A stretch of DNA of 64,000 nt from Watersipora subatra. Taxonomy: Eukaryota; Bryozoa; Gymnolaemata; Cheilostomatida; Watersiporidae. The translations under genes and the position numbers were made by a program. Positions within the stretch are counted from its first letter, which is position 1; each line of letters opens with the position of its first letter. The DNA lies in assembly GCF_963576615.1 (NCBI RefSeq), contig NC_088708.1, positions 2,418,001-2,482,000 on the forward strand, given 5' to 3'. Positions 1-64,000 of the stretch are shown piece by piece. A model generated the notes under the pieces. It was given only the letters and a program-made list of their open reading frames with translations, did no database searches and was not told the origin of the DNA.

Positions 1-490
1 ATTAACTCAAATGGATTTGTTTGGTCAGTTCTAACGCAATGATAAATTGCTTCAGATAGCTCGACCTCAACATCATTTATTCAAAAAGTTGTTTGCCCAA
101 CGGCCATGGCCACGGTTTTTATCGCTGTAGAATATCACTTCATTCCAAGCCATAGAGACAAACATCAACTTTTAGTAGTTCTTAGGCATCATTATTATCA
201 TTATTATTGCAAAAGATCAAGTTTTACCAAACACCCACTTGGCCATGTCCCATCGAAAGCGTAAAACCTCCAAATGAACTTAAAATAAAATCCGCAAAAT
301 TGATCTTTGTTAAAATGCTCAAAAGAAAAAGATGTCTTTTTTCTGAGCGTTTTAACTGCGGTCAAGTTTTGCCTATTTTAATTTAGAAACGTCTCGTCAG
401 TCACATCACCTAAAACAAAACAAACCTCAAAACATAGAAAAATGTTGATGCTTTCCGATAAAACTTTTTAAAACTTCACACGAGAGGCCC
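1..490. mobile_element. Truncated Tigger/pogo-derived MITE (left edge cut by window)
   Basis: The first bases (taactcaaatggatttg, then ggtcagttctaacgcaatgataaattgc) match the second segment of the elements at 14646-16093 and 17777-18518. The shared internal blocks follow: an inverted 'tgctcaaaagaaaaagatg' / 'tctgagcgttttaactgcg' motif and 'cacatcacctaaaacaaaac'. The terminal 'cagt(c/g)aaacatggataactcg' lies outside the window, and the right end is interrupted near 480-490 by unrelated sequence. It is a non-autonomous remnant with no coding capacity. Identity with the family is seen in the sequence; the exact right boundary is uncertain. Confidence 0.6.
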
Positions 491-2060
491 GGCTGAGGCC
501 CTACATGAAAGAAACCTGTTGGGGGCTTACACCGCCCCTCCACACCCTAGATGTTCATAACTAGTCGCCCAACATTAGTCGCCCCAACTTGCAACCGGTG
601 AATACAGGCCTGACTATCAATGAACAAAGCTATTTAATTTCGCGTTTTCGCTCGTTCGTTTTGATAGTTAGGTTCGCGCATGAAATTTTCGCGAGAGGAT
701 GACTCCGCGAAAGTTAGATGAGGCAAATACTTAAGTGTCCTAGGGTTTTATCATTTGTCACAGCTTGATCACAGGTCTACGATATAAGCCCAAGTAGGCA
801 ACCTTGACAGACCCATCTGAGAAACTCTTCTCCTCGATTTGATATCATTGTATGCTTATATCTATACCAGGTATGCTTAGTTTCTGGCATGAGCTATAAT
901 ACCATTCGTGACCGCGATCACATTCAATCATAAGGTGACATTTTTATTCTTCTGGGTTTTTTGTAAGAATGCACACTTGCCTTTGTTTTTTTGGTGGTAA
1001 TTGCATTTGTCAGTGTGTAGATATAAATTCATTTAGTTTGCTGTCGAAGGAAACCTATAAGTGATTAAATGGATTAGGGTTATTAGTAAAGGCTCTAAAT
1101 AATGAAATGCTGACAATTTAACACCCAATCAAGTCACTTCTTTCAACTAGCGTATCTGTGGATCCTCATGAAGGAATCTTATATGAAGCTGATTCTAGAC
1201 ATGAATTACAATGGAACTTGTAGTCTATTCAATGAGAACCACTCGTTTCAATTAATCAAATATACATACGTGTAAATTATTATCATTCGTCAATTATGAT
1301 GTCTGATGAACGGAGAGAGCAATGGCTATCAGTCAACTTGTATTTAATGGAAATATGAATAAACAATATGTCTAAAATATGTTAGACCCACCAATGTAAG
1401 TAAAGCTATTGTTAATAGTAAAAATATAGTAAATATAAAATTGATCTATAAAAAACTAAACAATATGCCGCTTTCTGGTACATTCCGAGTTATCCAGCCA
1501 GGCTATTGACCTGTAACAAGCAATATATACAAATATAGTATTCTTCTATGGGAAATTTTCCAATTGTAAAAGAATCACGACAGTTCTTCGCAATAATTAT
1601 TAAATCTCTCTTCATATCGGGCACATATCTCTACAAAGCATTATTGATAATCGTCATATGATAGTCTAACATCTTCATGAAGATTTAATGATTGTACATG
1701 TAGGTTGCGATAACCAATTAGCGATAATTAAAAATATTACTGGATGCATCCATGGGTCGGCCTCCCTAATCGAATAATTATAATATCAACCAGCTCATTA
1801 ACAGCAACCAGTATTTGTCAACATCGAATGTATGAAATACACATTACTTCAAAGATTGTTCATCATATACCTCCGGTTAAAGATAAACTTACACAAAATG
1901 TTAGTAAAATTTTATAAGAAATTCTCAGTATTTTGCTATCGTTTACAATTGTTTTTTATGTTTGAGATGATTTGACAGCCAGGATGTTTCGAGATTGAAA
2001 ATAACCAAACTTCATCGCGATTAAAACGCTCAGATCAAGCAAAAGTGCGATTATGGTGTA
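491..2060. other. Non-coding stretch with repeat debris
   Basis: No ORF or splice-consistent exon is seen. About 490-740 is less AT-rich and contains 'cgcgttttcgctcgttcg' and 'gcgagaggatgactccgcgaaag', which look like a short dispersed repeat. From 1970 to 2040 there is an inverted fragment of the Tigger-MITE interior ('catcgcgattaaaacgctcag'). The remainder is AT-rich single-copy-looking sequence. Confidence 0.4.
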
Positions 2061-2063
2061 TAT

Positions 2064-2880
2064 ACAGTGAACGCTCGGGTTACGGTGTGCCTTACGATGT
2101 GGAACACAAGATTTTTTCAACCCCTCGTTACAGCATTTTTCCCGCCATATGACATCAAAATTTCTCTCCGAAATTCAAATTTCAACTGCATTGCTTGATC
2201 CTTTTTAGTTTGAAAATTAGTTTGAAATTTTTTTAATAAAGTCGACTAAAACTTATTGTAAAAAGGAAACAAAAAGTGCCAAACCATTCGGAAAGAAGGA
2301 ATAAAAAATTAAGACGATGACAAAATTAAAGTTAAGTAAAATATAAAAACTTAGCTTTAAGTGCTAAATTCATTTAAGGTAAATTATGCAGTTACGTGGC
2401 GTCACAAAAGCCTGGTGTACCGAATGCGTTGCTGTCCAAGTCTCTCTCACACAGCGGTTAGCCACTACGTCTGTCTCAATGGTGAGAACTCCACACTGTG
2501 AACCCTCGTCATACGATTTTAATTCGTTCCGGTGTTGGCATCGAAAGGCGAAAATTTTGTATAGAGGAGTATAGAAACCTACAGTAAATATCTAATGCAA
2601 ACAACCCCTGGTACAAATCATCAAAATTTTATATATACAATGTACATATTAAAAATTAATAACAAAATAATATGTTGCCCTTAATAACTATAGTTACCTA
2701 CAGTAACTTTAGTGTATTTAGTGGTTATGATCCGCAATAAAATGTAACATTACAATGTGCTATGTGTAGTACATACTGTGGGGAGTTTTTACCTTCGATA
2801 CAGAAGTATAATATGAACATTGAACTTAACTTGAATGAATTTAGCTTACTAAACACATACTTCAGGCTAAGTTTCAGTGT
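2064..2880. repeat. Dispersed repeat related to 24.15-25.6 kb
   Basis: It begins 'tatacagtgaacgctcgggttacggtgtg', comparable to 'tatacagcgcactaccgggttacaccgtc' at 24149. It shares with that region a 'taaaactaaagtta..agtaaaatat' block, an 'aacttagct..aagtgctaaattcatttaa' block and, in inverted order, 'acagtaactttagtgtatttagtggttatgatccgc' (compare 24619-24665 and 58688-58760). The short frame at 2386-2574 is not supported as a gene. This is probably a non-autonomous DNA transposon family. Confidence 0.5.
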
Positions 2881-5147
2881 GTATTTTACTAAACATTATC
2901 ATTAGCTAAAATTTTATCACCCTTTATCACCCATTTTATCACGCATGTGTTTCAAACATCTGTTGGGAGAACATCCACTGTTCGAAGCAAACACGTTGAT
3001 GGTACAAAGCAATGTGATATCACTTGTAAATTAAACACAAGTCATGATGTAGTTTACTGTAAAATAACCTTTAGTGACTCTAATAGTGAATTTGTACACA
3101 GGTTCAGGTATACATGAATCCCATAAATAAAATGACAATGAATAAATTGGAAGTAAAATTGTTTGACTCATAATTTACTCAAAATCTGCGACATAGCTTA
3201 AAAAGATTTATGTTCTTTTGTATTTTATCAATGAGAATATCAACATGGTTATTTCATGTAAGATTACTTGATAAAGATTCGACTACACAAGTCAAAGTGA
3301 TACTAAAGAAGCTAGAATCTTCTTAAAACAACCCTAGAACCTTATATGAATTCCATCAAGTTTGAGACATGAAACCAGTCAAATAGAATAGGATTCTTGG
3401 GTTAGACACTATTTTACTAACTTCTAATAAACAAAAACTTCTAGGAAAAACAAAGCTTTGATTCCGATTCCTTATGTCAATTGTTTTCTCTCCGCTAAAG
3501 GTATTCTGATAGAGTCAAGAAGCAGGTCATGTCCTATCTTTGTATAGAGTGAATATCCAAATCATTTATCAGAGATGTTTATAAGGCTTTGAAAAATGAC
3601 TCCATTCATTTTAATTCTCACTAAAAAATAAACAATTCAATTCCCAACTCTTTTGCATGATATGTTATATAAGAATCGATTCAATTCACAATTTATTGCA
3701 CAAACATAATTCAATTCTCAATTCTTTAACTATCCTATTACTATATACTATTAATAGTATATAGTAATATATACTATACTAGTAATAGTATATATTACTA
3801 TATACTATTACTTCAATGATTCATTATAATTCTTCCGAATAAACAAAATCAATTTTTACAAAAATTGACCGATGACAATATATCAAAATAACAATAACAC
3901 ACAATCGCCAATTTAGCTACACGCATTAGCTCAGTCTATTGACTGTTTGTATAGCAAACATCAACTATTTCATTAGTGATTGTAAGGTGTGACTGCGCAG
4001 AGGTGACACGACTTGATGGACTAAAACGGGGCGAGGAATCATTCATGAGTATGAGCTGTTCAAGCAGGAGCGACTAGGAGAAACACAGCTTAATAAGGTA
4101 ATATTATAAAGTATATTATATAATATATATTGCAAAAGCTGCTAGAATCGTGCTTGCTAATAATTTGTTTAGCCAATTAAGAGCGTTTCGTCGACGATTT
4201 CGGTGTGCATGCACAGCTCTGACAATTCTGTGAATTTCGGTCGAATAATTCTGTGTTTATCGTCCACTTCGTGATTGCGGTCAGAATCAATGAAAAAATC
4301 GGCACATGTGGCTGTAACTTAAAGGGAAGGATTGGTGCATTTTGACTCGAGTCATTTTGCTTATTGAAAATAGAGAATTGAATCAATCCCTCTATGGTGA
4401 CAGTAATGATTCGATTCAATTTTTACTAGTAGGATGCTCCGAGTCAATACAATACTACAGTAAGTAAAAGATAACCGAGAATCGATTCTGTTCAATTCAT
4501 TTGTGAAATGAGCCTCAAGGCTTGTTCGAGCAAGCATTTTAACTCGAGTACCCATCTCTGTAATTTATCGAGTCAAGTTCATTGCATTTTATTAACTATT
4601 AACAGTACAAGAGAATTCGTCTTTCCCTGCCATTTAAATATTGTTATGGTATTCTAGTTTGTTTTATTCGTTTCACAGAGATAAATAATTCAGGTGAATG
4701 CCTATAGTAAGAAAACAACTGCATTATCAAAAAACTGTTGAAATCTAAATTCTAGCCCAAAATTAAATTAATCATACATAAAGAGGTTGATATTGTAATT
4801 TCACCTTTAAGACACATGAACAGAAATGACAGTCTATTTTTTTCATTTTTAATCACAAAGTTCTGATGTTTCGTCAAATGTCAAGTGTTAGGAATTGCAT
4901 TGTACGCCATGACAAATATTTGCTCAAATCTAAAGTTATATGTTGAAAAATATTTACATGTAAAGATGATCGCAAGTAGATGTTTGACTGCAGAAACAAA
5001 TGCATGTGCTACACAATGAGCATCAATACCGCTAATATATGAAGCATTTTGCTATGAGTAGAAACTTGTGTTCTGATAAAAAGGGAGCACAGAAGTGCTA
5101 TGTAGACACAAGTGTTGCGCATTGAAATGAACAGTAAGTGTTCTAAT
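2881..5147. other. Intergenic AT-rich region downstream of WDR76
   Basis: No gene is supported. The minus-strand frames at 4177-4555 lack family features and splice context. The region holds an AT palindrome cluster at about 3722-3812 (separate entry) and a moderately GC-rich block at 4170-4560 that resembles repeat sequence. Confidence 0.4.
3722..3812. repeat. AT-rich palindrome cluster
   Basis: Alternating 'tactatatactattaatagtatatagta' and 'actagtaatagtatatattactatatac' blocks form several overlapping inverted repeats centred on 'ctattaatag' and 'atatatactatactag'. The sequence can fold into long AU/AT hairpins. There is no coding potential. Confidence 0.7.
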
Positions 5148-8100
5148 CTACCTGGCCATACCAGCTACAATAGCGATGCAGCTGTGTTTAAATCGTAAAT
5201 ATGCAAATGTACCTGTGACAACCGAAGAGTCCATGAAAACATAGACCTTGCCCGATGAGTTGGCACCAGCCAAAACCGGAAGGGTTGGGTGAAAGACGTT
5301 TAGTGAAGTGATGGACTGGAGGACTTCATTGTTGTCACAAAATGAGTGCAGCAAATTGCCGTTGCAATCAAACATCTCAATCTACAAACAGATCAGCATA
5401 GTGGAGTATCTCTGTCTACAAGTAGGTCAGTATAGTGGAGTAGCTCTATCTACAAATAGGTCAGCATAGTGGAGTATCTCTGCCTACAAGTAGGTCAGCA
5501 TAGTGGAGTAGCTCTATCTACAAGTAATGTAGGTCAGCATAGTGGAGTAGCTCTGTCTACAAGTACATGTAGGTCAGCATAGTGGAGTAGCTCTGTCTAC
5601 AAGTACATGTAGGTCAGCATAGTGGAGTAGCTTTGTCTACAAGTACATGTAGGTCAGCATAGTGGAGTAGCTCTATCTACAAGTAATGTAGGTCAGCATA
5701 GTGGAGTAGCTCTATCTACAAGCGAGTCAGTTTAGTGGAGTATTTGTATCTATAAGTATCATATTTTTCGGGTTGTAAGGCACATCAAAAATCATAAAAT
5801 TTTTTGCAAAAATTGGGAATGCGCTCACAATTCAGTGCACCTCATATACATACCAGCTTAAATTGTAATTGCTAGGTAACCTCCAACTAATCTTATGCAG
5901 GACGCTGGAAAAGTTATGCCACTATTTGCTAATGGATCATGGATGCCTGCTAAGGCATCTGTCTCAAGTGTTGTGCAAGCTTTTAGGAAGGACCGAATCA
6001 TCACTGAACAGGCCAGTGACAGCGGCGAGACAGGCTTTGATAATGATATGATGGACTTGGGCCTGCTTGACAACGAAATCTCTCAATCGTTTAACTTAGA
6101 CAATGAAGATGAAAAGTTTGAAGTAATGAACTGAAAATAAATTGGCTTGGGGAAAGTTGGGTGATATGGGACGCTTAAGCTTCCAGCAAACCCGGCAAGT
6201 AACTCGACTAAAATTTCACCTTTTTGTTGAACAGCTCGACTTTCTTGCCATGTTATTAAATTTTTAGCAGCTTATAGCTATTAGTTTGGCCACAATATCT
6301 TTTTTTGTGTGTCCCATATCACCCGTGATTTCGATGGGCTTATGGGTGATATGGGACAATAATTTAAACTGATGAAAGCTGTTGTATTTTACCCCACCAC
6401 TACCATTATTGCTACTGACAAACGTTTAAAATATATGTGAAAGAAAGAGCAGTATTAAAATAACATCCTTTGTAAAATAATTGTAAATATTTATTGGAGT
6501 AACAGTTACAACATGTCTTTAAAGAAACAAACTGCCTATGTAAGTATTTGACCCTACCACCACATTATTTTTGTTATCTATTTAAAATGAACACAGTGAG
6601 TAAAATAGCAGTGGCAGTAAAACACATTGCTTGCCAAACTACCCTTAAGTCTATGAACTAGTCCGATTCGCAGTTGTGGCATGTATACAAGTGGTAACCA
6701 GAAGTGCAGGCTTCATGAGCCCAATGTTCACAGTCACTGCACTGAACCCATGGTTCCCTAGATGTGCTGTTACCGAAGTGTTCAAAGCACACAATACAAA
6801 TGTTAAACTCGTCGTCTGAGTCGTCGGAGTAAGATTAAGGTGGCCTTTTTCTTTTTTGTTTGCGTTTTACTGACTTCTTGGTTACGGCGGGATTATCATT
6901 ACCTTTTGATGTTAAAGTGGGCTCGCTAGAAGTTTTTTTAGCTGCTTTCTTTGCAGCCTTTTCTAACAAAGTGACTTTCACTGGTGTTGTGTTTAAGACC
7001 GTACTACTTTGAGAGCGTGATTTGTCTTTGGCCTTACTAAAGTTCATAATTGGTTTGGGAGAAATCGCGCTAATCAATGATCTGACACATTTGCTTTTAG
7101 AAATAACCAAAGATAATGTATGATCATGATCAGAAGCTGTGCTCAAAGTAGAAATTTCATAGCCATTGTTAGAGCTATCAGCTGCAAGAGGTTGGTCATT
7201 TGAAGTTTCTCTGTTCTTGTTGGTCTGACCTGTTGGCTGACATGTTTCCATGCCCTCTGTTATATTGTCATGATGTGGTCTCGGTACTTCGAAATTAGCA
7301 GCTTCCAAATCATCTTTAAAAATACTAAAGTCTTCATCACTAAACACGCTTCTGTTAAATGGCGATATGCCTGTAGCGAGGAACCCAGAAATTGCTAGGT
7401 CCATTCGACATGTAGACGAATATGCCTTGTTGAAAATCCCAGCTACATCGACAGGCGTAACAACCTTTCCAGGATTTTTCAACAGCCACAAACGTACATT
7501 CTCTGCATAGTTAGTTTTTAGTGGTTTAAAAAACTCACATCTAGTGGTTGGATTCTGTGCGACGTATGTGGGGGAATCGTTACAAAGTTTATACCATGGT
7601 CACGTAAAAACTGCCAAATCTCTAGCGAAAGATGGCTGCTATGATTGTCGGCGATAAGAAGTACAGGATTTTCTAAAGAGCAATTGGTGAACTTTTGAAA
7701 GTGTTGCAACCATTTGAGAAACAGTTTTTTATTTACCCAGCCACTCTCTGAGCATTCTCCGACAGATCCTACTGGTGCTCCATTCATAAGATGGGGAGCC
7801 ATTCTTATTCTCTTAAATATAAACATTGGTGGTACAAATGTGCCGGTTGCGCTCATGCAACATATTACAGTTGTATTTGTCCCTCTTTCCCCACTTGTTA
7901 CTGCTCCTACTCTTTTCTTTCCACGCGCTGCTAAGATCTTCACAGGTTTGGTTACAGTGGATACTCCAGTCTCGTCAACATTGTATATGCGCGCAGCATC
8001 AATTGCAAGAAAAGGCTCCAAATTGTCATAGAATTTTAAAATAGCAGCTTTGTTAAATGCCTTTGCTCTGTTCATTGATGTGCCTTCAGGAAGTCGAACA

Positions 8101-11100
8101 GCAAGCTCTGGATGGCGTCTAATAAATGCTGTAAACCATTCTTGCCCAGCCATTTGTGACTCCTTGTTGAACTTATGTGGGATGCCTTTCTTTTCTGCAA
8201 GCTGTAATAAGTCAGGAAAAGGTAAAATCATTTGATGAAGGTTCTTATAATCTTCAATATTGTTAGGCATTGCAGAACAAGATTGATTTAAAAAGTTGAC
8301 AGGATCCTAAAATTATGGTTTTAGCTATTTACTTGATATGCCAGCTTTCTTAGGTCTCTTGCTGTGATTCCGAACTATGTCCTTTCCATATCTAGTACAT
8401 GACTAACAAGATCTTCTTCCATGTCACCTAGCACGGGTTTTCCACCTAGAGCAATCTTTCCAATACTGAGGTTGGACTGCCTTCGAAGTAGAGTTGTCCG
8501 TGGTATGCCATACTGTGATGAAGCTTTACGAAGAGACATTCCATTTTTTACACTGTCTAATGCTTTCAGCAAAGCATCCTCTGACCATGTAGCTCGAATG
8601 TTTTTTGCAGTATAGCGAGGCATGTCTAACAAAATCACAAAAGAGGACTTAGCAGAGTAGTATATGGGTGATATGGACCACCTGTCCATATCACCCATAT
8701 ACAGGTGGTCCATATCACCCATACACACATAATTTTGTTTATAGGCTATTGTTAAAAACAAAGCAGACAGAACAAATCCAATTTTTGAAATAATGATGGC
8801 AAGATAAGGTAGAACAACTTACCTTTTACACTTTGGAAAATATTGGATGTTTTTTGCCAAAATGGCAAGAAAAAGGCTGCAAATTGTTAGAAGGAATTGT
8901 GCAAAAACAGTTAAATTTCTCTCTCTACAAAGCATGCTGTTTTATGTAGGCAGCCATTTTGCAGGAAGTAGGGTAACTAAACCTTGACCTTTTACTACTT
9001 TCAGCTGTATCCTATTACTGTTGCCTAGTGAGATATAAACTGTCCCATATCACCCGGTAGGTCCATATCACCCAACTTTCCCCTACCAATTTTTTGTGTG
9101 CGTATTACAACTGCACATCGGTTTTGTAATTTTGTGTTAAAAGAGGGATCAGAGCATGTTGCCAAAATCACCAAACTTAAACAAGGAATGAACTGAAAGT
9201 TGAGTGCAGTCTATGTTGAATGTTTGTGTTCCAACTGAACAACAGTTTTGTATTTTTTGTTAGCCTACAACTAAACAAGTTGAGAGTTATAATAAATAAA
9301 TTGTCAATTAGTTGAATAAACTTTGACACATGTTTTGTTCAGCTTATTGCGCTTACTTATGTGTAAATAATGACTAAAATTGATATAATGATGCTGCACC
9401 TTATAATCTAGGACATCTTACAGCCCAAAAGGTCTACATTGTAGAGTATTCCCAAATACAAGTAAGCCAGCACAGCTGAATGCTTTTAGGAAAACCGGAA
9501 GAACAAATTTATCAGCATCAACAGGGCAGTTACGGTCTGAGCTTAAGGTAATCGCTACCTCCCGAGGTTGCTTTAGAGCGCCGATGAGAAAACAGTCTTC
9601 CCTAGCGGGGTGCCAGGAAGCCCGGAAATTGGACAGCCACCTCCCGGTCTTGTTGTTATGGTAAAAGGAGCTGATGGATTCCACTCGGGTTAGTTCAGAT
9701 GAGTCATAAACACTGAAATAAAAGAATAAACAAATTCCTTCAAACTTGATATACAGCAATTATTCAAACCACTGAAATGTTGTGTAAAGCTTTAACAACA
9801 AGTTTCATGTTCAATTCAAATGACCCAATGTCTAAACTCTCAATGGGAACTACAGAAACATGTATTTAGCACTGCTTCCTTTAAGGCGTCATCAATTTTC
9901 ACTCTTTTACTTAGAGTGAATTAGTTTTGTGAACTTAATTTTTGTTTAGAACTTCGATTTGTGCACTGACTCATTTACTCACTATCCCTTTTTAGTAGGA
10001 TCAAGCTTTTCCAATTTTTTGCTTATACTCTAACACAATGCACCGCAGATAACCGTTTCATGTCATTAATCATAGATGAATATGTTGCCGACAATATTTA
10101 AGACCTTTTCCTGCGGTGCTAGGTGATGGCTTTATCAACTTCTACCAAAACAACATTCCTGTAGTAAAACAACATCACTGTCGTATGCCCACAGAACCAA
10201 TAAAATATAATAGGTCTTTTCCCCGCAAAAAGGTTAATAATACACATCTAAGTAACCGTAAACAAGCATACCTGACACGATCATCAGCGGTACAGGTGAG
10301 TATTCTCTGGCCAGTGAGGGGGGAGAAATACGCAGAAAGAACACCCTTCCGGCTAGGCAAGGTCACTAACGGACGCGTTTTTTTATTATTGATATATCGA
10401 TCATCCCACAACTGCACCTTGCCTTTGACTGACCCAGTAATAAAATATTGTCTCTGCACAGGGTGGTGACTGATGCACTTCAGTCTCTCTGCATCTAGGT
10501 CATAGACGCTGTTAACATATAAAAAGAACTATGTCTGAACAGATCTCTGCCATAGTCCACAAGAATAATGCTCAAAAATCATATTTCATAGACAAGGATT
10601 GAGCCCAGACACATCTATGACAGAAACACTGTTAACACATACACGAACAATGCCCAAACACGTCATTAAGGTTAGAAGGCACCCTCGGAGAGACCCCCCC
10701 TCTATATATAGTGTTACGAACTTGAAAAGGTCATATTCTGGTGTAGTTTTTTAGACAAATCCAATGGTATACTTGGTTTGTTCACCAGACAAACGGTTCT
10801 CATTTTATGGATCAGAATGTAGTTTCGAAGTCATGTTTCTCATGCAAAATATCTGGATGAAAGTCTAAGTGTATCCACTTTAAAAGTGGTTATTATAGTG
10901 CCAAACAGTGTATATCATGACAATATGGGAGCAGAATCTTCCCTTACAATTTTTATTCAGGTAAAAAGAGACAAAAAGTCATATATGCGAAATCAGGTTG
11001 GAGTTTGGATCGTGGGTTGGACCACTTACACAGAGAAGAAAAATTGTGAGACCATGAAACATCAGTTAGGTTTCAAGGATTAGCCATACAAAATTTCAAG

Positions 11101-14100
11101 TCGATATCTTTAAAATTGACAAAATGACAGAGTTTTAAAGATTGAAAACACTGACAAAAAGCAAATAATGAGAAAACGTTGCCTAAAGTTTGGGAATAGA
11201 AAACGGATGATTTCTTTACAGGTATGGGCAGATGGATTGTCTCATACACTTTTAAAACCCTCCACTTGAATATGTATTATTAAAACCCTCCACTTGAATA
11301 TGTATTATCATCTGGTGCAGCTGACCTTCTGTTTGCCTTCCTAGCAGCAATTACCACAGGTTCAGCTGCCTTGTTTCTACGTACCACCAGGCAGCGATCA
11401 ATATCTCTGGCATATTGTCTCTGGAAGTGGCCAACATTCAGTCCAAGTTATGAGTGTTTTAAAGTGGTTTGACATACTTTTTAGTGGCAGCAATGGAAAG
11501 AGCACACTTGAATTATATAGGAAACATGTTTTTTTTAAACAATTTTTTTGAAAAAAAATTACTATTTTGAAGATGCCTTCTAACCTTAAAACTGTCCGCA
11601 GATATAAGAACAATTCCTAAACACATCATTGTCATAGACGCTCAGCAGATACAGTAACAATGTTGAGATGCTCAGCAGATACAGTAACAATGTTGAGATG
11701 CATGTTTTAAACACTGTCAGAAGATACTTTAAGATATAATAAACATGGTTGATACATGTGGTATTTTAAATACTTATAATAAAAACAATAATATTGTTAC
11801 AATACTAGGATTACAGCTGAAAAACCTCTTAACATTTGACCAAAAGTGAAATTTTCCAAATTATCTTCCTTGTAATACAACATATATTTATTCAATAGTC
11901 CTCAAAATCGCTCAAGGGTCTCTTCACTTTTTCACAATATTCACTGGTTTCATGACCTTCCACCATCCGTGGTATATATGTAAACCTCCAAACCATCACG
12001 CCTCCATCCCTTCTTATCTGCACCAGCATCAGTATACATCTATTTCCCTACACCGCTTCAACTATTTTATCTGCGCCTGCAACAGTATATCTCTACCTAC
12101 TCCCTAGACTCCTCCATTCCACTTTATCTGCACCAGCAACAGTATATCTCTACCTACCCCCTAGACTCCTCCATTACACCTTATCTGCACCAGCAACAGT
12201 ATATCTCTACCTACTCCCTAGACTCCTCCATTCCACCTTATCTGCACCTGCAACAGTATATCTCTACCTAACCCCTAGACTCCTCCATTCCACCTTATCT
12301 GCACCAGCAACAGTATATCTCTACCTACTCCCTAGACTCCTCCATTCCACCTTATCTGCACCAGCCTCAGCACATACCTAGCTACTCCCTATCCCCCTTC
12401 ATTGGGACCTTCGGTGCACCAGCCTCGGTATATGCCTACCTAGCCCCTATACCTTTCCATCTGACCTTATCGGCACCAGCTTCGAGATACACCCACTTCC
12501 CCATATCCTCCATCCAAACCTATCAGCACCAGCCTCAGGATATACCTATATATTTTCACCCCTCTATCCCTCCCTATGTACACCAGTCTCAGAATATACC
12601 GCGATTCTGCCTTAAAACACAAAGTTCTGTCAATTTTTTGTTCTTCTTTTGTTCAATTGATATGATGACCTTAAATGCCACACAGGCAAAGGGTCAGCAC
12701 CTGGGAGCATCCGATCTTTCATCGATGTAGGTGACTGAGCCATCAGCTGATGCAACTGAAATAACATGGCCATCCACCTCGCTCATATACATGTGTCGCA
12801 CTTCATCCTCTGATAGATACGCCTGCAAGATTTCAGATCTCGAGCATCAGAATGATATCAAGTATAAAAAATCTACTTTCTGCAAATGGTAAACTGCGAT
12901 ACAAATACTTAGTGTGGCCCTTTCTATTCTATACCACAGCATTAAGGCTAAACTTGTAGGAGTTTGTATGTTTAAAGACAAACAAACATTGACACTAAGT
13001 CCAACATACTTATGTGTTCAGTCTATGGTTCTGATGGCACTAGCACTAGGTCCAACACAATCATATGTTCAGTCTATGGTCCTGATGGCACTAGCGCTAG
13101 GTCCAACACAATCATATGTTCAGTCTATGGATCTGATGGCACTAGCACTAGGTCCAACACAATCATATGCTCAGTCTATGGTTCTGATGGTACCAGCACT
13201 AGGTCCCATATACTTATGTGTAGAGCCTATGGTTCTGATGGCACTAGCATTGAGTCCAGCGTATTGATTTTTTTGTTCCAATTACATGTACCTTAACAAC
13301 ACTCATGCCCCTTGGCTAACTCTGTTAACACCAAGCACATTTTCTACTGTTAAATGTTAATGGAAATGACAAACCTGTTCCTGTAATAATTTTTTATAGT
13401 CGACAAAAATTGAAAGAAATTGCGGACAATGACCCTCATGCATAACCTCTTTGGGCAGTAAGGAAGAAACTAATAGAAAGGTAATTTTGTATAAAGCACA
13501 CAAAGATTGAAATTGAGGGTAGGCAAGGTGATGTTTGGCATAGATGTGAACAATATGATGGTGAGCCGTTCTCCTGCATAGCTGGTGGTCCTGGAAGATG
13601 GAGACTAATTCACCATGTTTTAACTCAAAAGCCGTCTCTATATTTTAACAAGGCTAGAACAGAATTGTATAAACAACACTGTTGAAACAGCTGCTATTTT
13701 AAGCAATGGAACAATTTTAATAAAACTAAACTCACCAAAGAAAATGATTGCTTATTGGCATCACACCTGCGGACTGTGCCATCATAGGATGCGGTGTGGA
13801 GTATGTGATGGTTGTAAGAAGAGAAGAGGCTACAATTTACTGGCCGGACATGTGGCTTGAACAGACAGACACCCGCATCAGCAGCCTCTTCCTCACATCC
13901 AGGTATCTAGACAACCAATTGAAGAAATTGCGGCTTATACAACACAACATATGTGATCTTCACTGTTCCAGCAGAGTTGCTTTGGTCAGAGGTGTACTGG
14001 CTCGAGTCAGGAGAAATGAGCACTACTGAATTTATTGCACTAGAGTTATGAATGTTTGTAATGTAAAGTTATATAAAATACATAGACAGAGAAATGTATA

Positions 14101-17100
14101 TTATATTAGAAGTTTAGTACCAAGCTACTATTACTTACAACATTCCAAAATGCCACGTGGCCCCATTTATCACCGACTGCCAGAAGAGGTGCCCTCTGAG
14201 AGGTTGGATGAATCGCCAATGAGAAGATACGTTTAGGAGCAACTTTGGCAACTGACCTTTCGCTGATTGACATGCGTTTACAAGTCTGTACAAAATTTTT
14301 CAGACCGTTGTCTTTGACAATTTTTGATTTACCTGCAAACGTGTGGAAATAAATTTACAGGTAGAAATGTATATATATACGTAGAAATGTTCATGTGCAG
14401 GTAAAAGTATGCATGACAGGTAAAAATCTACTTGAGCACGTAGAAATGAACATGTCAAAGTAGGAATAAATATGTACATGTGTAGGAATAAATTTACAAA
14501 CATCATTGCAAATGTACATGTAGTGCTAGTAATGCATATGCGAAAGTAGAAATGTATATGCATTAGCACATTGCCATGTCTTGTAGAAATTGGACGAAGA
14601 TAAAAGTTGGCTGTTCACAATACTTCAGCATATACAGTGTATATACAGTGAAACATGGATAACTCGCCCTCGGATATATCGAACACATGGTTAACTCGAA
14701 TGGATTTGCTTGGTCCGTTCCCACGCAATGATAAATGGCTTTATATAACTCGACCTCGGCACCGTTAACTCGAACAGTTTTTTGCCGAATTCACAAACGT
14801 GGTTTCCGTTCAAATTATTTCGAAGGAGTTTCCACTAGTCGCGGAGCTGAGACTACTCTGCTTCTTAATGAAAGCGCTTTTTATACCCGTAGTGTACATA
14901 TAATTTCCCCCGTACCATATAATGGAACCGAAAAAGAAATCGTATAAAAATGATTAATAGGGTCGCTAAGACGTTCGCTTAGTTACGGCCAAGCTATAAA
15001 CGTTAGAAAGTATTAGCGATAAAAATTTACTAAAGATAGACACAGCATGCAAAATACATATTGTAACAGTGATTATATGCGGATACATAAAGATAAAATG
15101 TCACAAATAGGCTCATGGCTTGGCTTCCGCTACAATAGACATCCGCTTTACGATGGCATCACGCAAGCAAAGAAAAGCGTGGAAACCTTCTGACAAACTT
15201 AAAGTACTCGAGGAAATCCAAGCAGGGCAAAAGCTATTAGCATTATCAAAAAGAGAAAATCTTCCAAAAAGTAGTGTCAACATGGATTAAACAAAAAGAA
15301 AGAATAAGATCGTTATGTGACCAAAATTCATCAAGGCTAACAGATCGCTCAACGTCGCACGATGATTTGGATGGTGTATTATTGGCTTGGTTTAGACAAG
15401 TGCGTAGTGAAGGCGTACCTATCGATGGGCTAATTTTATTAGAAAAGGCTAACAAGTTTTTAAGGACTATAATAACTGTTTAAAATCTATTTCTACAATA
15501 AGTCACACTGTTGATCTTTGTCAAAAAAAATACCTTGTCACAGACTACACTCGATAAGTTTTTTAAATGAAACAACTGATCAGATGTAAAGCATGCTTTT
15601 TTGCATTGGTCATAAATGTTTACTTATGTCCAGTTTTAAAAATTATCACAAAGAATAGATATTTTTCTATTGGGCTGAGATTTGTTTGCAGTTTTAGGTG
15701 ATGTGACTGACAAGACGTTTTAAAATTAAAATTGGCAAAATTGATCTCGAGTAAAACACTCAGAAGAAAAAATGTCTTCTGAGCGTTTTCACCGCGATTA
15801 GGTTTTGCCAATTTTAATCTGAAAAAGTTCTCGCAGTCACATCACCTAAAACAACACACAAATCTCAAGTGTATAAAAATATCTATACTTTCTGATAAAT
15901 ACTTTAAAACTCTACATAAGCCCTTTAACTTACAACAAACAACCTATACTTTAGTTTATATATACATGTAGTTTGTATATGTATCTACTGATAAATACAT
16001 TCACTTGTGACTGTGCTCTGATAACTTGAACGCTCTGATAACTCAAACACTTTCACTCGGTCCCGTGAAGTTTGAGTTATCCATATTTCACTGTATTTAT
16101 ATATATATATGCTGAAGTAATGTAGCTATATATATTTATATAACATATATACGTTTATTTATATTTATATATATATGTATTAATTTATTGGCGATAATTT
16201 CATTTCCAACAGAAATGTTTACCAAATTATGCCATACAAGAATCTTAAAAGAGGGCAAGAGTTGGCTAATAAAAACAAATAAATGGTATGAAATATATCA
16301 TTTGAAATACTTTTTTGTGTTCAAGGGGGTATATTAGTATTATTCTGTGTATTAGGAGGTAAATGGTTGAAGAAGCTAATAATGATATTTTCAAAATAAT
16401 TGTTAGAGGTTGTATGCAATTTGTTCATATCACGTAAGTTGAAATGAGCTGAAAACTTAACTGTCATGTAAAAGGTGAGGACACAAACCATGAAAGATTT
16501 TCAAACCGATAGTTGACATAAAATAAACATTTAGCATAGGCAGAGTAAGAAGATGCAAAGATTTGGAAGGATCATTCATTGGAATAAGATATGCTATAAT
16601 ATGATGTAGATCTGCAATTGATCGGAATATTAGTTTTTGCAACAAAAATGATCATTAGCGACGTATCTTGAATTATAGTAACTGTGTATACCATAAATAA
16701 TATGGCAAAATATAAACTGGTAATAAAATGCGATGGCAGATTTTGAGTGATTGTATGGCCAAGTAAACCGCATAAATATATTTTTATATAATTATAGAAG
16801 TATTATCACATAAAACTTGAATTTTAGTATGATGCAACAACAAGGTACAATATATACTTCTATGCAATTCGAGTCCGAAAATGAAACAGTTAATAAATGC
16901 AACATTAGTTAACTCAGACTGATTGTCATCTACATCATGACACATTTTATAATAAGAATACTATATGGAAACATAAGAACATGTAATATAAATATGAAAT
17001 ATATAAGAACATGGATATAGCAACATTTGCCAAAATTTTATTGCTATCAAAAGGAAGCTGACTCCACAATTTCCAATATAGTAGAACCTCTACTTACAAA

Positions 17101-20100
17101 ATATCCAGAGTTTAAATCAATACCATTAGTGACTTTTCTTCGTTAAACAAAGTTGATAAAAAGCTAAAGATGATGAATGCATAACGAAAACTGAACATAC
17201 AAAGATTCTCCAAAGATATGACTCCATTTACAGGTCGATGAATGTGAAAGCTAACGGGACACCAAGACAAGTGATATTGATACTAGGATTAGTCAGTGGG
17301 GAACAGGAAGTCCAATAGTAGCTGTCTGAGAATTGATAAACCATCATATCCCCTACCTGAGGTAACAAACTCTTGAAATTTTGAGACAAGGGCAGCGCTG
17401 TCACCCGTTGCACTGTTGGTAAAACAATCAGCCCAAGATATGTTTGCCTCTCTCAACTGCGCCTATGGTATCAACAGAAGAGCTAGTAATGGTTCTCAGA
17501 GTGAAAAGTACATACATTAGTCTATATCAATAGTCTATATAAATCAACAATCCTGGTCTATTTTTGCAAATCGATTTTCATCATTTTGCAAAAATAAGGG
17601 GCATTGGCAATGCAATTACAGTCGAACCTCTACATACAAAGGTAATTTACTTTTAAATGTCATTCATATGTCAAAACTGTCAGAATAATGCAATAAATAG
17701 GCGTAGTATACAATATTTTGTTTCATTTATTCAAAAGGTAAAAAAGAAATGTTGATAAAGACTTCAAATCTATATACAGTCAAACATGGATAACTCACCC
17801 ACGGATAGCTCGAACACATGGTTAACTCGAACGGTTTCTTTGGTCCGTTCCCACGTAATGATAAATTGCTATAGATAACTCGAACTGTTTTTTGCCCAAC
17901 GGCTACCGAAACAGTTGTTATCGCTTTAGAAAATCACTTTATTCCAAGCCATAGAGGTAAACCTCAACTTTTCGTAATTCATAAGCATCATTATTACCAC
18001 CATCGGCAAAATATTTTTGTCAACGACTTTTCTAAAGGTTTGGTGAAATTTGATTTATACCAAACATCCGCTTAGCGATCGCCCTTCGGAAGCAAGGTAA
18101 AGTGCGGTAATCTTTGCATAAACTTCAAGAAAAATCGGCAAAATTGGTCGTGGGTAAAACGCTCAAAAGAAAAAGATGTCTTTTCTTTTGAGCATTTCAA
18201 CAACGATCAAGTTTTGCCAATTTCAATCTAAAAAAACGTCCTGGCAATAACATCACCTCAAACAACAAACCAATCTCAAGTGATAGAAAAATCTCTATAC
18301 TTTTTGATAAAAACGTTTTAAACTTCACATTAGAAGCATTTAATTTGAAACAAGCCGTTTGTGCTTTTGATTTATATTATAGTTTGTATATGTACATGTA
18401 TCTGCTAATAAATAAGTAAATACATGGACTTGTGACAGTGCTCTGATAACTTGAACGCTCTGATAATTCGAACACTTTCACTCGGTCCCGTGAAGTTCAA
18501 GTTATCCATGTTTGACTGTATATATTTCACAAAGTATGTCTGCATTCCGGCTATAGCTATTATTAGAATAACTGCAGCTGGACAACAGTGCAGACGCAAA
18601 GTCATGGTTTACCGCCATTAGAAGCCTAGCTTATCAAGCAGCTTACTGGAATTTTCCATTGGCAATATGCCAGGCTACTAGCTTGAAAAGCACAGTTGTT
18701 CGACAAAATTTTAAAACCTTTACATTTGTTTTTATTTTTCGCCTAATTTATTTAAACCACACAAAACACTTGTCTCATGATATGTAGTTTGAAAGTTAGA
18801 ATGGGAAATGTTGTTATATGTTAAATACAAATTAATTTTCTGTCCAAAGATTTTTTTATTACCCGGGCAATGCCGGGTAGCACAGCTAGTATTTATATAC
18901 CGTATAACTATGTACAACATTAAAGTAAATGCATTACATATAATACAAGGTTTATGTGAAAAATTAAATTGTATGTAAGAAAGTTCACTAATAAAATAAT
19001 AAATAATAATAAGCTTTAATGAACAGTTTACATTAAAGACTAGGTAATGGGACCATATGGGTGTAATGGGACCATATGGGTGTAATGGGACCATATGGGT
19101 GTAATGGGACCATATGGGTGTAATGGGACCATATGGGTGTAATGGGACCATATGGGTGTAATGGGACCATATGGGTGTAATTGAACCATATGGGTGTAAT
19201 TGAACCATATGGGTGTAATGGGACCATATGGGTGTAATGGGACCATATGGGTGTAATGGGACCATATGGATGTAATGGGACCATATGGATGTAATGGGAC
19301 CATATGGGTGTAATTGAACCATATGGGTGTAATTGAACCATATGGGTGTAATGGGACCATATGGGTGTAATGGGACCATATGGGTGTAATGGGACCATAT
19401 GGGTGTAATGGGACCATATGGGTGTAATGGGACCATATGGATGTAATGGGACCATATGGGTGTAATTGAACCATATGGGTGTAATTGAACCATATGGGTG
19501 TAATGGGACCATATGGGTGTAATGGGACCATATGGGTGTAATGGGACCATATGGATGTAATGGGACCATATGGATGTAATGGGACCATATGGGTGTAATT
19601 GACAGAACCTACATAATTGGCGAATTAAACTAGAAACTCATATGAACTCATACGCAATGAATGATGATTTGTGGCCGATGTATACTTGTGCATCAGCAGT
19701 ATAAACATTTTGGTAACTCATTAGGTGGAAGACTCACACAATACACCAGATAACAGCTGATGATAGCTGTTGGACAATCAAGTTTCAATAATCAATTTAA
19801 AATGGCTAATCGTCGCCACTGGACAATATTACCAGCAGGTCCGGTAAACAGGTAAAGGATGTTCTAGCGTACTTGTTCAACCCAAAACCCCGTTGTCCCG
19901 CCTTCCGTGTAAAAAATGAAACAAAAATTACCTGAGGCAATCAGACTATTTTTCTTATAGTGCATTTTTTTCCTCAGTCTGGTTCTGAGAGCAGCGAAAA
20001 ATTGAACATACAGTCATACCTTGACATACGCGCTTAATGCAGTCTGGAACTGAGCTCGAATGTCAATTTACTCATGTCTCAAGGTATTATTCTTACATAA

Positions 20101-23100
20101 AATAACTAAATACAAATTAATCTGTTACCATACTATGAAAAAACCACATAAAACATATTACAATAGAAAAATGTGTTGTTATTTGTTATAATTCAGTAAC
20201 TACGCTAACAAAGTAACACATAGCCATTTAGTTGCTGAAGTCTGCAAAAAAATGCAACATTACTATGTACACTACTGTAAATTTTTTACCTAGACAGACA
20301 TAGTGGCTAACGGCAATCTAAGAGAGGCTTGACAGCAATGCGTTTGGTACACTAAACTTTTGTAACGCTACTTAACAGAAACTTTGAATTTAACTTGAAC
20401 GAATCTGTTGTTTTGTAGGTGTAAAATATGTGGAAAGATGATTACAAGCTCTTAAAAGCTCAAAAATGAACAGAAAATCGCAGCCACACGAGACCGCCGT
20501 AGTCTGGATTCTCTTTTCAAAACGGCTCAAATGTGATGAAGTTGTGAGAGATGGTTTCTGTTTACACTTTCTTGCAACCTTATTCGTCGAAATATTTTCA
20601 CAAATATACTTCACACATTCAATAAAACTATGTCTATTGTTCTTACGCGTCTGTTTTATCGTCATTGTAATGCTGTCACTTTTAGCACTGATCTCTTATA
20701 ACTTACCGTAGAAAATCATTAAACTTTTTAACCTTAGCTCGAAGGAGTACATATCATTGTCTGATAATCATGACGAGCCTGTTGGTCACCTGTGATAATC
20801 GAAAAGTGCTGCAAAAATTATTTGCAAAGTATTGGGTCACATGATCAGAGAACAGCTTGACGATTGAATAATGCCGAAACAAAACTGTAAAGTAGCGAGC
20901 ATCTATATTTGATATGGGGTATTCGGTAAAACCCGAAGTGTTTGTCATAAACTAGTACTACGATAAGTTTTCTATTGAGCTTTGTATTGGCCTTTTAATT
21001 CACGTGAGAACATACGTGACAAGACGATAACCAAATTTCGTGGTTACGTCATCGAAATAAAGAGATTTTAATCTACGGCCGCTTTTCGTTTTTGAGCTTT
21101 TAAGAGCTTGTAATCACATTTCCACATATTTGGTACTTAAGAGGCCTGATCCAAAAGTTCCCGGAATGGAGTTGTATACTCGTGCATATTTGCACGATAG
21201 AAAACCCATTGCAGCGTTGGCTGGGAAACACCTCTGGAGTGTTGTCACAAAATTTCAAGCAGCTATGACAACGCGTTCTCATGTGAGCCGACGATATGTC
21301 AAGGTCTGTCAGGTGCTTCCGTCGATTTAAAAAAAATTTTTTATTGTCATGTCTAATAAACCAGAACACCGCATTTGCATTAAATTTTGTGTGAAATTAG
21401 GGAAAATAAGGATATTACGACCTTTAAAATAAAGTTTTGATCATTCCTGAAAGCTTACTTAAAATCGTTGCAAGCATGCATCCTGAGCTCGTTTTGGTCA
21501 TCAGTTAGCAAGCTTGGCACGAACTTTGCTGCGACTCGTTTAAATTGTTAAAACATCGTTTAAAATGTTTAAATTGTCAGTTAAAACTTTTTGAACAGTT
21601 TCAAAACTAACTTTAGTCTCTCCAGATATATCTAGTGGTTAAACGTCGATCTGGCATGACTAGTGACCTCACACTGTCAATTTACGAGCAGGTTCTTGCC
21701 GACGCTGGTCTGCCAGACCTCGCGTCATCTTCAGTGATGTCTCTACTTTCACAAAAACGTTTGTACCACTCAAAAATTTGTGTTTTTTTAGACCAGCATC
21801 TCCAAAAGCAATACTTAACATTACAACTGTCTGAGTATTTGTTTTCCCTAATTTCGCACAAAATGCAACTAATGCAACTACGCTGTTCCGATTGATTAGA
21901 CACGTCGATAAATTTGTTAAAAAACGACGGACGCACCGGACAGACCTTGACATATCGTCGGCCCACATGAGAACGCATTGTCATAGAAAGCTGAAATTTT
22001 GTGACAACACTCCAGAGATGTTTCCCAGCCAACTCTGCAATGGTTTTCCATCGTGCGAATATGCACGAGTATACAACTCCATTCCGGGAACTTTTGAATC
22101 AGACCTCATACAACACAACAGAGTAAGACATGGTGAATCTTTTAATACCAAATAACTGTAATGTGAATTTTGTTGCAAGTCAACCTTTAAATTTTTATTA
22201 TCTGTTTTTAGTTTCACGCTTTTTTCCTCTCGTTCAATATAACTTTTAGTCGACCTTTTAAAAACTTTCAAACTGATTCGAAGAAAAAGATCAGGCGATA
22301 CTGTTCTCGAGAGCGGCCTCTCGTGTACTTGGCCATGTAGGGGCCATCGAGAACCGGCTTGTACCTTAAAGATCATTCGTATCTCATTCAAGGAAGAAAC
22401 CTGCTCGAAATTTTGCTTGTATCTCGATTTTCTCATATGCTGGGGCACTCGGATATCAAGGTATGACTGTACTTGGGTTTCGCAGATGATATTGACAGGC
22501 TAATATTAATCCTAACAAAAGTGACCTCAGCCAAAAAGAATGGCTGGATTAACTTACCAGCTGAGCATCATTCTCACCAGCATTGTCAGTCTCCAATATG
22601 CTACTAGTATGCCTGTTAGTTCCAGCAAACAACTTCACTAGAGGGTCATCAGGGATCGATCCTGCTGAGTCATTCAAACATGTCCTTGATCGAAGCCTTA
22701 GTGACTTTCGAGGTTGAATCAGATACTCTTTAGTTTCGCTGGGACTAAAGCGTCAACACGAAGAGTAAAACTGCTATCAGGCATCATATGAGAAGAAAAG
22801 AAGAAATATTAAAGTTATTATTTAAATGTTATTGAAACAAACATAAACATTGCAAAAACAATCAATTTTTGAAAGAAACAGCCCTGAAAATTAGCTGTGC
22901 ACTCACACTTTTATGCCCCGTGTTGTTGTTGGTTTCTTAGGTTTGCTTTCTTTCCTAGTATGACTGGATAGCAGGGATGACTTTGCCTAAAATATTGCAC
23001 AGACAATTTTCAATAGCTGTTCCGCAGAAACACACTGGAGTAGGCTATTGGCTGGGTGCAATACTCACTTCCTTAATCTGCAGACTTGACAAGAAGGCGG

Positions 23101-23662
23101 CATTAGCTTTCAGGTTATCTTCTCTCCGCTTCTCAAACCATGACTTGTCATCATCCGCACCAGCAGAGCTCTAAAATGTGGATTCCATGAGTCAACAAAC
23201 AAATTTGGATAGATCGATACCTGAATTTAATCAATTAATCCATCACATTGATGCATATAGCAGCCTCTTCCAATGGTTAAATGCAAAACTCCAAAACCTG
23301 TCCTGCAAACACTGTTACAGTGTAACACTAGCCTAGAAAGTATGGTCGCAGCAGTGTACTATCTGCTCTCAACTTGTGTTCATGGTGCCATAAAAAAGAA
23401 TAATGACACTGCGTCTATCAACAATTTCCATAATATTACTATATGTTCTATAACAACTATTGTTAACATCCTAAAACACCGAGTCTCCAAGAGAACTGTA
23501 ATTAGGTGTATCACAGCACATGCTCAGTTAATCAATAAGCTAAAATAATGCATGCAAAATGACTAGATCATCTCACAAATTATCTAGGCGAGAACTACCA
23601 TGATTAATTGTGATACAGCATCTTACCAAATCAAAGCATCGTTTTCTGGTGCAAATGGGCAT
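5148..23662 (-). CDS. WDR76: WD repeat-containing protein 76 (WDR76/CMR1 family), 10 coding exons
   Basis: Exons on the minus strand: 23662-23627, 23170-23069, 22986-22907, 22744-22558, 14285-14139, 13906-13736, 12822-12701, 10508-10272, 9712-9559, 5381-5148. Every junction is GT-AG and phase-consistent, giving 1470 nt, 489 aa plus stop TAG. Family signatures seen: PRKSLRLRSR and FEKRREDN in the N-terminal part, GDKWGH (about residues 173-178), FKPHVRPVNC, SYDGTVR, HPVQRQYFITG, FSPLTGQR, TGRWL, and ANSSGKVYVFM near the C-terminus. These match WDR76, the metazoan counterpart of yeast Cmr1, a nuclear WD40 propeller linked to DNA damage and CUL4-DDB1 ubiquitination (family knowledge). Human WDR76 is longer (626 aa), mainly in the N-terminus. 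The start ATG (MPICTRKR) is the first Met in the upstream exon; an extra 5' exon is not excluded because TTTTAG precedes that exon. Exon 4 may start at 22744 or 22738. Exon 5 could start at 14332, but 14285 keeps the phase. The donor of exon 7 (AG/GTGCTG) is weak. The last exon could splice at CACAG/GTACAT rather than stop at 5148. Confidence 0.9.
5382..5760. repeat. Minisatellite abutting the WDR76 last-exon acceptor (about 36-40 bp unit)
   Basis: About nine to ten copies of 'ctacaagtaggtcagcatag' + 'tggagtagctctat', some carrying an extra 'catgta' or 'atgta'. The copy nearest the exon ('tctacaaacagatcagcatagtgg') contains the splice acceptor used by the final WDR76 exon (TTTGTAG/ATTGAG on the minus strand). 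The unit therefore includes the acceptor position (TTGTAG/A). Confidence 0.85.
5895..6134 (+). pseudogene. C-terminal remnant of a Tigger-type transposase
   Basis: A 79-codon frame follows a splice-acceptor-like 'cttatgcag'. It contains SVVQAFRKDRIITEQ, then an acidic tail (DNDMMDLGLLDNEI, DNEDEKFEVMN) ending in TGA. An 'SF.K.GI' helix followed by a Ser/Asp/Glu-rich tail is typical of Tigger/jerky-like transposase C-termini (family knowledge). The catalytic DDE part is absent. It lies on the strand opposite the inner transposase, so it belongs to a different element. Confidence 0.5.
6149..9083 (-). mobile_element. Inner Tigger/pogo DNA transposon with terminal inverted repeats
   Basis: Left terminus 'ggggaaagttgggtgatatgg' (from 6149) is the reverse complement of the right terminus 'ccatatcacccaactttcccc' (ending 9083). 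The similarity continues outward as 'aaattgg' / 'ccaattt'. Internal copies of 'gggtgatatgg' occur at 6313-6358, 8667-8720 and 9040-9075, including a hairpin 'ccacctgtccatatcacccatatacaggtgg'. The element is about 2.9 kb and carries one disrupted transposase gene on the minus strand. Confidence 0.8.
6835..8623 (-). pseudogene. Tigger/pogo-type DDE transposase, disrupted
   Basis: In order on the minus strand: start MPRYTAKNIRATW at 8623; a Psq-type HTH (ALLKALDSVKNGMSLRKAS, SQYGIPRTTLLRR); a TAG stop at 8377-8375 inside 'LDMERT*FGITARDLRKLAYQ'; an apparent 131-bp intron (8332-8202, CAA/GTAAAT to TTATTACAG/CTT) joining LAYQ to LAEKKGIPHKF; the CENP-B-like HTH (MAGQEWFTAFIRRHPE); and the DDE core. 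The catalytic Asp residues are all visible: YNVDETG, IADNHSSH, QPLDVSF. A one-base loss in the A-run 7528-7533 shifts the frame after DVSF; the rest (KPLKTNYAENV, GIFNKAYS, GISPFN) continues in the neighbouring frame to a Lys-rich tail ending at 6835. It is a recent but inactive copy: only one stop and one frameshift are seen. Confidence 0.85.
10498..10665. repeat. Degenerate repeat next to a WDR76 acceptor
   Basis: 'catagacgctgttaacatata' (over the acceptor at 10508) recurs as 'tatgacagaaacactgttaacacatacacgaac' at about 10616. Related sequence continues beyond the TTAA element as 'catagacgctcagcagatac' (11634), where a 30-bp unit 'gctcagcagatacagtaaca' + 'atgttgagat' is present twice (11640-11700). 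The copies are diverged. Confidence 0.5.
10670..11585. mobile_element. TTAA-flanked non-autonomous DNA transposon
   Basis: Twelve-bp perfect terminal inverted repeats, 'ggttagaaggca' at 10670 and 'tgccttctaacc' ending at 11585, flanked on both sides by TTAA (10666-10669 and 11586-11589). TTAA target duplications are the hallmark of the piggyBac superfamily, although the termini do not start with the usual CCY. There is no transposase; a 28-bp direct duplication ('taaaaccctccacttgaat' + 'atgtattat') lies at 11251-11307. The element interrupts the degenerate repeat in the WDR76 intron between exons 7 and 8. Confidence 0.7.
11990..12600. repeat. 57-bp minisatellite in a WDR76 intron
   Basis: About ten copies of a 57-bp unit (ttatctgcaccagcaacagt, then atatctctacctactcccta, then gactcctccattccacc). 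Copies are near-identical from 12124 to 12365, with starts at 12124, 12181, 12238 and so on, and decay on both sides. It lies about 100 bp beyond the donor of exon 7. Confidence 0.9.
13010..13266. repeat. 51-bp minisatellite in a WDR76 intron
   Basis: Five copies of 'gttcagtctatggttctgat' + 'ggcactagcactaggtcca' + 'acacaatcatat' at 51-bp spacing (for example 13021 and 13072). Because 51 is divisible by 3, it gives two short repetitive plus-strand frames (17-residue period), which are by-products inside an intron of a minus-strand gene. Confidence 0.9.
13267..13735. other. WDR76 intron sequence, nothing recognised
   Basis: Intronic DNA between exons 7 and 6. A conserved-looking patch near 13556-13615 was examined as an exon but is not needed, because exons 6 and 7 join directly in phase 0. 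Confidence 0.5.
14330..14575. repeat. Degenerate short tandem repeat upstream of WDR76 exon 5
   Basis: Irregular repetition of 'acaggtagaaatgtatat', 'acgtagaaatgttcatgtg' and 'caggtaaaaatctac' at roughly 25-30 bp spacing. The block starts beside the exon 5 acceptor region. Copies are strongly diverged. Confidence 0.55.
14646..16093 (+). mobile_element. Tigger/pogo-derived element with TIRs and TA duplication
   Basis: Left end 'cagtgaaacatggataactcg' and right end 'gagttatccatatttcactg' are inverted repeats flanked by TA (14644-14645, 16094-16095). It encloses a broken transposase N-terminus (15153-15483) but no DDE core. Blocks shared with 1-490 and 17777-18518 show a common family. It is inserted in the long WDR76 intron 4. 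Confidence 0.85.
15153..15483 (+). pseudogene. N-terminal fragment of a CENP-B/Tigger transposase
   Basis: ATG at 15153 opens MASRKQRKAWKPSDKLKVLE, followed by EIQAGQKLLALSKRENLPKS: the first helix-turn-helix of CENP-B-like transposases. A one-base frameshift around 15278 moves the continuation (VSTWIKQKERI, then LLAWFRQVRSEGVPIDG, the second CENP-B HTH) into another frame, which ends at 15483. The DDE domain is deleted. Identification rests on the two HTH motifs and their spacing. Confidence 0.75.
16096..17774. other. WDR76 intron 4, AT-rich
   Basis: No genes are seen. It contains AT microsatellite sequence near 16099-16175 and otherwise unremarkable AT-rich DNA. Short frames at 16457-16645 and 17228-17413 have no supporting features. 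Confidence 0.45.
17777..18518. mobile_element. Tigger-type MITE, 742 bp, TA duplication
   Basis: Terminal inverted repeats 'cagtcaaacatggataactc' and 'agttatccatgtttgactg' are flanked by TA at 17775-17776 and 18519-18520. The interior has an inverted 'ctcaaaagaaaaagatgtc' / 'ttttcttttgagc' arm and no ORF. It is the best preserved non-autonomous copy of the family in the window. Confidence 0.9.
18700..18895 (-). repeat. Dispersed repeat ending in 'acccgggcaatgccgggtag'
   Basis: This block (aaaacctttaca..., tttctgtccaaag, tttattacccgggcaatgcc, then gggtagcacagctagt) matches 59120-59305 over its whole length. Its terminal motif, read on the other strand as 'actagctgtgctacccggc', matches 29906 and 30231. 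It looks like one end of a retroposon family; orientation is inferred from those copies. Confidence 0.65.
19045..19603. repeat. 19-bp satellite (taatgggaccatatgggtg), about 29 copies
   Basis: Tandem units of 'taatgggaccatatgggtg' with two recurrent variants, 'taattgaaccatatgggtg' (in adjacent pairs) and 'taatgggaccatatggatg'. The variant pairs recur about every 133-152 bp, indicating higher-order structure of seven to eight units. The unit has no stop codon in any minus-strand frame, so three overlapping open frames with a 19-residue period result. It lies in WDR76 intron 4. Confidence 0.95.
20011..22469. mobile_element. Composite pogo-like element with TIRs, TA duplication and nested mariner remnant
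   Basis: Left terminus 'cagtcataccttgacatacg' and right terminus 'ggatatcaaggtatgactg' are inverted and flanked by TA (20009-20010, 22470-22471). The left-end sequence (gagctcgaatgtcaatttac) is of the type seen in widespread Tigger-like MITEs. Between the ends lie a block homologous to 24.15-25.6 kb in inverted orientation (20400-21110) and a mariner remnant (21138-22107). It occupies the 3' part of the transcript-oriented start of WDR76 intron 4. Confidence 0.7.
21138..22107 (-). mobile_element. Decayed mariner element with about 170-bp inverted repeats
   Basis: The left arm (21138-21310: 'cctgatccaaaagttcccgg', 'actcgtgcatatttgcacga', 'acacctctggagtgttgtca') is repeated inverted at 21930-22107. 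On the minus strand a mariner transposase N-terminal segment is readable in broken frames: EQRSCISCILCEI / LGKTNTQTVV, then FEWYKRFCESRDITEDDARS and GRP. The EDD..SGRP motif is typical of mariner (family knowledge). It is frameshifted and internally deleted; the DD34D catalytic part is missing. Confidence 0.75.
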
Positions 23663-24148
23663 CTTGTTGCAGTTCGGTCTAGTCTAAAAGGAATTCCGTA
23701 ATTATGAATGCTCCTCTAAAAGTATGACAGCTCAAAATAAATGTAAGCAACCAGATAAAACTTATCAAATGACTCCACCAGTAAACTCTCAAGTTACAAA
23801 ATACCTTACAGCACCATCTTACTTTTAAAATCAAACAAGACACTGCTGATAGTAGAGGCTATTGTTAAGTTATATAAGAGATATATAAGCCGGTCTGTTT
23901 TCTCATTCATTCTAATGCTCATTCGTTCTAGAAGAAATATCACAATTAACACTAAGCTAAGCTAATAGAGCAGCTTAATAAATTTTTTGATTTTTGGAAT
24001 TAGAATTCTGGACCGGTAGTGCTATTCTTGATAAAATTCACATCTCGAAGATTATTGCGAATCGACTTGAATTTATGGCTTGTAAAACTTTTAAACTGCC
24101 ACAAGCTATTTATATTGGGGCACCGATGTAGCCTATAATGACCTAGTA
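23663..24148. other. Region upstream of WDR76
   Basis: This would contain the WDR76 promoter and any 5' UTR exon. No TATA box or CpG-rich block can be called by eye. TTTTAG directly before the first coding exon (near 23684) leaves room for an upstream non-coding exon. Confidence 0.35.
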
Positions 24149-25600
24149 TATACAGCGCACTACCGGGTTACACCGTCCTTGTTTTACGGTTTGTTTTTAT
24201 TACGATGTACAAAATGATGTTTTTTCGTTCCCTTCATACGACATTTTTTAACTTTGACAACAAAAATATCTCTCGAAATTTCAATTTGGCAGTCTATATG
24301 CTGAATACATCGGAATATTGAAGATGCCAATATGCTACTCACCGAAATACTTCCCACAATACCTGAAATGCCTGATACGGTGATCGCTCTTCCTCAGTTC
24401 AGCATTATTCGTTGTAAGTTATAGTGAAAATGAAACCGGAAACGTAAAAATGATTGAGTTGATGATAAAACTAAAGTTTAGTTTAGTAATATACGTACTG
24501 AAACTTAGCTATAAATATGTGTTTAATAAGCTAAATTCATTTAAATTCAATGTTTATATTATACGTCTGTCTCGAGGGTAAGAGCTTCATACGGTACGTA
24601 CTATACATAGTAATGTTACATTTTATTGCGGATTATAACCACTAAATACACTAAAGCTACCGTAGGTAGCTATAATTGATAAGGTTGATATCCTATTTTG
24701 TTATTAACTTTTAACATATACATTACGGTACATATAGAATTTCGATGTTTTTTTACCAACGGGTGTTTGCATTAGACAATTACTATGCGTTTCCATACCC
24801 CTCAAGAAGGCATTTTCACCTTACAATACCAACGCCGAAACGAATTAATGCTGTATGGCGTAGGTCCACTGTATTACAGTCCGAAAACCACCTACCTTCT
24901 CGTGAGAATTCCCTTTGTGTCATTTAAAGGTTAACTTGCAACAAAATTTACATTACAGTTATTTTAAATTAAAAGGTTCACCATGTCTTACTCTGCTGTA
25001 TTATAGGTTCAAAATATGTGAAAATGTGATTACAAGCCCTTAAAAGCATAAAAACGAGCAGTTAAAAAAAGGCCATTGGTTGGAATCCTTTCATTTTGAT
25101 GATGTGTACTAACTCAAAGTGGTTACTGTTGTGACACGTGATGTTATCACAGGAAATGAAATACCAATAATAGGCTTAATATAACACTTCTCGTAGCACT
25201 AGTTTATGACAAACACTTCGGGTTCTACCGGAAAGCCCTTATCAAATATAGATGCTCGCTACTTTACAGTTTCGTTTCAGCTTAGTTTAATCATCTAGTC
25301 GTAATCTGATTATGTGACCGATAGTTCCCGCCAAATGGCGCAAACAATTTCTGCAGCATTTTTCGAACATTAGATGTGACCAACAGGCTCTTCATGTTTA
25401 TTAGAGGATGATATGCACCCCCTGAAGCTAAAAGGTTACAAAATTAAACTGATTTTTAGGCTAGGTCTTGAGATATCAGTGCTCAAAGTGACAGCATTAC
25501 AATGATAATGAAATCGACGCGCAAGGACAATAGACATGGTTGTATTTAATGCGTGAACTATATTTGTTAAAATATTTTGACGAATGAGGTTGCATGAAAG
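24149..25600. repeat. Dispersed repeat, inverted relative to 20.4-21.1 kb
   Basis: 'actagtttatgacaaacact' followed by 'tcgggtt' (25199 on), 'tatagatgctcgctacttta' + 'cagttt' and 'tgaccaacaggctc' are reverse complements of 20755-20960. 'ttcaccatgtcttactctgc' at 24978 is the reverse of 22120 and 28140. The 5' end resembles 2064. It has no ORF with recognisable motifs and is likely a decayed DNA transposon. Confidence 0.65.
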
Positions 25601-26890
25601 CGTACACAGAGACACATGGTGTTCAAATATGTCACATTTGCGCCATTTTGAGAGGGATTCTTATATATGGCCATTTGTGTGATGGCTGCCACAAAAACAG
25701 CTTTAGGTACAGTTAAACAGTGTAATCAACGATTAGCTGTTCGTTTTTTAGCTCTTAAAAACGTGGTTGCGTCAAAAAGGTCAATTTAATGAAATTAAAA
25801 CCAATAAAAGGCTAAAACTTCAGCTACAATTTGATGTTATTTTTGTCTTTGTAGACTAACCCTGTCCAGAGATATATGCGTTTGAATGAGGCCATCTTTT
25901 AAAAAGCTCAGATTCCAGCGGGTGCTTCATTCACGACGTAACTAGTGATACATCTGAAAAGAGTCAACAAGTGATAAATATAAGATCGCTTCATTAGCCA
26001 ATCATCAACACGAAATTTTTATATAGGTCGTAATAAATGTTATCTCTCATAAAACGAGTTGTCTGTGATCTCAAATTTAGGGGTTTTACTCTATTATTAA
26101 ATTGCATGGACATCGATATTTACTAAATTAATTAACATCGTTACTTTAATGAATTACTCGATCAACACGTTTTATTGGCGAACAACAGAATTGTAAAAAT
26201 TACTGTAAAGTTACTGCGAAGCTGAGTCAGAGTTTTCTGAGCATCAGGTGGATAAAGTGCTACAGAGGAAAATAAGAGAATTGAGGTAAATTTATCTTTT
26301 ACTTTGAGTCTCCTATAGATATACTGTTGTGTTTACATTCAGATTATATTTTCCTTTTTTGAGGTTATAATGTAATTTCCGGTGCACATGTGCGAAATAA
26401 GGACGTACAGTGAGTTATGACGGCTTCTTTTTAATCCATAGCATCTAGCAATACAATGGCTTAGATTGATGAATATATACTAAAGGTAATAATTTTAGTA
26501 CTCATGAATACATTTACTTATTGATACAATTATAATTTTTTGCTATCACCAATCATCGTTTAATAATTTTTTATCGTTTCACCTAGCTATATTGCTTCAA
26601 ATTTTCTTTAGCAGTTTTAGCTAATAAATTAGATTTTTGATTTGACTTCAGATGTTTACTTCTCACTTGTAGAAAGTGAAGAAAATCGATTGATCAATGC
26701 ACATCTTTCACTTCCAGAACCAAAGCTTCGAATCGTTGGCTTGGCGTACTTATGCTTTTGTTAAAAATTTATTCATTTTTAAAATTACACTCGCCATCTA
26801 TCTACATGTAACTCCCAATTTGAAAGCTTCCAGTAGATACGTGTTAGAATGACATATCTTTGAATGACATAGATTTATTGCATTTGTTTT
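25601..26890. other. AT-rich intergenic DNA
   Basis: No ORF, repeat array or RNA gene is recognised. Confidence 0.45.
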
Positions 26891-26902
26891 ATTGATTACA
26901 GG

Positions 26903-27105
26903 ATGTTTATGTGGTCACACCAGCCGAAGCAGCTTTGTCAGTGTGGAAACTGCCATAAATGGGAAAGAAAGACTTGAATGTGTGCTGCATAAACCATGAT
27001 GTTTTGTTTGAGTTTGTTGCAGTAGATGAATTTGTCCTATTGTATGAGCTGAAACTATGTGAGTGGCCACGACTTGGATGGAAATTTTTAATAAAAGTTT
27101 TATAA
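26903..27105 (+). pseudogene. Degenerate fragment resembling the P2X7 C-terminal cytosolic domain
   Basis: After an acceptor-like 'ttgattacag', a frame opens at ATG 26903: MFMWSHQPKQLCQCGNCHKW, then ERKT and a TGA. In the adjacent frame (26977-27105) NVCCINHDVLFEF, VAVDEF and CEWPRLGW follow to TAA. 'C.CGNC' followed about ten residues later by 'CC' and an acidic-aromatic stretch is the pattern of the Cys-rich domain found at the P2X7 C-terminus and in many invertebrate proteins (family knowledge). An AATAAA lies at 27090-27095. The frame break indicates a pseudogene or decayed mobile-gene fragment. This is a tentative identification. Confidence 0.4.
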
Positions 27106-29900
27106 TGAGATGAAAAACTGTTTGCTTGTAAAAATTATATAATAAAACAATATTGTTGAAGATAATGCAAAACATGATTTGCAGAACATTGAATACATGA
27201 TAGCCACATTGACACCTGTGCTGAAATCTTGTCTGATAGATGGATTTATAAAGTTTAATCAGAGCTGCATGGACAGGCACTTTTGCATAGCTCGACCATC
27301 AGTTCAGTACATGAATCAACTAATCAAATGTGACAAATGAATTTTTTTCTACAAATTGATACCGATAATGACTCGATAACATTGACAGTCGACTATGCGA
27401 TGTACATGACTTTTAGGGATGTAGTTTGTTTCGCCACATATTCTTTTCAAAGACGCAGCTTGCTTATTTACTTAGTAAGAAACTAGTTTTCGATGTGGGC
27501 AATGATATACAGCCCCCTCCCGAGGATAGGCGACGGGCATCATGTGGGCGGGGCTGTATATCATTAGTGCGGGTAGCGATGGAACTGTGCCGATACAAAG
27601 ACATTATTCTACATAGTTTGCTTGACATAATTACCATAGACTGGTAGAATTGGTAGTCGGTACTAAGATGTTTACACAGCATTTAAAAGAAGCTAATATG
27701 ACAAGTTTTTAATTTCCCTTGTTTGAGGACATTAGTAATAATGTTTGATAAATTATTACTAATGTCAGAGACATTAGTAATAATGTTTCTGTAGCTGGAT
27801 TTAAAACTTTATTCTAGAGAACGAGCAAATACAAAATAAAATATATGCCGCGTAGGACTAAACTTTTATCACAATAGCCGATGTGAATACGAGAGAGAGA
27901 TAGGTTGTATCATTTTGGGCAAGTCTGGGCATGTTTTTTTGGCCTGAGCGTTTTTATCGCGATCAAATTTTTTCGATTTTAATCTTCAAATATCTTGACA
28001 ATGAGATCGCCTAACACAACAAACAACATATCAACTGATAGACAAAAAAATACTTTTAAAAATCAACTCAAATTTGACGCAACCACGTCTTTAAGAGCTT
28101 GTAATCACATTTCCACATATTTTGGACCTACAACACAGCAGAGTAAGACATGGTGAACTTTCTGATACTAAACAAGTGCAATGCCAATTTTGTTGCAATT
28201 CAACCTTTAACCAAAGTTTTTAGCAGTATGGAATTTATTTGTATGGATTAACATGTATTGCAGTGGTTTTGCCCAAAACCAGAAGGTCATTAAGCATACA
28301 AACTTAAATGACTGTACCTAGCAACACTTTTTTGTACATTTGTATCTTAATTACTTTATCACCAATATTTTTAAATGATGAAACCTGGAGTAAGTTACAC
28401 TGGAATCACAAGTTATAATTTTGCAAACTAAGTGGCATTTTCACCATCTCTCGAGAGGTAAATTTTATTGTTTTCAAAGAGTTTGGCTGCTCTTGCAAGC
28501 AGAACTGCTTTCACCGAGAGCCACTGCTTCTGTACAACTGCCATCTCAACCACTGCTGATTTTCTTGAAAGTAGCTGTTTTTGAAAATATCACAGGCCTC
28601 ACACAGCTCACAGAAGAAAGTTTTATTCTGCTTAGGTGCAGAACTCTTCCTTCAACCTTTTTGCGCAGCTGCGCACATGTCAAGACTAAATGCTTTGTCC
28701 ATATTGAACTTGAACTTTAATCTAAACTTGTATATTACCAGATCAAAGGATTGAATTAACAGATGCTCGATAACCATTGCACTGATACAGGTTATGAACC
28801 AATAAGACTTCATATTAGCAGTCAATTAACCTAGATATACTATGGGAGTGAAGTATAGATAACAAAATAGACCATTAACAATGAAAAAGACCTTGTGTGT
28901 TAAATGCTAACCCTGACTTGTTACCTTAATCAAAATTTCTACCGTAACAACAAAAAATGGGTGTACACTATTGATGAAATATTCACGGTGTTTACGTTAA
29001 TAAACTCAAAATTATCATACTGTACACATTAGGAAATACACTGAGCACAACTATACGCAAGACATTTTTTGTAAGAGGCACAAAACTCTCAACGGCACGC
29101 TAATATGCGTTTCTATCAGTCACACAACTTTGTTAGTTTATATCATCTGTCAAGCGTGTGATAGCTATGTAAATTGGTTGCAATATTAGCTTAGAGAAAA
29201 CCACATTACGGGTACCACACACGTAGTACCTATGGATGACAGGTACCTGTACTACGAAGCCCATGCAGTGCCAGGTGAGAACGATTTTAAAGGCTTTCAA
29301 ACTGTAAATTACTATCCAAATCGAATAACTTTACAAAAAGTTAAAATACGTATTATAGATTTAGTAAAATAGTCGTACTAAATTTATATGTATATTGGAG
29401 AGAAAAATGAGGTCGAGACAGTGAAATACATGTACATTGAGCTTACATAAAAATTGGTAAATCTCTCCGTCGCAGGAACACGCTTCTCATTTCCCGCGGG
29501 ACGCATAAAATGGGTCGTTATTTTAAGCCACGCCCAGTTTTATGTAACCTTTCTGATTAACTATATTTAAAATTATGGAACAAAGGCTTTTACGTTAACG
29601 AATCAACTACCAGTAATGAATTTCGTCCAATTAAAATCGATCATAAAAATTGTCGCAATAAAGCGTGTGGTTTTTCGCGAAGTTACGTACCGGTACATGT
29701 ATTTATCACAACCCGTAGAGAACTGCGCGTTTAGAGAATTGCTAGTAATAATTTATGTGATTAAAGTCGTAATAGCATCTATTTTACGAGCGTCACCCCA
29801 CCGAATAAGACACTTTGAAATGGCTGCAAGCAGGCCTGCAGCTGTTTTGCAGTTGCGATCGAAACACGAACTTGAATTGCCGAAGCCACCATTGACGTGT
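27106..29900. other. Gene-poor region with repeat fragments
   Basis: It contains a 15-bp-stem hairpin (27502-27564), a direct/inverted 'gacattagtaataatgttt' cluster (27728-27788), a Tigger-MITE interior fragment (about 27950-28065: 'cgagcgtttttatcgcgatc'-like and 'gatcgcctaacacaacaaac') and a fragment of the 24.15-kb repeat (28090-28205). Open frames at 28421-28720 and 29616-29912 lack motifs and are not called. Confidence 0.45.
27502..27564. other. Perfect 15-bp inverted repeat (hairpin)
   Basis: 'atgatatacagcccc' (27502-27516) and 'ggggctgtatatcat' (27550-27564) are exact reverse complements separated by a 33-nt GC-rich loop (starting cctcccgagg). The local GC content is clearly above the flanks. 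It could be the core of a small MITE or a structured RNA; no protein is involved. Confidence 0.7.
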
Positions 29901-29905
29901 ATAAC

Positions 29906-30190
29906 CTACTAGCTGTGCTACCGGCGTTGCCCAGGTACTCCACTTGTTATTAGCCTGGCACATTGCCAATGTATATTTTTAGTAAGTTTACTAATAAGTG
30001 TCTTTGTTCTAATCTGTGTCATAGCGTCTTTGCTACCATATATCGACATATATTGCCTAGCGAGGGCCTAACGAATCCATCAAGCTCGTGTGGCTAAACT
30101 GGTAGGTCGGCGAACCAGAGGGTCCGAGATCAAATCTTCTGCGATACGGCTTCTTTGTTTCACGATTTTAATAGCTATAGCTAGGACTAC
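29906..30190 (+). mobile_element. tRNA-derived SINE-like copy 1
   Basis: It starts 'actagctgtgctaccggcg' and contains a tRNA-like module at 30085-30150: 'gtggctaaactggtaggtcg' as a box A-like segment and 'gagggtccgagatcaaatc' as a box B-like segment. The same order occurs in the next copy at 30231. It has no ORF. Confidence 0.6.
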
Positions 30191-30230
30191 ACACATATCC
30201 ACACACAAACTCTGAGGAATATACATATAC

Positions 30231-30610
30231 TAGCTGTGCTACCCGACGTTGCCCAAGTATTAAAAATCCGCTCATAAACAATGAGAGGTAATGAGAGTTG
30301 CCTGCCACTTGCTGTTAGCCTAGCACAATGCTAATGGATAATTTGCGTAAGCTTAAGAGCTACTATTTTTACGGAGCTACGCCATGACTTTACATTATGA
30401 CCGAAAGCGCTAGCCTATTTGCTTCCATATACCGACATATATCGCCTCACTAATCGTTCAAGCTCTGTGGCTTAGTAAGGCATCGGTCTGGTGAGCAGGA
30501 GGGTCTGAGATCAAATCTTCAGCGATATGAATTCATTATTCCAAGATTTCAATAACTATAGCTGGACGCACCTACCGACGACATACGACCAACTTTGAGA
30601 AATATATATA
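30231..30610 (+). mobile_element. tRNA-derived SINE-like copy 2
   Basis: It begins 'actagctgtgctacccgac' + 'gttgcccaag', followed by 'cacttgctgttagcctagca' as in copy 1. The tRNA-like module at 30450-30530 reads 'gtggcttagtaaggcatcgg' (box A-like) and 'gagggtctgagatcaaatc' (box B-like). It ends near AT-rich 'aatatatatataagatata'. Confidence 0.6.
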
Positions 30611-30689
30611 TAAGATATATTAGGTAGTTTCATGCTGATTGAATTCGATTAGCTCAGAGACTTGAAGTGGACTTACGTACCACATATTA

Positions 30690-31546
30690 TGGCGCCTTAC
30701 AGTGCCTCGCGTTGCGCGTTCACAACTCGAGTTGTACAACTCGAGTTGCACAACTCGAGTTGTGAACACGCAACGCGACTTTTCAAAAGTAAGGTGCAAT
30801 ATATTGGTATTACAGTAGAATAACCGTAGATCTGGTTATATTAACAATGGTACATCAATAGGCACCCGTTAGCTAATAGAAATTAAACTATGTATGTATG
30901 TACTGTAAAACTAGAACTAAATAGCGAATTATAGTGTGTCGAGTTTGCAACTCGAGTTTGTACAACTCGAGTTATATTTACCAACTCGAGTTTGTAAATA
31001 TAACTCGAGTTGTACAACTCGAGTTACACAACTCGAGTTCATCAAAACCCAAGCCGAGTTCTTTCAACAACAACTCGGCTTGAGAACATGGAACGCGAAG
31101 CACTTTTTTGGTACATCATTAAATGTCGTTGACATAATTTCTATGTTTGATCATTTCCGTTATTAATTCAGTTCTTGTCAGGTTCTAGAAAGAGAACTCT
31201 TTTTGTCATTTGAAAAAGAAGTGGCCCAGCTCCCACATAGATTGTTTTTTAGTTTGCTTCTTACATTCTACAATTGTTTTTGTCTCGTTATATTTATAGA
31301 AATAAATATGCGCAAGTATCGCCAATATATATAATTTAAATGTGTATATATATTTAAATTATTATTATTAAATTTCTGTAAATGTTCTGTAAATGAGACA
31401 CCCCAATTACTCACTTTGCTTTTCACAAACCCGTGTTAGTTTTGCGTAACACAACTCGAGTTCATCAAAAATCCAGGCCGAGTTGTGCAACTCGAGTTGT
31501 ACAACTCGAGTTGTGAACGCGCAACGCGAGGCACTGTAAAGCGCCA
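30690..31546. mobile_element. Foldback element with long TIRs and CTCGAG palindromes
   Basis: The left end (tggcgccttacagtgcctcg, cgttgcgcgttcacaactcg, agttgtacaactcgagttgc) is matched by an inverted right end (31470-31546) over about 70 bp with few differences. The arms and the middle (30936-31085) contain repeated 'acaactcgagtt' palindromes, each with a central CTCGAG. No transposase is present; a 76-codon open frame at 30936 is just the repeat read through. Confidence 0.8.
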
Positions 31547-33190
31547 CAACATATTCTTTTCAGCTTGACAGCCATCGTCTCTCTGAGAGGTCAATTACAA
31601 ATCAACTGGGTAGGCAGGCTAGAATACCTATCCCACTTCTGGGGTTGATAGGAGAAAATAGCCACAGCTACCGGACAGGCAGTAAGGGCCACAAATGTAT
31701 TCATGCCAATACAACCAACAAATGGTGTAGATGCCTGCTTGGGCAATTGGTTAGACCGCTAGTGCAAGTGACTCGCTGGTGCAAACAACAAAACCAACAG
31801 CTCAGCCATATGCACTCGTATATGGGATCCTGAATTTGCTTGTGCACTTCTTGTACGAGAGAGAGAATAGGCTGGTAGTTTTCTTGCCTGCATTCATCAT
31901 TGCAGAGAATCACAGACAGTACCCTTTGTGTCTTGACATTGGTGACGGGTGAATTAAAGCAGAGGATAATGGGTGCTTACAAAATTTCCAATCGGAAGGA
32001 AGTTAAAAGTTTACCCTACTTGATTACCGGTATATATACAAAATCTAGACATGGAGAAAAGTTATATAACTGAGTAGAGAAAGTAGATAAATATACATAC
32101 ATATGTATAATATACATACATATAACCTTCATACATATGAGTTAGTCCATGGTTGAATCACATAAAATCCTCTACAGACTGCACGCAAGTTTTTATAATT
32201 CTCCTTATTGTTTTTTTAGTGTAGGACAACATAGACATTGAAGTGTAAGCCAGAGTAATGCTACACGTTTATCTTGCAGTTGTTATCAAGCGCCCTACTG
32301 ATATTTAGAGAATATTCTCCAAGTGTAATCCTTTCGTGTAGCTTATAATGCCAAAGGCCTATTTTTTCGCAACTGCAAAAAACAGCACAACTGAAGCTTC
32401 CTTAAGCGAGTTCTCAAAGCTGTGCAATTTTTTTTAAATTCTAATCTAGCAGATTAAGATTGAAAAAGAATATGTTGGTTTTCACTTGTTAGTCTGTGAA
32501 AACCAACCCTGATAGGCATGGATTGCCACAAACTGGACATACCGTATTTGGTTTATCACCGGAGTCCATCAAGGTATAAATTGTCCAAGCTGTTTTATCT
32601 GTTTTTGGCAATTTAATTAGCGGGCTACCATAATTGTAAGTGTGGTGTATTCACTAAGGCAGTAGTGGCAGAGCTCAAGGTGATGAGAATTATCTGTCCT
32701 AGGTGCAGCCGTTAGACATCATCCTTTGTCACAGGGTCATCACAGACTGATAGCAGCAATTAGGCTATGCTTACTACAACTCGCTGTGGTAGAACTGCAG
32801 CTTTTCTAGAAAAGACCGGACAACTCTAGATGCCTGAACCCTTGTTAGAGGGAAACTAAAGTTGCAGTATTCTTTGTACTCTTCCATAGATGTAGAGAAT
32901 TTACATGAATAGTATTGTTGAAAAATAATTTTGTTACATTTCTCGGAGATTAATATACAACTGTACATGCATAATTATATTACAACCGAACTTTAGGATG
33001 TGAGTTCTATTTGTTTCGGGATCAAGCTTATCTATCAATCAACTCATATATGTCAATCAAACTGATCCCAATTAAAATTACTTAAATCGAGTTAATGTAT
33101 TTCAGACAGAAAAAACATTCCGTTATCACTGTAAATTATGAAAACAAGCATGTAATAAATATTTGTATACACGTTGTTAATGCATGATAA
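31547..33190. other. Intergenic region, nothing coding recognised
   Basis: A weak tRNA/SINE-like phrase 'gggcaattggttagaccgc' occurs at about 31740 without a supporting box B. The rest is AT-rich. Confidence 0.4.
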
Positions 33191-33487
33191 CAGCTAAAAA
33201 AGAGTTATATATATATATAACTACCTGACGATTGCAGCTAGCTCGCTGGCTGTATGAAACTAATGGTTGTAGTAATAAATTGAATAAACTTTACCCAAAT
33301 ACTTTTATGTATTTTAGCTCTATTTTATATTGAGCACTTTCAGTGTACATATATGAAACAAAGTATATATGTGTATATATATATGTATATATATATATAA
33401 TAATTTAAAAGAAGATAAAAATTTTGACTATTATATTTACACTACTAATAGTTTCAACATGTATGGTCCCTCAAAGAGAAAAACATC

Positions 33488-33676
33488 ATGCATACCATCA
33501 AATGGAATATTATCCACAGTTCAGCAGCTTACAATAATTGTGCCAAGAAGTGCAAACTATGTCTGTGGGAAAAATTCTACATTATGTACAAGCCACATAT
33601 GGCGACACTGAATAAGAAATCTGAAATGGTATCTGGGTGTAGACACTCAAGTAAATTTTTGCTAATAAACAGTTAA
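33488..33676 (+). pseudogene. C-terminus of a Penelope-like reverse transcriptase/GIY-YIG protein
   Basis: The 62-codon frame contains CAKKCKLCLWEKFYIMY, LNKKSEMVSGCRH and KFLLINS before the TAA. The arrangement C..C..C...EK..I, then LNK(R/K)SE, then CRH..KFLL is the conserved tail of Penelope-like polyproteins, downstream of the GIY-YIG endonuclease. The reverse transcriptase and the GIY-YIG core are missing, so the copy is dead on arrival. ATG at 33488 is incidental. Confidence 0.75.
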
Positions 33677-33848
33677 TAGATTAGCTTTTCTCATCCCATT
33701 TATTGTTTACAATTTTATTGCTTAGCCTTTGCACTTTTACTACTGCCATCAATTTGGGAATTTACAGTGCTTGCATGCCTCATTATAAGATCACTGCCTA
33801 GCTTGTATGTTCCTACGTATATATAAGCTTCTGCGCATAAATGAATGT

Positions 33849-33887
33849 CACCTGATGAGTGTTTTTAACACGAAACTATTAGTAGTG
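33849..33887 (+). ncRNA. Hammerhead ribozyme (minimal, Penelope type)
   Basis: Read as RNA: stem I strand CAC (33849-33851); core CUGAUGA (33852-33858); stem II GUGUU-UUU-AACAC (33859-33871, five perfect pairs); GAA (33872-33874); a two-pair stem III AC-UAUUA-GU (33875-33883); A17 at 33884; then GUG (33885-33887), which pairs with CAC. Cleavage is predicted after GUA at 33884. All core nucleotides agree with the hammerhead consensus. The very short stem III is typical of Penelope-associated hammerheads, and the location just after the Penelope coding tail supports the call independently. Confidence 0.8.
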
Positions 33888-33932
33888 TAAATATAATAGT
33901 CAAAATTTTTTATCTTCTTTTAAATTATTCTA

Positions 33933-34552
33933 TATGCACTGCCTTTATGGCATTGAGCACTTTTTAGTCAGAAGATTTCCACTAGATATATTAGTATATA
34001 TATATATATATATATATATATTACATTAGATGAAAGAAAGATACATGTATTATTGAGCCTTATTATTTTACCGACCAATGATTGCGGCTGACTAAGGAGG
34101 AGATGACGAAAGAAAATCATGTTCCTTACGTTTAATGTAAATGTCATTTTACTTGACAACAAAAATTACATAGGAATGAGTTATGTGTAAGATGAGCAAA
34201 GAAAAGAACTTATGTACATGTCTTTGCACAAGAAGAACCAAAGAATGTTGTTAAATGTTAACCTAAAGTTAACATTTTTCATTTAATTATCACTTGGTTT
34301 TACATTTTTAGCTTTCGTCAGTTTCACCCAAACCCTTCAAACAAAACCCCATCCAATAAAATTTACTGTTGCTTGCCTTGCATTGAAACATTGTAAAATG
34401 TTTCAATCTTATCATGGAAGCTTCTCCATGGGAAAAAAATTGGCAGCATGATGGTGCACAGTAAAGTTAATTAACTGCACTATTATCATAGATGAAAAAG
34501 GTACCCTTAATGCTGAGCAAGCTTCAGACCTACACCAGGTCTTGATTGCTGT
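33933..34552. other. Intergenic DNA with (TA)n microsatellite
   Basis: A (TA)n run at about 33991-34021 is the only clear feature. No gene is recognised. Confidence 0.5.
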
Positions 34553-34759
34553 GAGCTCTATATATGTGGTAGCAGGAGCTCTATATATGTGGTAGCAGGA
34601 GCTCTATATATGTGGTAGCAGGAGCTCTATATATGTGGTAGCAGGAGCTCTATATATGTGGTAGCAGGAGCTCTATATATGTGGTAGCAGGAGCTCTATA
34701 TATGTGGTAGCAGGAGCTCTATATATGTGGTAGCAGGAGCTCTATATATGTGGTAGCAG
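34553..34759. repeat. 23-bp minisatellite, exactly 9 copies
   Basis: Nine virtually identical copies of 'gagctctatatatgtggtag' + 'cag' (207 bp). The absence of divergence suggests recent expansion or homogenisation. Confidence 0.97.
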
Positions 34760-35781
34760 CTTCCTCAAAGCAATGGCTGGAATTACAAGTTCTGTCTGAT
34801 ATGGTAAGTAAAAATTTAGCTTGCATCATGACTTGTAAATAAAAATATATAAAATTTTGCAGTCTTTTTATGATTAGTTTAAAAAGAAAGCAATGTCAAA
34901 TTTACTTGTAATTCTTCATAAGATTTTCTATTGAATTTGAAGTAAAATCTATTATAGCTAAAATAGGAAAAGAAATAAGCATAAAACGTTTACTTTAAAA
35001 AACTGTAGAGAATATGGCTAAATAGTGCAAAGCAAAGTCATATGGTATAGAAACAGCGAACAGCTAACAGATCTGTTATAGTGTGTCATGGAGTTTGCTC
35101 ACTCCTCCAGATCTCTCTACAAACACGCACTGTATTCGATAGATAGTATAATATTGTGTGAGAAAGGTTACTGCAGTGAAACTTGTGAGCTCTGTAAGTC
35201 ATACACTTCTAGAGTAGAAATGAATATATAGTATAGAACCGCAATCGATGTTTGGTGATGTTTTGTACCTGCAGATATTCGGTTCTTTACAAAAGGATTT
35301 TCTAACCAGATTCACAAGTAAAATTAGTTGACTAATTTAAAATCGGCAAATGGTTAGTGGCGAGGCTTATCAACATACATTATGGCTGTGCATCAGCAAT
35401 GACTTGTGCTGCCTTCATAACCTAATACGAAAAGCATAGTTTAGTTTTAATGCGTCAAACTGTTAAAGCAAAGTTTATTCTTCCCTGAGCTTTCCTTACT
35501 ATGTCTTACATCGGGCCATACTGTGAATTGTATACTCTATATAACCAACCTTTTTCACTTCTAGAATCTGATGTTTCTCTCGTTTACAAGCATGGCTATT
35601 TGCGCCGCTCAATTTTTTCACATTCTGCTACTTTGCAGCCAAAGAATTAGTGTTGTGTACGTTCTCTCCTTAGTATTCTAATGTTGTTACAAATTTAATT
35701 AAAAAATTAGAATTTTATTGTTATGTTGACCTTACCTTCACATTTAAATCTATTAAAAATCGTATCAAATTCAGATTTGAA
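34760..35781. other. Intergenic DNA left of the large satellite
   Basis: AT-rich; no ORF or RNA gene is recognised. Confidence 0.45.
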
Positions 35782-38700
35782 CACTCTGGACACTTACAGT
35801 TTCTCTGGACACTTACAGTTACTCTGGACACTTACAGTTACTCTGGACACTTACAGTTACTCTGGACACTTACAGTTTCTCTGGACACTTACAGTTACTC
35901 TGGACACTTACAGTTACTCTGGACACTTACAGTTACTCTGGACACTTACAGTTACTCTGGACACTTACAGTTACTCTGGACACTTACAGTTACTCTGGAC
36001 ACTTACAGTTACTCTGGACACTTACAGTTACTCTGGACACTTACAGTTTCTCTGGACACTTACAGTTACTCTGGACACTTACAGTTTCTCTGGACACTTA
36101 CAGTTACTCTGGACACTTACAGTTACTCTGGACACTTACAGTTACTCTGGACACTTACAGTTACTCTGGACACTTACAGTTACTCTGGACACTTACAGTT
36201 TCTCTGGACACTTACAGTTACTCTGGACACTTACAGTTACTCTGGACACTTACAGTTACTCTGGACACTTACAGTTACTCTGGACACTTACAGTTACTCT
36301 GGACACTTACAGTTACTCTGGACACTTACAGTTACTCTGGACACTTACAGTTACTCTGGACACTTACAGTTACTCTGGACACTTACAGTTACTCTGGACA
36401 CTTACAGTTACTCTGGACACTTACACTCTGGACACTTACAGTTACTCTGGACACTTACAGTTACTCTGGACACTTACAGTTACTCTGGACACTTACAGTT
36501 ACTCTGGACACTTACAGTTACTCTGGACACTTACACTCTGGACACTTACAGTTACTCTGGACACTTACAGTTACTCTGGACACTTACAGTTACTCTGGAC
36601 ACTTACAGTTACTCTGGACACTTACAGTTTCTCTGGACACTTACAGTTACTCTGGACACTTACAGTTTCTCTGGACACTTACAGTTTCTCTGGACACTTA
36701 CAGTTACTCTGGACACTTACAGTTACTCTGGACACTTACAGTTTCTCTGGACACTTACAGTTTCTCTGGACACTTACAGTTACTCTGGACACTTACAGTT
36801 ACTCTGGACACTTACAGTTACTCTGGACACTTACAGTTTCTCTGGACACTTACAGTTTCTCTGGACACTTACAGTTACTCTGGACACTTACAGTTTCTCT
36901 GGACACTTACAGTTACTCTGGACACTTACAGTTACTCTGGACACTTACAGTTTCTCTGGACACTTACAGTTACTCTGGACACTTACAGTTACTCTGGACA
37001 CTTACAGTTACTCTGGACACTTACAGTTACTCTGGACACTTACAGTTACTCTGGACACTTACAGTTTCTCTGGACACTTACAGTTACTCTGGACACTTAC
37101 AGTTACTCTGGACACTTACAGTTACTCTGGACACTTACAGTTACTCTGGACACTTACAGTTTCTCTGGACACTTACAGTTACTCTGGACACTTACAGTTT
37201 CTCTGGACACTTACAGTTTCTCTGGACACTTACAGTTACTCTGGACACTTACAGTTACTCTGGACACTTACAGTTTCTCTGGACACTTACAGTTTCTCTG
37301 GACACTTACAGTTACTCTGGACACTTACAGTTTCTCTGGACACTTACAGTTTCTCTGGACACTTACAGTTACTCTGGACACTTACAGTTTCTCTGGACAC
37401 TTACAGTTACTCTGGACACTCACAGTTACTCTGGACACTTACAGTTTCTCTGGACACTTACAGTTTCTCTGGACACTTACAGTTACTCTGGACACTTACA
37501 GTTACTCTGGACACTTACAGTTACTCTGGACACTTACAGTTTCTCTGGACACTTACAGTTACTCTGGACACTTACAGTTTCTCTGGACACTTACAGTTTC
37601 TCTGGACACTTACAGTTTCTCTGGACACTTACAGTTTCTCTGGACACTTACAGTTTCTCTGGACACTTACAGTTTCTCTGGACACTTACAGTTACTCTGG
37701 ACACTTACAGTTTCTCTGGACACTTACAGTTACTCTGGACACTTACAGTTACTCTGGACACTTACAGTTACTCTGGACACTTACAGTTACTCTGGACACT
37801 TACAGTTACTCTGGACACTTACAGTTACTCTGGACACTTACAGTTACTCTGGACACTTACACTCTGGACACTTACAGTTACTCTGGACACTTACAGTTAC
37901 TCTGGACACTTACAGTTACTCTGGACACTTACAGTTACTCTGGACACTTACAGTTACTCTGGACACTTACACTCTGGACACTTACAGTTACTCTGGACAC
38001 TTACAGTTACTCTGGACACTTACAGTTACTCTGGACACTTACAGTTTCTCTGGACACTTACAGTTTCTCTGGACACTTACAGTTTCTCTGGACACTTACA
38101 GTTACTCTGGACACTTACAGTTTCTCTGGACACTTACAGTTTCTCTGGACACTTACAGTTACTCTGGACACTTACAGTTACTCTGGACACTTACAGTTTC
38201 TCTGGACACTTACAGTTACTCTGGACACTTACAGTTACTCTGGACACTTACAGTTACTCTGGACACTTACAGTTACTCTGGACACTTACAGTTACTCTGG
38301 ACACTTACAGTTTCTCTGGACACTTACAGTTACTCTGGACACTTACAGTTTCTCTGGACACTTACAGTTTCTCTGGACACTTACAGTTACTCTGGACACT
38401 TACAGTTACTCTGGACACTTACAGTTTCTCTGGACACTTACAGTTACTCTGGACACTTACAGTTACTCTGGACACTTACAGTTACTCTGGACACTTACAG
38501 TTACTCTGGACACTTACAGTTACTCTGGACACTTACAGTTTCTCTGGACACTTACAGTTACTCTGGACACTTACAGTTTCTCTGGACACTTACAGTTTCT
38601 CTGGACACTTACAGTTACTCTGGACACTTACAGTTACTCTGGACACTTACAGTTTCTCTGGACACTTACAGTTTCTCTGGACACTTACAGTTACTCTGGA

Positions 38701-41095
38701 CACTTACAGTTTCTCTGGACACTTACAGTTTCTCTGGACACTTACAGTTACTCTGGACACTTACAGTTTCTCTGGACACTTACAGTTACTCTGGACACTT
38801 ACAGTTACTCTGGACACTTACAGTTTCTCTGGACACTTACAGTTTCTCTGGACACTTACAGTTACTCTGGACACTTACAGTTACTCTGGACACTTACAGT
38901 TACTCTGGACACTTACAGTTTCTCTGGACACTTACAGTTACTCTGGACACTTACAGTTTCTCTGGACACTTACAGTTTCTCTGGACACTTACAGTTTCTC
39001 TGGACACTTACAGTTTCTCTGGACACTTACAGTTTCTCTGGACACTTACAGTTTCTCTGGACACTTACAGTTACTCTGGACACTTACAGTTTCTCTGGAC
39101 ACTTACAGTTACTCTGGACACTTACAGTTACTCTGGACACTTACAGTTACTCTGGACACTTACAGTTACTCTGGACACTTACAGTTACTCTGGACACTTA
39201 CAGTTACTCTGGACACTTACACTCTGGACACTTACACTCTGGACACTTACAGTTACTCTGGACACTTACAGTTACTCTGGACACTTACAGTTACTCTGGA
39301 CACTTACAGTTACTCTGGACACTTACAGTTACTCTGGACACTTACACTCTGGACACTTACAGTTACTCTGGACACTTACAGTTACTCTGGACACTTACAG
39401 TTACTCTGGACACTTACAGTTTCTCTGGACACTTACAGTTTCTCTGGACACTTACAGTTTCTCTGGACACTTACAGTTACTCTGGACACTTACAGTTTCT
39501 CTGGACACTTACAGTTACTCTGGACACTTACAGTTACTCTGGACACTTACAGTTACTCTGGACACTTACAGTTTCTCTGGACACTTACAGTTACTCTGGA
39601 CACTTACAGTTACTCTGGACACTTACAGTTACTCTGGACACTTACAGTTACTCTGGACACTTACAGTTACTCTGGACACTTACAGTTACTCTGGACACTT
39701 ACAGTTTCTCTGGACACTTACAGTTACTCTGGACACTTACAGTTTCTCTGGACACTTACAGTTTCTCTGGACACTTACAGTTACTCTGGACACTTACAGT
39801 TACTCTGGACACTTACAGTTACTCTGGACACTTACAGTTTCTCTGGACACTTACAGTTACTCTGGACACTTACAGTTTCTCTGGACACTTACAGTTTCTC
39901 TGGACACTTACAGTTACTCTGGACACTTACAGTTACTCTGGACACTTACAGTTTCTCTGGACACTTACAGTTTCTCTGGACACTTACAGTTACTCTGGAC
40001 ACTTACAGTTTCTCTGGACACTTACAGTTTCTCTGGACACTTACAGTTACTCTGGACACTTACAGTTTCTCTGGACACTTACAGTTACTCTGGACACTTA
40101 CAGTTACTCTGGACACTTACAGTTTCTCTGGACACTTACAGTTTCTCTGGACACTTACAGTTACTCTGGACACTTACAGTTACTCTGGACACTTACAGTT
40201 ACTCTGGACACTTACAGTTTCTCTGGACACTTACAGTTACTCTGGACACTTACACTCTGGACACTTACAGTTACTCTGGACACTTACAGTTTCTCTGGAC
40301 ACTTACAGTTTCTCTGGACACTTACACTCTGGACACTTACAGTTTCTCTGGACACTTACAGTTTCTCTGGACACTTACAGTTTCTCTGGACACTTACAGT
40401 TTCTCTGGACACTTACAGTTACTCTGGACACTTACAGTTACTCTGGACACTTACAGTTTCTCTGGACACTTACAGTTTCTCTGGACACTTACAGTTACTC
40501 TGGACACTTACAGTTACTCTGGACACTTACAGTTACTCTGGACACTTACAGTTACTCTGGACACTTACAGTTACTCTGGACACTTACAGTTACTCTGGAC
40601 ACTTACACTCTGGACACTTACAGTTACTCTGGACACTTACAGTTACTCTGGACACTTACAGTTACTCTGGACACTTACAGTTACTCTGGACACTTACACT
40701 CTGGACACTTACAGTTACTCTGGACACTTACAGTTACTCTGGACACTTACAGTTACTCTGGACACTTACAGTTACTCTGGACACTTACAGTTACTCTGGA
40801 CACTTACACTCTGGACACTTACAGTTTCTCTGGACACTTACAGTTACTCTGGACACTTACAGTTACTCTGGACACTTACAGTTTCTCTGGACACTTACAG
40901 TTTCTCTGGACACTTACAGTTACTCTGGACACTTACAGTTACTCTGGACACTTACAGTTACTCTGGACACTTACAGTTACTCTGGACACTTACAGTTACT
41001 CTGGACACTTACAGTTACTCTGGACACTTACACTCTGGACACTTACAGTTTCTCTGGACACTTACACTCTGGACACTTACAGTTTCAACACAGAA
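35782..41095. repeat. 5.3-kb satellite of a 19-bp unit (ctctggacacttacagtta), about 280 copies
   Basis: The unit is 'ctctggacacttacagtt' plus a final A or T, a two-state variant. A 15-bp short unit lacking 'gtta' (reading '..cttacactctgg..') occurs about fourteen times, for example near 36422, 36532, 37858, 37970, 39228 and 39345. Other changes are almost absent (one 'cactcacag' near 37430). Pairs of short units about 110 bp apart recur every 1.37-1.44 kb, implying a higher-order repeat. The plus strand has no stop in any frame, so an 1803-codon open frame (35723-41134) spans it. That frame is best explained as an accident of unit composition. Confidence 0.97.
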
Positions 41096-43157
41096 ACTTT
41101 TCAACGACGAGTCATAGGACCCTCATTCAGTTAGAAGCGACAGGTTTTATAAGTTGCGAAACCTGAAAAATGATATAATTAATTAAATGTTAACCATAGC
41201 ACCTAATCTTACTTGAATTTTCCTCACCTTGACTGCGTACACGATTTTAGGAAATAAATTTCATACCTTGTTCAAACTTTTCATGTTTGTCGTTATCTGA
41301 AAGGTATATAAAGAACAAAGACTATATGTAAGATTATAAGTTTACCACAAAATAAAATTTAATAAATTACATACAAATTAAGTCATTGTAGATGTAGCAA
41401 TTCCTTTATTTTTTACAAAGTTCCTGTTATTTGAAGATGGTGATTTTGAAAGGTCGCAGGTTTGATTTTTAATTTCCTGTTCCTGTAGTAAACCTAAAAA
41501 TCGAGGAAGATATTCTAGCGAACAAACTCAATGAATTGAGGGATGGTTTTGAAAAGGGCCGTGGGAGTGACACGCAGAGAAGGCCAGCCCGGATGGTGTG
41601 TCTCATGCAGTCGCATAACTGTTGGCGAGGTGAGATATCCAATGTGAGGAAGCATGCTAAATAAATGAAAAGATGAGGCGACCGAGCTGCTATATATATG
41701 GCAGACTTTTAGGACCGCAGTTGACATAGAAAAGATGAAAAATGCCATTTTCTATGATTAATAAAATTTTTATGCAATTGACAATGTATTCGTCCTGTTC
41801 ACATGTTAGTAAAATTTATTTATGTTCTTGTTTATAGGTTGCATGTTTGTATAGTATAAGTATCCGTTCCAATTAGTTACTAGTTGTTAAAATTACTTTA
41901 GCTAATATTTTTCCATTTTTTATATTTTTCTCATGAGATTTTGTATTTATTACTTTCATCTTCAGGATATGTCTTTCTATTACTTGAGCTGTTTTCAACA
42001 TATTTCATGTAATTTTTCACGAGCTTTTTAATAGTGCTTAATTTATTGCACCACTTTGGCTAATCGCAGCACCACGTTAGCAGACAGCAAAGTAACATGA
42101 TTGGTCAGTTCGAAGAATCACTGTTAAGCTCTAGCCCGCCTGCTTCTGTAGCATAAATACTGTCACAATTGTTAGAGAAATCAGTTTGTGTTTTGTTCCC
42201 TGCAGAGACATGTGGATATATTACTTCAATAAAATTGTTTATTCGTTGGAGAAATGTTATCACGTTCTGATTGTCAGTTAAGTTACTGACAGCAATCTGG
42301 GAGAAGGCTGCAATGATGATTAAAACTACATAGTTATTGTTCTTACAAAGAGTTTAGTTCCCTCATGTTGAATCCAGCAGGTTGTTTTGTAGAAGTGTTA
42401 GGTTCGGCGCACTGATGGTTTCAGCAGACCCCTGGTGAGTTGGTCTCAAGAACCTATCACAGATATGCCAAAAGTGATAGTTGTCCACCAGTTGTTCTTG
42501 GGCCACTCAAAACAATTTTGGTTTATTCCCGACAATTTAGGGTCATATGGTTTGCTAATAATAAAGCCTCGACTCTAATACCTTGACTTGGAACAAAATT
42601 TTGCGTAGTTATTTACATGTAGCTAAAATGTTCTAAGGTAATGTGTACAATGGGTTTGCTAGCATTTTTTGCAGTCAAGCTCATTGCTCAAACATACTTT
42701 GGTATCTACCAAGACTCACTTCCTCCTCGTTCTGTCTTTCAATGTAGAATGCATTATAAGCCTATTGTCGAGTACATGTATGTACGCTACTATTCGTAAT
42801 GTACAGATGGGCTGCTCTGGTTGTAACGAACTCGGAGTTGTCAGACCTTCGGAGACCGTTCGATCATGTAGCTTGAGCGACTAGACATGTTCTGTTATTT
42901 GTAGCTTCGTGCGGGCATGAATAGATGTGTTCAAAGACCTCGAACTTTTTTACAACCCAAGGCTTGAAAGTATAGTGAACAAAACATTAATTATTAGGTC
43001 ATTAACAAGTATCTAAAATCATCCGTTTACTGACCTACTTTCTTACACTGTGTTGTAACTAAAAACTGCACTGCTATGGGCACTGGACTACATTTGTCTC
43101 AAGCACCGCACCTGCCGGGTTAACAAGCACGCTTCTCGTTTTGCTGTCTGTGTTAAA
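41096..43157. other. Intergenic region upstream of VDAC
   Basis: No exon with motif or phase support was found. The last few hundred bases would contain the VDAC promoter and 5' UTR; no TATA box is evident by eye. Confidence 0.4.
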
Positions 43158-46100
43158 ATGGTAATTAATAGCTATTAGGTTTATTATTATGTTGTCGTTT
43201 TATCTGCTGTTTTAACAAAAAAGTTCATGGTGTTTGTTATTTAGTTATGCGATTTGCATGATTGCTTTAGACAAGCGGTATAATCAGATCGCGCAAAGTA
43301 TTTGTACCCTACAAAACTTACTAGTTTTACTACTAGTTGTTTTTTATTATTGGACGATTATGGTGTGAATATTGTTACAAGTTTACTAGTAAATTACTAA
43401 TTTACGCCGAGCAAATTTCCAGGATCAAGTCGTAGCAGGTGTGTATGTAACTATGAGTGCAACAAAATGCGTAGCATGTTTTCTCGTGACATGTAAACTC
43501 TAATTGACCAAGTTGAATATAATATGCAAACTATGCTTAATAATAAGATTTTATTCATTTGAAAAGGCTCTCGGTAGCTCGATACGTTAATCAACACAAT
43601 TATAGAGTCTTATTAGGGGTAGTGTTAAATTTTGCGCTGCTGCATTATGTGTTAAAAGCGATCGCTTTTTCAAGTGTTTATTATAGTTGACAGTCTTGTA
43701 CTGATAAGGCCTACTAAATTTGCACCAAACAAATTCGGGTAATTTCAGATTGAATTTGGGTGAATACTTAAATGCTCTATAGTTGCACCTAATACAAGCC
43801 TAACTAGCATATTAAAAAAAAATTTTAGTTTCACACAGCTAAGCACTATTTTGAAAACGGCTAAAACAATCTTATTTTAAATATTTGCTATCAATGTGTA
43901 CCTGAAAAAACTTCCTTTCAATGAACCCCTTTATTCCATCATAATTAGAATACAGTGCAGCTTCTGTTTCCAAATGTCACAGATCGTGAGCAAATTAGAA
44001 GTAATTAATAGTTAAAACAAATAATTTAATATTTCTTTACTTTGTACCTCTGATAAAAATTCAGAGCCTAAATGCCATAGAGATAAACCGAGGAAACCTG
44101 ACGATGCAGCTCAGTTCCAAACTAATGTTCTCCCTCATTATTTTTAGTATTCAACTGTTTTATGTAGACCATATTGAAAGTGTACATGTCAGTATGTGAA
44201 TATGTGATTTGCTGCTAGTTCATGATCTACAAACAAAACATGCAACTGATACTGAGATATTGTTTTCTTAGTTGGACCATATAGATGCATTTGGATATAT
44301 ATATTGGTGAGATACTTCGAAAATGTCTAGCTTCAAGTTGACATGAATTTATTGCTTTGAATTGATTTTAGGCTCCACCATGTTACGCAGATTTGGGAAA
44401 GAAAGCATTGGACCTTCATACTAAAGACTTCCGTGAGTAACCCGAACTGATCACGAATGCCATATGTAGCCTATTTCAAATCTTGCTTTGCTACTTGGGA
44501 AAGGAAACTATCATACATTGTACCATCATACCGATTTTATGTTCATTTGTAGATCCTGGATTGGTAAAATTTCAGGCTAAAACAAAGTCAGTCGATGGAC
44601 TAAAGTTTAGCACTGGGGGTCAGAGAGATATGGAAAGCGGGAAGATGTTGGCCGGCAGCGAGGTTACCTTCAACTGGCCAGATTACGGTAGAATATTGGT
44701 TTAATATTCATAGGATGGCTTGCATTGGGCTTTGATTTGTATGGGCTCGGACAATACAATTATTGTTGATTCTGTTTTATCTCTCGGCGCCTACAATATA
44801 TTTCTTCATAAAAACCACTGTCAGTTGTGTACATGTTAGAAACCTTCACAACAGCCTGTGACAGCAATGAAATTAACCATTTCAAGATTGGAATTAATTT
44901 TCCCATTACAGAGGTCATAAGTAATTTCATTTTACTAAAAATAGTAATTTAACAATTTGCAATTTAAATATTGTCCATCAAGTTTTGCTGAATTGTTGCT
45001 TTTAACAAACTTTTGCATTGCTAAAATCTTCATAGCTATAAAAATAAGTAATGTTGAACACTTTCTCTAAGAACTTTGTATCATGATCACTATTTTTGGT
45101 TTGTGCAATTCTCCAACTAACCATAATGTGGCTATAGCACTCTTGCAGTTGAAAGAGAGTTCAAATTCAGTGATTGCAAAGATTCTTTGTTTTCTAAATT
45201 CTTAAAAATTCTAACATTTTAACATTCACGTTTTTTCTTTCACAACTTCTAATCGTAATTTCTAGCTAATGTACAACCTTAGTTCATTGCTAGTAGGCAT
45301 TGCTAGGCAAACCCAAAAAAATGTAAAATGGCTGCGCAAAGATTTTTTGTTTCAAAAGATGAAAACATCTGCTTAGAGTCAATTACTTACATACAGTCAA
45401 TGTTCAATGAAGTTCATGTTCACATGTATTAGCGAATTTACGAAAAGACGTAAATGCCTGACAACCAATTGTAAAAGAATGTTTTCCTGTTAAAATAATA
45501 TGTTGTTACTTTTAGTTTTTTTATATTTCATCTCAATATATCAACATTATTGAATTTTAGTTGCTTGTTTCTGCACAATGAAATGGCCCGTCGTACTGTA
45601 TTCAATGAGTGAAGTCAGGTTATTTTCAAAGTAAGCATGTGATTGAGTAAGTAACCTTACCGATGTCTGCTAACCCATTTGACGCAGTTGTCATCACACG
45701 ACCCTTCAAAACACAACTTGTGGTGTCAGTGTAGTTTTTGTCTTGTACATTGGCAGTTTTATATGCATTTCAGGCCTGAAGTATGTTGAGAAATGGAATA
45801 CAGCTAATGACTTGGTAGTCGACATGTCACTCGAAGACAAGTTGCTTGAAGGTGCCAAAGTATCATTTGTTTCCTCCATTAACCCAACAACAAAGAAGAA
45901 AAAGGGAACTGTGAAAACATCGTACAAGAGTGAATATTTTAACGGCAATGTCGATGTAGACTTAGACTATGGTGGTCCAGTCATAAAAAGTTCACTGGTA
46001 GGAGGGTAAGTAGTAACAACTTTTAATGGAGAATCTTGCTATTTAATAATCATTTACACACTCATAAGTTTATGATGTTTGCCTGAGGCTTTACACAGTC

Positions 46101-49100
46101 ATCACAGTTTTACACATAATTTTGTCGATTGCTAGTCTAACAAAATATATGTGTTTGCGTCTGTTTACTTCCAAAATATACTTTTTCAATTCAAATTCCA
46201 AAGCATGAAACCTCTATAAGTTTTTATAGTAAGATAATTCTACAAAACCTATTTTTCCCCATGCACACATTTCATCAGCTGGTAGTATAAGCGAGTACAA
46301 GTGGTGAAACAAGCCGTTTCTTTATTCTGAGTGACAGCAGTAATTACACCTATATCATAGCTCTTTAACCTCTTAGTCATCATGCAAGCTAGTCATGACT
46401 ATGCAGTTTCCAATACGCTATACTAATGTTATTGACACCATCTGCAGTTGCCTTTAGTCGCTTTATATTATGCGCACAGTGCTCACTCAACATTCCTTTA
46501 GCTTGCAACTCATAGAGAAACTTTTATTTTTATTCAGAAGAAATTCGTTATAGGAATGTTTTCCATTTCAAGGGTTTGTGCGGTTTGTTTCTTGTCGGTT
46601 TAGTCTCAACCTAGTCCACCGCCTATACTCCACCATTTTAGGTATAACGGCTGGTTTGCTGGATACCAGATGAGTTTGAATGCTTCCAAAAAGGCTCTCA
46701 CGGACAACAATTTTGCACTGAGTTATGATGGTGGTGACCATATACTCCATGCAGCAGCGTAAGCATATTGTTCAGTCTGCCAATACCCATGTTCGTCTGT
46801 TTCTCCTCACCTGGTCATTTCAAAGTCTCTAGCATGCAATGATCAATTCACAAAGCTATCTGTTGCAATTTACTTTGAGGTTATCAATTGATATGTGACA
46901 TAATTCTCATTTTACCTGTCACACCTTTGCAGCATTGCTGTCGTTTGCAGCATTGCTATCGCTACTGCCTACCAATTGTTATAGCTAACTTATCTATATA
47001 GTTGGTGTACGCTACCTAAATTAAGAATTATGATAGGCTAATTTTTCATCATTTTGCTGTAAGATGTTGCTTTTCTTACAATACTTTAAAGCCATGACCT
47101 TGCGCCTACCGAAGCCAACCAAAGTTTCTAATGAACTGTGACAAAAGTCCGGAAATTGACATTTTTCGAACTACTTTTTGTTCGGTCATCGCGTGATTCC
47201 ATTTATATTCTGTGATTTTTACCTGTTCATAAATACGCAGTTCATGGGTGACATTAAATGCCATTTCACAACCAAATAATGTGAATATTGGATTCACTAA
47301 TGATATGTTCTCCAATCAAGTGCAAGCTTCGGTTATGCCTAGCTGAACCAATTTAAACATGAACAAAGCCTTTCGGTTGCAAGTTTTTACACTTCATTCA
47401 CATCAGCTCTATTTTTCAACTGAAGCTTCCGACGTCAAAAGCGTCTCTCTGGTTGATGTGTGGCCACCCCTGTAGGTCCTTTGTCATGTGGTACCAGTCA
47501 CTAATCACTCCTCACCTTTACAACTCCCTTAGTCATCACTATGGTGGCAAAACACGTGTGTGCTGATAACTCCCATTTGCTGGCACTTAGCAACGACTAC
47601 TAGTTAAGGCAGATCAAATTCAGATATTGGAACTGGTTGTGAGGCTCAGTCTAAGACAGCTAAGGCACTTGACTGAATTTATGATTTATTGCCTAGTAGT
47701 TATTGCTTTCTACTACACAATTTTTCTTTCTTGCCTTATGTCAGCTGGCCACTTCAACATATTATAGTTTTCTAACAAGCTTATTGTAGCTGTGAAACTG
47801 TTTCATTTTGATGTATGGCAACCTGCTTGACAAAGTTAGTTTACTTTCTTGCTGTTCTGATTATCAGCTGTAATGTACAGATCTCGGTAGTCATTTACAA
47901 CCCTAGTACTACAGGAGGGTTTTGAGTCTCACCATCATAATCAAATCTAGAAAACGACATGGTCCATTATTGTAATCATGGAAGAAATAATTTGAAATGG
48001 TTACTAGTTAAAACTAGTTATTACACTCTCTATGTGCTGCACTACAGATGTAGGTGTATTATATGGATAACATTGCAAGAGAATTAATGAAATAAGGTGG
48101 TTCAATAAATCAACTCCATTTTTGATGATGTTGTAATGTGGTTACAGAGCCTATAAGGTAAGCCATTATCAGATCCATGTATAATTATTATGGTTCTGCA
48201 ATACATGAAATACCCTAACAAAACTTGTACCACATCGGTGCCTAAATAATATCCTTCTTATCTACTGGTAAAAAGGTTTTGTGTTATAATATTTGCTGCT
48301 GGGTTTTGGTCATCATATTGCTATAGATGGAGTCCTCCCTAGTAGTATATTATAGACATAATTCAATTAGCGATTTCTAACTACACAAATAGCCTGGGAT
48401 ATCATGAGCCTTTTCATGTCTGATAAATACGTAATTACCTAAATGCCATGATTATACAGAATCATAAGAATCATGAGTCTTTTGCAGGACATGCAAGCTG
48501 TGTTACTAACCTTTTATTAGACAAACACAATTATTAAGATGGTACCATTATATGCTTCTCCAAATGAATTAATATTCTTTTCTGTTCCATTTTGTTTGAT
48601 GAGTAATCTTGGTTTGCAGTAAGAATGGAGTAGATTTCCGTGGCTCTTACTTCCATAAATACAGTCCTGAAATTGAACTCGGTCTGGCTGGTGAATTCTC
48701 TTCAGCAACCAAAAGAACCCAGGGCGGCGCTATTCTCAAATACATTGCTTCTGAGGACACCTCCATGAAGGTCAAAGTTGGAATAGTTGGCCTTTTAGGG
48801 CTATCTGTACAGCAGAAGCTCACTCAGAGTGAGTATTCATTACAGCCAATTACTACTTAGGTGTAAAACTTGTGCTAGGGGTTAATTGCTCTGCCAGCCA
48901 ACCCATAATTGTGCTCGTTGGCTTTCGTTATTTCCTATAAAAAAAATTTTACTGTTTCTATGATAAAACATCAGCAAGTTGAAATTTATATAGTATTCCC
49001 TTTTGATATTCGCATTAGATTTTGCACCAAGAGCGTTTGTAATTTGTTTGCAGGTACAAACCTCACTCTCTCAGCTCTCATAGATGCCAAGAACATTACA

Positions 49101-49145
49101 GCTGGTGGCCATAGAGTTGGAATGAGTCTGGAGTTTGAACAATAA
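43158..49145 (+). CDS. VDAC: Voltage-dependent anion-selective channel (mitochondrial porin), 7 coding exons
   Basis: Exons: 43158-43160 (ATG only), 44372-44432, 44553-44687, 45774-46005, 46642-46758, 48620-48828, 49054-49145. All introns are GT-AG and phases join exactly, giving 849 nt and 282 aa, the usual VDAC length. VDAC forms the 19-stranded beta-barrel of the outer mitochondrial membrane that passes ATP, ADP and other metabolites (family knowledge). Seen: N-terminal helix segment APPCYADLGKKALDL; GLVKFQAKTKS; DYGLKYVEKWNT, with Glu72 equivalent to human Glu73; YNGWFAGYQMSL; KNGVDFRGSYFHKYSPEIEL; and the closing porin signature ALIDAKNITAGGHRVGMSLE + FEQ. The start exon contributes only the Met codon (AAAATG/GTAATT); it fits phase 0 and VDAC gene structure but is the least certain exon. 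An intron of about 1.9 kb (46759-48619) is the longest after the first. Confidence 0.93.
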
Positions 49146-49423
49146 GACTGCCCAAGAAGCTTCATTTACACGCGTGTCAGTGTTTAAGCTGTCGTATTTG
49201 ATGACTAGTGGCTAGGCCAAAACTAGGTTCATATTTATAATTTATGTGACTGAACCTTAAAAGATCTGGTCCTGCGGGTCTCTATTTCAGAGCATAAAAT
49301 TGAATGGACTGTATTGTATTCCTTTTGTGTATATTTGGATACGTGATCTTGTAGTGCATTATTGCCTCGAAACTTTTTCACCTGATATTTTGGTACGCAC
49401 CATATTTCTTTTCATAGCTGATT

Positions 49424-49429
49424 AATAAA
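49424..49429 (+). promoter_or_regulatory. Polyadenylation signal of VDAC
   Basis: AATAAA about 280 bases after the VDAC stop codon, in a T-rich 3' UTR. It is the first canonical hexamer downstream. Confidence 0.6.
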
Positions 49430-50185
49430 GGTAATTAGTGATTCAAACAATACTGTAACACAATGTTATATTCGCTGTAGTCAGCATTTCAACGCCTCAT
49501 CAGACATATCTCCTCCATTGTCTCTCATCCGCTTGTCAGTCAATGCACTACAAAACAAGATTTTCTAGTTTTAGTGCAGCTTAGACCTGAGATCTTGAGT
49601 ACATCAAAAAATTTCAAAACCATATATAGCTATTAAACCTGGAGTTTATAGAGAGATTTACTAACACAAAGCTGTGAGTGTCATTCTTAGTCAGGTTCTT
49701 GGTGAGATGACTCAACACCAACTGATGCAGTCATAACACTTAGAACTATAAATGTAGCAAATACTCTTGAAAATGCGTCAGTTGAAGTAATCATAACCTG
49801 TCTAATGGTTAAAATGCATGGCAGCGTAGTTAAGCTAATCCAATCGACATAACCAACATAAAGCCATGTTGAAATGCCAGGCAGTATAGAGTTATGTTAA
49901 AATAATTGCCAGCATAAAAGTACGTTCACACTATAAACTACTCAAGAAACCATGAGTATTTACTTTTAGCTATATGTATCACAAGGTAAGTGTTAACTAC
50001 TGGGAAAGTTGGCGAAAAGAGCATTAGGCCAATGACATTTATACAAAATTTTACATTATTTCATTCACATTTATGCATGAAGAATCAGTAAATGCTTTAT
50101 TACCATAATCAATATCAACTACAACGTAATAATGTTTAACAATTTTATCTCACAACTGTTTATCAGAGTTCGCTATGATAGGGTT
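49430..50185. other. Intergenic region after VDAC
   Basis: No gene or array is recognised. Confidence 0.45.
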
Positions 50186-51390
50186 CTACCTAAATAATTC
50201 CACGACCAAACACGAGCGAAGCGATTGTTTGGGAGGTTTATGATAAATGCATATGCGCACACAACTCCCCAAAATTATTCATCAACAGCCGTCGCAAACC
50301 CTTGTACCGAAATCTCATCAACAAATTTAACCATTTTTCAATGGAGTCATTTAAGTATAATAACGATACAAAACACATAAACCTATTTAAATGTTACCAA
50401 GTTTTTATTATTTGTAGAAAATTTCCTAAACCTTACCCATCTGATCGGATTATACATAAAAAGACAGATTAATTCGGCCTAAAATCGTTATTAAAACTTG
50501 ACAAGCCTTATTTTTATCAAAATTAAGACCGGCAAACGAAAAGCCGAACGACAGAGAATAGAACCACTAAGTCGTGCGCTTTTCAAGGAAAAAAACGTGC
50601 ACATTTCACCAGTCTATAGCATTGTCGAATTGCCGAAGGTTTCTGTAATTAACGTACAAGTACTGAAAAGTTATCGTTTCATTTTTGCCGATTTCAAAGT
50701 AACTGACATTTTGGACACTTGGGAGTACTTTGGTATTCCAACTGATGTCCAAAGCAGTGAAAGTAAAGGAAGTGGCGATAGTATTTTTTCAACGATCCTT
50801 ATGAGATTATTACAATATTTAATTATAAGAATAATTATTCGATTTCATAAGATTTAATTATAAGAATAATTATTCGATTTTATAAGATTTAATTTTAAGA
50901 ATAAGCATTCGAATTCACAAGATCAAAGTATATAGTGACTGATGTTGGGCAATATGTTACTGTTATTATTTTTTCTAAATAGTTTTGTTAAATAGATTTT
51001 CTAAAAATCTATATAAATATCACAACTTTTTGATATTGTTAGCTATGACATTTTGAAATGTAAACAAAATTGTGCATTGGTTTTCTATTATTACTGTATT
51101 ACTATACTAATAATATTGGTTATTCTAATAATATCAGTGCCTTTTACTTCTAATATTGCATTTCTCTTATTGCGGGGAAGAGATATAAACATATAATCTT
51201 TTCTTTTTTCATTATTGCTGTTTGTTGTACATAATAACACCCAGTACATTACAGCTACCATTGCAGTTATCCTATTGCACTGCAGTGCCATTTGACTGCT
51301 AATATTGCATTTCTCAACCATCAGTACCCTTTCTTTTTTCCGATATCACTTTGGTCGTGGGCTGTATGACAGGGGAATTTCTAGTATAAC
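50186..51390. mobile_element. Probable decayed transposable element
   Basis: 'ttccacgaccaaacacgagc' near 50199 and 'ctttggtcgtgggctgt' near 51349 form an imperfect inverted pair. Between them is an open frame at 50498-50857 (119 codons, with KAERQRIEP, SIVELPKVSVIN and GIPTDVQSSESKG) that I do not recognise. A 34-35-bp unit ('gatttaattataagaataat' + 'tattcgatttcataa') is repeated about three times at 50812-50920. Element class is unknown. Confidence 0.4.
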
Positions 51391-51924
51391 ATATCTGCTT
51401 GAATATTTGCTGTGAAAAGTTTTTGGCAGAATACAATAATTATTAGTAAAAAGTATGTAGTATAAATACCTATAGTTTTGTAGGCACACTTTACCACCAA
51501 ATATTAATTTGACAGATTGTTAGTTATCATGTGTGTAATAATGAATAGACACAAATTGTATATTATTTACGTGCTTCGTACATATTGTGCGATGGATATT
51601 TCAATAATCCTCAGCCTGCCTGTATATATTTACTTAATTATTATGCGTTAGCAGCAAGGCATTTTTCAAGTAATTTTATATTTCTTGAAATTAGAACTTC
51701 AAATTGGACTCTGCTAATCATTCTGGTAATCATAGAATGTGTCCGCAGGAAATATAGACCTATTAACTATAGTATAGTTAATAGGTCTATGGCAGGTAAC
51801 AACTGCCTAGTGTCTCAACTGAAAGTGCATGCTGGGTCTTCTAGCGACAATGGTTAGACCCAAGGTTTGAGACTAGAGCTAACAATCGATGACTTTTGAC
51901 TAAGCTTTACTCTTGAGCTGATAC

Positions 51925-53018
51925 TTACAGAGGACTTTTTGCTAACTGTAGTCTCTCACGCATATGGCTAACCATGAGCCGCTGATCAGTAATGTCTCTC
52001 TCCATGTATTCATCTATGAAAGTGTTTAATTCGGAGTTGTTTTCTTTCCTCACACTGAGAAACCTGTCAAGGCCAACACGGATGTATTAAATGAAGATGA
52101 GCAAACAATATAAGTATAGCTATCTCAGTATTCTATTCACTGATGCCTTAGTAGCATTCTAAGCACTGATGATTCTATAGACTGCCATATTAACACAGAC
52201 ATTAACGAAAACAGCATTTAGGTGAATTATAACAAGAGGTTCGGTACTCCCTCTGAGCAAGCTATGCCTTACTATCATGAATGTATCATGTGCAGGGCAA
52301 TATAAAGTAGCTAAACCACATTTAAAAGGCTATTCTGTCAGCAGAACCTAGACACATCAATCGTTCAGCTTCGCTTTTGCTAAACCTTCCTTGCAACACA
52401 GTACAAAACCATTTGAAATTAATTGCAGCAACCGGTTTCCTTGTTTGATCTATTATGACAACAAATAACTAACTAGGTTCATTTTTATTTGGTCAAACCA
52501 TGACGCATGTATGCAGATGACAGAACTTTTGCAATAGAGCAATATTAGATTAATTTCACAGAGTTTCTTAGAGAAGTAACTAATTTTAAGCGCTAAGTCT
52601 ACAAGCCACTGAATTTCATGGTCATTCATTGCAAGAGCTGACATTTTGAGACGAGTTGAGTTGATATGGAAAATTGTGATGCTTATTGATTTATTGCTGC
52701 TGAATCTGCTCATTGGTAGTTATGAAGCAACAACTAGTTGTATTACTAATAATAAAGTATATACTCATGTGCAAGGTAAGGCATGATAATGAGGCGCCCA
52801 TTAGATAATATAAACTGAGAGGTTGAATGCACTAGAATGTTGCTTTTATCTATCTGTATAATTTGGCTATCAAGCTGCCTCACAACTCACCTTATAAAGA
52901 AAAATGCCAGGGTAGAAACGTAGATAGCCAAGACTACCAAAATATACATCAAAGCCTGCTCATCATCTTCTGCATCTCCTGATCTGGTTGCATCATCACA
53001 ATTTGTGACGTTCACCAT
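51925..53018 (-). CDS. Small single-pass membrane protein, KCNE-like topology (2 exons)
   Basis: Exon 1 is 53018-52891 and exon 2 is 52063-51925 on the minus strand, joined AG/GTGAGT...CTTGACAG/G in phase: 267 nt, 88 aa. The N-terminus is short and acidic with a glycosylation sequon (MVNVTNCDD) and no signal peptide. One membrane segment follows (ALMYILVVLAIYVSTLAFFF), then a basic juxtamembrane stretch (IRFLSVRKEN) and a charged tail (FIDEYMERD, VSHMRERLQ). An outside N-terminus with a glycan site, a single TM and a basic stop-transfer is the layout of KCNE potassium-channel beta subunits (family knowledge). The KCNE 'DP..YI' motif is not clearly present, so membership is unproven. The final codons CTG TAA overlap a consensus donor GTAAGT at 51928, so a further exon to the left is possible. 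Confidence 0.6.
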
Positions 53019-53362
53019 CTACACACTTGCATCAGCTGTGCTTGAAGCCAGCTACTAAAAACTGGAAAGCATGTCGTAAAGCCGCAGAGGCTCTCACAAG
53101 AGGCTTCTTCAAAACTTATACTATACCAACAATCATTTATACTGCATCAAGGCGTTAACAGAAAAGTAGAGGTATCCCACAGGACAAGCCTGGCTATTGA
53201 ATAAATACTTATGCCTACCTATACGCTGGCCGCGAGCGAGACCAGTACTGCTCTCTAACTGTCCACTGGAGTGAATCTGTCCAATACGAGATCATAGGCA
53301 TCATTGATAATAAGCTGCTGCACTAATGGTGTTGATAATTGCATTTATTATAATGCTGAGGG
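53019..53362. other. Region upstream of the small membrane-protein gene
   Basis: Unique-looking DNA between the start codon and the 24-bp array; it would contain the 5' UTR or promoter. No element can be named. Confidence 0.35.
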
Positions 53363-54010
53363 GTCTCGCTACTACAGATATGTGAAGTCTCGCTCCTATA
53401 GATATGTGAAGTCTCGCTACTGCAGATTGTGAAGTCTGTCTACTGCAGATATGTGAAGTCTGTCTACTACAGATATATGAAGTCTCGCTACTACAGATAT
53501 GTGAAGTCTCTCTCTTACAGATATGTGAAGTCTCGCTACTACAGATATGTGAAGTCTCGCTACTACAGATATGTGAAGTCTCGCTACTACAGATATGTGA
53601 AGTCTCGCTACTACAGATATGTGAAGTCTCGCTACTACAGATATGTGAAGTCTCGCTACTACAGATATGTGAAGTCTCGCTACTACAGATATGTGAAGTC
53701 TCGCTACTACAGATATGTGAAGTCTCGCTACTACAGATATGTGAAGTCTCGCTACTACAGATATGTGAAGTCTCTCTCTTACAGATATGTGAAGTCTCGC
53801 TACTACAGATATGTGAAGTCTCGCTACTACAGATATGTGGAGTCTCTCTCTTACAGATATGTGAAGTCTCGCTACTACGGATATGTGAAGTCTCGCTAAT
53901 ACAGATATGTTAAGTCTCGCTACTACAGATATGTGAAGCTTTGCTACTACAGATATGTGAAGCTTTGCTACTACAGATATGTGAAGCTTTGCTACTACAG
54001 ATATGTGAAG
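53363..54010. repeat. 24-bp minisatellite, 27 copies
   Basis: 648 bp of 'tctcgctactacagatatgt' + 'gaag', with variants 'tctctctcttacag' and 'gctttgctactacag'. Since 24 is divisible by 3, both strands carry long open frames with an eight-residue period (plus SRYYRYVK, minus LHISVVAR). No start context, signal or splice support indicates expression. Confidence 0.96.
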
Positions 54011-54978
54011 CACTACCATCACTCAACCCCTTCTCCCATAGTTTGATAAGCGAGACACTTACACAAGATGAAAAAATATCTAACTTTTATTGCCATTCAG
54101 AAAATGTTGGAGGATCATCAAGATAGTTTGTGTGCTGTCAAAAAATGGAAATGAGTAAATCTCGATATCTATATAAAAACAGATGCATACCAAATTACTA
54201 ATATTAAAAAATAATTCTTTACCAAAAAGTGTTTAAAAAAATTAATGGATGTCTGCCTAAAAAAGGTTTTGCTGAAAAATATTAATTTCTATAAGCTTAT
54301 GTAGTATATCATAGCTGTAGCCTAATTACACATACACATATATGCTTTATTAATACAATAGGTATATCAATGCATTGCATTTCCAGATGTCGAATTGTTG
54401 CATTCTGTTTTTTCCACATCTGAATATGTTTGTTGGCTTCATAGATAATATTGTAATGCTGAATACAAACACAACACACAATATATATGTACATAGCGTT
54501 ATATAAATAGTAATATTGATAGTAAACTTGGATGCTGTATATTGCATTCATATAATCAAGATTAAATGTTGTCAAGACGCTGATCAATGCTGTGTACCCT
54601 TTCAAGGCTTTAAAACTGCAAGTTTCAAAAAATGGCATAGGCTTTTATTGTTAATTTTTAATACATGTATCTTTTTTTTTTAAATTGCATAAATCTATCT
54701 TTGAATATCTCAATATTGACCTGATGTAGATAGTGTCAGCGTGAAATTATTACCAACTAATATGTTAACAATGTTAATATGTAGTGCTTGGTAAGCGAGG
54801 TGCTTTAATATACTCGTACCATAAGGCACGCTCTGCTCTAATCTTATAGACAGACACTAGTGCTCGCTGCGTGAGATCTGCTAGGCGCTATAGTGCAGCT
54901 AGCTGATTTCTTGACTAGTTACTGCTGACTTCAAGTCTGCATGTCTGTAGGCACTAAGGCTAGTTTCCCAGCAGGCAA
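54011..54978. other. Region 3' of the unidentified minus-strand gene
   Basis: AT-rich DNA that should include the 3' UTR of the gene ending at 54979. 'tttaatacatgtatctt' and T-runs near 54660 are the only notable sequence. Open frames at 54309-54638 lack support. Confidence 0.4.
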
Positions 54979-57900
54979 TTAGGCTGACATATCCGTGGAT
55001 AGACTTAGCTCAGGTTCACTCAGCTGATCATGCGAGTCGTGTAAGTTAACGTCTGCCGAGACCGAGTTGTTACAACTATTTGAACCATGACTGCCATTAT
55101 CTGCTGCTTCCAGCTCCGCTGGCACACCGGCATTCACAAAGTCTTCGACGTAAGAGTGGGCTAATTCTTTGGGCAATGGTTCTTCATCATCGGAATAGAG
55201 AAGTTGTGGAGGCTTGTGTTGTCTCTTGTACTCCAATGTCTGCAAAAACTGCTCGGTCGCTGATAATGTATTAACAAGTTCACGGTGAATTCTCTCTTTC
55301 ATTGCCTTTATGTCTTCTTTCTCTGCAGAAGGTGGACATGGTAAGGGGGAGAGCGCTACGTCACTGCTCCCGCTACGCACATCATCAAGATCCCAACTTT
55401 GGCCAAAAGAATCCTCTGAATAGCTGAAGGAATGACTTGATGCTGCATTGGAAGCAGGAATAGCAGTAGGAATGTTTACATCCACGTGACTTGCAGGCAA
55501 ACCCAAGGTCAATCTTCCTTGCGCCGAACTTCGTGATGATTTTCTACTGGTAACCGAGAGTCTCTTTTGTGAGAGGGTTATAGAGTTTCCTCTACTCACA
55601 GTCAGGGCGTTGGACTGACCATTACATAATTTGGAAGACTCCATTAGCGGCCTTTGTAAATTCTTGGGAGTAACCTTGGGTGGCGGTCTACCTTGTTTAT
55701 TTCGTGAATGAGAGTTATCTCCCTTTATTATATTATTTTTGAAGTTGGTTAGAGCCTCTTTAGGTACGGTGATAGATAAGAACGTCTTAGAGCCAGACAG
55801 TCCATTTGGTGTTATAGTTGGTGTTGATTTAACTAAATTTCGTTTCGTAAAAGGCTGATAAGCAGGTTTTGTTAAATTTTTTCCACGCTCTTTAGTATCC
55901 GTAAATCGTTCAACCGCGACAGCCTGAAACGAAGGGAGAAACATCAGTCAGCAAAAAAACCGACTAATATCTTTAAAAAAAATTACACCTATTCGCTAAG
56001 GTGAATCTATTCTTGTAAAATGAATACAACCAGTCAGTTTGTCTATAGTTGAATGCTTGTGAAGGAATCTCTTTCAAACAATACCTTTATCTACCATTTA
56101 ATCGTGATACCAAACATGCAAATTCGATTTTAGCGGAACAAGACTAATCAACCAGCTTAAAAATGGAGCGAGTGTTTAAGAGTTTTGAGTCCGATAAGAG
56201 TTTCGATTCCGATATTGTTCAGGTAGGAGTAAGCGGGTTTTATTCACTCCAACTTGCTGTACTTTTAGCAAGTGAATAACGGCAAAAAACCTCTTAGGTG
56301 TGTAGCTCGCTGATTGGTTAATCTATGGAAAACTACAACACAATTTATATTGAAAGATCTATTGAACTGGTGAGAGAGCAGCTGGTTTTGTATGATCTAA
56401 TCAACTCTGATTACAAAAAACTTCTGTAAAATTTAATAACTGGACGGAGTTGTAGAAATACTCAAGACAATGGAATTATTGCTTTTTAATAAAAGCTTGC
56501 TATTGTGTTGATATCTTTACGGGTGGTTTGGAGTACATGTTGCAAAGCTTTATGGATAAATAAAAATATCTGCCTAATACGCAGGGATAAAAGCAGTTAC
56601 CGAAAATATGATTAAGGATGAGACAAATGCAATTTTCAATATATCATCCTTTCACATGGAATAATACCTACATGTACATGTATGGCTTAGTATTATTAGC
56701 TTACATTATGGCTGTATGTATGTTTTTTGCATACTACAGTACATACTACAGTACATACTACAGTACATACTACAGTACATACTACAGTACATACTACAGT
56801 ACATACTACAGTACATACTACAGTACATACTACAGTACATACTACAGTACATACTACAGTACATACTACAGTACATACTACAGTACATACTACAGTACAT
56901 ACTACAGTACATACTACAGTACATTGCATTACAAACAAAATGACAAGTTTTTTACAAATTTTGATACTGATTCTCCACAAAATTGATATTTTATTGAAAA
57001 TAAAATCTTTCATGAACGAGCATTTACATATTTATTGAAGATGTCAGTAGCAATAAAATTTTATTTGTGATAATGTAGAACTGCAGGCAGCTGAAATATA
57101 CACTGCGTTTATCCGAGCAACAGCTAGAGTAAACTGTGAACACTGCATACTATAAATGTACCTTCACACCGGGTGCTGACTCCTCAGCTTCTCTTGAGTT
57201 AGCCTCAGGTTCATGCAAGACCGCGTATGACGGCATCGTGCATTGCCTCACTATGTGCGCTCTGACATTCGCAGGCAAACTGGGTGTCTTAATCTTGCTC
57301 AGAGGCTTCGCGGTTGACTTGAGAGGAAACTTAGATAGATTTTTCTTTCTTTGAACTTCTGTTCCAATAGCTTGGCTTGATTCATCTACTAATTTGGACT
57401 CAATCAAGGGGGACACTTTTTCTTTATCGACTTTCTCGCTGCCTTTTAGAGGTAGCTCTACCTCTTTAGACTCTTTGGATATCTCAGGGACTCTCTTTTC
57501 TAAATCTTGATAGATCTGTGAAAGGGTTTAATAAACCAAAGATGAGAGAACTGAACATAAAAAGTTTTCTTTAAAACATTCGTATCCAGCATATTTAAAA
57601 CCCTTAATTTGATAGCCAATCTACAATTAAGGAAAGACTACGGTGATTTAAGAGAACTTTCAAAACTACCTTCTTGAACAAAAGTAACCGTTTACTTGGC
57701 AGCAGATGCAATCTTCTAAACCCAGCACAGAGTTGGCTACAACGGCTTTACAAAACTGGCAATTACGAAAACGAAAATAATTTTAGGCATGTTTTTATTG
57801 TCACTTTTAATCGTGGCAGAAATCGTTGTCAACTGTAACTAGAAATAAACTTCATAAACAAACTTCTCAATTTAAAATAAAATTAGCTTAGTACAAAGAG

Positions 57901-59848
57901 CATGGCACAAATGCTTTTCTTTTTAGTATAAAAACGCTGCATTTATTGGTTGTTTTCTCATGACATTAACCCATTTTTAAACAAACTGTCTTTTCTGTCA
58001 CTTTAAAAAGTAAAAATTCTGAAAAGCAAATCGTCAAATAAAGTTGCATGTGATTTACTTTATGCCCTTAACTCTTGGTAGCTATGTACATCATCAGCCT
58101 GAAGAAAGCAAGTGCTAGTAAACAGAATGCTACTAAAACACAGCAGCTGGTAAATTGGTATATTAAACCATTTCTGCTTTGTATATTTTTGATTACGAAC
58201 CTGAGGCATGCAGACTTTTAAGAGACTAACTCTATATGACTTTTACATATTTCGATGTTATCTCTATGTACTGTAAGTTCAAATAAAGGTTAGCTACATG
58301 ACCACATGACTGCTTATGCGTTAACTATGCACCAAAAAACGATGCATGCTAAACATCTAATTTAAAAGAACATTCATAATTGAATACATCAACTCAGGAG
58401 CTATCTACTTGAGTTGTAACTCAAATCGCTAGTGAATCTATATATGCATATAAATCTCAAAATTTGTGCGTCATCTGTAATTCTGCGAATCGATGTGTAC
58501 AGCTATATTTATTTAAACCTTTCTCATTCTAAAATATTTATTTAAATATTTTAGAATGAAAAACTCGACTCATGTGGGATTTGAACTCACAAAGATAACC
58601 ACCACAAGATTCAAACCCTGTACATAACCACTGAGCTACACAGTCATTAATAATAAGAAGCTACACAACTACACATTTTCTTGCAGATCATAACCACAAA
58701 ATGTACTAAAGTTATTGTAGGTGATTGATCTACAATAACTTTAGTGCATTGTTAACCTCTAGTGCATTGTTAGTAACTATAGTTACTAAGGTTAACGTAT
58801 TGTTTTGTTACTATTTTTTAATGATGATGATTTTGATGATTTTTACTAAGAGGTGATTGCATTAGACAATCACTATGGGTTTCTATACCACTCTATTATG
58901 TCTATCTGATACTTTTGCCTTATGATGCCAGCACTGAAACAAACGAAAATCGTATAATTGTACACCAAATAATTTTTCATTGTAATCATGGTAAAATAGA
59001 TGATATTTAGCAAATACTTGCTAATGATTTCACATTTATATCTAAACCCCTTGACAGTTTTACTTTTCCCCAATTTAGTTCAACAAAACACTTCTTGAAT
59101 TATATAAAATTGAAACGTTACAGTCGTTTGAAAATGTTTGAAAACCTTTACAGTTGTTTTATTTTTTCTCTTAACTCATTTGAAACGCAAAAAACACTTT
59201 TCTCATAATATGAAGGTTAAAAGTTACAATGGTAAATAATGTATAAATTTTTTTTCTGTCCAAAGACTTTTATTACCCAGGCAATGCCAGGCATTCACCT
59301 AGTCCTGTCATAAAACAGAAAACATGACACCTTCCATAGTTCATTGCTTCCTGAAGCCGTTTACAAAAATTCACAATTCGAATTTTATTTAAAATGTATG
59401 GCTTCTCACCTGCTCCTTTTCTAAATTAGATATAGAATGTGATATCTCAAGCTTTGTGATGGGGGTCTTACGACCGCAGAGGCCAACAGTTTCAGCCTGT
59501 TCTTGGCAGACAATGAAGCCTGAGGGCCTTCTGGCTGAATGAGCCGGGGTGTATGGCCGTGACGAGTAATCCTTATGAAAGACCACTGGTGTCGTTTCAC
59601 TCATACTCTGACAGCAAACAAATATGTCCACTTACACACTAATCGCTGCTACAATTCTAATAAACGAGAAGTCATTTCCTGTAGTCACACATGAAAGATC
59701 AAAATTATGTTGCGTCTAACAAAATTATTGACTGATTACCTTTGGAGTCTCTTCTGTCTTTGGCCCACATACTGGGATAACTTTGTTTACATGTGCAGCT
59801 TGTTCAAAGCAAAGTGGGATAAGGGAGCCGGCTTCTTCACTCTCCAAT
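54979..59848 (-). CDS. Unrecognised Ser/Lys/Pro-rich protein, last four exons (5' end outside window)
   Basis: Exons on the minus strand: 59848-59740, 59607-59410, 57515-57162, 55923-54979. Splices are CCAAAG/GTAATC...TGTCAG/AGT, GAGCAG/GTGAGA...CACAG/ATC, GTGAAG/GTACAT...TTTCAG/GCT. The last three junctions are phase 0 and the first exon begins with one base of a split codon, so at least one exon lies further right, beyond the repeat array. The visible protein is 534 aa, mostly predicted disordered: HKDYSSRPYTPAHSARRPSG, RKTPITKLEISHSISNLEKE, a Lys/Glu-rich block, VTPKNLQRPLMESS, SRKSSRSSAQGRL, then an amphipathic helix (EDIKAMKERIHRELVNTLSA) and an acidic tail ending LSLSTDMSA. Regular exon phases and uninterrupted frames support a real gene. 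I do not recognise the family; a cytoskeletal or scaffold protein is only a guess. Confidence 0.75.
55924..56731. other. Intron of the unidentified gene
   Basis: Non-coding apart from the adjacent array; nothing else is recognised. Confidence 0.45.
56732..56925. repeat. 12-bp minisatellite (tactacagtaca), about 16 copies
   Basis: 194 bp of perfect 'tactacagtaca' repeats in an intron of the minus-strand gene. The array is free of stops in at least five of six frames, which explains the overlapping open frames on both strands (YYST, TVHT and ILQY on plus; VVCT and MYCS on minus). No coding role is inferred. Confidence 0.97.
57516..58555. other. Intron of the unidentified gene
   Basis: AT-rich. 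An inverted pair 'tcattctaaaatatttattt' / 'aaatattttagaatga' lies at 58522-58560. No other feature is recognised. Confidence 0.45.
58565..58652 (-). ncRNA. tRNA-like sequence (tRNA pseudogene or SINE head)
   Basis: On the minus strand: 'tgtagctcagtggttatg' gives a near-canonical box A and D arm, an anticodon-like arm follows (ACAGG/CUUGU pairs, eight-nt loop), and 'gtgagttcaaatcccac' gives a good box B and T arm. The acceptor stem pairs only at its outer four positions, and the anticodon loop is one base too long. A functional tRNA is therefore unlikely. The neighbouring repeat blocks (58680-59305) favour a SINE or retroposed tRNA. Confidence 0.55.
58688..59305. repeat. Dispersed repeat blocks shared with 2.6, 18.7 and 24.6 kb
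   Basis: 58688-58760 ('cataaccacaaaatgtacta', 'aagttattgtaggtgattga') is related to 24615-24690 and inverted 2690-2740. 59120-59305 (aaaacctttacagttg, ttctgtccaaagac, ttattacccaggcaatgcca) matches 18700-18895 end to end. It lies inside an intron of the unidentified gene. Confidence 0.65.
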
Positions 59849-62800
59849 CTAATAAGAACCGGAACAAATATACTGCGGATATCTAATAAGAACCAGGACA
59901 GATATACTTAAGATATCTAATAAGAACCAGGACAGATATACTTAAGATATCTAATAAGAACCAGGACAGATATACTGAAGATACCTAATAAGAACCGGGA
60001 CAGATATACTGAAGATACCTAATAAGAACCAGGACAGATATACTGAATATATCTAATAAGAACCAGGACAGATATACTGAAGATATCTAATAAGAACCAG
60101 GACAGATATACTGAAGATATCTAATAAGAACCAGGACAAATATACTGAATATATCTAATAAGAACCAGGACAGATATACTGAAGATATCTAATAAGAACC
60201 AGAACAGATATACTGAATATATCTAATAAGAACCGGGACAGATGTACTGAAGATATCTAATAAGAACCGGAACAGATATACTGAAGATATCTAATAAGAA
60301 CCAGGACAGATGTACTGAAGATATCTAATAAGAACCAGGACAGATATACTGAATATATCTAATAAAAACAAGGACAGATATACTGAAGATATCTAATAAG
60401 AACCAGAACGGATACACTAAAAATATCTAATAAGAACCAGGACAGAGATACTGAGTATATCTAATAAGAACCAGAACAGATATACTGAAGATATCTAATA
60501 AGAACAAGGACAGATACACTGAAGATACCTAATAAGAACGAGGACAGATATACTGAGGATATCTAATAAGAACCGGAACAGATATACTGCGGATATCTAA
60601 TAAGAACCGGGACAGATGTACTGAAGATATCTAATAAGAACAAGGACAGATATACTGAGGATATCTAATAAGAACCAGAACAGATATACTGAAGATATCT
60701 AATAAGAACCAGGACAGATACACTGAAGATATCTAATAAGAACCAGAACAGATATACTGAAGATATCTAATAAGAACCAGGACAGATACACTGAAGATAT
60801 CTAATAAGAACCAGAACAGATATACTGAAGATATCTAATAAGAACCAGGACAGATACACTGAAGATATCTAATAAGAACCAGAACAGATATACTGAAGAT
60901 ATCTAATAAGAACCAGGACAGATACACTGAAGATATCTAATAAGAACCAGGACAGATATACTGCGGATATCTAATAAGAACCGGGACAGATGTACTGAAG
61001 ATATCTAATAAGAACCAGAACAGATATACTGAAGATATCTAATAAGAACCAGGACAGATGTACTGCGGATATCTAATAAGAACCGGGACAGATGTACTGA
61101 AGATATCTAATAAGAACCAGAACAGATACACTGAAAATATCTAATAAGAACCAGAACAGATATACTGAAGATATCTAATAAGAACCAGGACAGATGTACT
61201 GAAGATATCTAATAAGAACCAGAACAGATATACTGAAGATATCTAATAAGAACAAGGACAGATACACTGAAGATACCTAATAAGAACGAGGACAGATATA
61301 CTGAAAATATCTAATAAGAACCAGAACAGATATACTGAAGATATCTAATAAGAACCAGGACAGATACACTGAAGATATCTAATAAGAACCAGGACAGATA
61401 CACTGAAGATATCTAATAAGAACCAGAACAGATATACTGAAGATATCTAATAAGAACCAGGACAGATACACTGAAGATATCTAATAAGAACCAGAACAGA
61501 TATACTGAAGATATCTAATAAGAACCAGGACAGATACACTGAAGATATCTAATAAGAACCAGAACAGATATACTGAAGATATCTAATAAGAACCAGGACA
61601 GATACACTGAAGATATCTAATAAGAACCAGAACAGATATACTGAAGATATCTAATAAGAACCAGGACAGATATACTGAATATATCTAATAAGAACAAGGA
61701 CAGATATACTGAAGATATCTAATAAGAACCAGAACGGATACACTAAAAATATCTAATAAGAACCAGGACAGATATACTGAGTATATCTAATAAGAACCAG
61801 AACAGATATACTGAAGATATCTAATAAGAACAAGGACAGATACACTGAAGATACCTAATAAGAACGAGGACAGATATACTGAAAATATCTAATAAGAACA
61901 AGGACAGATACACTGAAGATACCTAATAAGAACGAGGACAGATATACTGAAGATATCTAATAAGAACCGGAACAAATATACTGCGGATATCTAATAAGAA
62001 CCAGGACAGATATACTGAAGATGTTTAATAAGAACCAGGACAGATATACTGAATATATCTAATAAGAACCAGGACAGATATACTGAAGATATCTAATAAG
62101 AACCAGGACAGATATACTGAAGATATCTAATAAGAACCAGGACAGATATACTGAAGATATCTAATAAGAACCAGGACAGATATACTGGAAATATCTAATA
62201 AGAACAAGGACAGATATACTGAAGATATCTAATAAGAACCAGAACGGATACACTAAAAATATCTAATAAGAACCAGGACAGATATACTGAGTATATCTAA
62301 TAAGAACCAGAACAGATATACTGAAGATATCTAATAAGAACCAGGACAGATATACTGAAGATGTTTAATAAGAACCAGGACAGATATACTGAAGATATCT
62401 AATAAGAACCAGGACAGATATACTGAGGATATTTAATAAGAACCGGGACAGATACACTGAAAATATTTAATAAGAACCAGGACAGATATACTGAGTATAT
62501 TTAATAAGAACCAGGACAGATATACTGAAGATATCTAATAAGAACCAGGACAGATATACTGAAGATGTTTAATAAGAACCAGGACAGATATACTGAATAT
62601 ATCTAATAAGAACCAGGACAGATATACTGAAGATATCTAATAAGAACCAGGACAGATATACTGAAGATACCTAATAAGAACAAGGACAGATATACTGAAG
62701 ATATCTAATAAGAACCAGGACAGATATACTGAGGATATTTAATAAGAACCGGGACAGATACACTGAAAATATTTAATAAGAACCAGGGCAGATATACTGA

Positions 62801-64000
62801 AGATATCTAATAAGAACAAGGACAGATATACTAGAGATATCTAATAAGAATAAGGACAGATACACTGAAGATACCTAATAAAAACGAGGACAGATATACT
62901 GAAGATATCTAATAAGAACCGGGACAGATATACTGAAGATACCTAATAAAAACCGGGACAGATATACTGAAAATATCTAATAAGAACCAGGACAGATATA
63001 CTGAAGATATCTAATAAGAACCAGGACAGATATACTGAAGATATCTAATAAGAACCAGGACAGATATACTGAAGATACCTAATAAGAACCAGGACAGATA
63101 TACTGAAGATACCTAATAAGAACAAGGACAGATATACTGAAGATATCTAATAAGAACCAGGACAGATATACTGAAGATATCTAATAAGAACCAGGACAGA
63201 TATACTGAAGATATCTAATAAGAACCAGGACAGATATACTGAGGATATCTAATAAGAACCAGGACAGATATACTGAAGATATCTAATAAGAACCGGGACA
63301 GATATACTGAAGATGTTTAATAAGAACCAGGACAGATATACTGAATATATCTAATAAGAACCAGGACAGATATACTGAAGATATCTAATAAGAACCAGGA
63401 CAGATATACTGAAGATATCTAATAAGAACCAGGACAGATATACTGAAGATGTTTAATAAGAACCAGGACAGATATACTGAATATATCTAATAAGAACCAG
63501 GACAGATATACTGAAGATATCTAATAAGAACCAGGACAGATATACTGAAGATATCTAATAAGAACCAGGACAGATACACTGAAGATATCTAATAAGAACC
63601 AGGACAGATATACTGAGGATATCTAATAAGAACCGGGACAGATATACTGAAGATGTTTAATAAGAACCAGGACAGATATACTGAAGATATCTAATAAGAA
63701 CCAGGACAGATATACTGAAGATATCTAATAAGAACCAGGACAGATATACTGAATATATCTAATAAGAACCAGGACAGATATACTGAAGATATCTAATAAG
63801 AACCAGGACAGATATACTGAAGATATCTAATAAGAACCAGGACAGATATACTGAAGATGTTTAATAAGAACCAGGACAGATATACTGAATATATCTAATA
63901 AGAACCAGGACAGATATACTGAATATATCTAATAAGAACCAGGACAGATATACTGAAGATATCTAATAAGAACCAGGACAGATATACTGAAGATATCTAA
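59849..64000. repeat. 34-bp tandem array, more than 120 copies, continuing past the window
   Basis: The unit is 'atctaataagaaccaggaca' + 'gatatactgaagat' (34 bp). Variants include ccgg/cagg/caag, tatact/tacact/tgtact and gaagat/gaatat/gcggat/gatgtt. Variant combinations recur in blocks, for example 'gaacggatacactaaaaat' at about 60406, 61734 and 62232, showing segmental amplification. On the minus strand each unit reads as a pyrimidine-rich tract ending TTCTTATTAG/AT. The last unit supplies the acceptor of the exon at 59848. Confidence 0.97.

Follow-up and report, generated by a model that had tools for sequence, protein, structure and literature searches.

Tandem repeats at intron-exon boundaries

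The mirage minisatellites of amphioxus are tandem repeats whose units contain intron sequence together with part of an exon. According to excerpted text, they occur in Adh3 and in the globin genes BflGb6 and BflGb9, are unstable in length (also somatically) and evolve in concert within clusters, with units of 10-72 bp in Adh3; the duplicated acceptors that they carry were reported not to disturb regular splicing (PMC3087553). Variable internal tandem repeats also alter exon-intron structure in human segmental duplications. As far as the excerpts of that study go, these units of about 30 bp are present in about four copies on average, half of them lie in coding sequence, and they are tied to exon or intron elongation and to some new introns formed via cryptic splice sites (PMC2812944). 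A third repeat of comparable unit length is the 38-bp VNTR in intron 6 of TERT, which the excerpted source does not describe as ending at a splice site (PMC11830802).

The window, i.e. the whole stretch of 64,000 bp of DNA that was analysed, contains a minisatellite of 34-bp units (59849-64000, minus strand) that runs up to a predicted exon. It is similar to the amphioxus mirage repeats in that a tandem repeat meets a (predicted) intron-exon boundary with splice signals in many copies: 110 of the 122 units end in TTAG, and these sites score on average at the 97th percentile of background AGs. Mirage units span the exon-intron boundary, whereas here the similarity ends two bases into the predicted exon. 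The copy number is also different, with at least 122 units versus 6 and 3 in two BflGb6 haplotypes, and while mirage units at the boundary are described as excluded from homogenisation, the terminal unit here equals an internal one. Regular splicing at the terminal boundary in cDNA is a mark of mirage repeats; the junction described here is predicted from genomic sequence (the mirage side of these comparisons follows the same excerpts of PMC3087553). The mirage repeats are the nearest known case, of which the 34-bp array is regarded as a variant rather than a member, because its unit holds only two exon bases and so fails the defining feature.

With the repeats in human segmental duplications the array shares the approximate unit length, but it extends over 4 kb and lies on the intron side (excerpts of PMC2812944); with the TERT repeat it shares the unit length and a predicted intronic location (excerpts of PMC11830802). 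Among the matches listed in a search of open-licence papers, a weak negative given that scope, no array of comparable size ending at an acceptor was recognised.

Structure of the 34-bp array

TRF delimits the array at 59847-64000, with 122.2 copies, 92% matches and 0% indels. In the register that starts at 59849 there are 122 complete, indel-free units (59849-63996) followed by four bases, with ATATCTTCAGTATATCTGTCCTGGTTCTTATTAG as the consensus in the sense of the minus strand. The units stand head-to-tail and their length falls within the 10-100 bp that characterise a tandem minisatellite. Since the array extends past the window end at 64000, with its far flank outside the window, the 122 units are a lower bound. 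The units are represented by 40 different sequences, the most frequent of which occurs 21 times, and the mean pairwise identity is 92.3%. Identity is slightly in excess at lags of 2, 4 and 6 units, and also of 22, and blocks of up to seven units recur; both patterns fit local duplication. No further copy of the 34-mer is present on either strand of bases 1-59800 of the window at up to 8/34 mismatches, and a 27-base piece of it has no exact match in the viral and prokaryote collections, animal genomes being outside the scope of that search.

On the minus strand 107 of the 122 units end in TTCTTATTAG; TTAG closes 110 units and TTAA the other 12. A second AG, part of a CAG in 116 units, is found at unit positions 9-10 in all 122, which brings the total number of AGs across the array to 233. 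The preliminary description of this DNA had proposed a 34-bp array with more than 120 consecutive acceptor-like sites, and the array is indeed present in a single register. Its statement that every unit ends in a pyrimidine-rich tract and the acceptor motif applies to the large majority but is overstated, as 12 units end in TTAA. There are 110 acceptor-like TTAGs, and the AG total is 233 and not about 120. A branch-point-like yTnAy recurs at a fixed position in all 122 units (plus a single occurrence elsewhere), 14 nt upstream of the interior AG and 38 nt upstream of the next TTAG. At 11 of the 121 unit junctions (59984-63113) the sequence reads TTAG/GTATC, in which a donor-like GT comes immediately after the acceptor, an arrangement also known from recursive splice sites.

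The unit has 16 invariant columns out of 34. No run of columns that includes one variable column or none is longer than 9, a length not clearly beyond chance (P 0.09). The predicted RNA fold of the last seven units is modestly more stable than that of shuffled sequences (z -2.3), with 6 of 200 shuffles equally stable. Neither the column constraint nor the fold is good evidence of function.

Acceptor strength of the repeated sites

Potential acceptors were scored with a position matrix built from 14 acceptors (10 CAG, 4 TAG) that were curated by eye in three gene models, three of them in the array-bearing gene and the others in two genes, one VDAC-like and one WD40, for each of which only one exon has search support; with so few sites the scores are rough, and the leave-one-out scores of the curated acceptors range from -9.4 to 9.9. 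The 110 array TTAGs reach on average the 97.3rd percentile of 7414 background AGs, and the acceptor-like character that had been suggested for the unit ends on the minus strand is in this way confirmed. The 121 interior AGs that could be scored lie on average at the 87th percentile. The use of TAG is consistent with an intronic location of the array, as 4 of the 14 curated acceptors are also TAG.

As a control, arrays with a period of at least 12 and at least five copies were scored on both strands. There are nine of these, together covering 12113 of the 64000 bp (19% of the window); the dinucleotide tracts at 33364-33399 and 33986-34021 and arrays of under five copies were left out of the count. 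AGs above the 95th percentile occur at 26.5 per kb in the 34-bp array (110 of 231), versus 2.7 per kb in non-array DNA. Seven of the other arrays have at most 10.5 acceptor-like AGs per kb, but the array at 34553-34759 (plus strand) is denser still, with 43.5 per kb (9 of 27 AGs). Iterated acceptor-likeness is therefore not special to the 34-bp array. The unit of the array at 34553-34759 (23 bp, nine copies, 100% matches) repeats an acceptor-like CAG and lies away from the curated exons.

The predicted gene and its first visible exon

The array borders on a minus-strand gene model of four exons: exon 1 of the visible part (59740-59848, 109 nt, donor AAG/GTAATC), exon 2 (59410-59607), exon 3 (57162-57515) and a last exon that includes the stop codon (54979-55923). 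Together these encode an open frame of 534 aa plus stop, and the three internal GT/AG junctions are all in phase 0. A 20-nt exon (59350-59331) that had been considered was dropped, as exon 2 can be spliced directly to 57515 in phase 0. A second minisatellite (56730-56924, minus strand), with a 12-bp unit in 16 copies, is found within the predicted intron that precedes the last exon, away from the exon edges.

The gene product does not reach the cut-off of any Pfam family. Its best match, to DUF4545 (PF15078), scores 16.3 bits versus a curated cut-off of 27 (E 0.005), so that the protein is not assigned to that family. The match spans exons 1 and 2 and was obtained with queries of 109 and 118 aa; the 109-aa query carried seven residues of the dropped 20-nt exon and the match is unchanged without them. 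Neither exon alone, nor the full 534-aa protein, gives a match to DUF4545 at E up to 1. DUF4545 may be linked to C1orf141; a literature search on that link did not find the term DUF4545 among the matches listed. Exons 1 and 2 with the seven residues retrieved nothing from the PDB at E up to 1.

The coding potential of exon 1 was evaluated by codon log-odds trained on 1112 codons from exons elsewhere in the window. Read in phase with exon 2, exon 1 has a score of 3.0, which exceeds 97% of 812 open 108-base stretches from introns and 89% of 3624 such stretches in DNA taken as intergenic, but falls below 23 of 24 coding chunks, those chunks being part of the training set. An alternative frame, with one stop, scores 8.0. 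The coding evidence for exon 1 is equivocal and forms the weakest link of our reading, and it therefore leaves room for a 5'-UTR exon or for no exon at all.

Such a situation would arise if the array preceded the gene, with a 5'-UTR exon or no exon at 59848, translation starting at the ATG of exon 2 (59604, MSETT...) and the match at the boundary being due to chance or to a promoter-side edge. We consider this arrangement unlikely, yet the most serious of the alternatives. The weak coding signal of exon 1 speaks in its favour, as does the fact that no in-frame ATG of the visible gene precedes the one in exon 2. Against it stand a 36-codon open frame with a GT donor that joins exon 2 in phase, and the weak DUF4545 match, which needs both exons together. 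Contact with an exon edge is moreover special to the 34-bp array as far as is visible in the window: among the 17 testable array ends the next closest is 171 nt away from a curated exon edge, so that all others are more than 170 nt away, although the curated edges come from three genes and other array-exon contacts could have been missed.

Array edge and choice of acceptor

The boundary of the array lies two bases inside the predicted exon. Read on the minus strand, the last unit (59882-59849) has the candidate acceptor TTCTTATTAG at its end and is followed by ATTGGAGAGTG, of which only the first AT continues the repeat. This terminal unit departs from the consensus at 5 of 34 positions, but the internal unit at 61957-61990 has exactly the same sequence, so that the terminal one need not have been left behind by exchange between units.

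The minus strand of the array (4152 bp) contains no ATG and 42-44 stops per frame, and no open run in it exceeds 33 codons. Translation of exon 1, if it is coding, must therefore begin past the visible array, which has to be removed by splicing at a junction downstream of the first in-frame stop, a TAA at 59908-59910 (minus strand). Provided that exon 1 is translated in phase with exon 2, just 2 of the 233 array AGs preserve that frame, i.e. those giving exon starts at 59848 and, 24 nt upstream, at 59872; 78 others are in phase but run into a stop, and 153 shift the frame. Use of the remaining 231 AGs would therefore be expected to break the message in most cases instead of diversifying it. 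Any exon upstream of the array would lie outside the window and, for either of the two candidate starts, would have to contribute two bases of a split codon.

The final unit had been proposed to supply the acceptor of the exon starting at 59848. It does abut an exon-like segment with a plausible site, whose score of 2.5 (97.8th percentile) is above 8 of the 14 leave-one-out scores, but the frame also allows a start at 59872, and 59848 should be regarded as the candidate acceptor rather than an established one. The array could be intronic with the CAG at 59873-59875 as acceptor, in which case the protein would gain eight residues (IFVPVLIR) through the in-frame extension at 59849-59872 (minus strand). 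The first AG beyond about 10 nt from the branch point is usually taken, and under such scanning the yTnAy at 14 nt before the interior AG, versus 38 nt before TTAG, favours the interior site. The frame also stays open with an unchanged phase, and the interior AG is present in all 122 units, compared to 110 for the terminal one; fixation of an AG within an array can, however, arise from turnover alone. The matrix favours TTAG, as the CAG scores -4.0 (75th percentile) against 2.5 (98th), and the coding score of the eight additional codons is -3.7. Branch-point position and matrix score point to different acceptors. We consider the CAG an improbable choice.

Origin and possible consequences of the array

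On balance we lean towards a reading in which an intronic minisatellite grew up to the edge of an exon and now supplies its acceptor, the upstream sites being mostly ignored by virtue of the exon's donor. This builds on the array, its position at the edge, the acceptor-likeness of its sites and, provided that exon 1 is coding, the consequences for the frame; to these it would add an intronic status, the acceptor used, exon definition and a history of growth. Unequal exchange or replication slippage may have expanded an ordinary intronic minisatellite of a repeat-rich genome, probably that of an animal, as far as the exon start, where growth would have stopped because insertions of 34 bp would break the exon. 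The acceptor of the intron would hence reside in the last unit, as the TTAG before 59848 or as the CAG 24 nt upstream. Upstream sites would be mostly ignored because exon definition presumably acts from the exon's own donor, 109 nt downstream, and favours the nearest acceptor; splicing that slipped to an upstream unit would yield a transcript with a broken frame. In the gene models arrays are found in introns elsewhere too: two of the nine are in introns of the WD40 gene and one is in another intron of the array-bearing gene.

Growth of the tract out of the intron's own 3' end, as had been suggested, is a possibility. An effect of the array on acceptor choice, or slippage-dependent splicing, is at present a prediction only. 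A functional role as a copy-number-tunable ladder of more than 230 competing poison acceptors, the array length setting the productive fraction of transcripts and hence gene output, would suit the acceptor-like sites and the 231 of 233 AGs that are unproductive if the exon is coding, but is very improbable given the loss of the terminal AG in 12 of 122 units, the 9-column stretch that does not clearly exceed chance (P 0.09), the modest fold (z -2.3) and the iteration of similar sites at 34553-34759, away from curated exons.

If the junction is real, the locus offers a natural test of how the spliceosome settles on one of more than 200 almost identical acceptors, and sets exon definition against first-AG scanning; the exon edge would then be set by a repeat array, which comes near to the mirage concept of how introns evolve. 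Should the segment at 59848 not be an exon, this is just another array in a repeat-rich stretch.

Other features of the window

Rfam (at gathering scores) and ARAGORN gave no matches in the window. A sequence at 58641-58560 (minus strand) resembles tRNA A and B boxes by eye, possibly as part of a SINE, and is included in that absence of matches. At 6835-8306 (minus strand) two overlapping frames resemble a DDE-type transposase, with no Pfam match for the one that was scanned. The minus-strand WD40 gene, of which one exon is closest to DDB2 in the PDB, contains minisatellites in predicted introns at 12067-12480 and 12993-13249, neither of which is at an exon edge. The VDAC-like (mitochondrial porin) gene at 44372-49144 (plus strand) has TAG at 3 of its 6 curated acceptors. 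The intron-rich genes, the VDAC-like exon and the WD40 exon closest to DDB2 suggest that the DNA is from an animal. Finally, a 19-bp array of 282 copies (35783-41084) is located inside three overlapping plus-strand open frames of 1830, 1807 and 1778 codons.
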